Part shown: positions 1 through 64,000 of the stretch, in pieces
Numbering within the stretch: the stretch's first letter is position 1
Layout: every line of letters begins with the position of its first letter
DNA from: Synechococcus sp. KORDI-100
GTDB lineage: Bacteria > Cyanobacteriota > Cyanobacteriia > PCC-6307 > Cyanobiaceae
DNA: 64,000 nt
Assembly: GCF_000737535.1 (NCBI RefSeq)
Contig: NZ_CP006269.1
Span: 1 to 64,000, forward strand
Direction of reading: 5' to 3'
Notes under the pieces: generated by a model
The model's input: only the letters and a program-made list of their open reading frames with translations
Told to the model about the DNA's origin: nothing
Databases searched by the model: none
Position numbers and translations under genes: made by a program

Positions 1-759
1 TTGCCTTCCAGAGTCCCGACATCACGTGCCTACTGGAACCTGCGTGCGGAGCAGGTGATGGACAAGGTGTTTGAACAGGATGCCTTCGATGCGGCAGAGC
101 GACACCTGATGGCGGTTGACGTCGCCGTCGAGGAACCAACGCCGATCCAGGAAACAAAACCGAATCCAGCTGAGCCGGCAAAGCACCAGGACTCAAACCT
201 GTGGTTACTGCCGATGCTTACGGGGATCGCAGTCGCCAGTGTGGTGAGTTGCGGCTGGCTGATTGGCAACTGGCAGATCTCCCAGTCTCAGCTTGAGCAG
301 GAACGAAATCTGCTGCTTGTCGAGCGCCTGCGCCAGAACATCACGCAAGCGAAGGAACCCATGGCGGCGGCGGAGCAACCACGACAGGCGACACTCAGCG
401 ACCTGCCGCCACCAACGAGGGACCAGCCGTCTGCCCAACAGCCAGACGCCATCAGCCTGGCGCCACTGACGCTGCCGATCCGCCAGTCACCCCTGCCCAG
501 CCAACAACCCGACTTCGCTCCATCGCTCACGACTCCCGACCCTGGGCGAATCGACAATGAACCTCAGCTCACCGGTGTCGTCCAGGGTCCCGGAGACAGC
601 AGTTCGGCGATCTTTCAGGTTGGCCAGGGGTCCCTCTCAGCTGGCATCGGTGAACCCATCGGCAACAGCGGCTGGACGCTTGAAGCGATCACCGACACCG
701 GCGCCGTGATCCGACGCAATGGCGAACGGCGCAACCTGTCCGTTGGAGGCGTGTTCTGA
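1..759 (+). CDS. Conserved unknown protein with one membrane segment, possibly 5'-truncated
   Basis: I do not recognise a named family. The visible 252 residues have a polar N-terminus, one hydrophobic segment at about residues 67-90 (LWLLPMLTGIAVASVV region), a short coiled-coil-like stretch, a Pro/Gln-rich linker and a folded-looking C-terminus (LTGVVQGPGDSSSAIFQVG, then GEPIGNSGWTLE). The C-terminal pattern recalls the small beta domains of GspC/PilP-type pilus or secretion proteins, but that is only a resemblance. The reading frame opens at the first base of the window with TTG, so the true start may lie upstream. It ends just before the chorismate lyase-like gene. Confidence 0.6.
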   Translation: MPSRVPTSRAYWNLRAEQVMDKVFEQDAFDAAERHLMAVDVAVEEPTPIQETKPNPAEPAKHQDSNLWLLPMLTGIAVASVVSCGWLIGNWQISQSQLEQERNLLLVERLRQNITQAKEPMAAAEQPRQATLSDLPPPTRDQPSAQQPDAISLAPLTLPIRQSPLPSQQPDFAPSLTTPDPGRIDNEPQLTGVVQGPGDSSSAIFQVGQGSLSAGIGEPIGNSGWTLEAITDTGAVIRRNGERRNLSVGGVF

Positions 760-818
760 TCGACGACTCCTCCCTTTTCACCTCACCGCCACAGCTCTGG
801 CAAGCCCCGACGAAAGCG

Positions 819-1355
819 GTGCTCTCCGGAGAAGGTCCGCGGCAACTTCCAGGTCCCTGGCGACTGATGCTGCTGGGGGATGGCAGCCCGACACGCCACC
901 TGCGCCTGCTCACCGGAGAGCCGGTCGCCGTGGACCTGATCGCGATGGAACCCGAACAGAACAGTCCTGCGGATGCCCCAAGCGAAGTCAACGAACTGCA
1001 GACCCCTCTGTTGCGTCGCCAGGTCTGGCTGACCTGCGGAGGCATCACCCTGGCCTGGGCGGAAAGCTGGTGGAACCAGGCCGAAGCCGACCTGCACCTG
1101 CAGGATCGCAACCTGCCGATCTGGCGCAGTCTCACGCAGGGGCGCTCGGAACTGTTTCGGGAGGTTGATGGTCTGGCCCTGGTTGATGCGGACTGGTTGC
1201 GGAAGGCCTTTGGTTTGCAGGGACCGTTCTGGAGTCGCCACTACCGGTTCTTCCGGGGTGGAAAAGCGCTCACAGTGATCCGGGAGGTGTTCAGCCCCCA
1301 GCTGGAAACCTGGCTGGGACCGACCCTCAGGCAGGAGCTTCAGAGAAGTTCATGA
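819..1355 (+). CDS. Chorismate lyase-like protein (UbiC/DUF98 type)
   Basis: The protein matches the cyanobacterial chorismate lyase family, which cleaves chorismate to 4-hydroxybenzoate and pyruvate, the first committed step to the plastoquinone head group. Supporting stretches are LLRRQVWLTCGG followed by AWAESWW, the RSELFREVDGL segment and a C-terminal FWSRHYRFFRGGKAL block. About 178 residues is normal for the family. The GTG at 819 is the first standard start, but the frame is open upstream and reads plausibly (LFTSPPQLWQAP) back to a CTG at 756, so the real N-terminus may overlap or abut the previous gene. The family assignment is from recognition, not a search. Confidence 0.75.
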   Translation: MLSGEGPRQLPGPWRLMLLGDGSPTRHLRLLTGEPVAVDLIAMEPEQNSPADAPSEVNELQTPLLRRQVWLTCGGITLAWAESWWNQAEADLHLQDRNLPIWRSLTQGRSELFREVDGLALVDADWLRKAFGLQGPFWSRHYRFFRGGKALTVIREVFSPQLETWLGPTLRQELQRSS

Positions 1356-1379
1356 ACTAATCAACGAGATTGTTGGGAT

Positions 1380-1862
1380 TTGCTCTTGACAACTTGCCAT
1401 CAGGTATGCAGTGAGGAAGATGTGAACACAGTGATTCACCGTGTCATGGCAGCCTCAGCCTCCTGGCTCAGCCTCACCGACCTCGGTCGGATCTATGGCA
1501 TCTCGGCCATTCATTGCGGCCGCACGATGGAACATCTCGGCTGGCGAGACCGTCGTGGGCGCCCGACGCCAATCGCTCTCGACATGGGTGCCGCCATGTC
1601 ATCAGGGCCGCACAGCCAGGGGCGCGCCACCCTCTGGAATCGAGACATCTGCGGCCGCGAGCTGCAGGCCCGCGGCTACTCACCCATGAGCCGCAGCCTT
1701 CAGGTGCAGCAGTGGACCCAGTTTCTCGAAGCGATGGAGGAAGGATCTCCTTCGATCAATGCCACCGTTGAGCAGATGGCTGAGGACATTCCCGGCGAGT
1801 TGGCAGATGATGTGAACCACCAACTCGCTGCTCGCGGCTGTCGCTTCCGCGTCCCTCACTGA
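1380..1862 (+). CDS. Conserved hypothetical protein with a DNA-binding-like N-terminus
   Basis: Unrecognised 160-residue soluble protein. The segment WLSLTDLGRIYGISAIHCGR followed by GWRDRRGRPTP looks like a helix-turn-helix or winged-helix fold of the kind used to read DNA, and the rest is mixed alpha/beta with an acidic C-terminus. The given start is TTG at 1380; an ATG at 1446 begins exactly before the helix-turn-helix-like part and is an equally good choice. It stands alone between the chorismate lyase-like gene and a convergent DUF1269 gene. Confidence 0.55.
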   Translation: MLLTTCHQVCSEEDVNTVIHRVMAASASWLSLTDLGRIYGISAIHCGRTMEHLGWRDRRGRPTPIALDMGAAMSSGPHSQGRATLWNRDICGRELQARGYSPMSRSLQVQQWTQFLEAMEEGSPSINATVEQMAEDIPGELADDVNHQLAARGCRFRVPH

Positions 1863-1905
1863 GCCCGTTCGCTGCAGACCGCGCTTGCTCTGTTGACCGG
1901 GTTGC

Positions 1906-2427
1906 TCAGCTGAGGCGAAGGGCTTCCGCCTGCTGAGCTGCCTTCTGCAGCAAATCCCTCAGTTGCTCTTCATCGGTATTGCTGAGACTGGTCTTCACAA
2001 GCCGGGCGTTGGGGGCATGGCTGCGGAGACGCTCCACCACCTTGTCGGGCGTGCTGTCCCGAACCAGCAAAGCAAGGGCTGCGCTGCCTTTCGGCAATGT
2101 CTCACTGAGATCCTTCAGGAACTGATCGTTGATCCCGATGTCACTGAGCGCCCCTGATGCGGCGCCGGCTCCGGCTCCAACGGCAAGTCCGACAAGGGGA
2201 TTCAGAAAAATCAAGCCGACGAGCATGCCCCAGAAACTGCCACTCACGGCGCCAGCCGCCGCCAGATTGATCGCCTGGCGTAGGTGAACATGACCGTCCT
2301 CGCCATGCTCCAGGACGACGGCATCCTCCAGGGAGATCAGATGCTCCTGTTGAATTCCGACCAGTTCCTGGCGAACGGTCTCCGCTTCCTCAACCTTGGG
2401 GAAACCGATCACGATCAAATTGCTCAT
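1906..2427 (-). CDS. DUF1269-family membrane-associated protein
   Basis: The N-terminus MSNLIVIGFPKVEEAE and the following (V)RQELVGIQQEHLISLEDAVV segment are typical of DUF1269 proteins. A glycine/alanine-rich hydrophobic hairpin in the middle (FWGMLVGLIFLNPLVGLAVG) and a second small-residue segment suggest membrane insertion or a glycine-zipper. The C-terminal half carries the usual LPKGSAALALLV strand. The function of this family is not established; members are often stress-associated. Length (173 aa) is normal. It converges with the upstream plus-strand gene. Confidence 0.75.
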   Translation of the reverse strand: MSNLIVIGFPKVEEAETVRQELVGIQQEHLISLEDAVVLEHGEDGHVHLRQAINLAAAGAVSGSFWGMLVGLIFLNPLVGLAVGAGAGAASGALSDIGINDQFLKDLSETLPKGSAALALLVRDSTPDKVVERLRSHAPNARLVKTSLSNTDEEQLRDLLQKAAQQAEALRLS

Positions 2428-2477
2428 CGAGTTGAAGTGGCGATCACACGAAAGTTAGGAACGGAGGTCCATCAGCG

Positions 2478-2939
2478 TCAGGTACGGCGACGACTCGAAC
2501 GGGGCAATGACCGTCGTGACGTCTGATCTGTGCCGCGACTCCAGCGCTCGACGCGAAAGTTGTCATCGTCTGGCCAGCCTTCATCGCGGCTCGCGTCAGA
2601 TGCTGCAGCCTCAGTTGTCGTGTCAGGAGGCGAACTGCGCCTGGAAATCGCATCCAATGGACGTCTGACAGGAGGGGCTTCAGCAGCAGGGCGGACCGCG
2701 GAGGCACCGTTCTCCTGCTCCTGCCATGGCTCACGCCAATCCTCATCGTCTTCCAGAAGCCATTCCACCTTTTCACCAACCCAGCGACCCACGGAATCAA
2801 GATCCAATGAGGCCCTGCGTTGTCCAGGACGCCGCCCCGACACTCCATCCACGAGCTGACGACCAGTCTCGAGCCATTGATCCATTCGACGGTCCAAACC
2901 ATCCCGATGGCGAGAACCGCGAAGACGTCTGTCATCCAT
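2478..2939 (-). CDS. Conserved hypothetical protein, disordered C-terminus
   Basis: 153-residue polar protein. The N-terminal third contains WLETGRQLVDGVSGRRPGQR, a pattern I associate with short conserved cyanobacterial proteins of unknown role; the remainder is Arg/Asp/Pro-rich and probably disordered. Overlapping frames on both strands are open because the region is GC-rich, but this frame has the most protein-like N-terminus and sits in line with the minus-strand genes at 2949-3536, with about 10 bases between it and the small ORF upstream. No function can be proposed. Confidence 0.55.
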   Translation of the reverse strand: MDDRRLRGSRHRDGLDRRMDQWLETGRQLVDGVSGRRPGQRRASLDLDSVGRWVGEKVEWLLEDDEDWREPWQEQENGASAVRPAAEAPPVRRPLDAISRRSSPPDTTTEAAASDASRDEGWPDDDNFRVERWSRGTDQTSRRSLPRSSRRRT

Positions 2940-2948
2940 GGTCTGACG

Positions 2949-3044
2949 TTACCGGCGGCGGTGGCGCAACCAGTGTTCCCGTCGCAGCCCGATCACAACA
3001 ATCACAACGCCGGCACACTCCAGGGTCAGAAGAAAGGCATCCAT
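2949..3044 (-). CDS. Possible 31-residue membrane peptide
   Basis: A short frame with an ATG start four bases after the SprT-like gene's stop encodes 31 residues with one hydrophobic stretch (AGVVIVVIGL) and a strongly basic C-terminus (HWLRHRRR), the orientation signal of a single-pass inner-membrane peptide. Its tight spacing between two minus-strand genes fits an operon. It has no recognisable family and could be chance. Confidence 0.4.
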   Translation of the reverse strand: MDAFLLTLECAGVVIVVIGLRREHWLRHRRR

Positions 3045-3047
3045 GGA

Positions 3048-3536
3048 TCAGGGCGTGGGCTCAGCCGGCACGTAGTCGAGCAGACAGCTTGCATGCCACT
3101 GTCCACCATGTAACCGATCACAGCAACGTCGGCAGGCAGCGTTCCTCACACGTCGGAGGTAAGGGGTGCGATGGCGGCAGATCGGACAAACCGCCCACCA
3201 GCGCGGTGGTTTCGACGGGACGGGGTAGCTGTGGCGAACACGGACTTCAAAACGCTTCTGATCCGCATTGATCTGGGCCATCCGTTGCCGAAACCTGGGC
3301 CCATGACCCTCGCGGCTCCTAAGGACGAGATCCACCCAGGCGTGAATCATCTCGTGACAGAGGGTGCTTTCCGTCGCCTCCCGAGGCAGAGGCTCAAGCA
3401 GCGGACGTGACAGCACGATCTCGCAGCCACGTGCTCCGGCGACCCTAGGACCACGGCGATAAAAGCCAGCCGTTCGGCTCATGCGACCGTCGCTCCATCG
3501 AACCGCGACACGCGGCTGTCCAGCACGCACAAGCAC
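3048..3536 (-). CDS. SprT-like zinc metalloprotease domain protein
   Basis: The zinc-binding helix HEMIHAWVD with a downstream histidine (SREGHGPRF) is the SprT signature, and the C-terminus has two CxxC-type knuckles (CPICRHRTPYLRR, then CRRCC) expected for the zinc ribbon. SprT-like proteins are putative proteases related to eukaryotic Spartan; bacterial roles are unclear. The first standard start is GTG at 3536, yet the frame continues upstream with a stretch that fits the family's N-terminus (LFHRLNREHFDG), back to a stop near 3624, with only CTG codons available as starts. The true product is therefore probably about 20-28 residues longer. Confidence 0.8.
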   Translation of the reverse strand: MLVRAGQPRVAVRWSDGRMSRTAGFYRRGPRVAGARGCEIVLSRPLLEPLPREATESTLCHEMIHAWVDLVLRSREGHGPRFRQRMAQINADQKRFEVRVRHSYPVPSKPPRWWAVCPICRHRTPYLRRVRNAACRRCCDRLHGGQWHASCLLDYVPAEPTP

Positions 3537-3671
3537 CCCATCGAAGTGTTCACGGTTGAGACGGTGAAAAAGCGGCAGCAGGGGCAGAAGCGGCAGCGGT
3601 CGGTCAGTGGGTTGGTTGCCCCGTCATCCTGCCGCGGTCAGTCAGACTCAGCGCTGCTTCCAAGGCAGGCA

Positions 3672-6132
<2,461 letters not shown>

Positions 6133-6215
6133 GAAACCCCAGCCTCATAGGCAAAAACCGTGACTGGGGGCGATGTCACTAAGAAAAACGACTCACGCTA
6201 ATTGGCATGAACGAA

Positions 6216-8024
6216 TCAAAACAGATCGCTATAGCTGACAGGGAAAGTTGAAACGGAGCCAGACATTTCGCTCGCCACGAGAGGCGCGCCCTTATGGTCT
6301 GCTTCTTGCACGTAATAGATACCCTCAGGCGACCACGAATTTGGCGACCAGAATGTCGCCAAATGCTTCACATCTTTGAGATCAGTGACATCAAACACAG
6401 GAATGATGGAGCCAGCTGGCAAGCTGCCATAGGCGGTGCTGCTCTGGTCTAAGGCACGCTCAAGTCCAACAGCGACAAGGTCACGTTCGTTATTACCCTT
6501 TTTGTCAGTCATGCTGAAGGAGACCGTGTGCTCCGGCTCAGTACCTTTGTCGTCGCTGCGTCCATCGTCGTAATGGTTGAGACTTGCAGCAATCTCCTCA
6601 AGCATGTTGCCGGTGTGATAAAGGGTCTCCCCTTTCGCGTCGAAGAACGAGAAATCCCTGGTTCCCATCATGTAGAGATCACCAGTTTTGGGATCATTCA
6701 TATCCTTCAGAGTCTTCAAACGACCCTCAGCCAAGATGGCGGAATCAAATTTGGATACATTGCCATACTCTTCCTCTAAATCCTTAGAGCGAACTTCGTC
6801 GTAATAGAAGCCATCATCTTTGTTGGCACCATGCTTAAGGGTGGCAAATAGTTCGTCGTCATTCTCTACATCAAAGTCACCCTTGTTGCCGAATCCTGCT
6901 TGATCATAAATATAGAGAGTGGCATCTTCTTGCCAAGGATCAGCATCTGAGAAAACGGCGCCACCGGCATCATTCGAACCATAGGAGAAGGTTTTCTCTC
7001 CTTCAAAAGCATCGGTGAGTCCGTCTTCAATCAGGGCTTCGATTTCGAGGTTCACATCATCAGGACGGATTCTGCCATCTCCCTCACCGGGTGAGACATA
7101 GAGAAGCTTGCCCGCAGCATTGACGTAGGAGCTGATGCCATCAGGTTGCGACAACCCAAAGAGATTCTGTTTCTCAGTCGGTGCAAAAATCTCATCCTCA
7201 TTGTTGGTATCGATGGGGATACCATCAAAGCTTTTCGGCTCGAGGCCAAAAACTCGCTTGATTTTCTTCTTAGCAAGATCAACGACCGCGATACCATTAT
7301 TTTCCTAAAGAGCAACAATCGCTTCTTTCTCACTTGAAGTCGCAACGTACTCAGGCTCAAGGTCTACGATGCCAAATTTCTTGTAATCACCCTTATCCGG
7401 ACCAGAGAGACGAACACCAGCTTTTGCGAGCTTTTTGTTAAATAACTTGAACTCAAGTGTTGTGACGTCAGATTTTGACGGATTTTTATTATCGACATCA
7501 ATGATGGCAATCGAACCTTTCGGATTGGTTCCGATACCATATTGTTTCTTTTCAATCCCGTAGAAATCAAGAGGCTGTCCTTCATTTGCCACAATCAAGG
7601 TGTTGCCATCGGGGGTAAACACCAACTGGTCAGCCAGGTTGCCAACAACCTTAGTAGTAGCGACTTCCTTGACTGGATTTTTGCCGCCGACAAGCTGAAA
7701 GAAAGTCACCTTTGACTCAGCTGTCTTCGGCTCGACAACAGTTGCAGCCGCAAGACCCTGGGAACTGATCGCGATATCCGTAGCATCACATTTCAGAAAG
7801 ACTTCACCGATCACCTTCGGCTTTTTATTGAATCCCTTAGAATAATCTATACAATAACTTGTCCCCCCTTTTTCGTTATACTCACCAGTGATTAAACAGG
7901 CATGCTTGTTAACTGGATCATAGCTGATCTTTTCTGCGCCACCAGGTTGAATATGAGTTTTAGCCTTTATAACTTTGCTCGAAATCTTGGCGTCACCGTT
8001 GGAATCAACGATTTTGTTTGCCAT
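6216..8024 (-). pseudogene. Choice-of-anchor I/beta-propeller protein interrupted by an in-frame amber codon
   Basis: Two segments in the same frame (8024-7305 and 7304-6216) together encode about 602 codons of a beta-propeller protein resembling the choice-of-anchor I family (alkaline phosphatase-like or phytase-like in annotation). Recognisable parts are LADQLVFTPDGNTLIVANEG, the FDSAILAEGRLKTLKD region, EIAASLNHYDDGRS and WSPEGIYYV near the end. A TAG at 7305-7307 splits the sequence between IVAL and ENNGIAVVDL; family members normally have LQENN there, so one CAG-to-TAG change explains the break. No frameshift is needed. There is no signal peptide at the N-terminus (MANKIVDSNGDAKI), as in type I secreted proteins. 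GC is lower than in neighbours. Confidence 0.75.
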
Positions 8025-8165
8025 GACGAAACTCTTTTATTAGAGGCACATTGAGATTTTGCACTTCAAAAAGTAAGCCTGGGTTAAAAATCAGCTTAGT
8101 ATTGTTTATCACGCAAGTATTGTGTACAACATCACATCACATCACAGATTTTTATACCTAGGGAC

Positions 8166-8348
8166 ATGAGTGATCGCTCAACCATTTTTCGCTGGATCAA
8201 GACCGACTGCGGACGGGCCAAGCTGGCTGACCTGCAGCAGCGCCGCGGCCCAATCGCGCGCATACGTCTGGCCTGGTTCATCCTGATCGCTGCTCTGCGG
8301 GACTGGCGACTGCCCAATCCCGATCAGAGCGACGTCTCCACATCCTGA
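8166..8348 (+). CDS. Possible small basic protein of 60 residues
   Basis: The frame opens with ATG and encodes MSDRSTIFRWIKTDCGRAKL and onward, rich in arginine with one hydrophobic stretch (IRLAWFILIAAL) that could be an amphipathic or membrane helix. It overlaps the convergent TVP38-type gene by 25 bases. I do not recognise a family; base composition matches coding DNA and it fills an otherwise empty 300-base gap. Confidence 0.4.
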   Translation: MSDRSTIFRWIKTDCGRAKLADLQQRRGPIARIRLAWFILIAALRDWRLPNPDQSDVSTS

Positions 8349-8947
8349 AGGGCCCTCCGGGCTGCCCGGCTTACCAGCCAGACCACGGCCACCGTGGCAA
8401 GCACCCCAACCACCCGCAGCGCCCAGGTGCCGGCATCCGCCTCACCACCAAGAACGTCGCCGAAACGAGCCACATCTCCGGCCAGAGCACCCAACCCGCA
8501 GAACAGCACCGTGCCGGGCAGGATCCCGATCAAGCCAATGCAGTAGTCCCGCAGGCTCACCTCACTGAGGCCATAGGCCAGGTTGAGAAGGGAGAAAGGG
8601 AAGGCGGGCGAGAGGCGCGTCAGCAGCACCAGCTTCAGCCCCTCCTTGCTGACGGCCCGCTCCACCGCCTGAAGCTTGGGAAGCTGCTCCATGCGGAACC
8701 GCGCCCAATCGCGCAGCACCGAACGCCCCAGCAGGAAGACCACCACAGCCCCCAGGCAGGCCCCAACGAACACCAGTCCGCTGCCGAGCCAGGTGCCGTA
8801 GAGCACCCCGGCCAGCATCGACGCCCAAACCCCCGGCAGCAGCAAGGTCACCCAGAGGGCATAGAGCGGGACAAACAGCAGTGCTCCGACCGGGGAACGC
8901 AGAAACTCCAACACCTCAGGGAGCCAGTGCTGAACCAAGGAGATCAA
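8324..8947 (-). CDS. TVP38/TMEM64 (DedA-superfamily) membrane protein
   Basis: 207-residue integral membrane protein. The central GVWASMLAGVLYGTWLGSGL and the later RLSPAFPFSLLNLAYGLS are the conserved SNARE-associated/VTT domain blocks, followed by a GILPGTVLFCGLGALAG segment. DedA-superfamily proteins are lipid scramblase or undecaprenyl-phosphate/proton-coupled transport candidates; the substrate of this one cannot be told. It lies at the downstream end of the minus-strand ABC exporter operon with about 35 bases between, so cotranscription is possible. Confidence 0.85.
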   Translation of the reverse strand: MISLVQHWLPEVLEFLRSPVGALLFVPLYALWVTLLLPGVWASMLAGVLYGTWLGSGLVFVGACLGAVVVFLLGRSVLRDWARFRMEQLPKLQAVERAVSKEGLKLVLLTRLSPAFPFSLLNLAYGLSEVSLRDYCIGLIGILPGTVLFCGLGALAGDVARFGDVLGGEADAGTWALRVVGVLATVAVVWLVSRAARRALQDVETSL

Positions 8948-8981
8948 GCGAACTCACCCACGCATGCAGCGGAGCATTGCA

Positions 8982-9770
8982 CTAACTGGACGCTGAGGTG
9001 TAGAAGCGCAGGGCGAAGAGCCAGAAGGCTCGCGCCGCCGCAAAGAACAGCACCGCCAGAACCAAGCCCGCCAGCAGCATCGGTGCTGCAGCCTCTCCAA
9101 GAAGCACCTGGGCGGGAACCGTGGTGAGAAACGCCACCGGCAGCACAACGGTGAACAGCAGACGCAGGGCCGGTGGGTAGGCACTGAGGGGATAGCGGCC
9201 GGAGGCCAGCAAAGCCCGCAACACCTCAGTGGCATTCCAGGTTTTGACGAACCAGATGCTGGTGGCGGCAATCAGAAACCAGAGCGAGTAGAGGATCAGG
9301 CCACCGGCCAGCAGCATCACCAGCACGGTGAACAGCCCAGAGAGGCTGAGCACCACGCCGGCCTGATGGCACCCCCAGGCAAGAAGCCCCAGCCCCAGGC
9401 CGATCTCCGGCAGCCCCGCCGGCGACAGCGTGCGCAGCGACAACCAGAACTGGCTGTCGATCGGCTTGAGCAGCACGAAATCCAGGGTGCCCTCACGCAC
9501 GTGGGTGACGATCGCCCCAAGGTTCGGGCGCAGCCAGGTGCTGGCCATGCCGTCAAACACGGTGTAGAGCCCCTGCACCATCAGGGCCTGGGCCCAGCTC
9601 CAGCCCCCCAGGGTCTGATCGGGGCCATAGAACAGCGAGAGCAGAAACAGGCTGCCGCTGAGGCTCATCGCCACCGCCAGCAACTCGATCAACACATTGG
9701 CCTGATACTCCAGCTGCACCGCCACGGCGGTGCTCCAGAAGCGGCGCAGGGTTCGCCCATAGCGCTCCAT
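8982..9770 (-). CDS. ABC-2 type transporter permease (second subunit)
   Basis: 262 residues from the ATG at 9770, whose A overlaps the upstream permease stop (ATGA). Six hydrophobic segments are visible, and the sequence MERYGRTLRRFWSTAVAVQL, GWSWAQALMVQGLYTVFDG and REGTLDFVLLKPIDSQFWLS fits the ABC-2 permease family formerly DUF990 (PF06182 type). It would pair with the other permease and the ATPase as an exporter in the inner membrane. The open frame extends further upstream, but that overlaps the preceding gene and reads poorly. Substrate unknown. Confidence 0.85.
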   Translation of the reverse strand: MERYGRTLRRFWSTAVAVQLEYQANVLIELLAVAMSLSGSLFLLSLFYGPDQTLGGWSWAQALMVQGLYTVFDGMASTWLRPNLGAIVTHVREGTLDFVLLKPIDSQFWLSLRTLSPAGLPEIGLGLGLLAWGCHQAGVVLSLSGLFTVLVMLLAGGLILYSLWFLIAATSIWFVKTWNATEVLRALLASGRYPLSAYPPALRLLFTVVLPVAFLTTVPAQVLLGEAAAPMLLAGLVLAVLFFAAARAFWLFALRFYTSASS

Positions 9771-10567
9771 CAGGCCCCCATGGCGCTGTAGCGGCGCACG
9801 CCGGCCCGCCAGAGCAGCAGGACCAGCGGCAGCAACAGAGCAACCCAGGCCAGCTGGGCCCCGAAGCCCGCTGCCAGGTCCACCGATTGGCCGGCCAGCA
9901 CCCGAGCCGGAAAGTCGATCAGATACGGAAACGGCGTCCACTGGGCCACAGCCCGCACCGCCGGCGGGAAGGCCGTGAGCGGCGCCAGCAGGCCGGAGAG
10001 GAACACAAACGGAATGAACTGAAGCCGCTCCAGGGCACTGGCCTTCTCACTCCAGAAGCAGAGGGCCGCAATCAGGCTCTGGAACAGGAAGGCGATGGCA
10101 AAGGCCAGCCAGGTGGCCAGCCAGGCCAGCAGAAAACCACCGAAGGAGGGCAGCCAGAAAGCCTGGGGCTGAATCACAAAGAACACCGCCGCGATCACGG
10201 CCGCGAAGGGCAGGCGGGTGAGCTGTTCACCAAGGTGGGCCGCCACGTATCGCCAGAGAGGGTGCAGCGGTTGCAGCAGGTAGGGCGAGAGCCGGCCCAG
10301 CAGGGCGTCTTCCTCGAAGGCGTAGACCACCCACACCACCGAGAACTGGCGCACCAGGAAGGCGCTGAGGAAATAGCGATCCAGGGCAACACCATCGAGC
10401 CCCAGGCCAGTGCGGGCCTCGCTGCCGCTCCAGACACTGAGCATGATGAATGGCAGCACCCCGGACAGGGCCCAGAGGGCAATCTCGGCGCGGTACTCGA
10501 GCATGTGGGCGTACTGGGTGCCCAGCAGCACCCGAATGATCCGACGGTTCAGACCGAGGATCCGCAT
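9770..10567 (-). CDS. ABC-2 type transporter permease (first subunit)
   Basis: 265 residues with six hydrophobic segments. The N-terminus (IIRVLLGTQYAHMLEYRAEI) and the loop FEEDALLGRLSPYLLQPLHP match the ABC-2 permease family in which two dissimilar permeases work with one DrrA-like ATPase. The start ATG overlaps the ATPase stop by four bases, and the stop overlaps the next permease start in the same way, so the three genes are translationally coupled. The QPLHPLW and LLKPID motifs in the two permeases are equivalent loops. Exported substrate not deducible. Confidence 0.85.
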   Translation of the reverse strand: MRILGLNRRIIRVLLGTQYAHMLEYRAEIALWALSGVLPFIMLSVWSGSEARTGLGLDGVALDRYFLSAFLVRQFSVVWVVYAFEEDALLGRLSPYLLQPLHPLWRYVAAHLGEQLTRLPFAAVIAAVFFVIQPQAFWLPSFGGFLLAWLATWLAFAIAFLFQSLIAALCFWSEKASALERLQFIPFVFLSGLLAPLTAFPPAVRAVAQWTPFPYLIDFPARVLAGQSVDLAAGFGAQLAWVALLLPLVLLLWRAGVRRYSAMGA

Positions 10568-11547
10568 CAGACCCGCCCCTGCCGAAACAACCCACCAATC
10601 AGTTCCTCGATTGGCGGATCGGTCACATCCAGATCACGCACGGGAAAGCGATCCAGCAGCTGCGCCACCACGGCGGTGAGCTGGTCACGGGGCACCAGCA
10701 GCCGCACGTCGCAGCCCTCCAACTGTTCGAGACGCCCCAGCCCGGACAGGGCATCCGCATCAACGGGCGACTCCAACTCCAGCCGCACCTCCCGCTCCGG
10801 CGCCAATTGATCGGCGAGCGCGTCAAGGGGACCGTCGTGGAACAAGCGCCCCTGATGAATCAGCAGCACCCGGGGGCACAGGGCCGTGATGTCAGCCATG
10901 TAATGGCTGGTGAGAAGCACAGTCGCCCCCGTGCGGCGGTTGTACTCCGCCAGGAACTGACGCACCCGAGCCTGGGCATTCACATCCAGCCCCAAAGTCG
11001 GTTCATCGAGGAACAGCACCTCCGGCTCATGCAAAAGAGCCGCCAGCAATTCGGCCTTCATCCGCTGGCCCAGGGAAAGCTTGCGCACCGGCCGGGTGAG
11101 CTCCTCTCCCAGCTCCAGGAGATCAGCCAGCTCGCTGATCCGCCGCCGGGCTACGCCATCAGGGATGCCGTAGACCGCGGCATTCACTCGCAGCGAATCC
11201 ATTGGCGGCAGGTCCCAGAGCAGCTGCTGCTTCTGGCCCATCACAAGAGTGATCCGACGCAGGAACTCCGCCTGGCGGCGCTGAGGCCGGTGCCCCGCCA
11301 CCTGCACCTCCCCAGCGCTGGGGTGGATCAGGCCGCAGAGCATCTTCAATGTTGTGGTCTTTCCAGCGCCGTTGGCACCGAGAAAACCCACCATCTCGCC
11401 AGGCTCGATCCGGAAGGAGACGTTCTGCACCGCCACCACATCTCGCGTGCGGCGCCGAACGAAATGACGCAGGGTTCCTGCCAAACCGGGCTGCTTCTCG
11501 GCAACCCGATAGGTCTTGCTCAGCCCTTCAACGCGTATCAGCGCCAT
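10567..11547 (-). CDS. ABC exporter ATP-binding protein (DrrA-like)
   Basis: 326-residue ATPase with Walker A GANGAGKTTT, Q-loop (LVMGQKQQLLWDLP), signature LSLGQRMKAELL, Walker B VLFLDEPTLGLD and switch histidine LLTSHYMAD. The C-terminal extension of about 90 residues is typical of ATPases paired with ABC-2 permeases. I chose the ATG at 11547 (MALIRVEGLSKTYRV), because the longer open frame adds an unlikely 30 residues. It leads a three-gene ABC exporter operon whose coupled permeases follow. Nothing in the neighbourhood reveals the substrate. Confidence 0.93.
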   Translation of the reverse strand: MALIRVEGLSKTYRVAEKQPGLAGTLRHFVRRRTRDVVAVQNVSFRIEPGEMVGFLGANGAGKTTTLKMLCGLIHPSAGEVQVAGHRPQRRQAEFLRRITLVMGQKQQLLWDLPPMDSLRVNAAVYGIPDGVARRRISELADLLELGEELTRPVRKLSLGQRMKAELLAALLHEPEVLFLDEPTLGLDVNAQARVRQFLAEYNRRTGATVLLTSHYMADITALCPRVLLIHQGRLFHDGPLDALADQLAPEREVRLELESPVDADALSGLGRLEQLEGCDVRLLVPRDQLTAVVAQLLDRFPVRDLDVTDPPIEELIGGLFRQGRV

Positions 11548-11764
11548 TGGCCAGGTTGACGTGTTGTTGTGCGCAAAAGCGATTGACCCTATTGCTGACC
11601 GGAGATGAGGTCGTTCATGAGGAAGGAACCTAAACAATCGAAGCAGTTAAGTGATCGCATCTGAAAAGCAAAACGAGACCGAAAGCATCGAAGAACAGGG
11701 GGGGGTGGGGGCAGATTGATGAGTTGTGTCAAAAAAACAGCTTGCTGTCTGACCAAGCATGATG

Positions 11765-12801
11765 ATATGGCCAGCAATCTTAATCGGAGCGTTGATCTAT
11801 TTTATCGGACGACTCAGCAGTCTTTCAACGATTAGCTTGGTCAAGTTAGCAAGTTTTTCCAATACTGAATTTATAATTGGCAATACATTTTTATCATGGT
11901 TGGCTTATATTTCATTCTTGCTACGAACCGAATACTCGCAACCATCACGGCATATTTAATACAATTTGTTCTCAGGTTTAACGATCGAAGTCGCAAGGCG
12001 CTTCAGTCCTTTTTTCAATATTTGATCATGACAATTGGATTGGTAGCACTTGCGCTTTTATAGGAACCAGGGCATTACTTTTTTGGTCATCTCAGTATCA
12101 ATCGGAATCGGACTTGGCCTTAGCCTGAAAGAACCGATAGCCAACCTTGCAACTGGAATCTGGCTCATTCTGGAAGGATCCATCAAGCCTGGCGAAATTC
12201 TGATGATTGAGAATGAACCTTACAAGGTCAAACAACTGAGCTTGAGAGCCACCATTTTGAGCAGACAACGAGATGACGCCGAATGTTGATTCCAAATCAA
12301 GTGTTATTTTCGACCAAAGCAGAATCGTTCACAGCAGGTGAAAACGGCAGGAGACCATCCATCGTGATTGGTGCCGCTTATCACCACGATCCCCAGCACA
12401 TCATTCCCATAGTGGAAGAGATTGCGCAATCACACAAACGCGTCCTGAGCAAGCCGCTGCCTGAAGCATTGACGATCGATTTTGCCGACTTTTCGATAAC
12501 GTACCAGCTTAATTTCTTTGTACGCAATCCTCTTGAAGCTCTCCAAGTCGGCAGCGAACTCCGTCAACAAATCTGGACTGCATTCGAGGCGAACGACATC
12601 ACCATTCCCTTTCCCCAGCGGCAGGTGTATCCGATGGAATGGCCTCCGGCGGACAAGAAAACGCTTCGCCAAGAAAGACAAATAGACACAACGGGGACCG
12701 AACGCCTGGACGCGAAAAGCAATAGCCATGCATTGAGTGGCATAAAAGCATTCCTCAGGCAATCAGCGCAAGATCTGCCACGAAACAAAAGCGAACCTTG
12801 A
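11765..12801 (+). pseudogene. Decayed MscS-family mechanosensitive channel gene
   Basis: Fragments in different frames together match the intact MscS gene at 19625-20938 in order. They are IGRLSSLSTISLVKLASF (from about 11790), ITAYLIQFVLRFNDRSRKAL (from 11944), the pore-lining region SIGIGLGLSLKEPIANLATG (12050-12289) and the cytoplasmic domain from IPNQVLFSTKAES to QVYPMEWPP (12283-12801). Frame changes are needed near 11935, 12060 and 12285; the last restores 'AE(L)LIPNQ' if a single base was lost. The N-terminal part of the channel is missing. The decayed copy is more AT-rich than its flanks and is not the recent twin of the intact gene: the protein identity is only partial. Confidence 0.8.
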
Positions 12802-13061
12802 GGGCATCCAGAGCGATTAGGATTTCTGATCCAGAACAATCAGACAACACATTGTTCACAAACACTTTCTGCGGCACGGCAGACAATCGAACGCAAGGGC
12901 AGATCTCAATCACGAGAGCGCGTGAGCAGGATCACAGCAAAGCGTGATTGAGATCGAGGAAGAAACGGTCACTCGGTGCGAGAACAAGGAAGCGGGGAAA
13001 TAAGCCCCAAACCTTCAAAAACTCAAATCAAACACCAAGTACCAAATCGAGGACTCTCACC

Positions 13062-15446
13062 ATGAGCACCACAAAACAGGTCAAGAAAACAAGCAGATCA
13101 AAAACCAGTGACTGGCGCCAGGAACTCAACGAATCGGTACGCCAATCAATCGACTTCTACTCTGATCAGAGCAATCTAACCAAAGAGCAACAAAGCGATG
13201 TCAAGGGATGGGTGGTCGCAGGCGTCGACGAGAAAAACCTGCTCCAGTTCAATCACTACGCTCAAAAAATTGGGCTCAAAGCAGAAAAGACGGTCTTAAA
13301 CAATCAAGGCTATGGACTCGATGAGCTGCAACTCAAGGGCTACAAAGCGGGATCAAGAGCAGACTTCGCAAGGCTCAGCAAGATCGCCAAAGCGCTCGAC
13401 CTCGACCTCTGGCAGGAGGTGGAGCAAATCCATGTGACCTACGGGAGTATCAACCAGAACGAGATCACGGAAGGCGCCTTCGATCCAGACCTGACAGACG
13501 GAGATCAAGCGGATGACATCAATGGCGATGGAATCGCTGATCCACTGTTCCAGCTTCTGGCCAGCGATCCAGCCAACGGCAGCTATGGCGTCAATGCTGT
13601 TGGAGCCTGGGACCAAGTCAGCGGCCAAGGCGTGCGTGTTGGCGTTCTGGACAGCTTTTTCGACCTCAACCACAGCGACCTGCAATCCGCACTACCAACC
13701 AGCGTCGACTGGGATGGCGACGGCGTCGATGACGCAGTCGATGCCAACAACAACGGCATCGCCGATGTGTTTGAACCAGAAGGATTCACATACGCCCTGG
13801 GATCCAATCTTTGGCCCGTCAATGATCGGAGGAACAGAGGTCAATCGCACGGAACATCCGTCAGCGGCATCGCCGTGGGACGGATCAATGGTGAATCAGG
13901 AGTTGGTATTGCCCCAGAAAGCGAATGGCTGCCATTCGGATTTATAGACCGTCAACCCGATTGGCCCTCAGAGGATTATTACAACTACGCCGATGTCGTC
14001 AATAACAGCTGGGGCTTTTCGGGAATCAATGGCACATTTCGCACCAACACGCCACAACAAGCTGCAAATTGGCAGATGGCAACCGAACGATCCATCCAAG
14101 TTGTGGCAGCGGGAAATGATCGAGACCCTGGACTGACTTTTACCCGAGGATGGGACAACAGCAACAACAGTGCAAAGGCAAGGCGTGAAAATATTGTCGT
14201 CGCAGCGACAATGAGAAACGGCGAAGTTGAGCAATACAGCACCCCCGGGGCAAGCATTTTCGCCAGTGCGCCAGTCAATGGATCCAATTTCCGTTTTGAC
14301 GATTCATCTGGTGCAAACGCCAATCAGCAACGCACGGTGACAGCCGATGTGACGGACGATCCAGCAATTGATGGCGGCCTCAATAATGACAACGCTGGCT
14401 ACGTCAACGGCCCAACACACACCCGGTTCAATGGCACATCAGCAGCTGCACCAATGGTGACCGGCACCATTGCCCTGATGCTGGAGGCTAACCCCAGCCT
14501 GGACTGGCGCAATGTTCAACACATCCTGGCCCAGACTTCAACCAAAAACGGACTGATTGACAGCAACGGTGATGGACAACTGGATGCGATTGACCCCAAT
14601 GCAGGAGGCAACGCAGCCAATCCTGCAGCTGCCGGCACGATTGAGATGCGTAACACGTTCACGCCGGGAGTCAACACAACGTTCGATATCAACGATGGCC
14701 ATAACACCGGCTGGTTCCAGAATGGTGCCGGCCACTGGGTCAGCGATTCCTTTGGCTTCGGCATCGTCAATGCCGGCGCCGCCGTTGAACTCGCCAGTAG
14801 CTGGAGACGCGTCGCACCAGAACGCAAGATCAGCACGAACAGCATCTTGGCCAACCCATTCACCATTCAAGAAGGGAATCTGGGTGGGCTTGATTCATTG
14901 AACGAGGCAGGCAACTGGGAGGTTGACGACCACCTCTCTGTTGAATGGGTCGAGCTCAACATCAAACTGGATCTGGAGGAACAGGATGAGATCATGCTGG
15001 CCGTCCAATCACCATCCGGGACACGATCGGTACTGATGGCACCCGGCGGCAGTGACGCCAGGCCATTCCCAGCCAGGACCAGCCGAAACAGCTTTGGCGA
15101 GCGCACCTTCATCACCAATCAATTCTGGGGCGAAGATTCACGCGGAGAATGGAGTGTCGAAGTCCTCGACACCAACGCTGATGGTGATACAGCACGCCTT
15201 TCGGAAGCATCACTCGACATCTTCGGCACAAAGGCAAAAAGCATCATAAATTTCATTCCCTACCTGGATCCAGAAAAGAAGTTGTTTGAACTCCCCAAAG
15301 ATTATTTGAAACCCATCCCGAACCTCCAGGACCTTCTGCATCCAATCTCTCAGTTGCAATCCTCAGATGAGCTCGCAATGCCAATCAAAGGCGAGCTAAC
15401 AAACAACCTCTCGCCAACCATGATCGAAGAAGCAACGCTCTTCTAA
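13062..15446 (+). CDS. Subtilisin-like serine protease with P-domain
   Basis: 794 residues from the ATG at 13062. The S8 catalytic triad is visible: Asp in GVRVGVLDSFFDLNHSDL, His in RGQSHGTSVSGIAVG, and Ser in NGTSAAAPMVTGT; the oxyanion Asn lies in VVNNSWGFSG. Calcium-binding-like acidic repeats occur (DINGDGIADPLF, DWDGDGVDDAVDANNNG, DSNGDGQLDAIDPN). A C-terminal P/proprotein-convertase domain follows (VEWVELNIKL ... EWSVEVLDTNADGD), and about 70 residues trail it. There is no signal peptide; the N-terminus is Lys/Thr-rich, so secretion would need a type I or other route. A strong terminator follows. It is probably extracellular; its substrate is unknown. Confidence 0.9.
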   Translation: MSTTKQVKKTSRSKTSDWRQELNESVRQSIDFYSDQSNLTKEQQSDVKGWVVAGVDEKNLLQFNHYAQKIGLKAEKTVLNNQGYGLDELQLKGYKAGSRADFARLSKIAKALDLDLWQEVEQIHVTYGSINQNEITEGAFDPDLTDGDQADDINGDGIADPLFQLLASDPANGSYGVNAVGAWDQVSGQGVRVGVLDSFFDLNHSDLQSALPTSVDWDGDGVDDAVDANNNGIADVFEPEGFTYALGSNLWPVNDRRNRGQSHGTSVSGIAVGRINGESGVGIAPESEWLPFGFIDRQPDWPSEDYYNYADVVNNSWGFSGINGTFRTNTPQQAANWQMATERSIQVVAAGNDRDPGLTFTRGWDNSNNSAKARRENIVVAATMRNGEVEQYSTPGASIFASAPVNGSNFRFDDSSGANANQQRTVTADVTDDPAIDGGLNNDNAGYVNGPTHTRFNGTSAAAPMVTGTIALMLEANPSLDWRNVQHILAQTSTKNGLIDSNGDGQLDAIDPNAGGNAANPAAAGTIEMRNTFTPGVNTTFDINDGHNTGWFQNGAGHWVSDSFGFGIVNAGAAVELASSWRRVAPERKISTNSILANPFTIQEGNLGGLDSLNEAGNWEVDDHLSVEWVELNIKLDLEEQDEIMLAVQSPSGTRSVLMAPGGSDARPFPARTSRNSFGERTFITNQFWGEDSRGEWSVEVLDTNADGDTARLSEASLDIFGTKAKSIINFIPYLDPEKKLFELPKDYLKPIPNLQDLLHPISQLQSSDELAMPIKGELTNNLSPTMIEEATLF

Positions 15447-15470
15447 ATCGATCAACACCCATCCATCATC

Positions 15471-15503
15471 AACATCAGCGCTGTTGCAGCGCTGATGTTT
15501 TCT
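15471..15503 (+). terminator. Rho-independent terminator after the protease gene
   Basis: Two perfect 13-base arms (AACATCAGCGCTG and its complement) are separated by TTG and followed by TTTTCTCTT on the plus strand. It lies 25 bases past the protease stop and separates that gene from the convergent valS. Confidence 0.9.
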
Positions 15504-15539
15504 CTTGTGATGGTTCAGCGTTCAGCCTGAATCGCCGAA

Positions 15540-18284
15540 TCAGCTCAGGTCGGCCAGGCGCTTGCGGGCCAGATCGGCCTGGGCCTGCTTCTCCGCCAGG
15601 TTGGCCTGGCATTCCGCCACCACCTCCGGCGGGGCCTTGTCAGCGAAGTTGGGATTGCCAAGCCGGCCCGCCAGGCCCTTGATCTCCTTCTCCGCCTTGG
15701 CGATGTCCTTCTCGAGGCGGCCCTTGAGCGCATCGAGATCGACGAGGCCTTCGATCGGCAACAACACCTGCAGCTCACCGCTCACTCCAGCGAGGGCCTT
15801 GGCGACCGGAGCCGCATCGGCCTCAACCGGCGCCATCACCGCCACCGACTCCGCCCGCGTCAAGGCTGTGATGTCGGCCGTGCCCTGAGTGAGCACAGCC
15901 GCCAGCGCGCCGCGGCCGGTGACGAAGCGCACCGGCACCGGCTGGGAGGGCTTGAGGCCCGCCACCGCTCGCAGGTTGCGCACCACACGGATGGCACCGA
16001 TCAGCTCATCGAAAGAGGCTTCCAACGCCTCATCCAAAGCGCTTTCATCCAGCGCTGGCCAGGGCTGCAACGCCAGAAAGCTGGTCTCCGGCTCGCCGGT
16101 GACGCTGTGCCAGAGCTCCTCGGTGAGGTGGGGCATCAGCGGATGCAGCATCAAATGCATCTGGCTGATCACCTTGGCCAGCACCTGCTTGGCGACCCGC
16201 TGATCGACGAGGGCCTCGGCTGAGGGATTCTCACCGGGGTTGAGCCGGCGTTTGCTCAGCTCCAGATACCAGTCGCAAACGTCATTCCAGGCGAACTCAT
16301 AGAGGCCCTTGGCCGCCTCACCCAGGCCATAGCTGCTGTAGCGCTCGGCGGTCTCCCGGTTCACCCGGGCCAGACGGGACAGGATCCAGCGGTCCGCCAG
16401 CTGCAGGGCGGCAGGGTCGGGGGCACCGAGTTGGGCCGGGGTTTCGCCGCCCAGGTTCATCAGGGCGAAACGGGTGGCGTTCCAGAGCTTGTTGGCGAAG
16501 TTGCGCGATGCCTCCACCGTGGCGGAGGTGTCCTTCTTGCGGTCGTAGTCAAGGCGAATGTCCTGACCGGCACCAGCCACTTCCCGCACCAGGGCGAAGC
16601 GCAGGGCATCGGTGCCGTAACGCTCGATCAGCAGCAGCGGATCGATGCCGTTGCCGGCGCTCTTGCTCATCTTGCGGTTCTGCTCATCCCTCACCAGGCC
16701 GTGGATGTAGACATCCTGGAAGGGCATCTCACCGGTGAAGGCGCCGGCCATCATCGTCATCCGGGCCACCCAGAAAAAGATGATGTCGAAGCCCGTCACC
16801 AGGGTGCTGGTGGGGTACCAGCGCTGCAGGTCCGCGCTGCCTGTATCAGGCCAGCCAAGGGTGGAGAAGGGCCAGAGGCCGCTGGAGAACCAGGTGTCGA
16901 GCACGTCTTCGTCCTGCTCGATCTCCACCGTTAGGCCGTACTCGGCTTTGGCCTTCTCCAGGGCTTCGGCTTCGTTGCGGGCCACCACGTAGGGCGTGGT
17001 GTCGGTGTATTTGCCACCGGTCTCGCTGATCACGAACCAGGCGGGAATGCGATGGCCCCACCAGAGCTGGCGGCTGATGCACCAGTCGCGGATGTCGGTG
17101 AGCCAGTCGCGGTAGACCTTCTCCCAGCGCTCGGGGATCAAACGGGGGTCCTGCTTCTCGAGGGCCTCCCGGCAGCGAGCCGCCAAAGGCTCGGTTTTGA
17201 CAAACCACTGGGTCGAGAGCAATGGCTCCACCGGCACCTTGCCGCGGTCGGAATAGGGAACGCTGTGGCGGTAATCCTCCACCTTCACCAGCAGGTCCAG
17301 CTCTTCGAGCCCAGCCACCACGGCCTTGCGGGCCTCGAAGCGATCCAGACCCTCGAACTGGCCGGCCTCCTTGTTCATCGTGCCGTTCTTACGCATCACG
17401 GTGATCTGGGGCAGACCGTGGCGCTGGCCGATGGCGAAATCGTTGGGGTCGTGGGCCGGCGTCACCTTGACGCAGCCGGTGCCGAAATCCTTCTCCACGT
17501 GGTCGTCAGCCACAATCGGAATCTCCCGCCCCACGAAGGGGAGGGTGAGGGTCTGGCCCACCAGATGGGCATAGCGCTCGTCGGTGGGATTCACCGCCAC
17601 CGCCGTGTCGCCCAACATCGTTTCGGGGCGGGTGGTGGCTACCTCCAGATGGCCGTCGCCGTTGCTGAGCGGGTAGCGGAAATGCCAGAGGTGACCGTCC
17701 ACCTCCTTCATCTCCACCTCAAGATCGCTCACCGCCGAACCCGAGGCAGGACACCAGTTCACCAGATATTCACCGCGATAGATCAGTCCCTGCTCGTGCA
17801 AGCGCACGAAGGCCTCCTTCACCGCTTCGCTGAGCCCCTCATCGAGGGTGAAACGCTGGCGCTGCCAATCAACGGAATAACCCAGCCGCCGCAGCTGGCC
17901 CACGATCCGACCACCACTGTCGGCCTTCCACTGCCAGGCCCGCTCCAGGAAGGCATCGCGGCCGAGGTCATGGCGGGTCTTGCCCTCGTCCTTGAGCTGC
18001 TTCTCAAGAATCGTCTGCACCGCGATCGAGGCATGGTCGGTTCCTGGCAGGCAGAGCACGTTCTTTCCGGCCAGCCGCTGATAACGCACGATCGTGTCGA
18101 TCAGGGCCGTGTTGAAGGCATGACCCATGTGCAGGCTTCCGGTCACGTTCGGCGGCGGGATCACCACCGAAAACGATTCACCAGGGGCCTTCGGGTCGGG
18201 ATGGAAGGCTCGCTGGTCCTCCCAGGCCTGCTGCCAGCGGGCTTCCGTGCCAACCGGGTCGTAGGTCTTTGGAAGCTCAGGCAC
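15540..18284 (-). CDS. valS: Valyl-tRNA synthetase
   Basis: Class I aminoacyl-tRNA synthetase that charges tRNA-Val. The HIGH-type signature is [13 protein letters not shown], the KMSKS loop is [14 protein letters not shown], and the editing domain carries [13 protein letters not shown]. The C-terminus is the coiled-coil arm ([20 protein letters not shown]). I chose the GTG at 18284, giving 914 residues of normal length; the ATG at 18362 would extend into the divergent gene and adds no recognised sequence. The window also holds a tRNA-Val(UAC) gene at 47519-47590, its substrate. Confidence 0.95.
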
Positions 18285-18371
18285 GAATAAAGGCGCAGGA
18301 TCGGCGCGGCCATGCTCGCAAAGGGGTGAACCAGTAAAACGCCCATAAAATCCATGCATCACAGGGAAAGA

Positions 18372-19628
18372 ATGCGGCGATTCATCCAGTCCCTCGCAGC
18401 CTTGCTTTGTTGTTCGGGGTTACTGGCTGCTTGCTCCAACAACGAAGAGATCAGCTTCCCCACGGTGCTGAGAGTGGCCCGGACCATTCCCAGCGACTCC
18501 GGCGCTGAATATGACGACTACGAGCGCATGGGGGCCCTCGTGGACGGCCTTGTCAAACAGCTGCAAAGCGTTGACAGCTCGATTCGAATTCAAACGGCGC
18601 TGTATGGACGAAGAAATTTCGTCGACGAAATCCAGAGGCAAACCAATAGCGGATTTGGGCCGGATCTGATTATTACCGATAGTGAAACAACATTGGAATT
18701 ATATTCCCGCAATTTGATTCACCCGATCGGGTCAGACGCCAAAGGTCGAGATAATATTCCAGCATACATTTTTAATCTCGCAAGGGCGAAAGATGGGCAA
18801 CTTGTTGGTCAGCCTGTCAGCCAATATGTGCAGTTGGCTTGTTACAACAAAGAGAAGGTTAAAACACCGCCAGATTCATTAATCGACCTACCCAAGGACA
18901 ATGATGACCTGACGTTCGGCCTGGCTCTGCAACTCAAAGACCTGTACTGGACGGCGGAAGCGTTTCAAGCAGAGCAAGCGATTGAAATCGCCATGCAGGG
19001 CCAACAACCCACAAAGGAACAGGCACAGAAAGTCAGCACTTGGTTGACCTGGCTCAAAACGGCAAGCTATCAACAAAACATTCGATTTTTGAATGATCAA
19101 AACAGACTTCGCCGAGCCCTGATTGCCGGAGAACTGGACTGGATTACATGTTGGAGCACAAATCTACCGGAACTGCGCGAAACAATGAAGGACAAACTTG
19201 GGGTTGTCGGCATTCCAAAAGGGCCATCTAAAAAGCTTCGCGCCATGACCAGACTGTCCGTTTGGTCACTGGGACGCAACTCAAGCTCAGGACAACGTGA
19301 AAAAGCTCTCACCTTCATCGACTTCATAACCAAACCATGGGCGCAGAAAACCTATGCTCTGCGCAACAAAACATCATTTCCAGTTGATAAAAATGCCGCA
19401 AGAATTGTAGCTTCGAAAATACCAGGAGGCCTATCAGCATTATCACAATACGAAGAGCAAGCCATCAAAGTTTCAGCTGCAGCCAGCCGAACCAAAGCGA
19501 TGGTGTTCAGAGATCCAGAGCGCTACGACACAATCTCTGATCATCTGCTCGACACAATTTACGATATCGAAACACCTGAAGAAGCAAGCCAGAATATTCT
19601 CACAGCATTGCAGGAGGAAAAGCAATGA
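18372..19628 (+). CDS. Solute-binding lipoprotein (family 1 type)
   Basis: 418 residues. The ATG at 18372 starts a lipoprotein signal: [20 protein letters not shown] ending in the lipobox LLAAC-S, so it is probably anchored to the membrane after cleavage. The fold is that of ABC-type extracellular solute-binding proteins ([46 protein letters not shown]). No permease or ATPase is nearby; instead the stop overlaps an MscS channel by four bases (ATGA). I infer it feeds or gates that channel rather than a classical ABC importer. The ligand is not deducible. Confidence 0.8.
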
Positions 19629-20938
19629 TCAGAGAGTTTCTGCGCGAAATCATTAGTTGGCTTGGCTACCTGCAACGTGGATCTGTTCTGATGCAAGTCG
19701 CTCTCTTTGCGGCTGTCATTCTGCTCGAAAAACGATATATCCATCGCCGTTACACCCAGCTCGCTCCCGAGCTCAAGCTCCTTGCGGCACCAGTCGTTCT
19801 GCTGATTGTCAGCGTCATCAGCATGGCTTTCGGATTTCCTGGCGGCTTCCTCCGCTATCTCTCAGCCTCATGGCTTGCCTGGAGGCTCGTGATACCAATC
19901 AAAAATATTCTGAATAAACGCGTCCCGAAGTTTCCCGCAGACGAACTGGATAAATCCATTTTCAGACCAATTTTCCTGGTGCTTTTACTGCTCTCGTTCT
20001 TTCAAATGATCGGAAGCCGGGAAGCTCTTTCAGTGATTCAGATCGGCACAATCTTTGGCGTCGTTCTCACCATCGGAAAACTGTTCACTGCCATTGTGGT
20101 GATCTACGCAGTCTTCACCCTGGCGAGTCGTCCAGCGGCCTTGCTTGCGTGGATCAGCGGAAAATTTTTCGGCATATCCATCCAAGGTCGCAAAGCCCTT
20201 GAGCTCATTCTTCGATATTCAATGATTGGCCTCGGAGTCTTTGGGGTGAGCTACTACATCGGAATCAATGGAACGGCTTTGGTCGCAGTTGCTGGTGGGT
20301 TGTCCGTTGGTATTGGCTTTGGCCTGAAGGAAATTATTTCCAATTTCATCAGCAGCATCTGGCTTCTCTTTGAAGGAACCGTGCGCCCCGGCGAGGTGCT
20401 GATGGTGAATGGTGACCCCTGCACGGTTCGGAAACTCGGCATGCGCGCCACCCAGCTTCGCCGTGGACGCGACGGCGCTGAACTCCTGGTACCCAACCAG
20501 AATTTCTTCACACAAGAGGCGGAATCCTTCACCGCAGAGGAAACCTCCAGACGCGGCGGTGTGGATGTGGGGGCGGCTTACCACCATGAGCCACAGCAGG
20601 TCATTGATGTTCTGGTGGACGTCGCCAAGAGCCATGAGCGCGTCCTGGAATATCCGCCTCCAGCTGCTTTCACGACGCAATTCGCCGACTCCTCCATCAA
20701 CTACAAAGTGTTGTTCTGGGTCCGCAATCCCCTCGATGCATTTGCAGTTGAAAGTGATCTCCGCCAGATGATCTGGGTGGCCTTTGAAGAGCATGGAATC
20801 GGCATTCCATTCCCACAGCAACAGGTGTACCCAATGGAATGGCCACCCTCAAAGAATCAGACGCTGCGCATCGGCTCTGCCGGACGCAGCCTTCAGGCGG
20901 ACGTCGCTGATGACGAATCAACCGGAGAGACGCTGTAG
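19625..20938 (+). CDS. MscS-family mechanosensitive channel
   Basis: 437 residues with about five N-terminal hydrophobic segments, then the conserved pore helix and beta domain: TALVAVAGGLSVGIGFGLKE, NFISSIWLLFEGTVRPGEV, LRRGRDGAELLVPNQNFFTQ and GAAYHHEPQQVIDVL. The end (PFPQQQVYPMEWPP) is typical of bacterial MscS relatives. MscS channels release solutes under turgor. It is translated with the upstream binding protein (four-base overlap), an unusual partner. A second, decayed copy lies at 11765-12801. The 3' end overlaps the convergent oxygenase gene by 21 bases. Confidence 0.9.
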   Translation: MIREFLREIISWLGYLQRGSVLMQVALFAAVILLEKRYIHRRYTQLAPELKLLAAPVVLLIVSVISMAFGFPGGFLRYLSASWLAWRLVIPIKNILNKRVPKFPADELDKSIFRPIFLVLLLLSFFQMIGSREALSVIQIGTIFGVVLTIGKLFTAIVVIYAVFTLASRPAALLAWISGKFFGISIQGRKALELILRYSMIGLGVFGVSYYIGINGTALVAVAGGLSVGIGFGLKEIISNFISSIWLLFEGTVRPGEVLMVNGDPCTVRKLGMRATQLRRGRDGAELLVPNQNFFTQEAESFTAEETSRRGGVDVGAAYHHEPQQVIDVLVDVAKSHERVLEYPPPAAFTTQFADSSINYKVLFWVRNPLDAFAVESDLRQMIWVAFEEHGIGIPFPQQQVYPMEWPPSKNQTLRIGSAGRSLQADVADDESTGETL

Positions 20939-21541
20939 GTAACTCTCCTGACTGCCGCCATTGATCCAACCGGTTGCGATCGTCTTGCTGAGGTTGGCAT
21001 TCACCCGTCCACGATGGGTGTGCGAGGGACCAGCCGGAAAAATCAGCAGCTTCCCTCGCTCTGCCGGTTCGTGGTGATCCTGCCAGTGGAATTCTGTCCC
21101 GGCCTCGTCAACGCTGTCGCAGTAAAGAATCCAGGCCAGGACGCGATGAACGGGCTCGGTGGCTTCCTCACCGATCGTCCAGTCGCAGTGCCACTGCCGG
21201 AATCCCTCCCCGGGGGCATAACGCTGCAGGTTGAAGATCGGCATGACGAACAGGTGCTGATCCGGACAGACCGAGCGAAATAGAGGGCGTTCCTGGAGGT
21301 AACGCTCGAGCCCGGCAGACACCCCTCGAATGATCACCTCAGCAAGGGCATAGGCATCCGGGTCGCTGCGGTCGATGGCAACCAGACTGATATCGGTGGA
21401 GAGCTTCGCTGGCTGATCGCCGCCACCGGGACCGAACGCGATTCCCGGCCGATGCAGATCCGTACGACGATCAAAGAACGCCATGACGCCATCGGCCACG
21501 GCCTCGAAGCCTGAATTGCGGTAGCGACCGATCAGTTTCAT
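20918..21541 (-). CDS. 2-oxoglutarate/Fe(II)-dependent oxygenase
   Basis: 207 residues. The iron triad of the 2OG-Fe(II) superfamily is visible: HxD in QWHCDWT and the distal His in HTHRGRV, with the 2-oxoglutarate-binding Arg two residues later. The spacing (PHxLAWILYCDS ... EFHWQDH) fits a prolyl-hydroxylase-like double-stranded beta helix. The substrate is unknown. It is coupled to the upstream unknown gene: that gene's stop and this start overlap (ATGA at 21538-21541). Confidence 0.8.
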   Translation of the reverse strand: MKLIGRYRNSGFEAVADGVMAFFDRRTDLHRPGIAFGPGGGDQPAKLSTDISLVAIDRSDPDAYALAEVIIRGVSAGLERYLQERPLFRSVCPDQHLFVMPIFNLQRYAPGEGFRQWHCDWTIGEEATEPVHRVLAWILYCDSVDEAGTEFHWQDHHEPAERGKLLIFPAGPSHTHRGRVNANLSKTIATGWINGGSQESYLQRLSG

Positions 21542-22011
21542 CGCTCCCCCGCGCGCCGGGGAATCGCCAGGGCCGCATCCAGCTCCTGCCAGCGGTCCTG
21601 ATCCATCACAACGTCATCCTCTAGACCGATCCGCTTGATCACGCTGCCGGCCAGTGATCGGTTCAGAGGGACACCGGGTCCCATGGGCAGGATCAACACC
21701 TGCTGCTCAGCGGGATCGGCCATCACTTTCAAATCCAAGTCCTCCAGCTCACGCTCGAAAAACAGACGCCGCATCCGGCCCGTCAACGTCGGGCCGAGTG
21801 CATCGGCGAAGGAGGTCATGCCTGCCTCGTCACCGGGACAACCGCAATTCAGAGACAACCAGATCAGCAGCTTCACCCAGCTGTCGACCGTCCAGATCGG
21901 CTGGAAACTCTCCCGGTGCTGACGCACCAATTCAGCAATCGCGAAATTGAACAAGGTGGCCTGAAGGCCAGTGGCGTCAGCGGAATCCATGGCTGTCATC
22001 CTCTCCTGCAA
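21538..22011 (-). CDS. Conserved hypothetical protein upstream of the oxygenase
   Basis: Unrecognised soluble protein of 157 residues (an ATG at 21991 would give about 150, a likely alternative start). It has a helical N-terminal part (LFNFAIAELVRQHRESFQP, WVKLLIWLSLNCGC) and a C-terminal strand-rich part (LKVMADPAEQQVLILPMGPG). Its stop overlaps the start of the oxygenase, so the two products probably act together. No catalytic motif is seen. Confidence 0.65.
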   Translation of the reverse strand: MQERMTAMDSADATGLQATLFNFAIAELVRQHRESFQPIWTVDSWVKLLIWLSLNCGCPGDEAGMTSFADALGPTLTGRMRRLFFERELEDLDLKVMADPAEQQVLILPMGPGVPLNRSLAGSVIKRIGLEDDVVMDQDRWQELDAALAIPRRAGER

Positions 22012-22044
22012 CAGGTCAGACTGGATCGACTGGCTATATCCACC

Positions 22045-22302
22045 ATGGCCCTAGACCTCAACGACCCGGAACTGGAGTTTTCCGATCTGGTCTACGCCTA
22101 CCAAAGCTGGGTGATGGCGGTGATCAACGACGAAAAACTCGGCAGCGAAGAAAAGCTGCTCAACGATGACATTGCTGAGGATGCGCTGAACTCGATGCGC
22201 TTCCTGCCCGGAGAAGTGACCAGCGCCATTGAAACCAGTCTTGCGCGGGTCTACGACGTCGACGCGGACGAACTGGCCGAACTGCTTTTCCCGGAAGAGT
22301 GA
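22045..22302 (+). CDS. Small acidic conserved hypothetical protein
   Basis: 85 residues from the ATG at 22045. The sequence MALDLNDPELEFSDLVYAYQ, then WVMAVINDEKLGSEEKLLND, is strongly acidic and helical with no transmembrane segment. It is followed six bases later by the SDR gene. I recall similar short acidic proteins in picocyanobacteria, but no function is known. The longer open frame from 21916 overlaps the divergent gene and is rejected. Confidence 0.65.
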   Translation: MALDLNDPELEFSDLVYAYQSWVMAVINDEKLGSEEKLLNDDIAEDALNSMRFLPGEVTSAIETSLARVYDVDADELAELLFPEE

Positions 22303-22308
22303 TCCTTC

Positions 22309-23223
22309 ATGGGCTGGACCTCTGCTGACATCCCCTCCCAGGAAGGCCGCATCGCCTTGGTCACTGGGGCCAACATCGGCCTGGGGTTTGAGACCGTCCG
22401 TGCCTTAGCCGCCAGGGGAGCGACCGTCTTGATGGCGTGTCGCTCGCGAAGCAAGGCCGAAAAAGCACGCAGTGAGCTTCTGGAGGAAGGTCTGACGGGA
22501 CTCGACCTGATCGATCTCGACCTCGCTGATCTCGATGCCGTGGTGTCGGCAGCTGAAACGGTTCAGCAGCGTTACGGCCAGCTCGATCTCCTGATCAACA
22601 ACGCTGGCGTGATGGCGCCCCCGTACCAACGCAGTCGACAGGGTCATGAGCTCCAGTTCGCGGTGAATCACCTCGGCCACATGGCACTCACGCAAGCGCT
22701 TCTACCCCTGCTGAAGCGGGACGCCAGAGTGGTGACGGTGACATCCGGTGCTCAGTACTTCGGACGCATCCGCTGGCATGACCTGGCCTGGCAGGAACGG
22801 TACGACCGTTTCGGCGCCTACAGCCAGAGCAAACTGGCCAACGTGATGTTTGCCCTCGAGCTGGATGCCCGCCTGAAGCGATCCGGCAGTGGAATCAGTT
22901 CATTGGCCGCCCACCCCGGAATGGCTCGGACCAATCTGCAACGCAGCAATCTCACCGCCGAGAGCAACCAGCTCGAGCATCTGGCTGTGAAACTGTTTGA
23001 TCCACTGCTGCAAAGCGCCTCCATGGGGGCGCTGCCGCAATTGCATGCCGCAACAGCGAGTTCCGTCGCAGGTGGTGAACACTTCGGACCGGATCAGCTG
23101 GGTGGTCTGCGGGGCTATCCCACCCGCTGCCGTGTGGCACCAGCTGCGCGCGATCCCCAGCAGCGCCAGCGCCTCTGGAGCGTGAGCGAAGAACTCATCC
23201 AGGCCGGAAGCGGCATTGACTGA
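22309..23223 (+). CDS. Short-chain dehydrogenase/reductase
   Basis: 304 residues of a classical SDR. The NAD(P)-binding TGANIGLGFE, NNAGVMAPPY, the catalytic Ser (VTVTSGAQYFG) and YSQSKLANV (YxxxK) are in order, with the C-terminal HPGMARTNLQ loop. It resembles retinol dehydrogenase/protochlorophyllide reductase-like oxidoreductases; LPOR itself is larger, so I do not call it chlorophyll biosynthesis. The stop overlaps the next gene's start by eight bases. Substrate unknown. Confidence 0.85.
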   Translation: MGWTSADIPSQEGRIALVTGANIGLGFETVRALAARGATVLMACRSRSKAEKARSELLEEGLTGLDLIDLDLADLDAVVSAAETVQQRYGQLDLLINNAGVMAPPYQRSRQGHELQFAVNHLGHMALTQALLPLLKRDARVVTVTSGAQYFGRIRWHDLAWQERYDRFGAYSQSKLANVMFALELDARLKRSGSGISSLAAHPGMARTNLQRSNLTAESNQLEHLAVKLFDPLLQSASMGALPQLHAATASSVAGGEHFGPDQLGGLRGYPTRCRVAPAARDPQQRQRLWSVSEELIQAGSGID

Positions 23224-25192
23224 AGCGAACCAGCAGCTCCTGAAGCTTGGGCCCTATGTGATGGGGCGAGTCCGGCGCGGTGTCGTCGGAAACAGCCGCT
23301 ATGCCCGGCGCCTTCGCAGCGCCATTCGCGAGACCGCTGACGATGCGGCGCATCGGCCGGTGCTGATCAGCGGAGAACCAGGGCTGGGCAAAGACAACCT
23401 GGCTGCTCTGATCCACTACGGCTCGGATCGGCGCCGACAACTGTTGTTGCGCTTCAGCCACCAGGATCTTCAGGGCCAGGGCATGTCGCTGCTGTCTGAC
23501 TTGGGGGACAGCACTGTCCTGATCAATGGATTCGACCAGATCGATCCACCCCTGCGCCAGAAACTGATCGCGATGGCGCGGGGTGACGTCCAGTCGTTCC
23601 AGGGCCGGATGCTGTTCACCAGCGAAGCCAGCCAACCCGATCTTGATGGCATCACCTCGCTGATCCGGGTTCCACCCCTGCGCGTGCGCCGCTCTGATCT
23701 TGGGGACTGGCTTCGCTATTACCTTCGTCTGAAGTGCAGCGAACTGGGCTGGAATCAGCCACCGAACCTGCCGGACAGCGCGGTGCGACGGCTTCAGAAC
23801 CATGAGTTCGCCAACAACCTGCGCGAACTCGAAGCGATGGTGGATCGCGCCCTGCGTCAGGCGCGTCAGCAAAGCCAGGGCGAACTCCCTCCGCTGCTCC
23901 CTGAGGAGGTCTTCTGGACCGCGGAGAAAACACGGCGAGCTCGTTTTGACGTGTGGCGCTGGAAACCGAGGTTGCGGGACTGGATGCGCGCACCGACGCT
24001 TTGGAACGCGCTTCTGTTCAGCCTGGTGAGCTGGCTGTTCGTGGCTGTGAACCTGGTGCTCTGGCTTGGCCCCCAGGACCGCGCAGCGAATCCGGTGCTG
24101 ACCCTGTTCTGGGCCTGGTGGTGGCCTTTGATCCTGCTGAGCTACCCGCTGGTGGGTCGACTCTGGTGCGCCATTTGCCCTTTCATGGTCTGGGGGCAGA
24201 TCGCTCAACGGCTGACCCCATGGCGCAAGAAGAGCTGGCCCCATGGGGATGTGGATCGCTGGGGGGCTCCTGCTCTGGCCGCCGGGTTCGCCGCGATTCT
24301 CCTGTGGGAAGAGGTCTGGAACCTCGAGAACACCGCCTGGCTGAGCAGCTGTCTGCTGTTGCTGATCACAGCAGGGGCGGTGATCGGCTCAACGGTTTTT
24401 GAAAAACGGTTCTGGTGCCGTTACCTCTGTCCCGTCGGAGGGATGAAAGGACTGTTCGCCAAACTCTCAATCCTTGAACTGCGCGCCGAAGTCGGCACCT
24501 GCAGCGGCAGCTGCAGCAGCTATGCCTGCTTCAAGGGCGGCCCTGCCGACGGCGAGGGGCTGGCCACCGAAGGCTGTCCCCTGGGCACCCATCCCGCCCA
24601 CATGAGCGATAACCGCAACTGCGTGCTCTGCATGACCTGCACCCAGGCCTGTCCGAACCGATCGGTGCAGCTGAGGCTGCGACCACCGGCTGCAGATCTC
24701 CAACGCAGGATGGATGCCCCCGATGGAGAGCGAGGCCTGATTCTGGTTCTGGCGGGGGGGGGGTTCTGCCTGCATCAGTGGCAACGGTTGCTGGGCTGGC
24801 TGCCACTGGCCCCGACATCGCTGCATGAAGGACCACTGCTGCCCAGGCTGAGCATCGCCGCCTTTGCCCTGGCCATCCCAGCTGGCATAGGACTCTGGCT
24901 TCCTCGACGTTGGTTGTATGCCTGCTTGCCCCTCCTATGGGCCGTGCTGCTGGCACGACATCTGCCGCTGGGGATGCTGGAGGCAGGCACTGTGCTTCCG
25001 GCAGGTTGGCCCAAATGGCAGGCGGACCAGCATGTGATCGCTTTCTGTCAGACGGTCGTGATGGGAATCGGCTGGATCGGAGCGGCCGTGCTGCTGCGAC
25101 GGCTTGTGGATCTGAACCGATTGCGTTGGTTGACTGGCACGATGGTGCTGCTGCTGATGAGTCTTGCCGGTCGTTGGCTGGTGTCCCTCTGA
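23216..25192 (+). CDS. Fusion of sigma-54-like AAA+ domain and NapH/NosR-type Fe-S membrane protein
   Basis: 658 residues in two parts. Residues about 20-230 form an AAA+ module: Walker A GEPGLGKDN, Walker B-like STVLINGFDQ, RVPPLRVRRSDL and a final NNLRELEAMVDRAL, as in NtrC proteins, but the GAFTGA loop that contacts sigma-54 is absent. From residue about 260 come transmembrane segments and cysteine motifs of polyferredoxin-type reductases (WCAICPF, CRYLCPVGG, and CVLCMTCTQACP). The likely role is redox-sensing or electron transfer in the membrane. The first possible start is TTG at 23216; an ATG at 23261 is the alternative. A Fur-family gene follows after three bases. Confidence 0.8.
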   Translation: MTEANQQLLKLGPYVMGRVRRGVVGNSRYARRLRSAIRETADDAAHRPVLISGEPGLGKDNLAALIHYGSDRRRQLLLRFSHQDLQGQGMSLLSDLGDSTVLINGFDQIDPPLRQKLIAMARGDVQSFQGRMLFTSEASQPDLDGITSLIRVPPLRVRRSDLGDWLRYYLRLKCSELGWNQPPNLPDSAVRRLQNHEFANNLRELEAMVDRALRQARQQSQGELPPLLPEEVFWTAEKTRRARFDVWRWKPRLRDWMRAPTLWNALLFSLVSWLFVAVNLVLWLGPQDRAANPVLTLFWAWWWPLILLSYPLVGRLWCAICPFMVWGQIAQRLTPWRKKSWPHGDVDRWGAPALAAGFAAILLWEEVWNLENTAWLSSCLLLLITAGAVIGSTVFEKRFWCRYLCPVGGMKGLFAKLSILELRAEVGTCSGSCSSYACFKGGPADGEGLATEGCPLGTHPAHMSDNRNCVLCMTCTQACPNRSVQLRLRPPAADLQRRMDAPDGERGLILVLAGGGFCLHQWQRLLGWLPLAPTSLHEGPLLPRLSIAAFALAIPAGIGLWLPRRWLYACLPLLWAVLLARHLPLGMLEAGTVLPAGWPKWQADQHVIAFCQTVVMGIGWIGAAVLLRRLVDLNRLRWLTGTMVLLLMSLAGRWLVSL

Positions 25193-25197
25193 TCGTG

Positions 25198-25605
25198 ATG
25201 AACGATTCCTCACTCCGGGTGAATACGCGCCAGAAACAACTGCTGGATGCCCTGCAGGCCAGCGATGATGAGATGAGCGGTCAACAGCTGCATCGCAACC
25301 TGGCTGATGGACCAGGAGCCATGGGCCTGGCAACGGTCTACCGCAACCTGCGCCAACTCCAGCAACGGGGGCTGGTGCGCTGCCGCCACCTTCCCAATGG
25401 CGAAGCGTTGTACGCACCTGTGGAACGGGATCGCCACCACCTCACCTGCGTCGACTGCGGCAAGACCCAGTCTCTGGATCAGTGCCCGATCCATGACCTT
25501 GACGTGCCGCAACATGCTCGCGGCGACTTCGATTTGCTGTTTCACACGCTTGAATTCTTTGGTCTGTGCAGCAGTTGCCGAGAGCGGCAACAAACCCCTT
25601 CATGA
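25198..25605 (+). CDS. Fur-family metal-responsive repressor
   Basis: 135 residues from the ATG at 25198. The winged helix (GLATVYRNLRQLQQRGLV) is the Fur recognition helix, followed by RHHLTCVDCGKTQ, with the first of two CxxC zinc sites; the second is GLCSSCRER at the C-terminus. Fur-family members sense iron, zinc, manganese or peroxide; the lack of the long C-terminal His cluster and two CxxC sites leaves Zur or PerR-like roles open. It follows the Fe-S fusion gene by three bases and overlaps the next gene (ATGA), so it may control that operon. Confidence 0.85.
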   Translation: MNDSSLRVNTRQKQLLDALQASDDEMSGQQLHRNLADGPGAMGLATVYRNLRQLQQRGLVRCRHLPNGEALYAPVERDRHHLTCVDCGKTQSLDQCPIHDLDVPQHARGDFDLLFHTLEFFGLCSSCRERQQTPS

Positions 25606-26342
25606 CTCTGGCCGCCACGTATCTCGGAGCCAACGGCTGGTTGCTCGATTTCGACGGACTGCGAGTCTTGGTTGACCCGTGGCTGAAAGGAGATCTCAGC
25701 TTCCCACCTGGCGCATGGCTGCTGCGCGGCGAGCTCGGCGAGGAACGGGAAGCGCCCGACGATCTGGATCTGCTGCTCCTCACCCAGGGGCTTGCCGATC
25801 ACAGCCACCCCAAGACACTCGCGATGCTTCCCAGAGACCTGCCGGTTGTGGGGTCCGCATCAGCAGCTCGGGTGGTGCAACGGCTCGGCTTTCAGACAGT
25901 TTCATGCCTGCAGCCAGGAGAATCGCTCACGCACGGGGGACTGTCGATTCGAGCCACCGCCGGTGCCCCTGTGCCGGCCACGGAGAACGGCTACCTGCTG
26001 GAGCACAGCGCCGGCAGCCTGTACCTCGAACCCCATGGTTTCCTGGACCCTTCTCTGCCCAAGCAGCGACTGGACGCTGTGATCACACCGATGGTCGATC
26101 TCGGCCTGCCGATGGCTGGAGCTTTTGTGAAAGGGTGCACAGTGGTGCCGCAGCTGGTGGATCGCTTCCAGCCGACAACCGTTCTGGCCAGCACATCCGG
26201 AGGAGATGTGCGCTTTGAAGGAGCCCTGAGTCGGATGTTGCAGATGCAGGGGTCCTTCGCGGCGACCGCCGAACAGCTACCGGCCCAGACCCGCTGCATC
26301 GACTCTCAGCCAGGGGAGCGATACGAGCTCAGGCCGGGGTGA
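25602..26342 (+). CDS. Metallo-beta-lactamase-fold protein with altered metal motif
   Basis: 246 residues from ATG 25602, overlapping the Fur stop. Beta-lactamase-fold signs are VLVDPWLKGDL, LLLLTQGLADHSHPKT and a C-terminal STSGGDVRF. The canonical THxHxDH is replaced by TQGLADH: Asp and the last His remain, the first two His are gone. UlaG-like proteins with this change occur in cyanobacteria and plants and may be non-hydrolytic or bind one metal. The neighbouring metal regulator suggests a link to metal or redox status, but that is inference. Confidence 0.75.
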   Translation: MTLAATYLGANGWLLDFDGLRVLVDPWLKGDLSFPPGAWLLRGELGEEREAPDDLDLLLLTQGLADHSHPKTLAMLPRDLPVVGSASAARVVQRLGFQTVSCLQPGESLTHGGLSIRATAGAPVPATENGYLLEHSAGSLYLEPHGFLDPSLPKQRLDAVITPMVDLGLPMAGAFVKGCTVVPQLVDRFQPTTVLASTSGGDVRFEGALSRMLQMQGSFAATAEQLPAQTRCIDSQPGERYELRPG

Positions 26343-26467
26343 CAGGGTGACAACCATTCCGCTGCCCTCAAACGGCGGTGTGAGAGAGATCACAGGTGCG
26401 GTTGATCAGCATCAGTACGGCGACGAAGCACTGGAGCAACGCTTGATTCAACCCAATCAAGGTTCTG

Positions 26468-26665
26468 ATGCCGATCCAACGCCTGGCTGTCTTCGCCGTG
26501 TTCTGCTCGACAGCCCTTCCCACCGGCTTGCTCGGGCTCCAAATCGCTCAAGAGCAAAAAATCCCCGCCTGCGGCACCGAAGCAGCCTTAAACCACGAGA
26601 GCTGCATCGAGCCAACCTCCGGCCTTCGCTTCGCCACGAGCCGGTACCTGAAAATTGCTCCGTGA
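26468..26665 (+). CDS. Small secreted hypothetical protein
   Basis: 65 residues. The N-terminus (MPIQRLAVFAVFCSTALPTG) has a short positive end and a hydrophobic core of a signal peptide, with two cysteines in the mature part (IPACGTEAALNHESCIEP) able to form a disulfide. No family recognised. It lies between core genes and the hli gene, in AT-richer DNA with other small open frames. Confidence 0.5.
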   Translation: MPIQRLAVFAVFCSTALPTGLLGLQIAQEQKIPACGTEAALNHESCIEPTSGLRFATSRYLKIAP

Positions 26666-26712
26666 CGAAACGTCAAGACTGCGTTACATTTCGTTTCAAT
26701 TGAGCCATTACG

Positions 26713-26949
26713 ATGCAGTCCAACCAAGCCAGCGATCAGTGGTTCCAATCCGCCGCAGCCCGTGATATCCATCTCGAACAGCTCAAACGGGCTGAGCGAT
26801 TCAACGGACGTGCCGCCATGCTCGGAATCGTCATCGGCATCATCACCGAGGGGCTCACAGGCGCCGGCATTGCCCATCAGATCGGTCTCGGCGCACTTGT
26901 GGATGGCTATGCAGCCTGTCGGACCCAGTTCTTGCCGTTCTGCTTCTGA
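26713..26949 (+). CDS. High-light-inducible (Hli) protein
   Basis: 78 residues with the chlorophyll-binding helix ERFNGRAAMLGIVIG followed by ITEGLTGAGIAHQIG, the signature of one-helix Hli/Scp proteins that protect photosystem II during assembly and under high light. The ending (DGYAACRTQFLPFCF) carries two cysteines, unusual for the family. It has its own promoter region; Hli genes are often in accessory DNA and in cyanophages. Confidence 0.9.
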   Translation: MQSNQASDQWFQSAAARDIHLEQLKRAERFNGRAAMLGIVIGIITEGLTGAGIAHQIGLGALVDGYAACRTQFLPFCF

Positions 26950-27325
26950 ATGACTGCATAAAAGCCGTTGAACGGAGGCAGACTTCCCTCGATTCAACGG
27001 CAGTGAAGCCCCATAAATTGGGTCAACACCGATCCAATGTTCAGACAACCTGGGGATTCACATCAGCCAGCCTGTGACAGGGCGCCTCCAACACTCGAGT
27101 CGAGACCCTGCAATCGACCATGGGTCGAACAGGACGATCCAGCGCTCCCTTCGGCCCTTCATCGATGCGTTCATCCTCACTCGGGCGAACGTTGGCTTCA
27201 TCGCCCGCAAGCCGGACATTCAAGTCCCAAGGGCGATGTGTTCATTCCCTTTCAAATCAGGAACGATCAGCATCAGAACAGACCTCAGCGCGGCACGGTT
27301 TTGACAAGCGGCGTACGTTGAGCCA
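26950..27325. other. Gene-poor stretch containing a long hairpin
   Basis: After the hli gene, arms GCCGTTGAA (26964-26972) and TTCAACGGC (26993-27001) with a partly paired interior form a long hairpin that may end the hli transcript, although no T-run follows on the plus strand. Overlapping open frames on both strands between 27037 and 27321 lack protein-like sequence. I see no gene here. Confidence 0.4.
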
Positions 27326-27526
27326 ATGGAACGGCATTACGAACTCGACGTCATCGGCCTCGACGACGCCTGCTATCTGAGAAGGACCCTGAGAACAACC
27401 GGGGCCTCAGCCGCGATCGAATATCGCGTGTTGGGCGGAGCCCAGGAGATGTCGATGTTCAATTACACCGTTGAAATCAACAATCACGCCCTCGATCGCT
27501 ATCCCTGGACCCCTGAGCAAATCTGA
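27326..27526 (+). CDS. Small conserved hypothetical protein
   Basis: 66 residues. The pattern ERHYELDVIGLDDACYLRR, then ASAAIEYRVLG and MFNYTVEINNHALDRYPW, has even alternation of strand residues and a GASAAIEYR-like stretch reminiscent of small phycobilisome linker (CpcD-like) domains; I cannot confirm that. It is followed by a convergent secreted-protein gene. Low-molecular-weight conserved proteins like this are often missed. Confidence 0.55.
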   Translation: MERHYELDVIGLDDACYLRRTLRTTGASAAIEYRVLGGAQEMSMFNYTVEINNHALDRYPWTPEQI

Positions 27527-27552
27527 TTCCTGCGACCTTTCAGCCTGACAAT

Positions 27553-27864
27553 TCAGCGACAAACCTGCTCAAGCATGGCTTCACCGACTGATCCGGGAGG
27601 CACAACCAACCATCGAGCTTTGGTGCCATCGTCGTAAATCGCCCTGGTTCGTCCCCGTTCACAATCCGCCTCAACCGTCCAGAGATCGCCTTCGGACGAT
27701 CGATGCAGAAAAAAAACAGGAGAGACAAGCTTGACCGACTCACAGACACCCTGATCACAACTGATATCGACCCAACGGCTCATCGTCCTCGCCTCTGCCG
27801 GACAATCAACAGCCATGATTGGCAAGACAAACAAACTGAAAAGTAGATATTTTTTCAAAATCAC
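27553..27864 (-). CDS. Small secreted protein, paralog of an element-encoded protein
   Basis: 103 residues with a signal peptide (MILKKYLLFSLFVLPIMA, cut likely after PAEA) and a mature domain with four cysteines. The end PGSVGEAMLEQVCR is shared with the secreted protein at 35131-35439 (PGSYGENLQELVCQ), so they are members of one family. The mature part reads as a small beta-rich domain (WVDISCDQGVCESV). It lies in the accessory region. Function unknown. Confidence 0.6.
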   Translation of the reverse strand: MILKKYLLFSLFVLPIMAVDCPAEARTMSRWVDISCDQGVCESVKLVSPVFFLHRSSEGDLWTVEADCERGRTRAIYDDGTKARWLVVPPGSVGEAMLEQVCR

Positions 27865-27974
27865 AACACGCTATGAACAAAATACTTTAAACACTTGCTG
27901 CAGCAGTTGAAACGACAGACTGAACAGCCCCAGCGATCTCAAAGAGACTCAGAACAACACACCACTGACAGCTG

Positions 27975-28106
27975 ATGGATCCAAACAAAAGCACTCGCGG
28001 AACGATCTATGCCTGGGCCATTGGATTGAACATCCTTGCCTGGGGCGGCTATCTGTATCTGACGCAAGTCATGGGATTTGACTTCGAGATGATCAATGCC
28101 CATTGA
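27975..28106 (+). CDS. 43-residue single-pass membrane peptide
   Basis: A frame starting at ATG 27975 encodes MDPNKSTRGTIYAWAIGLNI followed by LAWGGYLYLTQVMG and an acidic tail. One membrane helix (IYAWAIGLNILAWGGYLYL) and a charged N-terminus are typical of small cyanobacterial membrane proteins of photosynthesis-linked or unknown role. Coding evidence is only composition and hydrophobic pattern. Confidence 0.45.
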   Translation: MDPNKSTRGTIYAWAIGLNILAWGGYLYLTQVMGFDFEMINAH

Positions 28107-28218
28107 TCGCTGATAAGAGATGACCACCTGATCGATCACAACAGAACCTTCAGGAGACATCAACCAGACTGGCTCTTACAACGAAGCTGCGGTTCATTGG
28201 TGCAACGGCTGCAAGCAG

Positions 28219-28311
28219 ATGACCCGTGTTCTGAAGGATCAATGGCTGGCCATGTCGATTGCCGGAGTGTCCCTGGTGGCATTGCTGTGGCTTGAATGGA
28301 TGACACCGTAA
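28219..28311 (+). CDS. Possible 30-residue membrane peptide
   Basis: A very short frame (MTRVLKDQWLAMSIAGVSLV, then ALLWLEWMTP) has one membrane helix. The frame is open upstream for about 25 protein-like codons (including EAAVHWCNGCKQ) but lacks a standard start there, so it may be the remnant of a longer gene. Weak call. Confidence 0.25.
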   Translation: MTRVLKDQWLAMSIAGVSLVALLWLEWMTP

Positions 28312-28320
28312 CGCTGCCGT

Positions 28321-28563
28321 TCATTCAGATCGCCTGTGCTGCACACAATCTTCAGGGCCGAGCAAGCCGGCTCGACAGGCTTCTGCGATCACTTGAGCCC
28401 GTTGCTCTGGGGTCGTGACACCACGACTGTTCAAGAGCTCATAAACAGGCAGGCTGATCAAACGCTCCTTGAAAAGCATCTCGTTCGTTTGAGCAGACGC
28501 CGGAATCACAAGCCAGCCAATAGAAACAATAGCAAGGACGCCTTTAATACGCAGTGACAACAT
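28321..28563 (-). CDS. Small secreted hypothetical protein
   Basis: 80 residues from the ATG at 28563 with a signal peptide MLSLRIKGVLAIVSIGWLVI ending ASA. The mature part (MLFKERLISLPVYELLNSRG, EQRAQVIAEACRAG, GPEDCV) is helical with two cysteines, similar in style to other picocyanobacterial small secreted proteins. The longer open frame from 28674 is less likely because it lacks a signal at its start. Confidence 0.5.
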   Translation of the reverse strand: MLSLRIKGVLAIVSIGWLVIPASAQTNEMLFKERLISLPVYELLNSRGVTTPEQRAQVIAEACRAGLLGPEDCVQHRRSE

Positions 28564-28683
28564 CCAATTTTCCCCAGTATGAGAACCCAACTTGCCTAAA
28601 GATCTGGGGACAATGGCTTTGAACTCAAGAAATCCACACAGGGCAATGAACGGAGACAAGGTCATCCAGTCCACTTGATGAAC

Positions 28684-28890
28684 TCAAAGGCAGTCGTTGA
28701 ACAACAGGTTCAGCGCATCCTGAGATTGGGCGACAACAACGTGTCCAGAGACGGTCGATGGATCGTCGATGACAATGGTTGAAGACCTCTGAAGACACTC
28801 AGGCTCCTCCTCTGGGTTGACCCGAGTGCTGTCAACGCAATCTGGTTTGAATCCTGAACCAAGCCAGTTGCGTTGCCTGATCAGCAGCAT
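28684..28890 (-). CDS. Hypothetical protein coupled to metallothionein
   Basis: 68 residues. The ATG at 28890 overlaps the last ten bases of the metallothionein gene, giving translational coupling. The sequence has cysteine-bearing CVDSTRVNPEEEPECLQ and a strand-like STIVIDDPSTVSGHVVVAQ with a terminal LLFNDC, looking like a small folded protein. I recognise no family; the coupling suggests a role with metal handling. Confidence 0.45.
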   Translation of the reverse strand: MLLIRQRNWLGSGFKPDCVDSTRVNPEEEPECLQRSSTIVIDDPSTVSGHVVVAQSQDALNLLFNDCL

Positions 28891-29039
28891 TCGCAGCTGC
28901 TACAGCACGGATCCTGCTGTGCGTGTCCATCAGCACAGGCCTGAGAACAATAGGTTTTTCCATCTTTCTCCACGGATGTCTGCGAAGAAATCTGGCAGCC
29001 ACAGGGCTCACAAGCACAATCCAATGGCGTCGTCAGCAT
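28881..29039 (-). CDS. Metallothionein of the SmtA/BmtA type
   Basis: 52 residues from ATG 29039, too short for usual gene finders. The cysteine pattern CACEPCGC at residues 8-15, then YCSQACADGH at 30-39 and a CCSSCECC tail (residues 45-52) matches cyanobacterial SmtA proteins, which bind zinc and cadmium through thiolates and a His. I count 11 cysteines, versus nine in the well-known PCC 7942 protein; His39 follows the CADGH motif. No SmtB-type repressor gene is in the window. A second short gene starts inside the 3' end. Confidence 0.9.
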   Translation of the reverse strand: MLTTPLDCACEPCGCQISSQTSVEKDGKTYCSQACADGHAQQDPCCSSCECC

Positions 29040-29616
29040 GGTCAAAACATTGATCTAACCCCTTTCTAAAACTGAATCCAGCCAGATGCACTCACCCATT
29101 CGAGGGAGATTCAGATGGACCATCAAGGGCAATGCAACGACCAACGCTGGACTGACTCCCCAGCAGTGAGGGAGTCAGATGCATCCCAAGCGCCCGACGA
29201 CCTGGATCAGCCATCGGAATGAAGGGACATCCGTCGATGTGACCCTTCACAACACACCATGGCTCGACGGCAGACAACGCAGGACATGAATGATGCGCCT
29301 AAGCGAATCAATTGATGACAGTCCTCGTCGGCAACGATGCTCTCGACCCGTGCTCACAACGTATGTCTCGTTAATAAGGCTGCACTGCACGTTTCAATCC
29401 CAGTCGATACATTGTCCTGGGATCGGAGACTCCTGAACAACACTCTTTAAGACGCCGTATACATGTACAAAACCTTCCACTAACCAAAATTCATGAATGA
29501 AATGTACAGAATTTTTTCCTAAACCATCAGACAGCAGTCAGATACAGCAGCAGGACGGTCCATCCATTTCAATCGCTGATAGAATTTATTTAGAAACACA
29601 TATTGACAATCCAGGA
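29040..29616. other. Gene-poor stretch upstream of the cupin gene
   Basis: No convincing gene. An inverted repeat (TGACTCCC at 29153-29160 and GGGAGTCA at 29170-29177, nine bases between) is present. The AT-rich 29440-29616 part could hold the cupin promoter. An open frame from 29497 runs into the cupin gene but reads poorly before 29617. Confidence 0.4.
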
Positions 29617-29886
29617 ATGGTCAAAATCACAAAAGATTGCCCGTCAAACGTGATTGAGGAGCTGGGAATCCAGCAATGGCCGATCTGGAGTTGCGAAGCA
29701 AGTACATTCCCCTGGACCTATGAGGACAAGGAAACTTGCCTGATTCTCGAAGGGAGCGTGACGGTCACTCCCGAAGGAGGGGAACCCGTGGACTTTTCGG
29801 CTGGAGACCTTGTTGAATTCCCCAAAGGCATGTCTTGCATCTGGCACGTGAAGCAAGCTGTGCGTAAGCATTATCAATTTGGTTAA
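29617..29886 (+). CDS. Cupin-domain protein (cupin_3 type)
   Basis: 89 residues. The short cupin fold is clear: IQQWPIWSCEASTFPWTYED, then ETCLILEGSVTVTPEGG, LVEFPKGMSCIWHVK and KHYQF. This matches the cupin_3 group (ureidoglycine aminohydrolase-like small cupins), common in cyanobacteria. I chose the ATG at 29617, because the open frame from 29497 adds an atypical 40-residue AT-rich leader. The next gene begins five bases downstream and may be cotranscribed. Confidence 0.8.
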   Translation: MVKITKDCPSNVIEELGIQQWPIWSCEASTFPWTYEDKETCLILEGSVTVTPEGGEPVDFSAGDLVEFPKGMSCIWHVKQAVRKHYQFG

Positions 29887-29890
29887 ACCG

Positions 29891-30055
29891 ATGGATTGGC
29901 AGGTAGAAGCACAAACAGCCCTCAAAAAAGATGTACCGTTTTTCGTACGAGGTGCTGTTAAAAAAAGAATCGAGGCGATGGCTGCCGAGGAAGGCTTGAC
30001 GAACATCGATCTCTCCTTTTATCACGCAGCCAAAAAACGTATGGCGCCTCAATAA
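29891..30055 (+). CDS. Small PCP_red-domain protein
   Basis: 54 residues, below usual cutoffs. The sequence MDWQVEAQTALKKDVPFFVR, then KKRIEAMAAEEGLTNIDLS, reproduces the PCP_red domain found at the C-terminus of the light-independent protochlorophyllide reductase subunit BchB/ChlB and as stand-alone small proteins in cyanobacteria. The domain's biochemical role in isolation is unknown. It follows the cupin gene closely. Confidence 0.75.
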   Translation: MDWQVEAQTALKKDVPFFVRGAVKKRIEAMAAEEGLTNIDLSFYHAAKKRMAPQ

Positions 30056-30104
30056 CAGCAAAACCAATCACAACCAATGATCTTGAAGAAATCGAAATCA
30101 GACC

Positions 30105-30290
30105 TTGAGCCGAATGGATACAACCGGACACCCAAGTCAACTCGCCGAAAGAACAGAGATATCTCTTTCCAGCACTTTTGAGGAACCAAAGATCACCAAA
30201 GCAGGCTTAAATAAGTCATCCGCCATGAGAGCGAAAGTTGGTTACAACCGTAAGACCCTCTTCCACAACAGTCTGTTCAAAGCCGATTAA
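30105..30290 (+). CDS. Possible 61-residue protein, low confidence
   Basis: An ATG-initiated frame of 61 codons without a recognised domain (MSRMDTTGHPSQLAERTEIS ... RAKVGYNRKTLFHNSLF). A second frame starting upstream at 30077 gives a basic 34-residue peptide with a similar NGYNR element, so the region may be a decayed gene rather than a functional one. Confidence 0.25.
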   Translation: MSRMDTTGHPSQLAERTEISLSSTFEEPKITKAGLNKSSAMRAKVGYNRKTLFHNSLFKAD

Positions 30291-30420
30291 TCATGGGCCG
30301 AAGATTTGAACGATTTGTTGGTGACTGATATGAACAATACTTCCCCACATACGTCTTCCAGTCCATTTCAAGTCGTGTCAGATCATTCATCATCTGAGAA
30401 GGCGCCTGACGTTGTTGCAA

Positions 30421-30612
30421 TTAAAATTTTTCCTGATTTATAAAATGGGCCAGATTTGTTGCATGACGACAGGCATAAACATGATTTCCAGCCCGGTGCT
30501 GCCGTTCAGCCATCTCCATGACGACTTTCCACTCCTTCAAAGGCGGACCTGTTTCGGGGTACACTGATACCGAGACAATGGCTCCGAGCAGCCCAATTAT
30601 CGACAATTTCAT
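30421..30612 (-). CDS. Small secreted hypothetical protein
   Basis: 63 residues from ATG 30612: signal-like MKLSIIGLLGAIVSVSV, then a short helical mature part (EWKVVMEMAERQHRAGNHVY) with one cysteine (YACRHATNLAHFI). The longer open frame adds a poor leader. The layout is like the other small secreted proteins of the accessory region. Function unknown. Confidence 0.45.
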   Translation of the reverse strand: MKLSIIGLLGAIVSVSVYPETGPPLKEWKVVMEMAERQHRAGNHVYACRHATNLAHFINQEKF

Positions 30613-30985
30613 ACAACAAAAAGAATATTTCCCATACAAACAGGGAGCAAAGATAGAACAAACGAAGGTATTAGCCATCAACAAAGCCAGGCAGAAAACT
30701 TGTGCTGAGCGTAAGAGCCTGGCTCGAAAACCTAGTCTTAAGTAGATCCAAATGACGAATCTGTTGTCAGATCAAAAGCACAAAGACGAGCATTGAATTG
30801 CCAAAATATCGGCTTTCGAACCATAAAAATACAAAACAGGGGTTTTGATGGTCAAGCCTCATCAGCAAGGGACAGAACAGACCTTGAGGGACTGATCTCC
30901 TGACTTCAAAATGCTGCGAAATACAGAATAAAAATCAGCAGCGCAGACAAGAAAAGAAATGTTTGCGACATCAATAGGAGAAGCT
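30613..30985. other. Gene-poor stretch of accessory region
   Basis: AT-rich, with short frames such as 30518-30745 on the plus strand that have no protein-like pattern. I see no gene or clear regulatory element. Confidence 0.4.
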
Positions 30986-31186
30986 TTACTCCAGGACAAA
31001 TTCATTTTCCAACGCAATCGCATCGTTCTGCCTGCCAACATCCTCTAACAGCTCAAGCCTATTGTGAAGCCATTTTGTGCTTCGCAAATCAAAAACAGCC
31101 TCCTCAAAATGGAAATCGTCTCGATCGTTCCATGACTGATCGTGGTCCTGACCGTCATGACCTTGAGAAACAGAAACCTGCATCAT
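30986..31186 (-). CDS. Small acidic hypothetical protein
   Basis: 66 residues: MMQVSVSQGHDGQDHDQSWN, then DDFHFEEAVFDLRSTKWLHN and an acidic helical end (RLELLEDVGRQNDA). His/Asp-rich at the N-terminus. No family. The frame is uninterrupted in AT-rich DNA, so it may be real. Confidence 0.4.
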   Translation of the reverse strand: MMQVSVSQGHDGQDHDQSWNDRDDFHFEEAVFDLRSTKWLHNRLELLEDVGRQNDAIALENEFVLE

Positions 31187-31386
31187 TGATGAACAACTTT
31201 AATAAATATAGATATCGGCAGTGTACGGTTCCGTATCAAGTTATATCCTTCTGAAATTGATATCGGTGATACACGATTGGGCGAAAAGGTTCATGCGTTG
31301 CAGGTTCTCTGTGCCTCACGGAACATCAACTGAACACATCACCTGAAAACTGATATCGCTCTCAACATTGCAGACATCCTCCATTC

Positions 31387-31608
31387 AGGTCAGAGGAACA
31401 ACTCAAAGCGTTCTGGGAAGCCATACAGTCAGACCCTGCATGTCAACAAAAACTGCAAGGGGTCAGCGACCCTGGTGCCATTGTGGACATTGCAAAGGAA
31501 GCAGAATTCATCATTTCTGCTAATGAGCTGCAGAAAGTTCAGACTGAAATCAATGATGAACAGTTGGATGGCGTGGCTGGCTGCGCATGTTCAAGTTTGT
31601 CCTGGTGA
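31387..31608 (+). pseudogene. Nif11-type lanthipeptide (prochlorosin-like) precursor lacking a start codon
   Basis: An uninterrupted frame encodes a Nif11-like leader: SEEQLKAFWEAIQSDPACQQ, then VDIAKEAEFIISANELQKVQ and DEQLDGVAG, with a short Cys/Ser-bearing core CACSSLSW before the stop. Prochlorosin precursors begin MSEEQLKAF and end the leader with GVAGG or close variants, so the expected ATG is here AGG (31387-31389). No other good start exists in frame before the leader; GTG inside the leader would delete half of it. I call it a precursor gene disabled by one base change. No LanM-type synthetase gene is in the window. Confidence 0.75.
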
Positions 31609-31797
31609 TTTGCGATTGTGGATTTTGTCAAGCGCCGGGATTTGGTGCGGGGTCTCGGACTGGTCTTCTCTTGGCTGCCGGTGGAGTCAGGGGGGCAGAG
31701 AGCAGACCAATCAAGCGACGTCAAGGTTCACGGGATGACACCTCAGTGATCCTTGAAACTGCGTAAGACAACTGAAGACATCAGTCGTGGAGTGAAG

Positions 31798-31842
31798 TGG
31801 GCGATCACAGGATCGAACTGTGGACAGCCTGCTTGTAAGGCA
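31798..31842 (-). repeat. attL: 45-bp copy of the tRNA-Val 3' segment
   Basis: The 45 bases match 47519-47563 exactly (offset 15,721). They are the 3' half of tRNA-Val, from the anticodon arm to the discriminator, without the 5' half, so this copy marks the far end of the integrated element. Confidence 0.9.
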
Positions 31843-31992
31843 AGCGAAACGCCAGTTATTGCAAAGGTTTTTGAGGCTATGACAGGGCTTTTGAATCCAG
31901 AGGGCGCCCTGGGGTATCCCGGAAAGGGACGTTTCTGGAGACATCGAGGCTGAGTGTCTCCAGTTTTGAAGACCTGGCTTAAGGCAGTTTGA

Positions 31993-32622
31993 TCAGCTCT
32001 CCAACCCCTGATCCAGCAGACGTTCAAACGCTTTCTCCATCCGTTGTTCCAGTGGGGTCAAAACAGGAGCAGGAACGGTCCTGCGGGCTGATCGACGACG
32101 TTGCTCTGCAATCAGCGCATCACGCATCCTGAGCTCAGCGCGCTGTTGTCGTTCTCGCTCACCAAGCGCTGAAAGCCGAGATTTCCAGGCCTTCCGTCGC
32201 TGCTCTTGCTCGTATCTGAGTTCTGCCGCTGATATCTCCGTGATTGGTTGACCCCACCTCTCGCTATGCAGGGCATTGATCAGAACGCTGAGGTCTTTGG
32301 CAATTTCACCCTTGGAACTGTCAGGCAGCCGGTGATCAGAGACGTTGCCCAGCTCAAGCTGGAACAACCATTCCTCAACGTCGTCGAGACCACGTTGCTC
32401 TGCAATGTCCAACACGATGGCTCTGAGCTGGTTGCGATTGGCGGCTCTCGCGGACGGGCCTCGGACTCTTGTGGTCAGCATCTCTACAAACCGCGGCACC
32501 TGCTGCATCAACGCCTGGCGTCTGGGAGAAATGGTTTGGGTGTGGCTGCAGGCATCCCGGTTTGGACCTGGACCCGTGATGGCTCTCCCTACAGCCACGT
32601 CATCAGCAATGGAATCGGTCAT
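31993..32622 (-). CDS. Element-encoded hypothetical protein, coiled-coil rich
   Basis: 209 residues. The second half is Arg/Glu-rich and strongly helical (KAWKSRLSALGERERQQRAE, then RRSARRTVPAPVLTPLEQRM), suggesting a coiled coil; the first half has a stretch RFVEMLTTRVRG. No family recognised. It lies four bases after the stop of the gene upstream, forming a pair on the minus strand near attL. It could be a helper-interference or morphogenesis protein, but there is no direct evidence. Confidence 0.6.
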   Translation of the reverse strand: MTDSIADDVAVGRAITGPGPNRDACSHTQTISPRRQALMQQVPRFVEMLTTRVRGPSARAANRNQLRAIVLDIAEQRGLDDVEEWLFQLELGNVSDHRLPDSSKGEIAKDLSVLINALHSERWGQPITEISAAELRYEQEQRRKAWKSRLSALGERERQQRAELRMRDALIAEQRRRSARRTVPAPVLTPLEQRMEKAFERLLDQGLES

Positions 32623-32625
32623 CGA

Positions 32626-33159
32626 TCAGCCGCGTTGCCTTGCAGCCCGGTCCTCACGAATCAACCGGCGCTCTCTGGCCTTACGAGCCTCAACCGTCGC
32701 CATCAGAACAGGATTGCCAGCTGACTTGATCTGAGCGCGCAGCTGAGCGTTGGCTTCCTGATTCCGGCCCCTCAAGGCATTGAGCTCATCCTCAAAGGAA
32801 TGCCTCATCCGGAGTCGTTCACGCTCCACGGCAAGGCGAATCTGTCGTTCAAGGTGAGGCGCCAGCTCAACCAGAGCGTCATCGCCGATCTGGAGATCCA
32901 TCAGCTGCCGGCCAATCGCCTCAGTTGGACGTTCTCCGGCCTGCAGCGCGATCAACGGATCGGGCAGATCACGATCCATCGCTTCGAGTCCAAGCGCCTC
33001 CAGAAGCTCAGGATGAACGGCTGCAAGATGTTGATTTGCACTGACCGATTGCTGCAAGAACGTGACCAGTTTTGTTGCACTGCGCGGCACAACGTCATTT
33101 GCAAAACCTTTCTCTAAAAGGAACGCGCGAGCCTTGGCAAAGGCGACATTTTTGTCCAT
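32626..33159 (-). CDS. Element-encoded hypothetical protein, partner of the downstream gene
   Basis: 177 residues from ATG 33159 (MDKNVAFAKARAFLLEKGFA); an ATG at 33234 would extend it by 25 residues into a divergent frame. The middle is helical and Leu-rich, the C-terminus Arg-rich (SFEDELNALRGRNQEANAQL, then RKARERRLIREDRAARQRG), resembling head-scaffold or capsid-associated proteins in composition only. Three bases separate it from the next gene. Unrecognised. Confidence 0.6.
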   Translation of the reverse strand: MDKNVAFAKARAFLLEKGFANDVVPRSATKLVTFLQQSVSANQHLAAVHPELLEALGLEAMDRDLPDPLIALQAGERPTEAIGRQLMDLQIGDDALVELAPHLERQIRLAVERERLRMRHSFEDELNALRGRNQEANAQLRAQIKSAGNPVLMATVEARKARERRLIREDRAARQRG

Positions 33160-33208
33160 GAATTTCAGGTGAGAGCTACCTTTAAACAAGTCTGACGGAT
33201 GCCTTCCG

Positions 33209-33529
33209 TTGCAAAATACAAAATCATTTGCCACGACAATTCAAGGCCGCAATGAGTGGCTTCAGCAGCGGCAATCCTTGACACCTGAAGTTGCAGCTGA
33301 GGCTGATCTGGCCCTATCAACAGGACTGCTGACCTGTGTGATCACCCTCATTGATGGCAGCATTTTGCGGCAGCGCTGTGATCAGGCCTATCCATCTGAT
33401 GAAGGTGATCTGCTGCTCCTGAATGGATATGGAATTTTGATCTTCAGTGCCGCACGCAATCAGTGGGTGACATTCCATCTTGAGCAACCGGAAAACCTTC
33501 TTTGCCGTCGTTCCTTCAAATACAACTGA
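33209..33529 (+). CDS. Element-encoded hypothetical protein
   Basis: Up to 106 residues; the start is uncertain because the only standard starts are TTG codons (33209, or later). Strand-rich pattern LLTCVITLIDGSILRQRCDQ, then LLLLNGYGILIFSAARNQW. No family recognised. It is divergent from the minus-strand pair and is followed by another small plus-strand frame. Confidence 0.5.
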   Translation: MQNTKSFATTIQGRNEWLQQRQSLTPEVAAEADLALSTGLLTCVITLIDGSILRQRCDQAYPSDEGDLLLLNGYGILIFSAARNQWVTFHLEQPENLLCRRSFKYN

Positions 33530-33548
33530 GTTGAGGCTCTAAGCCGTT

Positions 33549-33707
33549 ATGACGACCATTCTCAAACTAAGAAATCAGACCTCACCGCCTGATCCCGATC
33601 AACTCCAGCTAGGAGAATTATTGATCGTGACCGGTGACAGTCCAGCGCTGTATTTCAAAAGTGTTGACGGGAAGCTTTGCAAAATTGATGCTGTCAAGCT
33701 TCCTTAG
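33549..33707 (+). CDS. Small phage-like protein, 52 residues
   Basis: From ATG 33549: MTTILKLRNQTSPPDPDQLQ, then LGELLIVTGDSPALYFKSVD and GKLCKIDA. The 'LGELLIVTGDSPALYFK...DGKLCKI' layout resembles the short N-terminal repeat of phage tail-fiber/hyaluronidase proteins. If so, it is a fragment or a small adaptor. The stop overlaps the convergent gene by a few bases. Confidence 0.45.
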   Translation: MTTILKLRNQTSPPDPDQLQLGELLIVTGDSPALYFKSVDGKLCKIDAVKLP

Positions 33708-34029
33708 CCAGCTGCTGATTGCGGGTTGCGAATGTGCCCCACGATTGTGTCCACGGCTCAGTGCGTTCTGGCTGCGGTGCAAATGACGGCTCTTTGATTG
33801 CAGGTCGCTCTGGAACGTCAATCACAACTGCGCCGTCAAGTGGGCTGACATATCCCGGCCCATCCGACTCAATCGTCGATGGATCAGCGTTGAAGCTTGG
33901 GCTGTGATGATCTTTCAGCTGATTGGAACGGATTGGACCAACACTCGAATCCCAATCATTACCAACATTGAATCTCGGGCGTCTGTCGGCTGAAGGCATT
34001 GATTTGAACTCGCTATTCCATTCTGGCAA
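33694..34029 (-). CDS. Element-encoded hypothetical protein, proline-rich
   Basis: 111 residues, low complexity and Pro/Ser/Asp-rich (DPSTIESDGPGYVSPLDGAV, PERPAIKEPSFAPQPERTEP), probably disordered. It begins immediately after a minus-strand terminator (34033-34060), so it has its own promoter or is read through. No family recognised. Confidence 0.5.
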   Translation of the reverse strand: MPEWNSEFKSMPSADRRPRFNVGNDWDSSVGPIRSNQLKDHHSPSFNADPSTIESDGPGYVSPLDGAVVIDVPERPAIKEPSFAPQPERTEPWTQSWGTFATRNQQLAKEA

Positions 34030-34032
34030 GAC

Positions 34033-34060
34033 AAAAGCCCCGCCATTGCTGACGGGGCTA
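34033..34060 (-). terminator. Rho-independent terminator
   Basis: Seven-base arms AGCCCCG (34036-34042) and CGGGGCT (34053-34059) with a ten-base loop; read on the minus strand, the stem is followed by TTTTGTCTT. It closes transcription of the His-rich gene upstream. Confidence 0.8.
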
Positions 34061-34204
34061 AGTGTGAATTAAGACAGTATTGAAAGCTGATTTGGGGGAT
34101 TATTGGCCAGATTAAAGAAATAAAACCCCCCTGCTGCAAGGGCCTTGGGTGGTTAGGTTGTTAGGGGTTTATCTTAAAGGACATCAGCTGTCTTCACAAG
34201 GACA

Positions 34205-34894
34205 TCAGCTATGGTAGATCTGTCCCCCTTCTGTCTGCCCACCTTGGGAGAACAACGATTGCATCGCTACAGAATCTAATTCAATATCATCAAATGCTCC
34301 GCCTTTATTCATCTCGTCCAACTCTTCTGCGAGTTCGTCGCGATCAAAAACATAACCTTCTTTCTTGCCATCCTTGATCACACGCTTGAGTGCTTTCTTG
34401 GGCTCCAGTGTGAAGTCAACCAACAGATCAGCTTGCTCTGAATCCGTCAGTGTTTCTCGATAGGCAGCAATCTGCTCTTTGGTGTCACCACCGTGCTCGT
34501 GATCATGACCGTGCTCGTGATCATGGTCGCCCGTAACAGCATCAAATGCCTCCATCCCCTCAAACTGCTCAGCACTTAGTTCAGGCTTGCCTTTAAACCG
34601 GGCGATCAATCCACCCACCTTCTTCTTGCCCCAGCCCTTCTCCTCACCGTTGGCATTCAGATACAGCTTGCCTTTCTTGGCGTCGTAGACCACATCCGCA
34701 TCAGACTTCATCAATGCCTTGAGTTCCTTCTTGCTGGAAGCAACCGCGAAGGATCCGTCCTCGACGCCATCGACATGGATCAGGGCATCAGCATCAAAGC
34801 TTTTGAGCTTGCTGGGTTTCTTGGCTGAGAACTCCAGCACCTCCTCACCGTGATCATGATCGTGGTCATGACCGTGATGGTCGTGGTATGCCAT
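34205..34894 (-). CDS. Histidine-rich cargo protein with RTX-like segment
   Basis: 229 residues from ATG 34894. Two His/Asp tracts occur: YHDHHGHDHDHDHGEE at the start and DHDHEHGHDHEHGGDT in the middle, likely metal-binding. Between them is ADVVYDAKKGKLYLNANGEE, then GWGKKKVGGLIARFKGKPEL, a segment seen in RTX-type extracellular proteins of marine Synechococcus. The C-terminus (ALKRVIKDGKKEGYVFDRDE) is acidic. No signal peptide. As cargo of the satellite it may bind metals; the function is unproven. It has a terminator of its own. Confidence 0.6.
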   Translation of the reverse strand: MAYHDHHGHDHDHDHGEEVLEFSAKKPSKLKSFDADALIHVDGVEDGSFAVASSKKELKALMKSDADVVYDAKKGKLYLNANGEEKGWGKKKVGGLIARFKGKPELSAEQFEGMEAFDAVTGDHDHEHGHDHEHGGDTKEQIAAYRETLTDSEQADLLVDFTLEPKKALKRVIKDGKKEGYVFDRDELAEELDEMNKGGAFDDIELDSVAMQSLFSQGGQTEGGQIYHS

Positions 34895-34988
34895 GACGAT
34901 CAATGCGGAGTGAGCCTTTCTAGCTGAGTTCCAGTGATCAATCCTGAAGACAGTGACGCTTTCGCTGTTGACGGTTGATCAGCGCATC

Positions 34989-35013
34989 AAAAACCCCGCC
35001 TTGCGAGCGGGGA
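34989..35013 (-). terminator. Rho-independent terminator
   Basis: Arms CCCCGC (34994-34999) and GCGGGG (35007-35012) with a seven-base loop; on the minus strand a TTTTTG tail follows. It ends the secreted-protein gene at 35131-35439. Confidence 0.8.
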
Positions 35014-35130
35014 AGTATGTGTGTGAGGTTTTGTCGGGAGATCGATCGGCCACAATCAAACCGCCATGTCTTTCCCTTGAGGGTTTTGTATAACTTTCAG
35101 CCAATAGGCATCAGGCTTCCCGATAATAAA

Positions 35131-35439
35131 TTATTGGCATACCAACTCTTGTAAATTTTCGCCATATGATCCAGGCATAACATCCTGGAATTTCTCCCCT
35201 TTAAATGCCCACCTCCATCCGGAACAATCTAAGGTCATATAAAAATCACCACCTTTGCTATTCCTAGCAAGGACATTTGCATAGGCCCCATTTCTGCTTA
35301 AAACTTTCACATAGCTTGATGAGTTGTCGTAATGAGTTCCATAATGCATCCATCCATTCCTTGCCTCAGCAGGATTAGCAGCAATAAATGATGTACCGAT
35401 CACAGCAGCTGCTGCAGCGATTGAAGTGAAGAGTTTCAT
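35131..35439 (-). CDS. Small secreted protein carried by the element
   Basis: 102 residues from ATG 35439: signal peptide MKLFTSIAAAAAVIGTSFIA ending AEA, then RNGWMHYGTHYDNSSSYVKV and a C-terminus with cysteines in LDCSGW and LVCQ. The ending (PGSYGENLQELVCQ) matches the host secreted protein at 27553-27864, so the element carries a member of a host surface/periplasmic family. Extracellular role unknown; it resembles other paralogs in marine Synechococcus. Confidence 0.6.
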   Translation of the reverse strand: MKLFTSIAAAAAVIGTSFIAANPAEARNGWMHYGTHYDNSSSYVKVLSRNGAYANVLARNSKGGDFYMTLDCSGWRWAFKGEKFQDVMPGSYGENLQELVCQ

Positions 35440-35565
35440 TTGAAAGTTGGTGAGTGTGAGGGTCATCCCCTCGGACACATTCACCATCGCCGAGCTGCCT
35501 TCAGATCACATCACCCGTTTGGGGGATCTTGCTTGCTGATCACTCCCCTGCAAGGGTGAGCTGAT

Positions 35566-36519
35566 TCAACTTGGAAAATCCTTAAGGCTATTTCTGTAAT
35601 CTTTGTTGTTTTGTATTTCTTCATCGTTTCCAAGTCTGAGTACAAAGCCCCAGTAGAGACAACGCCTGCTTTCACTCCACTCAGGTGGCTCAAAGTCCAC
35701 TGCTTCAGGGACAAGTTTGTGTAGCTCTTTCCAGAAAGCTTTTGTCAATTTTTTTCGACGCTTGATCCCAAAGTCTTCTACAGTGTCCATTAAATAGATT
35801 TGCGGATCATAGAAAGGAGGCTGATTCTTGGCTCCCCGCCACGAAAAAGCTTCGCTATTGAACGATTTTTCTAACTTTTTAAGTATGGCTGGGGTGGCTC
35901 TCTTAGCTAACTTTTTGCGATTCTCAGCGACATCGTTGCTGGGTGTTGGGGCTTCTGTTTCCTTCTGGACTGAAGGCTTGGGAGCCGCACTAGGGGTCGG
36001 AGGCTTTGGCTCCGATGGTGGGATGTCACGGTCGGTCTGTGACACTTGATGGAGCTCTCCGATCCGTCTCGGACCTACTGCCGCACGTTCACGCATATGA
36101 CGGGCGTGTTCTGCAGCTAGTTCCCTCTGCTGCTTCCGACGCTGAGCCTCTGTCGGTGTTCCCCCCGTGTTTTTGAAAACAAGCTTGCGGCTGTTCTCGA
36201 GCTCCTGACGACGAGCTGATGCCTCCCATGCCCGCTCGTCACGTTTCTTCCGTGACAGCTGCTGCCGACAACGATCGCTGCAGGTCTGCTTTCGAGGGTT
36301 GGCCAGCTCGAAGCTGGTGCCGCACACCACACAAGCGCGGGTGTCGAACGACAGCGCCTCAATTTTTTGAGCCAGGGCAAAGGCCTGCTGGGCGTTGCAA
36401 GTGAGCCTGGCTTCAGCTTTGAGGTCTTTGCCTTTCAGCTCGTCGAGCATGCCGCCCCAGCTGTAGAGCGCCATGCAGAGCTGACGAGCTTCTTCTGCCG
36501 ATAATTGAATTTGAGCCAT
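35566..36519 (-). CDS. Zinc-finger protein of the element
   Basis: 317 residues. A cysteine cluster CVVCGTSFELANPRKQTCSD followed by RCRQ (about residues 63-85) is a zinc-ribbon/finger. A long Lys/Glu-rich helical and Pro-rich linker follows, and the C-terminal 110 residues (FWKELHKLVPEAVDFEPPEW) form a separate folded domain. It is transcribed divergently from the replication module and its promoter side holds a TGTCAC-N9-GTGACA site. It could be a DNA-binding regulator or initiator; no family recognised. Confidence 0.6.
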   Translation of the reverse strand: MAQIQLSAEEARQLCMALYSWGGMLDELKGKDLKAEARLTCNAQQAFALAQKIEALSFDTRACVVCGTSFELANPRKQTCSDRCRQQLSRKKRDERAWEASARRQELENSRKLVFKNTGGTPTEAQRRKQQRELAAEHARHMRERAAVGPRRIGELHQVSQTDRDIPPSEPKPPTPSAAPKPSVQKETEAPTPSNDVAENRKKLAKRATPAILKKLEKSFNSEAFSWRGAKNQPPFYDPQIYLMDTVEDFGIKRRKKLTKAFWKELHKLVPEAVDFEPPEWSESRRCLYWGFVLRLGNDEEIQNNKDYRNSLKDFPS

Positions 36520-36565
36520 CGAGGTCAGATCTCTGTGGTTCCGTGGCAGGAGGTTGCCGCCCTCT

Positions 36566-36586
36566 TGTCACACTCATACTGTGACA
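36566..36586. promoter_or_regulatory. Candidate operator TGTCAC-N9-GTGACA
   Basis: A perfect inverted repeat between the divergent genes at 36519 and 36785. The same spacing occurs at 36024-36044 (inside the zinc-finger gene) and at 46063-46083. It probably binds a dimeric element-encoded protein that controls both divergent promoters. A TATAAT lies at 36747-36752 for the rightward gene. Confidence 0.5.
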
Positions 36587-36784
36587 CGTCTAGAGGGATT
36601 TTGCCTGCCCGGAACCGCGGCTCCCGCTCGGCTCGGAATCCCCTTCGATATCAATTTTGCGACCAGACTAGCTAGTTCCGGTATAGCTAATACGGGCAAT
36701 TTACACGGCTTAGATTGCATTGGGCGCCCTCTCTGTTTAGATTCAATATAATCAGCTTCGGGGTCAATCACAATCCGAACCAAT

Positions 36785-37090
36785 ATGGATTACGGCTTCA
36801 CGGCAACAACGCGTCAGGTGCTTGCCGCGCTCGGATTTTCAGATCCGAAAACACTCCATCGCCGGCGTGAGGACTACCGCGACGGCTCCAATCCTGTTTG
36901 TGATTCTCAAAAAATTTTTCAGGCAGGAGTCCATTTTGTGCGCGTGTCGCCGTCGCCGTACGCGCCGATTCGCTGGGATCTGGCGAAGACACTCCGCGCA
37001 TGGAAGGCCGCAACGATGTGCCTGGCATTTGAATCGTTGCAGGATCGTGCTGCTGAAACTGCCCGCCGCGAGATGGAGGACGATCAATGA
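36785..37090 (+). CDS. Putative DNA-binding regulator (excisionase/helix-turn-helix-like)
   Basis: 101 residues. ATTRQVLAALGFSDPKTLHR looks like a winged helix or excisionase-type helix-turn-helix, followed by RREDYRDGSNPVC and IRWDLAKTLRAWKA. It leads the rightward gene set (regulator, ribbon-helix-helix protein, helicase, primase), as phage or satellite control genes do. Candidate binder of the 21-bp operator just upstream. No family-level identification. Confidence 0.55.
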   Translation: MDYGFTATTRQVLAALGFSDPKTLHRRREDYRDGSNPVCDSQKIFQAGVHFVRVSPSPYAPIRWDLAKTLRAWKAATMCLAFESLQDRAAETARREMEDDQ

Positions 37091-37241
37091 TTGAAGGGGC
37101 TAATCGGTCGGCATCTGATTGATAAAAATTTCCGGTAAATTTCGGTTCGAGGCCACCCTAGGGCGCCCTGATGAGGAATCACATTTTTCCGGATCTATTT
37201 CACCTCGTTAACGTGAAAAGAATCGCTCTAAAAGTTTTCCG

Positions 37242-37442
37242 ATGACATCATCAACCCTGCAGACATCTCAAGAGAAGCCTGGGAAGCTAGTGGTTGAAAC
37301 AATCGCATTCTCAGCGCGCCCAGGCACGAAAGAATTTCTCAATCAATATCGGGCTGATATCGGCGCCCGATCCATTTCAGAAGTGATGCGCACTTTGATT
37401 GACGAGAAGGCTCTCGATTACGAGAAATGCATGAACTGGTGA
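37242..37442 (+). CDS. Small ribbon-helix-helix-like protein
   Basis: 66 residues. The C-terminal part TKEFLNQYRADIGARSISEV, then MRTLIDEKALDY, has the helix-turn-helix spacing of Arc/MetJ/CopG ribbon-helix-helix repressors, with a strand (VVETIAFSARP) before it. A likely DNA-binding regulator of the element. Length and layout are normal for the group; recognition is from pattern only. Confidence 0.55.
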   Translation: MTSSTLQTSQEKPGKLVVETIAFSARPGTKEFLNQYRADIGARSISEVMRTLIDEKALDYEKCMNW

Positions 37443-37552
37443 TGTTTTGAAGGCACAGGGGGATCCAGCCACGCCCGGAAAAGCACCGGCTGGATCCCTC
37501 GCCTCTCACATGCCCGACCGCCGAACAAGTGATTCGTCCCGAAGGACAAAGC

Positions 37553-39132
37553 ATGAAGCGATTTAAATCTAAGGGCTCTGCCCTTGGCGGCGCCAGATCG
37601 TCGTCAACAGCCGAACTTCGGCAGCACCAACATGACGCCACCCTGCTGGAACACATCCAGCAGCAGACCCTGCAGGAGGCCGCCGATGCCTTCACCAGAG
37701 AGGCCACCCAACCGCCGGTCACCCTGACCGAAGCGCAGCAATCGATCCTCGATCAAGTGATGGTGGATGTGGCATCCACCGACGTTCACACCGTTGGGAT
37801 CTGGGGATTCGCTGGGGTCGGCAAAACCTTCCTCACCGCCAAGATCACCCAGCTGCTGCAGGAGACCTACGGCCCTGATGCCGTCCGCATGTGCGGCACC
37901 ACTCACAAGGCTTCACGACAAGTTGAGCGGGCCATGGCATCTCATGGCGTCGTCACAGAGGTCGCAACCGTCCACCGGTTGCTTGGTGTCCGTCAGGTCC
38001 GGGATGAGGACAGCGGCGAGGAATACTTCGCCCCCGACAAGAACAACCCGCCAGCGCTGGATGCAGGCGTGCAGGTCGTCATTTGCGATGAGACATCAAT
38101 GTTGGAACAGCGGCTTTACGAGCTGCTGATGGACGCCCTCTGCCCCCGGCAGACCGTCATCTTCGTGGGTGACAGCGAGCAAATCCCACCGGTGTCGGAT
38201 GGCCGGCTTTGCGGGGCATTCCCCGAGGAATGCCGCTGATGCCAACAGATCGCACCTATCGCCTTACCGAAGTCCTTCGGCATGACGGCGCCATCCTCAG
38301 CCTGGCCACCGCGACCCGCCAGCTAACCCGTGGACGGGCTCCATTCCAGCCCGCCGAAGGTGGTGGCTCAAAGGTCGTCACCTATCCAACCCTCGCCAGA
38401 TGGAAGGCTGCGGCAATCACAGCGGCGTGCAGCCCTGAAGCTCAGGCCGATGCCGATCACACGCGCATCCTCTGCTGGACGAATGCGAACGTCAAAAACC
38501 TGAACCGGATCGTTCGGGAACGGGTCTATGGCATCCATGCCCAGCCCTTCATGCCGGGCGAACGCATCATTTCTCACGATGCAATTCCAGACCCCGCCGG
38601 TGGGTCGCCTTTGGTTCACAGCACCACCGAAATGGTGATCCGCAGTGTCGTTTCCGATGGCGGCAACCTGCCTGGCGATGAACTGGAACCGGTGGCGATC
38701 GCCAGCCATGGCATCCGCAGGTTCAAAGCAGGAGAAAAGGTCGCTGCACCGTGGACGTTCTGGACCATCGCAGCCCATGCCCCTGCCATCGGCACCGTGG
38801 AGTTCAACGTGCTGGATTCACAGGATCAAGCACGCTGGCGGAAGTGCCGCAATGCTCTTGCTCAACTGGCGAAGAGCACAACGGACCGCGGGGATCGCAA
38901 GCGGTACTGGCGCATGTTCTTCCAACGGAAGGATGCCTTCGGCCAGGTGGAACCCGCCGCGGCGCTGACCGTTCACAAGAGCCAGGGCAGCACCTACCGG
39001 CACGTCTATCTCCATCCCGATGTGGACGGGTTCAGCGTCAATCCGGCACCGATTCACAACCGCTTGGCCTATGTCGGCATCACCCGTGCCGCCGAAACCC
39101 TCCACGTCGTCGCTGATCAGGAGGTGGACTGA
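37553..39132 (+). pseudogene. RecD/Dda-like SF1 helicase split by a frameshift
   Basis: The N-terminal part (start ATG 37553, with GAAGGA seven bases before it) has Walker A GFAGVGKTFLTAKI, Walker B VICDETSML and motif III FVGDSEQIPPVSDG. The C-terminal part in another frame has TYRLTEVLRHDGAIL, HKSQGSTYRHVYLHPD and RLAYVGITRAAE, the final motifs of Dda/RecD-like helicases. The first frame ends at 38239; the second reads from 38209. Restoring one A after the Glu codons near 38232 would join FPEE to MPLMPTDRTYRLTEV. This may be a real mutation, an assembly error or recoding; I annotate it as frameshifted. It precedes the primase with a one-base overlap. Confidence 0.75.
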
Positions 39133-41768
39133 TGCCTCAGTTCTTCCTCCCCCATCACGATCAGAAAATTCGGGCGCGAGGATTCAACACAGAACACCTT
39201 CAGTTGTTCGGGGATAACCGCTGGGTGCGGTCAGTGGACAACACTCAGATTCACAACAGCTTGCTTCAACCTTTCCCTTCGGCCAGAGGTGTTGAAGGTG
39301 ATGGGCTGCTGCTGGAATTCAACGAAACCAGCCGTTCCCTCAAGCTCGATAACCCACCGCCAGACCCAAAGCAGGATGGTCGGCCAAAGAAATACCTTTA
39401 CGCCGTTCGCGACGTTGAGGTTCATCCCAAGGGCTACAACACACAGCCTTGGATTCCACCCAACGGCCAAACAAGGATCATCACCGAAGGCATGTTCGAT
39501 GCCCTGGCTTGTACCTATTTGGGTGGCGTGAATTGTGCTGCTGCAACAGCACCAACTCACCTCAAGCGATCAAAGCTGCCCCCAGGCTGTGATGTCTACA
39601 TCGGTGATGCCGATTGCCCTTTCCATCACTTCACCGGCCTGCTGGGTGGAATGCTTGACGGTGCTCTCGCAGTTGGCGTCAAGCTCGCCTGCCTGCCCCG
39701 TTCACCCCTTGGGAATTATCTATACACAAACGGGAAGATCCCTGAAGACTGCAAGTGGGGGATGGAGGAATGGATCCGTTACTGGCAACAGAACAACCAA
39801 GACCCCAAGGTTGAAATTCAAAAGGTGATCGTTGGGGCATTGCATCCCATCCAGTTCCTCGAACGCTGCATTGCTGAGGCCGGTGAACTTGGCATCCGTT
39901 GGCCTGATCACACCCCCCAGATCACCACCCTTGCCAAAGCCATCGCTGATGCCACCGGCGACAAGGCTTGTCGCTTGGCCTTGCGGGATCAACTGCGGGC
40001 TGCGGTCAAAGCACCGGCCACACCCCTCAATGAACTGATCAACCAACGGTCAGCCAATAAGGTCAAGCGGCAACGGGAAGAGGCCGAAGAGGAACGCAAA
40101 CGGGCAGTTGCCACCGGTGAAGCACTACCGGAAGACCCTTACGCCATTTGGGATGCAAAGCCCATCGCGGTACATGTTTCCAACATCGTCCGCGAACAAT
40201 CAGAACCCTTGCTCCGGCGGGTCCACGGCGATGCGGTGCTTTATCAATACGACCCCGGCGTTGGGTACTGGCGGCACCTTGATGATTTCCATGTCCGCCG
40301 CATGGTGCGTCCCATCGTTGAAAGCTGCTACAAAGCCACGCTCACCGAAGAAGGCGACACCCACAAGGAATATCGCTTCGGCAATGACTCTGATGTCACC
40401 AGCACTTGTCACGCCCTGGCGGAAAAATGCCATCAAGGCAATCCCGAGGAATCCAAATGGTTCCTCACCTTCGCCAACGGCACCCTGGATCTCCGCACCA
40501 TGGAGTTGCTGGCGTTCAGTCCAGATCACGGCACCACACACCACCTCGCCGTTGACCTACAGCTGACTCAGGCCTGCCCTGCCGCCCTCGTGCGAGTCAT
40601 CGACACCTGTTACGGCAACGATGCCACCGACAGGGTGCGGGCTTTCCTTCGCTGGGTTCTTGATCTCTCCATGCCTTGGGAGTCGTTGTTCTTTTTCCTG
40701 GGTGGCTCTCGTTCCGGCAAGGGCATCCTGTTGGAACTGGCGGAATCGCTGCTGCCGTCTGAATTCACTTCGGCAATGAAAGATCCCTCCCAGTTGGCCG
40801 GTGCTGACCAAATCCAGCAATTCGTCCAAGGCAAACGCCTCATCACCTTCCCCGAGGTCAAACCCAATGCAGGCCGTGATCGCGATTGGTCCATGGCATT
40901 GCAACTGGCCTCACATACCCGTCTGACCTCGCGAAGGATGCGGTCGTCGACATCTACCAACCCCGTTCATGACATTCGCCTTGTCATGGCTGGCGTGGAT
41001 GTCCCCGACCTTGGCAAGGACTCCGCCCAGGGCCTGTCCCAGCGTGCTCGCTACATGCGAACGCTGCCCCGCAGAGGTGAACCTGACCCATCACTCAAAA
41101 ATGACCTAATCGGCACTACCGCCGAACACGACACCATCCGCGGTCAAGTCATCGGCTGGGCGCTCACTATGGATCGTGATGCTGCAGTCGCGGCACTCAA
41201 TGACCAGGAATTCCAGCATCAGCGCCTTGAGCTTCAGGCATGCACCGATCCGGTCTCCCTGTTCATTGATGAATGCTTGGTGCCTGCCGATCAGTTGGTC
41301 CCCACTGAATATCGCCCCATGCTGCTCAAAGCGTTTTACGCATGGTGTGACTCCACTGGCCATTCCCTCGCGGCACGTTCCTACACAGAACACAACCTGA
41401 TCAATCAAATCAGAAAGGTCATGCCCGCCACCCATCGCCAACGGCGGTCGCCCACCAAACAAGAATGTGCAGACCTGGGCCTCGACTACAACAAGCGCCC
41501 CAAGCTCTCCGCTGTTGATTGGGGATACAGCATCCGACCTGGATTGCTCAAACCCCACCATTCCTTTGGGAGGCCCAAAGACTTTGAAATGGTGTCTGCC
41601 ATGAGGTCAGACGGTGGCATTGCTGCCATTACGGCAGAGGTCAACATCCCCACCGATGCACTGGTGAAAACTGCTGCCGAGACTGCCTCTCGCAAGTTCC
41701 GAGTCAGGGCAAAACTCGACATCGACGCCAATCAACTGATTGAGACATGGGGGCTGAAGACTGGTTGA
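39132..41768 (+). CDS. Primase-helicase (Toprim plus SF3/D5-type)
   Basis: 878 residues. The N-terminal part has a Toprim-like pair: ITEGMFDALACTYLGG and DVYIGDADCPF (acidic residues for metal). From about residue 510 comes the superfamily 3 helicase: Walker A FFLGGSRSGKGILLELAES, Walker B-like RLITFPEVKPNAG, sensor IRLVMAGVDVPDLG and an Arg-finger region. The end resembles the D5/phage P4-type C-terminal domain (LLKAFYAWCDSTGHSLAARS). This is the main replication protein of many satellites and would prime and unwind element DNA. It overlaps the helicase stop by one base and is followed by a hairpin at 41776-41822. Confidence 0.9.
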   Translation: MPQFFLPHHDQKIRARGFNTEHLQLFGDNRWVRSVDNTQIHNSLLQPFPSARGVEGDGLLLEFNETSRSLKLDNPPPDPKQDGRPKKYLYAVRDVEVHPKGYNTQPWIPPNGQTRIITEGMFDALACTYLGGVNCAAATAPTHLKRSKLPPGCDVYIGDADCPFHHFTGLLGGMLDGALAVGVKLACLPRSPLGNYLYTNGKIPEDCKWGMEEWIRYWQQNNQDPKVEIQKVIVGALHPIQFLERCIAEAGELGIRWPDHTPQITTLAKAIADATGDKACRLALRDQLRAAVKAPATPLNELINQRSANKVKRQREEAEEERKRAVATGEALPEDPYAIWDAKPIAVHVSNIVREQSEPLLRRVHGDAVLYQYDPGVGYWRHLDDFHVRRMVRPIVESCYKATLTEEGDTHKEYRFGNDSDVTSTCHALAEKCHQGNPEESKWFLTFANGTLDLRTMELLAFSPDHGTTHHLAVDLQLTQACPAALVRVIDTCYGNDATDRVRAFLRWVLDLSMPWESLFFFLGGSRSGKGILLELAESLLPSEFTSAMKDPSQLAGADQIQQFVQGKRLITFPEVKPNAGRDRDWSMALQLASHTRLTSRRMRSSTSTNPVHDIRLVMAGVDVPDLGKDSAQGLSQRARYMRTLPRRGEPDPSLKNDLIGTTAEHDTIRGQVIGWALTMDRDAAVAALNDQEFQHQRLELQACTDPVSLFIDECLVPADQLVPTEYRPMLLKAFYAWCDSTGHSLAARSYTEHNLINQIRKVMPATHRQRRSPTKQECADLGLDYNKRPKLSAVDWGYSIRPGLLKPHHSFGRPKDFEMVSAMRSDGGIAAITAEVNIPTDALVKTAAETASRKFRVRAKLDIDANQLIETWGLKTG

Positions 41769-41775
41769 TGGCTGC

Positions 41776-41822
41776 TGCCCCTGCCCCCCCCCAATGCCCT
41801 TGTTTCACCCGAGGCAGGGGCA
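41776..41822. terminator. Hairpin after the primase-helicase gene
   Basis: Perfect ten-base arms TGCCCCTGCC (41776-41785) and GGCAGGGGCA (41813-41822) with a 27-base loop, just past the primase stop. No clear T-run follows, so termination is likely but not certain. Confidence 0.5.
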
Positions 41823-42054
41823 TTGTCATGTCTCCGCGCTTTTTCAGACAGGGCCAGATCCACTGCAGGCCAAAACGACCAGGCGAGACAGGGTTATCTG
41901 GAGTGTTCTAAAACTTCTATATACAAAAAAGAATCTGAGAAGCCAGAAATCAAGAAATTTATTTCTCTCCTGCATAGAACTAATGCGAGACAACCCACCC
42001 TGTCTCGCTGTCGCGTCTGACTCGCGACATCAAATTGACCGCCATAATTGAGCC

Positions 42055-42750
42055 ATGGGCATTCAGTCACTACTCGGTCAAATCAGCGACGAGAAACTTA
42101 AAGAGCTGCCAGGTCGGCAACGTAACGCTCTTAAAGTTCAGCAGCATCTAAATGCTTTCGCCCTGCACCTGCAGGGTTTGAGCGATCGCGCTGTTCAAGA
42201 AGAATTGGGCGTTGGAACTCTTTCAAGCGCTCAACATTCCATCAAGCGCGGAGAAGAGATCTCAAAAAAACTTGGGCTCGATTCAGATCGCGTCAGGTTG
42301 AAAGTTGCAGCTTGGTTTGAAGAGCTAACCGACCTGACAATGCAGACCGTTCGTGATCAAGTTCTGAACGGCACTCTGGTTGAATCGCTGGATGGCGAAG
42401 GCAACCGCAGTTATCGCCGAACGAAGCACGCCGATCCGCGGATGGTGGCCGAGGCTTCTCGCGGGCTGGTGAGGATGGCCTCGTTCTTCGGGCTGATGGA
42501 TCCCGACAAGAGCAACACCGGTGGAGACATCAGCACCAGCGTGGTGTTCCTCAGCCCGCAGGCCGATCTTTCTGCATGGGAGACGAAAACGGTCGATGTG
42601 ACCCCAAGTGGAGACTCAACTGGAGACAATGCGGTCATTCCTGCTTCAGAAGGCAGTGATGCCAATGATGAGTTGCTGCTTAACAAGCAATCTGAGCCTG
42701 AATCCGATCCTGGGCGCCCAGCCACAAGCGGGACAGAAGGGCAGGCCTGA
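42055..42750 (+). CDS. Terminase small subunit
   Basis: 231 residues. A helical N-terminal DNA-binding part (LKVQQHLNAFALHLQGLSDR, AVQEELGVGTLSSAQHSIKR) fits a helix-turn-helix like those of small terminases, and the C-terminus is acidic and disordered. It overlaps the large terminase start (TGATG). Small terminases recognise the packaging site, so this gene probably selects element DNA for a helper capsid. Family assignment rests on position and layout. Confidence 0.75.
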   Translation: MGIQSLLGQISDEKLKELPGRQRNALKVQQHLNAFALHLQGLSDRAVQEELGVGTLSSAQHSIKRGEEISKKLGLDSDRVRLKVAAWFEELTDLTMQTVRDQVLNGTLVESLDGEGNRSYRRTKHADPRMVAEASRGLVRMASFFGLMDPDKSNTGGDISTSVVFLSPQADLSAWETKTVDVTPSGDSTGDNAVIPASEGSDANDELLLNKQSEPESDPGRPATSGTEGQA

Positions 42751-44177
42751 TGACCGCATCTGCTCCTCAGGCGATCACGCCAACCGCGATGCAAGCGGAC
42801 ATGCAGCGGGTGCCGTTGGATCACGACTTAGTGGCCTGCGGCGGCCGTGGTTCGGGCAAGTCGTTTGGCGGCGAGCTGGTGGTTGCTCGAGATAGCACCG
42901 TTCTTAAAGAGCGGTTCAATTGCCTGATCGTCCGGCGAAGCTATGCCGGTCTGCAGGAGCTGAGCACCAGCTTGGGCCGCACGTTGACGGCGACATATGG
43001 CCAGGCGCTGAGCTTCAACAGATCGGACTGGACGCTGCGGCTGCCCAACGGTGGTGTGATTGAACTGGCTTATCTGGATCCATCCCGCCCCCAGGCGATG
43101 CTGCGGCAACAGGGCCGCTCGAGAACGACGATCTGGGCCGATGAAGGCGGGCAGTACAGCGACCCCGACATGCTCGATCAGCTGCGGGCCACGTTGCGGG
43201 CTCCTGCTGGAACACCGACAAGATTCATTTTCACGGCGAACCCTGGCCAGGCGGGTCATGCCTGGATCAAGCAGCGGTGGGTGCAGCCGGCGGGCTTTCC
43301 AGCGCCGGGTGTGGCGGTGCGGTTCCATTGTGAGGACACGACTAGCCCGACGGTTTACATCGGGAGCAATATTGCGGCGAATCCACATCTGGATTTTGAG
43401 CAGACGCGGCGTCAAATCGAGATTGCAGCGGGTGGGGACCCGGAGCTGCTGCGGGCCTGGCTGGAGGGCTCATTTGAAGGAGTTATCAGCGGCAGTTACT
43501 TCGCCGATTCGATGTCACGTCGGCGGAATCTGCTGGAGCTGAATGGTGGTGATCAGCCGCAAATTCCACAAGGCAGCCGACTGCTGGTGAGCTTCGACTG
43601 GGGGATTGCGGCACCGAGCTGCGCGACGTTGTTCATCACCAATCACCCGTTGTTGCCGCGGGGCAGCTTGTTTGGAATTGACGAGTGTTATTTGAGCAAG
43701 AGCACCCGTTCTGGAGAGCCGGATTGGAATGCGGGGTTAGGTGCCAGCAACCTGCAGCAGGCGCAGATTTTGCAGGAGTGGATCAGCAGGTGGGGGTTGG
43801 AGCCTCAGGATCTGACGTGGATTGCGGACGATGCGTGTTGGAACAGGACGGGTCATGCGCTGACGATTGCCGATGAGTTTCGGAAGGGCGGGATTCCGTT
43901 TCGACGAGCGGGCAAGGCGCGGATGAGTGAGGAGGCGGGGCTGGCCAGGTTGCGGACGATGCTGTGGGCGAGTGATCGTGATGAGAGCCAGCCGTGGGTG
44001 AAGGCGAGCCGGAGGTGCAGGGCGTTCTGGGAGTTAACGCCGCTGTTGGCGCGGGATACGAAGAAACGAGAGTTGTTGGATCCAGCAGCGATCACGCACA
44101 GCATTGATACGTGGAGATATGCGGTGAACTTTGTGCAGAGGCCAGTTGGAGCAGGGCGTGGTCACCGGATTTATTGA
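42750..44177 (+). CDS. Terminase large subunit
   Basis: 475 residues. ATPase: Walker A CGGRGSGKS (residues 30-38), Walker B TIWADEGGQ (about 127-135) and a coupling motif FTANPGQAGHAW. Nuclease: a catalytic acid in LVSFDWGIAAPSCATL (Asp283) and later acidic residues (DLTWIADDACWNRTGHA). The intact motor and nuclease would translocate and cut DNA into a procapsid, but the element itself encodes no recognised capsid or portal. A 16-bp palindrome lies at 44187-44202 just after it. Confidence 0.92.
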   Translation: MTASAPQAITPTAMQADMQRVPLDHDLVACGGRGSGKSFGGELVVARDSTVLKERFNCLIVRRSYAGLQELSTSLGRTLTATYGQALSFNRSDWTLRLPNGGVIELAYLDPSRPQAMLRQQGRSRTTIWADEGGQYSDPDMLDQLRATLRAPAGTPTRFIFTANPGQAGHAWIKQRWVQPAGFPAPGVAVRFHCEDTTSPTVYIGSNIAANPHLDFEQTRRQIEIAAGGDPELLRAWLEGSFEGVISGSYFADSMSRRRNLLELNGGDQPQIPQGSRLLVSFDWGIAAPSCATLFITNHPLLPRGSLFGIDECYLSKSTRSGEPDWNAGLGASNLQQAQILQEWISRWGLEPQDLTWIADDACWNRTGHALTIADEFRKGGIPFRRAGKARMSEEAGLARLRTMLWASDRDESQPWVKASRRCRAFWELTPLLARDTKKRELLDPAAITHSIDTWRYAVNFVQRPVGAGRGHRIY

Positions 44178-44186
44178 TGCAGAAAA

Positions 44187-44202
44187 GTCACGCCGGCGTG
44201 AC
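44187..44202. repeat. Perfect 16-bp palindrome
   Basis: GTCACGCCGGCGTGAC lies between the terminase stop and the next gene. It shares GTCAC/GTGAC arms with the element's 21-bp inverted repeats but with six, not nine, bases between. It may be a packaging, recombination or regulatory site; no direct evidence. Confidence 0.35.
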
Positions 44203-44211
44203 AATTTGCCA

Positions 44212-44541
44212 ATGAGTGTTGTGCGGGAAGGCGACTGTGTGTTGCTGAGCTGCCGGGACAGTGCTGCGCTTATTGAGGTGCGGGATTTAGAGGGTTTGCA
44301 GATCAGGTTGGACGGTGTGGTGAGGAGTGTGCGTGGCGAATGGTGTCGTGTTGCGGTGGAGCTGGAGGGATCACAGCGTCCGATCCGGCGGGGGTCACTG
44401 ACGCTGTTGATTGGCGTACGGCTCCGGGATGTGGAGGTGATTGAGGGTGGGCCACATGTATGGAGTCAGGGGAATGCAGCGGGGCTGGATCGAGTGCGGC
44501 GGACTGGGAGTGAGGAGTGTGATTACTGGGCGCCGCTCTGA
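44212..44541 (+). CDS. Small hypothetical protein after terminase
   Basis: 109 residues from the ATG at 44212 (an earlier GTG at 44131 overlaps the terminase end). Beta-strand-rich: MSVVREGDCVLLSCRDSAAL, then RLDGVVRSVRGEWCRVAVEL and RRGSLTLLIGVRLRDVEVIE. It could be a head-completion or adaptor-like protein, but no motif allows a call. Three cysteines. Overlapping frames are open on the other strand. Confidence 0.5.
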   Translation: MSVVREGDCVLLSCRDSAALIEVRDLEGLQIRLDGVVRSVRGEWCRVAVELEGSQRPIRRGSLTLLIGVRLRDVEVIEGGPHVWSQGNAAGLDRVRRTGSEECDYWAPL

Positions 44542-44656
44542 GAGTTGGCCAGAGCTGTCTCATCCCGTAACAGGAGACATCGCTCTTGGGGTGATCAGCA
44601 CGACACCGCTTTAGTGAGTTTCAGGCGAAGGTCGCAGGGAACTTGAGCGCTTTCAG

Positions 44657-44956
44657 ATGGCCCGCTTCATGATCCATTGGTGCGCCCCAGATCCCACCAA
44701 CGAGAAGTACACGCAGGCGATCGTCGACTACATCAAAGGCGGAAAGCCTATGGATGAGTACGCGGGCTTCAAGGTGTTGGCACGTCAGATCCACCCTCAC
44801 CTTGGTGGAGGCGTGCTTCTTGTGGAAGCCGACAATCTGGCCGCAGTGCAAAAACATACTTATCCCTGGACAAAGGGTCTCGGCGTTACCGCGACGATCA
44901 CTCCTGGTCTCAGCGATGAGGAGTATGTCGAGCTTGAAGAGAGCATGAGCAGCTGA
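44657..44956 (+). CDS. DUF3303-family small protein
   Basis: 99 residues. The pattern ARFMIHWCAPDPTNEKYTQA, then GFKVLARQIHPHLGGGVLLV and LAAVQKHTYPWTKGLGVTAT, matches DUF3303, small proteins common in marine cyanobacteria and their phages. Their function is unknown. It is followed by a hairpin (arms TCAACGGG and CCCGTTGA at 44963-44982). Confidence 0.75.
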   Translation: MARFMIHWCAPDPTNEKYTQAIVDYIKGGKPMDEYAGFKVLARQIHPHLGGGVLLVEADNLAAVQKHTYPWTKGLGVTATITPGLSDEEYVELEESMSS

Positions 44957-45199
44957 TCTGTTTCAACGGGAAATCCCGTTGATCAGATGTCGATCACGTT
45001 GGGCGTTCCACCAAAGGCTCATCAGTCGGAATCACGACCGAATGGTGCCTGGAAGGGCTGATTGGCAACGTCAAACCTGAGGCGCATGGGTGGACGCTTC
45101 AGGATCAGCGCCTGTCTGAGCGTCTTCTGGAGCCCTCTCAGCGCGCTTTTGAATGGATTTACCTAATTCCGTGGGGTACAACAGCCCTAGAATTGGGTC

Positions 45200-46030
45200 A
45201 TGGGCCGATCCACCGCCACCCGACACCGTCAGCCAGGCAGCCTCCGCCGCGTTTCCAAGACGGCGCGCGGCCGAAAATATGAGCGTTGGCAATGGCGCAC
45301 CCATCGGCAGACGGACACTGGGTGGGCCACTGTCGATGTGGAGCTGGGCGAGCGCCTGACTGGGCTACGCACTCGCACCCTGATCGCGCTGGGCGAGCTG
45401 TCTGCACCTTTGTTGGTTGAGCGCTGGGCACGTTGGCATTTCCGCTCTTGGAACGACATGCCCGCATTCACGGGTCGCCCTGCTGGAGCGAAGCAGCGCT
45501 CGGCTTGGTGGTGCGAGCTGCCTCGTCAGAGCGATGGTTCCATTCGCATCCGTTTCCGTTCTGTTGACGGCAGTTATGACTTCCGCCGCCGCGGTGCCCG
45601 TAGTGCCATCACCAGTGCCGAGGAGCTTGCAACCTCACTGTGGCGTTGCCTGACGGCTGATCCGATTGTGGAGTTGGGACGGCTGCAGTGGTTTGAGTCA
45701 GAGGCCCAAACCCAGATCGAAAAGATTGCGGAGGAGCAATTGGAGCTGCGTCGCCAGCGCCGTGTAGGTGATCTGAGCCAGCGTGATTTCGAGGCTGATG
45801 AGCGTGACACCTACCTTCGTCTTGAGCGCTGGGAGGCGATGCAAGCTGCCGTCAGAACTCGATGGGATGAGCTGTTGGCGGAGATGGTGGCCGCCCTACC
45901 GCGCACTCGTCGGGACGAGCTGAAGCCTCGGATTGTGATGCAGGCTGATCGGCTGCAAAGCGACAGCAAGCAACTGCAGAAATGGCGCGACGATCATTGG
46001 GTGGACAACACCCTTGAGTGGCGGGTCTGA
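45200..46030 (+). CDS. Element-encoded hypothetical protein
   Basis: 276 residues. Strongly basic N-terminus (MGRSTATRHRQPGSLRRVSK), then a WARWHFRSWNDMPAF segment and a long helical Arg/Glu-rich C-terminus (EEQLELRRQRRVGDLSQRDF). A nucleic-acid-binding or replication-accessory role is possible. Its end faces the integrase gene; a GTCAC-N9-GTGAC repeat sits in between. Unrecognised. Confidence 0.55.
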   Translation: MGRSTATRHRQPGSLRRVSKTARGRKYERWQWRTHRQTDTGWATVDVELGERLTGLRTRTLIALGELSAPLLVERWARWHFRSWNDMPAFTGRPAGAKQRSAWWCELPRQSDGSIRIRFRSVDGSYDFRRRGARSAITSAEELATSLWRCLTADPIVELGRLQWFESEAQTQIEKIAEEQLELRRQRRVGDLSQRDFEADERDTYLRLERWEAMQAAVRTRWDELLAEMVAALPRTRRDELKPRIVMQADRLQSDSKQLQKWRDDHWVDNTLEWRV

Positions 46031-46062
46031 AGCTGCTCATGCGCTGGCTGGAACAGCTGTCG

Positions 46063-46083
46063 CGTCACAGTTCAACCGTGACA
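46063..46083. promoter_or_regulatory. Third inverted repeat of GTCAC-N9-GTGAC
   Basis: Between two convergent genes, 20 bases from one stop and 40 from the other, so it cannot be a simple promoter operator. The arms and spacing match the sites at 36024-36044 and 36566-36586, apart from the outer base (C instead of T). Confidence 0.4.
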
Positions 46084-46123
46084 AATCCAGCCACCACGCC
46101 TCAACGCATGAGGGTGCTGGATA

Positions 46124-47386
46124 TCAGCTGGCTCCCAAAATCCGCTCGTAAACCTCAGTCGTTGTCTCTGTTGTCGCCGTGACGTAATAGGCGCTGTGAG
46201 TCAGCTCGCTGTGGCCCATGGCCATCGCAACTGAGGCTCCAGGGATACCCCGCAGGTGCGACCTGACGCTGTAGCTGTTCCTGAAGCTGTATGGCCTCAG
46301 CCACTTTCCCTGCTCTTCAAATGCCGCGGCCCAATTGCGCCAGAGTTTCTGACGACCCAGATACTGAGCAACAGCTTGGCCTCGTTCCTTCAAGGGCGGG
46401 AACGGCAGCAGGTTGGCGTTCAGAGCTGCAGCGAGATCGTTGGCAGGGACGTCCCCGTCAGGTCCGGTTATGGGAACCGCCTGTAACCAGCGCGGCTTGG
46501 TTTCCGTTTTGGTGGTGCGCCCCCCAGCTGCCTTCCGATAACTGCACCAGAGCTGGAGCTTTCGGGTTGTGGGGTTCACCTTGGAGATGAGGTGCGTCAG
46601 CTCTTCTGGCCTCAATCCGTAGACGGCCATCACCAGCAAGGCGTTGCGCCATTCGTCAGTAGGCACTGAATCCAGCAGTTCCAAGATCTGAACGTCGCTC
46701 AGGATCGCGATTTCGCGTTGTTCCTTGGCCTTGCCGTTCCCCGCCAGCATGACCTTCTGGTGCTGGGGAAGGATCCAATCGGCGTCCAGCCCTTCGTGAG
46801 CAACGCCATAAGTGAGCAGGCGATTGACGGCCCCAACGCATTGCTGCCTGGCGCGGGGTTTGTCCGTCCAACCGCCGGTGGTGATGACAGTGTCGATCAG
46901 CTTGTAAGGACTGCTGGGTGCGTTTTTGCCCAACAGCACCGTGATGGCCTGATCGCAGTAGGTGCGCTCCAGCTGGATGGTTTTGTCGCTGACCTGCTTG
47001 CCGTTCTGTTGGCGATCCCGGTAGTAAGCGGCGCCGATGGCCTTCCAGTTGATTCCGCCGATTGCTGTCGGCACCCCTGGCTGAGGTTCCTCCTCGTCAA
47101 TTGAAAAAAGGTCAGCCCAAGCCTGATCAAGGGAGATCGGTGGATCACCGCTGACAGCGTTGTGCAGAGCGCTGACGATTTCGGTCACCGGCCCGATGCA
47201 GCCCACCTCCCATTGGAGGTCAGGGAGGTTCTTCGACCAGCAGCTCATCTTTCCATTGATGGCTTTTCGGACCCTCAGGTGAACGTAGCCCCGATGGTTG
47301 TTGACCGACCAGCCGCGAGGGACGCCAGCGGCCTTGATCGACGCCTTCAAGGCCGGGCCGAAATCGAAAGTTTTTGCCTTTGCCAT
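46124..47386 (-). CDS. Tyrosine recombinase (site-specific integrase)
   Basis: 420 residues. The C-terminal catalytic domain has the first Arg in VYGLRPEELTHL (Arg259), a box-II-like RPYSFRNSYSVR (Arg369), GHSELTHSAYY with His392 and the nucleophilic Tyr (400 or 401). The box-II His is replaced by Tyr, a known variation. It sits beside tRNA-Val, reads away from the tRNA and would catalyse attP x attB recombination at the 45-bp tRNA sequence. The N-terminal 100-220 is the core-binding domain. Confidence 0.92.
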   Translation of the reverse strand: MAKAKTFDFGPALKASIKAAGVPRGWSVNNHRGYVHLRVRKAINGKMSCWSKNLPDLQWEVGCIGPVTEIVSALHNAVSGDPPISLDQAWADLFSIDEEEPQPGVPTAIGGINWKAIGAAYYRDRQQNGKQVSDKTIQLERTYCDQAITVLLGKNAPSSPYKLIDTVITTGGWTDKPRARQQCVGAVNRLLTYGVAHEGLDADWILPQHQKVMLAGNGKAKEQREIAILSDVQILELLDSVPTDEWRNALLVMAVYGLRPEELTHLISKVNPTTRKLQLWCSYRKAAGGRTTKTETKPRWLQAVPITGPDGDVPANDLAAALNANLLPFPPLKERGQAVAQYLGRQKLWRNWAAAFEEQGKWLRPYSFRNSYSVRSHLRGIPGASVAMAMGHSELTHSAYYVTATTETTTEVYERILGAS

Positions 47387-47470
47387 GGCTTCCGCGAGTT
47401 GCTGCTTGCAATCTCCAGTGACCTCAATATGCCAAAAACTGGAGACAAAGTGGAGACATGCAACAAAAAA

Positions 47471-47486
47471 CCCGCCTGGTGGCGGG
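47471..47486 (-). terminator. Terminator downstream of tRNA-Val
   Basis: Arms CCCGCC and GGCGGG around TGGT; on the minus strand the hairpin is followed by TTTTTTG. It lies just after the 3' end of tRNA-Val and before the integrase gene start. Confidence 0.8.
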
Positions 47487-47518
47487 CGAGGATTGGCTAA
47501 AAGCCTTGGTGTGACTGA

Positions 47519-47563
47519 TGGGCGATCACAGGATCGAACTGTGGACAGCCTGCTTGTAAGGCA
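47519..47563 (-). repeat. attR: 45-bp repeat within tRNA-Val
   Basis: Identical to 31798-31842. The match ends at 47563, in the anticodon stem; beyond it the two copies diverge, marking the recombination segment. Confidence 0.9.
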
Positions 47564-47590
47564 GGTGCTCTACCGCTGAGCTAATCGCCC
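47519..47590 (-). tRNA. tRNA-Val(UAC)
   Basis: The reverse complement folds as a tRNA: acceptor GGGCGAT pairs with ATCGCCC, D-arm with GCTCAGCGGTAGAGC, anticodon loop CTTACAA giving UAC (valine), T-arm with GTTCGATC. It lacks an encoded CCA. The 3' 45 bases are the integrated element's right repeat, so integration rebuilt a complete tRNA. Confidence 0.95.
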
Positions 47591-47650
47591 TGACGTGGAG
47601 ATTCTGCCCGAACACGGCACGCTGAAACCAATCCTCTGCGCCGCGCTGCC

Positions 47651-48133
47651 ATGGCCTCCGGTCGCAACCACGATCGCGCCACGTCCCTGATCTTTCTGCC
47701 ATTCGGACTTCTGCTGGGCCTCCTGATGGGCCATTGGTGCGGACTGATCGGCGGGTTCGCCTTCCTCGTTGGGGGGCTTTGGCTTTCGCCCGACCTTGAC
47801 ACGCGCTCCAATGCCTTGCATCGCTGGGGCCCCCTGGCCTTCCTGTGGTGGCCGTACCGCCGATCGTTGCGCCATCGTTCCGTTTGGTCCCACGGCCCCC
47901 TGGTTGGCACGACTGGGCGCCTGTTGCTGCTGGCAGCTTGGTTGTGGTGTCTTCTGACTGTGATCCCCGGTGCAGATTGGAGCACCTGCTTGGGTTGGAT
48001 AACCCGATGGTTCCAGGCGCAGCCCCAACAGACCCTGGCCATGCTGATTGGGCTGGAGGCGAGCGTTTGGTTGCACCTGATCCTCGATGGGGATCCGTAT
48101 CCGGTTGAGTGGCACCAAAGTCGCCGGCAATGA
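47651..48133 (+). CDS. DUF2227 putative metal-binding membrane protein
   Basis: 160 residues. The family signature WLSPDLDTRSNALHRWGPLA, then RRSLRHRSVWSHGPLVGT, is clear, along with hydrophobic segments and a final LILDGDPYPVEW. The His/Asp residues resemble a metal site like that of YdjM-type proteins, but function is unknown. It is the first core gene after the element and may be transcribed with mazG, 31 bases on. Confidence 0.8.
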   Translation: MASGRNHDRATSLIFLPFGLLLGLLMGHWCGLIGGFAFLVGGLWLSPDLDTRSNALHRWGPLAFLWWPYRRSLRHRSVWSHGPLVGTTGRLLLLAAWLWCLLTVIPGADWSTCLGWITRWFQAQPQQTLAMLIGLEASVWLHLILDGDPYPVEWHQSRRQ

Positions 48134-48164
48134 GAGGGTGGGCGCGCTTGTCCTCTGCTGATCC

Positions 48165-48968
48165 ATGGCTGAGTCCAGCAGCGCTGCACTCCTGAAACTG
48201 ATTGATGTGGTTGCCCGCCTGAGGGACCCAAGCGACGGTTGTCCATGGGATCTGGAACAGACCCACCGCTCGCTGGCGCCCTATGTGCTGGAGGAAGCCC
48301 ATGAAGTGGCTGACGCCATCCGCCACGGCGATGACGATCACCTTTGCGAAGAACTCGGAGATCTTCTGCTGCAGGTGGTGCTTCATGCTCAGATCGCCAG
48401 CGAAAACCAGCGTTTCGACCTGGCTCAGGTGGCCGATGCAATCAGCGCGAAGTTGATACGGCGCCACCCCCATGTCTTCGGCGGCGAACCGCGCAGCTGG
48501 GAGGCGATCAAAGCCGAAGAACAAGCTCAGAACGGCACTGACTCAGCGAGTCCGCTCAGTGATCTCCTGGCTAAGAAAGTACGCGGTCAACCAGCTTTGG
48601 CCGGTGCGATGACCATCTCCAAGAAGGCCGCGAAAGCCGGATTTGAATGGGAGAACCTCAGTGGTGTCTGGGACAAGGTAAGCGAAGAGCTCGCTGAACT
48701 TCAGGAGGCGATCGCCAGCGGAAACAGTCAGCACGCTCAGGAGGAACTCGGCGATGCCCTGTTCACCCTGGTGAATGTGGCGCGTTGGTGCGGCATTGAT
48801 CCTGAAGAGGGCCTGGCTGGGACAAATCGGCGTTTTCTCGACCGGTTTTCCCGGGTTGAATCAGCCCTCGGAGGGGACCTTCAAGGCCGCAGTCTCAAGG
48901 AACTTGAAGTGCTCTGGCAGCAAGCCAAAGCAGACATTCGATCAAAAACGATGGGCCCCGAAGGCTGA
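48165..48968 (+). CDS. mazG: Nucleoside triphosphate pyrophosphohydrolase MazG
   Basis: 267 residues with two MazG repeats: N-terminal LRDPSDGCPWDLEQTHRSLA and EEAHEVADAI with EELGDLLLQVVLHA (the EExxE...D type metal helices), and a C-terminal repeat with EELAELQEAI and EELGDALFTLVNVA. MazG hydrolyses (d)NTPs to monophosphates, cleaning up damaged or excess nucleotides, and influences ppGpp. The gene is complete. Confidence 0.93.
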   Translation: MAESSSAALLKLIDVVARLRDPSDGCPWDLEQTHRSLAPYVLEEAHEVADAIRHGDDDHLCEELGDLLLQVVLHAQIASENQRFDLAQVADAISAKLIRRHPHVFGGEPRSWEAIKAEEQAQNGTDSASPLSDLLAKKVRGQPALAGAMTISKKAAKAGFEWENLSGVWDKVSEELAELQEAIASGNSQHAQEELGDALFTLVNVARWCGIDPEEGLAGTNRRFLDRFSRVESALGGDLQGRSLKELEVLWQQAKADIRSKTMGPEG

Positions 48969-49041
48969 TCACCGTGAGTTGTTGAAAAAGACGGCGGAAT
49001 GACCGTGAGGAGTGGTCAATCCGCGTCCACCATTACAAAAA

Positions 49042-49055
49042 CACCACATGTGGTG
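49042..49055 (-). terminator. Weak terminator for the dienelactone hydrolase gene
   Basis: CACCA and TGGTG arms with a CATG loop; the minus-strand continuation is TTTTTG. A second palindrome, TGTCAA/TTGACA around TTTT, is adjacent at 49059-49074. Confidence 0.5.
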
Positions 49056-49087
49056 CCTGTCAATTTTTTGACACCAGATCTGGATCA

Positions 49088-49825
49088 TCAGGCCTCAACC
49101 AGTTCATGCCTCAGAAAACGGATAGCAGCAGCCCAGGCACGATCGGCCAACTCCGGATCCCAGCGCCAGCCTTCATCCCGCATGAAAGTGTGATTCGCTT
49201 CGTAGAGATGGGTTTCATGGCGCAGACCGGATAGAGCCTGGAGGATCTGTTCATGGGCTTCAGGGGGCACATGTGGGTCCTCCGTCCCAAAGACCGTGAA
49301 CAAAGCCCCTTGAATCTCAGCCACCCGCTGCAGTGAATCGGCAACACCGCGGCCCAGTTGTCCGTTTTGAAGGCCTGTTGGGTAGAGGCAAGCCGTCGCC
49401 TTCACCTCCGCATGCAGTGCAGCACGAAAAGCAAGATGACCGCGGATGCAGAACCCCATGGCGCCAAGCTGATCGGCGTCCACATCCCGGTCCGTCGCCA
49501 ACCACTGCAACAGCGCTTCTGTATCGGCGTCGTAAGCGGTGATGGCGGTACGTCGAGCGTCATCGTTCCCCCGGAGACGGCCCATCGCATCCGGTTGAAG
49601 CACCGTGCCTGGCGGTTCAAGACGATGAAAAATCTCTGGCGCAGCCACCAAAAAGCCGTAGCCGGCAAGGCGTTTCGCCAAACGCAGCATCGGATCACCC
49701 AGCTGATAGATGTCGGAATAAAAAACAATCCCGGGATGAGGACCATCCCCAGTCGGCCTGGCCACATGCACCCGCATCAGACTCTCGTCAACCGTGAGCC
49801 CGATGGTCTGCTGCTCAATCCGCAT
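49088..49825 (-). CDS. Dienelactone hydrolase family protein
   Basis: 245 residues from ATG 49825 (longer frame rejected because it overlaps the upstream gene). The alpha/beta hydrolase triad is visible: nucleophile Cys in MGFCIRGHLAF, Asp in FGTEDPHVPPE, and His in YEANHTFMRDEG. Dienelactone hydrolases open lactone rings, and related proteins act on other esters. The usual GxCxGG is here GFCIRGH, so the oxyanion region differs. Followed by a terminator. Confidence 0.85.
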   Translation of the reverse strand: MRIEQQTIGLTVDESLMRVHVARPTGDGPHPGIVFYSDIYQLGDPMLRLAKRLAGYGFLVAAPEIFHRLEPPGTVLQPDAMGRLRGNDDARRTAITAYDADTEALLQWLATDRDVDADQLGAMGFCIRGHLAFRAALHAEVKATACLYPTGLQNGQLGRGVADSLQRVAEIQGALFTVFGTEDPHVPPEAHEQILQALSGLRHETHLYEANHTFMRDEGWRWDPELADRAWAAAIRFLRHELVEA

Positions 49826-49838
49826 GGCAGGCGGCGCA

Positions 49839-50273
49839 TCATTCGTCGAGTCTTGGTCGTTGACGGCGCTGCCGCTTGAGCTCCCCGCGTTTTTTCTTGG
49901 CCTCCAGACGTCGCTTGACAGCCCCGCGTCCAGGTCTGGTTGCTTTGCGCTGGGCCGGAAGCGGTTTGAGAGCCTGACGCAGAAGAGTCGCCAGGCGATC
50001 CATGGCCAGCTGACGGTTCCGCCACTGGGAGCGTTCCTCAGCAACCACCACCCGCAGACAACCATCAACGAGGCGGGGGGTCAGCCTCTCTTTGAGGCAA
50101 GCAAGGCGAAAGGGTCCGAGTCCTGAGCACGTGTCGAGGTCGAGCATGAGCTCAACCCGGGAATCAGTGGTGTTCACACCCTGTCCCCCAGGGCCAGAGG
50201 CCCTGCTGAAGCGCCACTGCAGGTCCCTGGCGGGAATCGTGATCCGTTCATCAACGATCAGATCCTGAACCAT
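49839..50273 (-). CDS. Peptidyl-tRNA hydrolase ArfB-like (GGQ domain)
   Basis: 144 residues from ATG 50273. SRASGPGGQGVNTTDSRVEL carries the GGQ catalytic motif of release factors without the stop-codon-recognition domain; the Lys/Arg-rich C-terminal tail (RRLEAKKKRGELKRQRRQRP) is the mRNA-channel-binding tail of ArfB/YaeJ proteins that rescue stalled ribosomes. It lies 13 bases before the next minus-strand gene. The annotation is well supported by the motif pair. Confidence 0.88.
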   Translation of the reverse strand: MVQDLIVDERITIPARDLQWRFSRASGPGGQGVNTTDSRVELMLDLDTCSGLGPFRLACLKERLTPRLVDGCLRVVVAEERSQWRNRQLAMDRLATLLRQALKPLPAQRKATRPGRGAVKRRLEAKKKRGELKRQRRQRPRLDE

Positions 50274-50431
50274 GCCGAGCGATGGAGCCGCGATCACCTC
50301 GCCCCTAACAATGGCGGGTTCAGGTCCATCCCGTTGGCAACGAACTGAAGGACAGCAAGCGGCCAGAGCGTGGAAGCAACCACTACCTGTTGTGTTCGGT
50401 TGTCGCAGAGACACTACATGGAGAGTCCTGA

Positions 50432-52187
<1,756 letters not shown>

Positions 52188-52191
<4 letters not shown>

Positions 52192-52586
52192 TAGAAATGG
52201 CTGGCGTCGATACGCTGTTCCCTCAGACGGGCATGCTGGCGCCCCAATAAATCCAGGACCAGGGTTGGATGTTTATGAATCAAGGTCAGAAAACTGGCGC
52301 GGTTCAATCGAATCAACGAAAGCGGTGTCAAAGCCCTTGCATCGCAGCTGTGCAACTCGCTGGTCTCCACCAAATCGCGATAGAAGAACAACTCGCCAAG
52401 TCCGTAGCGAATCCTGTTCCTTGGCCCGATGCTGAGTTCAACCAATCCGCGCTGAATCACGTAGACAGCCTGCACCGGTTCACCTTGTCTGTAGACAAGG
52501 GAACCGGTCGGAAACGTCAGCCGGTCACCTTCCGGATGATCCAGAAACAGCTGCAGCGGAGTGGCTTTGGTCGTTGAGGCCTGCAA
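52188..52586 (-). CDS. Cyclic-nucleotide-binding-domain protein
   Basis: 132 residues forming only the jelly-roll of CRP/CNB proteins: LTFPTGSLVYRQGEPVQAVY, VIQRGLVELSIG, GLGELFFYRDLVE. No helix-turn-helix follows, so it may be a sensor subunit or a regulator acting through partner proteins. Its 3' end overlaps the speB stop by four bases (convergent). Ligand unknown. Confidence 0.75.
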
Positions 52587-52701
52587 TGCAGACGTTGAAG
52601 TTACCGGTGCATTGTGAACAGGGAAACCCTGTTGTGAAGTCGTTCACAACACACAGGGGAAACGTTGATGAACCATTGCGACCATTGACCAACAACGACG
52701 T

Positions 52702-52920
52702 TCACGCAAGAGCACGATCCAGCTCCAGCTGACGATCGAAGTCAACAGCGGTCGCCTCGTTCAGACACGGAAGTTGCGGAGAGCGGGGCGTCCAGTGGTG
52801 GCAGACCACCAGCTCAGCCACCTCGGCATGCACCTCAAGTTGCCTCAGCCGGCACCATCCGGCTTGACCAGCCTCTCCTGAACAGTGCTGACAGGTTCGA
52901 CAACTGAGCCTGCTTGCCAA
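52702..52920 (-). CDS. Small cysteine-rich hypothetical protein
   Basis: 72 residues. CRTCQHCSGEAGQAGWCRLR at the start, then VHAEVAELVVCHHWTPR, suggests a zinc-binding knuckle. The only in-frame start is TTG 52920; no ATG is available upstream. It resembles short proteins I have seen in marine picocyanobacteria, without a known role. Confidence 0.55.
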   Translation of the reverse strand: MASRLSCRTCQHCSGEAGQAGWCRLRQLEVHAEVAELVVCHHWTPRSPQLPCLNEATAVDFDRQLELDRALA

Positions 52921-53048
52921 GGGAAGCCCCGGAAGGACGCTCAGGGTAAGGACGGTTTTGGAAATGGACGCGCATTAAACCAAGATCTGCCAAATCACTT
53001 CCATTTGCTGAAGACCTCCATAAGATTGCGCGTCCTCCCCTGTTGTTG

Positions 53049-54155
53049 ATGCCATTACTCCGCACTCCCCTGCATGACCTCTGTCTGGAGAGCGGCGGAC
53101 GGATGGTGCCATTCGCCGGCTGGGAAATGCCTGTGCAGTTCAGCGGACTGGTTCAGGAGCACTCCGCCGTTCGGGAGAGCGTCGGAGTCTTCGACATCTC
53201 CCATATGGGAGTGCTGAGGTTGGAAGGCCCGACCCCCAAAGACGCCCTGCAACAGCTGGTACCCAGTGATCTGCACAGGATCGGCCCTGGCGAAGCCTGT
53301 TACACCGTCATGCTCAATGAATCCGGAGGCATCCGCGACGATCTGATCGTCTACGACCTGGGAGCCATTGATGGCCAGAACGGTGCTCTTGTCCTGGTGA
53401 TCAATGCCGCCTGTGCGGACAGCGATACAGCCTGGATCCGCGAACGAATGGAACCGGCCGGCCTCACGGTCACTGACGTCAAGGACGGCGGCGTTCTGCT
53501 GGCCCTGCAAGGACCCAAGGCCATCGCCCTGTTGGAGCGGCTCAGCGGCAGTGATCTCAGCGGGTTGCCACGGTTCGGACATCGAAACCTGACGCTGGAT
53601 GGGCTCAGCCATCCCGTGTTCACCGCCCGGACCGGCTACACCGGCGAAGACGGCGTCGAAGTGCTGCTCAGTGCGCAGGATGGTCGTCTGCTGTGGGAAC
53701 GATTGCTCAGAGAGGGTGTCACTCCCTGTGGACTTGGCGCCCGCGACACCTTGCGGCTCGAGGCGGCGATGCATCTCTACGGACAGGACATGGACGAGAC
53801 CACAACTCCCTTCGAAGCCGGACTCGGCTGGCTGGTGCACCTTGAAATGCCGGCGGATTTCATCGGTCGGAAGGCCCTCGAAAGCGCTGCCGAGCGCGGT
53901 CCCAACAAGCGACTGGTCGGCCTGAAGCTGCCGGGTCGTGCCATCGCACGGCACGACTATCCAGTGCTGCACAACAACGAAACCGTTGGGTCGATCACCA
54001 GTGGCAGCTGGTCTCCCACCCTTGCTGAACCGATCGCTCTGGCCTTCGTTCCCGCCGCTCTGGCCAAGCTGGGGACGGAACTCAAGGTTTCGATCCGGGG
54101 GCGTGAATCATCGGCCGTTGTGGTCAAGCGACCCTTCTACAAACGGCAGGCATGA
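53049..54155 (+). CDS. gcvT: Aminomethyltransferase (glycine cleavage system T protein)
   Basis: 368 residues. Blocks GRMVPFAGWEMPVQF, FDISHMGVLRLEG, YTVMLNESGGIRDDLIVYDL and TGYTGEDGVEVLL are characteristic of GcvT, which releases ammonia from the aminomethyl-lipoyl H protein and passes the carbon to tetrahydrofolate. I use ATG 53049 instead of the TTG at 53043. gcvH and gcvP are not in the window. Confidence 0.93.
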   Translation: MPLLRTPLHDLCLESGGRMVPFAGWEMPVQFSGLVQEHSAVRESVGVFDISHMGVLRLEGPTPKDALQQLVPSDLHRIGPGEACYTVMLNESGGIRDDLIVYDLGAIDGQNGALVLVINAACADSDTAWIRERMEPAGLTVTDVKDGGVLLALQGPKAIALLERLSGSDLSGLPRFGHRNLTLDGLSHPVFTARTGYTGEDGVEVLLSAQDGRLLWERLLREGVTPCGLGARDTLRLEAAMHLYGQDMDETTTPFEAGLGWLVHLEMPADFIGRKALESAAERGPNKRLVGLKLPGRAIARHDYPVLHNNETVGSITSGSWSPTLAEPIALAFVPAALAKLGTELKVSIRGRESSAVVVKRPFYKRQA

Positions 54156-54205
54156 TCCAAGCGAGCAGGAACTGACCAGACTGCAGGCAATCCCAGAGCG
54201 GCAGC

Positions 54206-55156
54206 ATGGTTGAGCTGGTGATGCAGGAGATCGTTCCTCTGATCGCCCTCGCCTTGGCTGGCGTCGCCGGCGGTCGCTTCTTTGATTTCAAGCAGGGCAG
54301 CGAAAAAATTCTGACCCACTTCGTTCTCTGGCTTGCAGGTCCATCGGCCCTCTTCCTGGCGATCCAGAACAGCTCCGCTGATGCACTGCTGGATGCCGGC
54401 GTCAGCGTCACCAGCCTCCTGGTTTTTTCCGTGACCTATCTGGGGACGGTCCTGGTTCATCGCTACTGGCTGGGCCACGCAGTTGCGGACGGCGCCATCG
54501 CTGCCTGCTGCACCACGTCGATGAACCTGATCATGATCGGATTGCCAATCTCCCTCAGCGTTGCCGGAGATCAGGCGGGAGCGGTGGTGGCCATCAATGC
54601 CCTGTTGTCCCTGGTGATTTTCGTCCCTGTCACGGTGGCCTTGCTGAACCCTTCAACCCCTGAGCAGGGGGATGCCTCGTCAGGGGTTGGCAGTCACATC
54701 GCCAGCTCGCTGGGCAATCCCCTGGTGATTGGCACATTGATCGGACTGGTTGTTCTCAGCCTTCACATCACCATTCCCTCGAGCATTGAACACACACTCA
54801 GTCTCCTCAAGGAGGCGAGCGTTCCCGTCGGAATGGTGGCCCTCGGCCTCACCGTGAATTCCATCGGCCTGCACTCCATCAACCGGGAAGTTCTGCTGAT
54901 GTGCGGAACCAAAATGGTGATCGTGCCCGCCATCGCGCTTGGTGCGGCGGTTTTGTTCCGACTGCCCCCTGCCGCGGCCACGGCTCTGGTGGTGTTGTTC
55001 AGCTGTCCACCAGCCCTGCACTCCTACATCCTGGCCAGCGAATACAGCACCTATGAACAGGAGTCTGACGGGATCATCCTGCTCTCCATTCTGATTTCGG
55101 TAATCTCCATCCCGGTCTTCATCTCTGCCTGCCAGCGGATCTGGGTGCTCAGCTGA
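54206..55156 (+). CDS. AEC-family transporter (auxin efflux carrier-like)
   Basis: 316 residues with about ten hydrophobic helices. The family's broken-helix features are apparent (TSMNLIMIGLPISLS, PVGMVALGLTVNSI). Such proteins export or import organic anions or peptides; no substrate can be assigned. The gene follows gcvT by 50 bases and precedes aspS by about 70. Confidence 0.8.
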   Translation: MVELVMQEIVPLIALALAGVAGGRFFDFKQGSEKILTHFVLWLAGPSALFLAIQNSSADALLDAGVSVTSLLVFSVTYLGTVLVHRYWLGHAVADGAIAACCTTSMNLIMIGLPISLSVAGDQAGAVVAINALLSLVIFVPVTVALLNPSTPEQGDASSGVGSHIASSLGNPLVIGTLIGLVVLSLHITIPSSIEHTLSLLKEASVPVGMVALGLTVNSIGLHSINREVLLMCGTKMVIVPAIALGAAVLFRLPPAAATALVVLFSCPPALHSYILASEYSTYEQESDGIILLSILISVISIPVFISACQRIWVLS

Positions 55157-55228
55157 GAGACGAGGCAACACTTCCGCCGGACACACGCTGCATGGGATCA
55201 TCCGGTCTGGTTAGGCCCTCCCCATCCC

Positions 55229-57061
55229 ATGCGCAGCAACGGTTGCGGCGACCTGCGCGAGCAGACCATCGACGAACAGGTGACGCTGTGCGGCTGGGTG
55301 GATCGACGCCGTGACCATGGAGGGGTTATCTTCATCGATTTGCGCGACCGCAGCGGCACGGTTCAGATCACCGTGGACCCGGATCTGGGGGCGGACGCTT
55401 TCGCCGTGGCGGAACACCTGCGCAGCGAGACCGTGCTCCAGGTGAACGGCAAGGTGCGGGCACGACCCGCTGAATCCCTCAACGTCAAGCTCGCGACCGG
55501 CGCCGTGGAGGTGCTGGCCAGCGGCATCACGGTGCTGAACAGCGTGAAGGGCAACCTGCCCTTCCCCGTCTCGGTGCATGACGAGGAGAACACCCGCGAA
55601 GAGCTGCGGCTGCGCCACCGCTATCTCGATCTGCGCCGCAAGCGCATGAACGACAACCTGCGGCTTCGGGCCCAGACGATCCAGGCCGCCCGACGCTTCC
55701 TGGAGGACGAGGGTTTCATTGAGGTGGAGACCCCGGTGCTCACCCGCTCCACCCCGGAAGGAGCCCGCGACTACGTGCTGCCCAGCCGGGTCTGCGGCGG
55801 CGAATGGTTCGCCCTGCCCCAGTCCCCCCAGTTGTTCAAACAGCTGCTGATGGTGGGCGGCATCGAGCGCTACTACCAGGTGGCCCGCTGTTTCCGCGAC
55901 GAAGACCTGCGGGCCGACCGCCAGCCGGAATTCACCCAGCTGGACATCGAGATGAGCTTCATGGATCAGGAGGAGATCCTGGAGCTGAACGAATCCCTGA
56001 TCTGCGCCATCTGGAAGGCGGTGAAAGGCATCGAGCTGCCGCGGCCCTTCCCCCGCATGACCTGGCACGACGCCATGGAGCGCTACGGCACCGACCGGCC
56101 CGACACCCGCTACGGCATGGAGCTCACCAACGTGAGCGACATCGTCCAGGACATGGGCTTCAAGGTGTTCAGCGGCGCCGTGAAATCCGGCGGCTCGGTG
56201 AAGTGCATCGCCGTTCCAGGGGGCAATGACGCCCTCTCCAACGTGCGGATCAAGCCCGGCGGCGATGTGTTCAGTGAAGCCCAGGCAGCCGGTGCCGGTG
56301 GTCTGGCCTTCATCCGGGTGCGAGACGGCGGGGAGATCGACACGATCGGCGCCATCAAGGACAACCTCAGCGACGAGCGAAAGCAGGAGCTGCTCAGCCG
56401 CACCGGCGCGGAACCCGGCACCCTGCTGCTGTTCGGCGCCGGCGACACCGCCACGGTGAACAAGGCCCTCGACCGGGTGCGCCAATACCTGGCCAGAGAG
56501 CTGGGCATGGTCAGGGCCGACCGGGACAACGACCAGTGGAACTTCCTCTGGGTGGTGGACTTCCCGATGTTCGAGTTCAACAGCGACGAGAACCGCTACG
56601 AGGCCCTGCACCACCCCTTCTGCGCCCCCAACACCGAGGATCTGGGCAGCGATGCCTCGCAGTGGGCCGACACCCTGCCGGGAGCCCGGGCCCAGGCCTA
56701 CGACCTTGTGCTCAATGGCCTCGAGCTCGGTGGCGGCTCCCTGCGCATCCACGACTCCGCCCTGCAGCGCCAGGTGTTGCAGACGGTTGGCCTGCCCCTC
56801 GAGGAGGCCCAGGAGCAGTTCGGCTTCCTGATGGATGCTCTCGATGTGGGCGCGCCTCCCCACGGCGGCCTGGCCTTCGGTATCGACCGCATGGTGATGC
56901 TGCTGGCCGGCGAGGAATCAATCCGCGACACCATTGCCTTCCCGAAAACGCAGCAGGCCCGCTGCCTTATGACCAATGCCCCCGGGGGGGTCGCCGACAG
57001 GCAGCTGGAGGAGCTGCATGTGGCCAGCACCTGGATGGATCCTTCCGACGCAGATGTCTGA
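55229..57061 (+). CDS. aspS: Aspartyl-tRNA synthetase
   Basis: 610 residues. N-terminal OB anticodon-binding ([20 protein letters not shown]), class II motif 2 ([20 protein letters not shown]) and motif 3 ([20 protein letters not shown]), with the bacterial GAD insertion in the middle. The length is typical for bacterial AspRS. Whether it also charges tRNA-Asn cannot be told from the sequence alone. Confidence 0.95.
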
Positions 57062-57165
57062 AACATCACGCAGGTGCAACAGATCCCGAAAGGATTCAGC
57101 GCTTTTCGGGCACTGATCGATCAGCCAGGGAACCCTGAGTTCATCACCTTCTCTCAGGAACGCAC

Positions 57166-58296
57166 TTGCCCCGTCAAGGCCGACGGACCGGGGAAACCCG
57201 CGAACGCCGCTCCGGCACGACCGATCTTCTGCGGATGTACCTGCAGGACATCGGTCGCGTTGACCTGCTGACCAATGAAGAGGAGGTGACGCTGGCACGT
57301 CTGGTGCAACGGCGGGAAGCGCTTCTTCTGCAACAGCGCGATCTGGCATCGGGAGATGAGTCGATCGGTGAACTGCATCGCCTCGAGGAACTCCAGCGTC
57401 GCGAAGCGAATCAGCACAGTCACTGGCCAACAAAGCAGGAGTGGGCCCGTGCCGCGGGTCTGAGCCTCCCGGAACTGCAAAGCCGCATCGAAGCCGGTTA
57501 CGAGGCCTGGGCACGACAGGCTGATCTGGCCCCGAAGGAGCTCAAGACGGCTCTGCGCAACGGGAGGCGGGCCAAGGACCACATGATCCAGGCCAATCTG
57601 CGCCTGGTGGTGGCGGTTGCCAAGAAATACCAGCAGCGCGGTATGGAGCTGCTGGATCTCGTTCAGGAGGGGACGCTGGGTCTCGAACGCGCCGTCGAGA
57701 AATTCGACCCCACCCGCGGGTTCCGGTTCAGCACCTATGCGTACTGGTGGATCCGCCAGGGCATCACCCGGGCCATCGCCACCCAGAGCCGCACGATCCG
57801 GCTGCCGGTTCATGTCACCGAAAAACTCAACCGGATCAAACGTGTTCAACAGGAAATCGCCAGCAATGAGGGCCGGATCGCTTCCATTGCTGATCTCGCC
57901 CGTGAGTTGGGCATCAGTGAGGAAACTGTCCGCCAGACCCTCGCCCGCGTTCCACGCTCCGTGTCACTGGACACCCGGGTGGGACGGGATCAGGACACCC
58001 AGCTCGGTGATCTGATCGAGGACGGCAAGGCCACGCCGGAGCAGACCCTGACCCACGATGAGCTCCACAACGACCTCGAACACCTGCTGGATGAACTCAC
58101 CAGCCGGGAGGCCTCCGTGCTGCGGCGCCGCTTCGGACTGGAGGATGACACTCCCCAGACGCTGGCTCAGATCGGAGAGGCATTGAAACTGTCGCGGGAA
58201 CGGGTTCGACAGATTGAAACCCGAGCCCTGCTGAAACTGCGACAACCCCAGCGCCGCAGCAAAGTGCGCGATTACATCCAGGGCCTGGATTCCTGA
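57166..58296 (+). CDS. RNA polymerase sigma factor, group 2
   Basis: 376 residues. Region 1.2 (LLRMYLQDIGRVDLLTNEEE), region 2 (NLRLVVAVAKKYQQRGMELL, with FRFSTYAYWWIRQGITRAIA), region 3 and region 4 (LSRERVRQIETRALLKLRQP) are complete, but region 1.1 of principal sigma is lacking. This is the pattern of cyanobacterial group 2 sigma factors used under stress or circadian control. The start is TTG 57166; no ATG precedes region 1.2. A hairpin (CCCGAAA/TTTCGGG, 57085-57110) lies upstream. Confidence 0.92.
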   Translation: MPRQGRRTGETRERRSGTTDLLRMYLQDIGRVDLLTNEEEVTLARLVQRREALLLQQRDLASGDESIGELHRLEELQRREANQHSHWPTKQEWARAAGLSLPELQSRIEAGYEAWARQADLAPKELKTALRNGRRAKDHMIQANLRLVVAVAKKYQQRGMELLDLVQEGTLGLERAVEKFDPTRGFRFSTYAYWWIRQGITRAIATQSRTIRLPVHVTEKLNRIKRVQQEIASNEGRIASIADLARELGISEETVRQTLARVPRSVSLDTRVGRDQDTQLGDLIEDGKATPEQTLTHDELHNDLEHLLDELTSREASVLRRRFGLEDDTPQTLAQIGEALKLSRERVRQIETRALLKLRQPQRRSKVRDYIQGLDS

Positions 58297-58395
58297 ACCG
58301 CGATCAGACTGTGATCAGGCCCCCTGCCTGCTGACGAACTGACCAAACCAGGGGCCGATACCTATGGAGCAGCAGGCTCACGCCAGGTAGCTTGA

Positions 58396-60659
<2,264 letters not shown>

Positions 60660-60687
60660 GACTGAAATCACGGCCCATCAACGGACG

Positions 60688-61548
60688 ATGACGACAATTG
60701 CTCTCCTCGGCACCGGTCTGCTTGGACACGCCATCGGCCAGCGCTTGCTTGCGCAAGGACTGACGCTCAGGGTCTGGAACCGGACGGCAACGCGAATCAG
60801 CACCCTGGTCAGTGCGGGGGCGATCCCAATTGAACAACTGAGCGAATCGGCCCAGGGATGCGATGCCGTCATCACCGTCCTCAAGGACGGCCCGGCGACC
60901 AGCGATGTCGTGCATGCGCTGGATGATCTCAGGGGACGCTGTCTGATTCCGATGGGAACGATGGGAATCAGCCAGAGCCGTGACCTCGCCACATTTATGA
61001 ACAGCCGAGGCGGAAGCTATCTCGAGGCGCCGGTCTTGGGCAGCCGACCTGAGGCCTTGAACGGATCATTGCTGGTGATGGCCGGCAGCGACCCTGACGT
61101 GTTCAAGCAGCAACAACATCTGCTCAGCCACGTATCTGCTCAACCGGTGCTTGTCGGACCCGTGGGGAGCGGAGCCGCCACCAAGTTGGCTCTCAATCAA
61201 CTGATCGCCAGCATGACCCACGCGTTTTCACTGTCGCTGCGCCTCGTGCAACAGGCCGATGTCCCCATCGAGACCTTCATGGAGATCCTGCGACCATCCG
61301 CCCTCTATGCCCCCACCTACGACAAGAAACTGAAACGGATGCTGGAGCAGCACTACAGCGACCCGAACTTCAGCACGGCCCTGCTTCGCAAAGATCTGAT
61401 GCTGTTCCTGCAGGAAGCCATGCAGTCCGGATTGAACCCTGAGGGCCTCAGCGGACTTTCAACAATGTTGGTGCAAGCCACAGCCCACGATCTGGATGAG
61501 CTGGATTACTGCTCATTGCACGAACTGACGCAGTCAATCAGGCCCTGA
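60688..61548 (+). CDS. NAD(P)-dependent beta-hydroxyacid dehydrogenase
   Basis: 286 residues. Rossmann start IALLGTGLLGHAIGQRLL, then MGTMGISQSRDLA, the catalytic Lys in GSGAATKLALNQLIA, and a C-terminal KDLMLFLQEA. It belongs to the 3-hydroxyisobutyrate/6-phosphogluconate-like dehydrogenase family; substrate not deducible. It lies between the deazaguanine genes but is not part of that known pathway. Confidence 0.85.
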   Translation: MTTIALLGTGLLGHAIGQRLLAQGLTLRVWNRTATRISTLVSAGAIPIEQLSESAQGCDAVITVLKDGPATSDVVHALDDLRGRCLIPMGTMGISQSRDLATFMNSRGGSYLEAPVLGSRPEALNGSLLVMAGSDPDVFKQQQHLLSHVSAQPVLVGPVGSGAATKLALNQLIASMTHAFSLSLRLVQQADVPIETFMEILRPSALYAPTYDKKLKRMLEQHYSDPNFSTALLRKDLMLFLQEAMQSGLNPEGLSGLSTMLVQATAHDLDELDYCSLHELTQSIRP

Positions 61549-61629
61549 CGTCGCAACTTGAGCCAATCAGCTGGGGCAATGAGCCGGACTGATCAAACAC
61601 TCCTCGACAATCCCCACAATCCGACTGAA

Positions 61630-61788
61630 TCAGCTGCCCATGAAATGAAGCATGACCTCAACAGCAGAGAGGCCGATTAAAAATGTGCCAGCCAGGAGGG
61701 AGGCTTCCTTGAACGTTCTGGCCATCAGCAGCGCCGCAACACCGGTGGAAAGCTCAATCAGAAATCTAAAGGAAATCTGAAGTGGCAC
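61630..61788 (-). CDS. Possible 52-residue membrane protein in the gap before queC
   Basis: A GTG-initiated frame, opposite to its neighbours, with two hydrophobic stretches: ISFRFLIELSTGVAALLM and LLAGTFLIGLSAVEVMLHFM. The RFLIEL motif recalls small DUF2568/YrdB-type membrane proteins. Coding evidence is composition only; the rest of the 384-base gap 61549-61932 shows no gene. Confidence 0.35.
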   Translation of the reverse strand: MPLQISFRFLIELSTGVAALLMARTFKEASLLAGTFLIGLSAVEVMLHFMGS

Positions 61789-61944
61789 TGTTAAGGCCCG
61801 TAAAGGTTTTGAAAGCCTGGCACGGCAAGTTCACTCAAGTTCATGAAAAGTGCTTCATAGAACTGAGTAAAACGGCTCAAATCTTTTTCTCTGACCGGAG
61901 AAATCATCAATCGTCACATCCCCTCTGACGTCTTGAATGAAGCA

Positions 61945-62613
61945 ATGGAACCCAGAACCGCCATCGCCCTGTTATCCGGCGGCCTCGATTCCGCCACCGC
62001 AGCCGCGCTGGCGATCGAATCGGGCGATCGGGTGATCGGCCTGTCCTTCGACTACGGGCAGAGGCATCGCCGTGAACTGGAAGCAGCAGACCGACTCGCG
62101 CACAGCCTCGGATTCGCCGAGCACCATCGGATCCACGTGAACCTTGCCGCCTGGGGTGGATCTGCCTTGACCGATCACCAGGTCCACATCCCGATCGATG
62201 GCATCAAAGACGAGGGAATCCCTGTGACGTACGTCCCCGGCCGCAACACCGTCTTCATCGCCATCGGTCTAAGCCTGGCGGAGGCAAGAGCGGCTCACCG
62301 CCTTGTGCTGGGGGTGAATGCGGTGGACTACTCCGGGTACCCGGATTGTCGCCCTGACTATCTCCAGGCCTTTCAGACCCTGGCGGGTCTCGCCAGCAAA
62401 GCCGGCCGCGAGGGGCATGGAACCGAACTTTGGGCACCCCTGGTGACCTGGAGCAAAACCAGGATCGTTGAAGAAGCTCTGCGTCTGGGAGTCCCCATCG
62501 CAGACACCTGGAGCTGCTACAGCGGTGGAGACCGTCCCTGCGGAGTCTGCGACAGCTGTCGCATTCGCGATGCCGCCCTCCGCGACGCCGGTCGCCCGGA
62601 TCTGTGCAGCTGA
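61945..62613 (+). CDS. queC: 7-cyano-7-deazaguanine synthase
   Basis: 222 residues from ATG 61945 (TTG at 61933 is an alternative). The PP-loop is [16 protein letters not shown], followed by [29 protein letters not shown] and a four-Cys zinc site ([19 protein letters not shown]). QueC converts the QueE product to preQ0, the common intermediate of queuosine and deazaguanine DNA modifications. Confidence 0.93.
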
Positions 62614-63923
62614 CCGAACCGATCCGACGCGAGCTGGCCTGGCGTCAACCAGCTGCCGTCGCCAGACGGCTGGCAGAGGAATGGGGGGAAGCCGGTCTGA
62701 TTTGGCTGGATGGAGACGGCAGCGAAAGAGGTCGTTGGGTCACCCTCGCGGTCGACCCTGTCGAGCAACGATGCAGCCGCGGCAGACCCGACCAGCCAGA
62801 CGCACAAAATCCGTTTGCACTGTTGCGGCAACTGGGGCACGGCCATTGGTGCGGCTGGCTCAGCTACGAAGCCGCGGCCTGGACGGAACCCGCCAACCCC
62901 TGGCATGGAGATGCCATGGCAAGCCTCTGGATCGCAAGGCACGACCCCGTTCTGCGCTTTGATCTGCGCACGCAAGCCCTCTGGATCGAGGGGATGAACC
63001 CCCGTCGTCTCGAGCGGATGTCGAACTGGCTTGCGGAGTTCGATGCAGCAACAGAGGTGCAGGAGGACGCGATCGGGATCGCTCCGGAGCAATGGCAGTG
63101 GCACAGCGATCGTGCCAACTTCACCGCTGGTGTGCAGCGGATCAAAGACCTGATCGCGGCGGGGGACTTATTCCAAGCAAACCTCACAGCGTGCTGCAGC
63201 ACGCTGTGGCCGCCGGAACGATCCTGTCTCGATGTCTTCCTGAGGCTTCGGCAGCGTTGCCCTGCGCCCTTTGCAGGACTGCTGATCGGCGACGGTGAGG
63301 CGCAGGGGGAAGCCGTGCTCTCCACCTCACCGGAACGGTTTCTGCAGGTCGACGCCGGTGGCAGCGTCGAGACACGACCGATCAAAGGCACACGACCGCG
63401 CGCTCAGGATCTGCAGCGGGATGCCGACCTGGCCGCGGATCTGATCTGCAGTGACAAGGACCGGGCTGAAAACGTGATGATCGTCGATCTGTTGCGCAAC
63501 GATCTGGGCCGGGTCTGCAGACCCGGTTCCATCCACGTCCCGCAGCTGCTGGGGCTGGAGACCTACTCAGCTGTGCATCACCTCACATCCGTGGTGCAGG
63601 GCGAACTGAGAGAGGGGCTGTCCTGGGTGGATCTGCTGCAGGCCTGCTGGCCCGGCGGCTCAATCACGGGTGCCCCGAAACTCCGGGCCTGCCAGCGACT
63701 CGCTGAACTGGAGCCGGTCAGCCGGGGACCCTATTGCGGGTCCTTGATCCGGGTCGACTGGGACGGACGATTCGACAGCAACATCCTGATCCGTTCCCTG
63801 ATGCGCAAGGGCGATCGACTGAGGGCCCACGCCGGCTGCGGGATCGTCGCCGACTCCGACCCGGACAATGAAGCCGACGAGCTCAACTGGAAACTGCGAC
63901 CTCTTCTCGACGCCCTGCGATGA
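62604..63923 (+). CDS. pabB: Aminodeoxychorismate synthase component I
   Basis: 439 residues. The chorismate-binding blocks are visible: [37 protein letters not shown] (followed by IKGTRPRA), [20 protein letters not shown] and [13 protein letters not shown]. PabB makes 4-amino-4-deoxychorismate; the lysine in PIKGT rather than the tryptophan-synthase type residue fits PabB. It overlaps queC by 10 bases, and a pabC-like gene follows with an ATGA overlap. Confidence 0.9.
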
Positions 63924-64000
63924 GCCAAGCAGTCGCCTGGATGGATGGTCGGTGGAGCACCCCTGATGAACTCGGCATTCCGGTGAGTGATCGCGGCCTG
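63920..64000 (+). CDS. Class IV aminotransferase (PabC-like), 3' cut by window end
   Basis: Only 27 codons are visible from ATG 63920: [20 protein letters not shown], then PVSDRGL. The AWMDGRW...PVSDRGL pattern is the N-terminus of class IV PLP enzymes such as aminodeoxychorismate lyase. The overlap with pabB supports that role (p-aminobenzoate for folate). The rest lies beyond the window. Confidence 0.8.
   Translation, partial: MSQAVAWMDGRWSTPDELGIPVSDRGL

Follow-up and report, generated by a model that had tools for sequence, protein, structure and literature searches.

Within the first 64,000 nucleotides of the KORDI-100 genome (bases 1-64000 of a single contig of 2,789,000 bases; hereafter the window) lies a frame that the initial annotation had described as a prochlorosin-like precursor gene with a destroyed start codon. 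An AGG codon is followed by 72 sense codons and a TGA stop, and the resulting 73-codon frame, AGG included, is still open (Table 1). SEEQLKAF is read directly behind the AGG, and the leader runs to DGVAG before giving way to a CACSSLSW core, as had been described.

The leader matches the Nif11-type models TIGR03798 (59.8 bits, E 2.2e-16, curated cut-off 32.3) and PF07862 (46.6 bits, E 4e-12, cut-off 23.8). These scores place it in the Nif11 family far beyond chance, and the profile search that had been proposed as a check on the prochlorosin assignment thus supports it. The putative core contains two Cys and three Ser residues, the combination of Cys with Ser/Thr expected of a prochlorosin/SyncA core. 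Other hallmarks of the family are altered. The D/EELExxxGG motif that should precede the core reads DEQLDGVAG-C, with Cys for the second Gly, and the usual M-S/T-E-E-Q-L beginning is represented by SEEQL behind AGG instead of ATG.

Table 1. Features of the window copy, its surroundings and its damaged or aberrant paralogs
Feature	Position	Strand	Remarks
Upstream neighbour, 66-aa ORF	30986..31186	-	relative in G023
Remnant of conserved 5' element, putatively promoter-like	31294..31386	+	upstream alignment, homology to procA upstream regions
AGG	31387..31389	+	expected start codon position
Nif11/prochlorosin-type leader, SEEQLKAFWEAIQSDPACQQKLQGVSDPGAIVDIAKEAEFIISANELQKVQTEINDEQLDGVAG	31390..31581	+	SEEQLKAF...DGVAG; open frame, profile matches
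In-frame internal GTG	31483..31485	+	same GTG codon in three ATG-started paralogs
Putative core CACSSLSW, 8 residues	31582..31605	+	first Cys at second-Gly position of usual GG motif
Stop TGA	31606..31608	+
45-bp tRNA-Val 3'-end repeat	31798..31842	.	left end of adjacent integrated element
Helicase-domain ORFs of element	37529-39132
D5_N protein of element	39132-41768
Terminase-like gene of element	42750-44177
Integrase-like gene, tRNA side of element	46124-47386		below Pfam's cut-off
Intact tRNA-Val (TAC)	47519-47590	-
Damaged paralog	829580		TGA in leader
Damaged paralog	2022214-2022421		frameshift
Damaged paralog	2478880		5' half missing
Aberrant paralogs	1234881 (L038) and 1237433 (L040)		TTG start, no GG motif, different tail

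Start codon, upstream element and leader

Relatives of the window copy carry ATG at the equivalent site almost without exception. Regular-expression matching in the collected loci, damaged copies included, yielded 58 distinct leader starts, made up of 55 ATG, 2 TTG and one AGG, the last being that of the window copy. The expression missed variants, namely one additional TTG copy (1237433) and 7 of 28 loci from the family search (5 with ATG, 2 with an unclear start). When these 28 best-match loci were re-read at the match position, ATG directly preceded the match in 26 and the start was unclear in 2. In an alignment of 20 upstream regions the 19 other than the window copy have ATG (17 regions) or TTG (2 regions).

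No substitute start is apparent upstream. The nearest in-frame stop 5' of the AGG is the TGA at 31351-31353, and none of the 11 intervening codons is ATG or one base from it, so that an upstream in-frame start was rejected. On the 3' side, in-frame near-start codons first occur at 31423 (ATA). The GTG at 31483 was likewise rejected as a new internal start since it is equally present in three ATG-started paralogs; starting there would leave a leader of roughly half the length, and the account in PMC10783134 puts the portion that ProcM requires at about three quarters.

The ~80 bases upstream of procA-type genes form an element that is conserved in the genus, as judged from the alignment of 20 regions. 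The window copy has a 13-bp insertion in this element that is found in 0 of the 19 other aligned regions. It also has a C where 18 of the 19 have A (and one has T), inside a TGCTATCAA motif that resembles, and may act as, an extended -10 box. A literal GCTA occurs at -42 to -14 in 44 of the 58 starts; random 28-base samples from the window contain it in 3% of cases. It is missing from the -10-like place in the remaining 14, of which 13 are ATG-started, and the A of the -10-like motif is also absent in one paralog of the 20-row alignment.

Changes continue into the leader, where 4 of the 19 positions conserved to at least 90% in 48 others are altered. Three of these are Leu to Cys (conserved in 47/48), Gly of AGF to Glu (47/48) and Ser to Asn (45/48); the fourth is the second Gly of the cleavage motif, present in 47 of 48 relatives, which has become Cys. 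Such departures are in themselves no proof of death because at least as many are seen in two leaders that have both ATG and GG (L069+1500 at 4/21 positions, L079-1181 at 5/20). One aberrant TTG copy departs at 7/21 conserved leader positions.

The loss of the gene had been put down to a change of one base. For the start codon this stands: up to that codon the paralog L036 and the window copy do not differ in length (GCAGACATCCTTCATCC-ATG versus GCAGACATCCTCCATTC-AGG in the window copy), which supports a one-base difference at the start codon itself. As the whole story it falls short, given the insertion, the lost A, the lost Gly and the three leader changes.

A codon model fitted to 10 sequences of 64 codons with long branches gave an omega of 0.26 on the window branch and 0.18 elsewhere, which is not a significant difference (2ΔlnL 0.42), and fixing omega at 1 over the whole window branch worsened the fit (2ΔlnL 5.26). 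The LanM-side paralog L004, which is ATG-started, had a higher omega estimate of 0.66. These values hint that the window leader was mostly under coding constraint over its whole branch, in which case either the inactivation is recent or the copy is still used. A brief recent neutral phase may be compatible with an omega averaged over the whole branch.

Paralogs, modifying enzyme and genomic setting

The initial annotation had noted the lack of a LanM enzyme in the window and regarded prochlorosin genes as scattered. Both observations are borne out by the complete contig, in which the window copy is dispersed and the one LanM over the curated cut-off lies far from it, at 1796238-1799138 (TIGR03897, 727.9 bits). 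This protein has PF13575 and PF05147 domains and a CCG motif in its translated ORF, and the genome thus contains a ProcM-like LanM. A 766-residue YcaO protein with a winged-helix domain is encoded ~4.6 kb from the LanM gene (L062:1326-3626, where L062 is G000:C1:1788000-1806000). This LanM and YcaO cluster agrees with the KORDI-100 cluster outlined in PMC10783134, in which a ProcM-like enzyme and YcaO accompany the core FHACACI (SyncA 'a4'). The same core, FHACACI, is encoded by L036, ~0.7 kb upstream of LanM.

The paralogs nearest to the window copy are at 1791886 (75% identity), 2351444 (74%) and 1799832-1800068 (71%, beside LanM), and all are ATG-started. TIGR03798 has 22 matches in the genome, two of which (2022214-2022421) belong to one broken gene. 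Once six matches that fell on other Nif11-type proteins had been left out, the remaining 16 matches were counted as 15 procA-type loci. Nine of the 15 look intact in that they start with ATG, stay open and keep the GG motif; the other six, the window copy among them, are damaged or aberrant. The two TTG copies L038 and L040 (G000:C1:1234881 and 1237433) are very similar to each other, lie 2.5 kb apart and lack the usual core.

Across the genus, protein matches at E <= 1e-10 were found in 2 of 34 genomes (this one and G011) and a LanM over the cut-off in 1 of 34; G022 adds a partial LanM match located at the end of a contig. Several of the 34 assemblies are not complete. At the family level a match at E <= 1e-15 is present in 22 of the 400 genomes sampled. 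One further strain, G029, in which no LanM match was found, has a solo procA remnant (L060, G029:C1:2294973-2295049) in which the 5' element leads to an ATG and seven codons that match the leader before the similarity breaks off into unrelated sequence. G022 has a TTG-started Nif11-type copy (L061) that reaches a stop before any core and has no GG motif. Among viral sequences, 12 stretches of viral_contigs matched a pattern but 0 encode a relative at tblastn E <= 1e-3, a method that finds close relatives only, and 50,697 phage records gave no match at E <= 0.01. A phage-borne origin of the window copy is thus not supported, although missing viral matches are weak evidence of absence.

The copy sits close to a tRNA-Val integration site. 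The 45 bp at the 3' end of the tRNA-Val gene are repeated exactly at 31798-31842 and 47519-47563, and the left repeat begins 189 bp past the stop of the window copy, in accord with the 190 bases outside a satellite that had been given. The element between the repeats (31798-47563) looks like a phage satellite from its end repeat and gene content. Its helicase N- and C-terminal domains (AAA_30/PIF1 and UvrD_C_2) are split between ORFs at 37529-38239 and 38209-39132, which overlap in different frames and are possibly one frameshifted gene. The procA copy lies 189 bp outside this element and need not be its cargo.

The initial annotation had described the surroundings as hypervariable; the window copy occupies DNA that the relative G023 lacks. 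G023 has the same neighbouring genes and an intact tRNA-Val, the tRNA repeat lying 277 bases from the end of detectable homology. Neither this interval nor the rest of its genome gave a procA match at E <= 1e-10. The window is homologous to G023 up to about 31273 and, from about 31294 onwards, to the upstream regions of other procA genes. Of the collected loci, those of G023 (L050, L059) were the only ones to give tblastn matches to three neighbours of the window copy; the short stretches around the copies in G192 and G371 gave none. The 3' flank (31601-31800) had no match at E <= 0.1 among the loci compared. From this arrangement we infer a gain of the cassette here rather than its loss in G023.

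Origin and fate of the window copy

The window copy resembles the ProcA/SyncA precursors that are served by a ProcM-like LanM in its Nif11-type leader (TIGR03798, PF07862) ending ...DEQLDGVAG, its possession of the genus's conserved 5' element, its dispersed position, its Cys/Ser core and the presence of a CCG-motif LanM in the genome. It differs from them in having no start codon, Gly-Cys in place of the double Gly, an altered promoter-like element and a core of only 8 residues. The closest described counterpart is SyncA 'a4' of KORDI-100 as reported in PMC10783134, which corresponds to L036: the leaders are 71% identical, the length from element to start is the same and both cores contain CAC, but the window copy lacks the ATG, the GG motif and the position ~0.7 kb upstream of LanM. 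In its location in a tRNA-linked mobile region the copy also recalls the nif11-type paralogs described in PMC2784084. Those paralogs, as presented there, border transposases, and 4 of 5 change expression under nitrogen stress, whereas the window locus is one startless copy known from sequence.

We consider it very probable that the window copy is a young pseudogene, a dispersed copy of the prochlorosin (procA/syncA) precursor gene of this strain. This reading draws on the family match, the 71-75% identical paralogs with ATG, the uniqueness of AGG among 58 starts and the lack of an upstream near-start. It draws also on the changed 5' element and cleavage motif, the sharing of GTG 31483 with ATG-started paralogs, the other dead or aberrant copies in this genome and two other strains, and the procA-free site in G023. 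Against it stand the open 73-codon frame, a branch that does not look neutral, the similar departures in ATG-started leaders and the absence of GCTA from other starts. The events would have begun when a cassette of 5' element, leader and core came to lie between the small upstream gene and tRNA-Val. The cassette would then have been constrained as coding sequence during most of its existence, as the codon model tentatively suggests, before, in whatever order, the start codon was lost, the promoter-like element changed and the cleavage motif was deprived of its second Gly. The expected outcome is that ribosomes would not start on the message and that LanM would have no product to modify; both promoter activity and translation are accordingly predicted to be absent at the window copy.

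An unlikely alternative is that the AGG stems from faulty sequencing or assembly and conceals an ordinary start. The sequence comes from a single assembly and the start differs by one base from that of L036, but the insertion, the lost A, the lost Gly and the three changed leader positions would then have to be either real or errors too. We think it improbable that the gene is alive and makes a normal or shortened precursor from AGG or from an internal codon (ATA 31423, GTG 31483). The open frame, the near-start codons inside the leader and the apparent constraint would suit such a gene, the constraint fitting continued use as well as recent death. However, AGG is among the poorest start codons, GTG 31483 is shared with the three ATG-started paralogs and would leave about half of the leader, and the promoter-like element and double-Gly motif are altered as well. 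Highly improbable, and suggested by analogy with the silent cassettes of pilin variation, is a role of startless and other silent procA copies as a sequence store that recombines into expressed procA genes; if true, such a store would help explain the diversification of prochlorosin cores. A chance open frame unrelated to prochlorosins has next to no likelihood and is rejected on the E value of 2.2e-16 to the Nif11 leader family, the 75% identity to a paralog and the conserved 5' element.

The window copy, in all likelihood inactivated recently, is best read as a case of ordinary birth-and-death turnover in a known family. In the literature searched we found no paper on procA pseudogenes, and the main text of PMC10783134 contains neither 'pseudogen' nor 'start codon'; we do not claim on this account that such genes are undescribed. 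Taken alone the window copy carries little weight, being one well-documented, probably dead member of a family known to be numerous and scattered. Its wider meaning concerns how the family is counted: precursor counts based on leader similarity can include dead genes, as illustrated by the 6 of 15 procA-type loci that look damaged or aberrant here.
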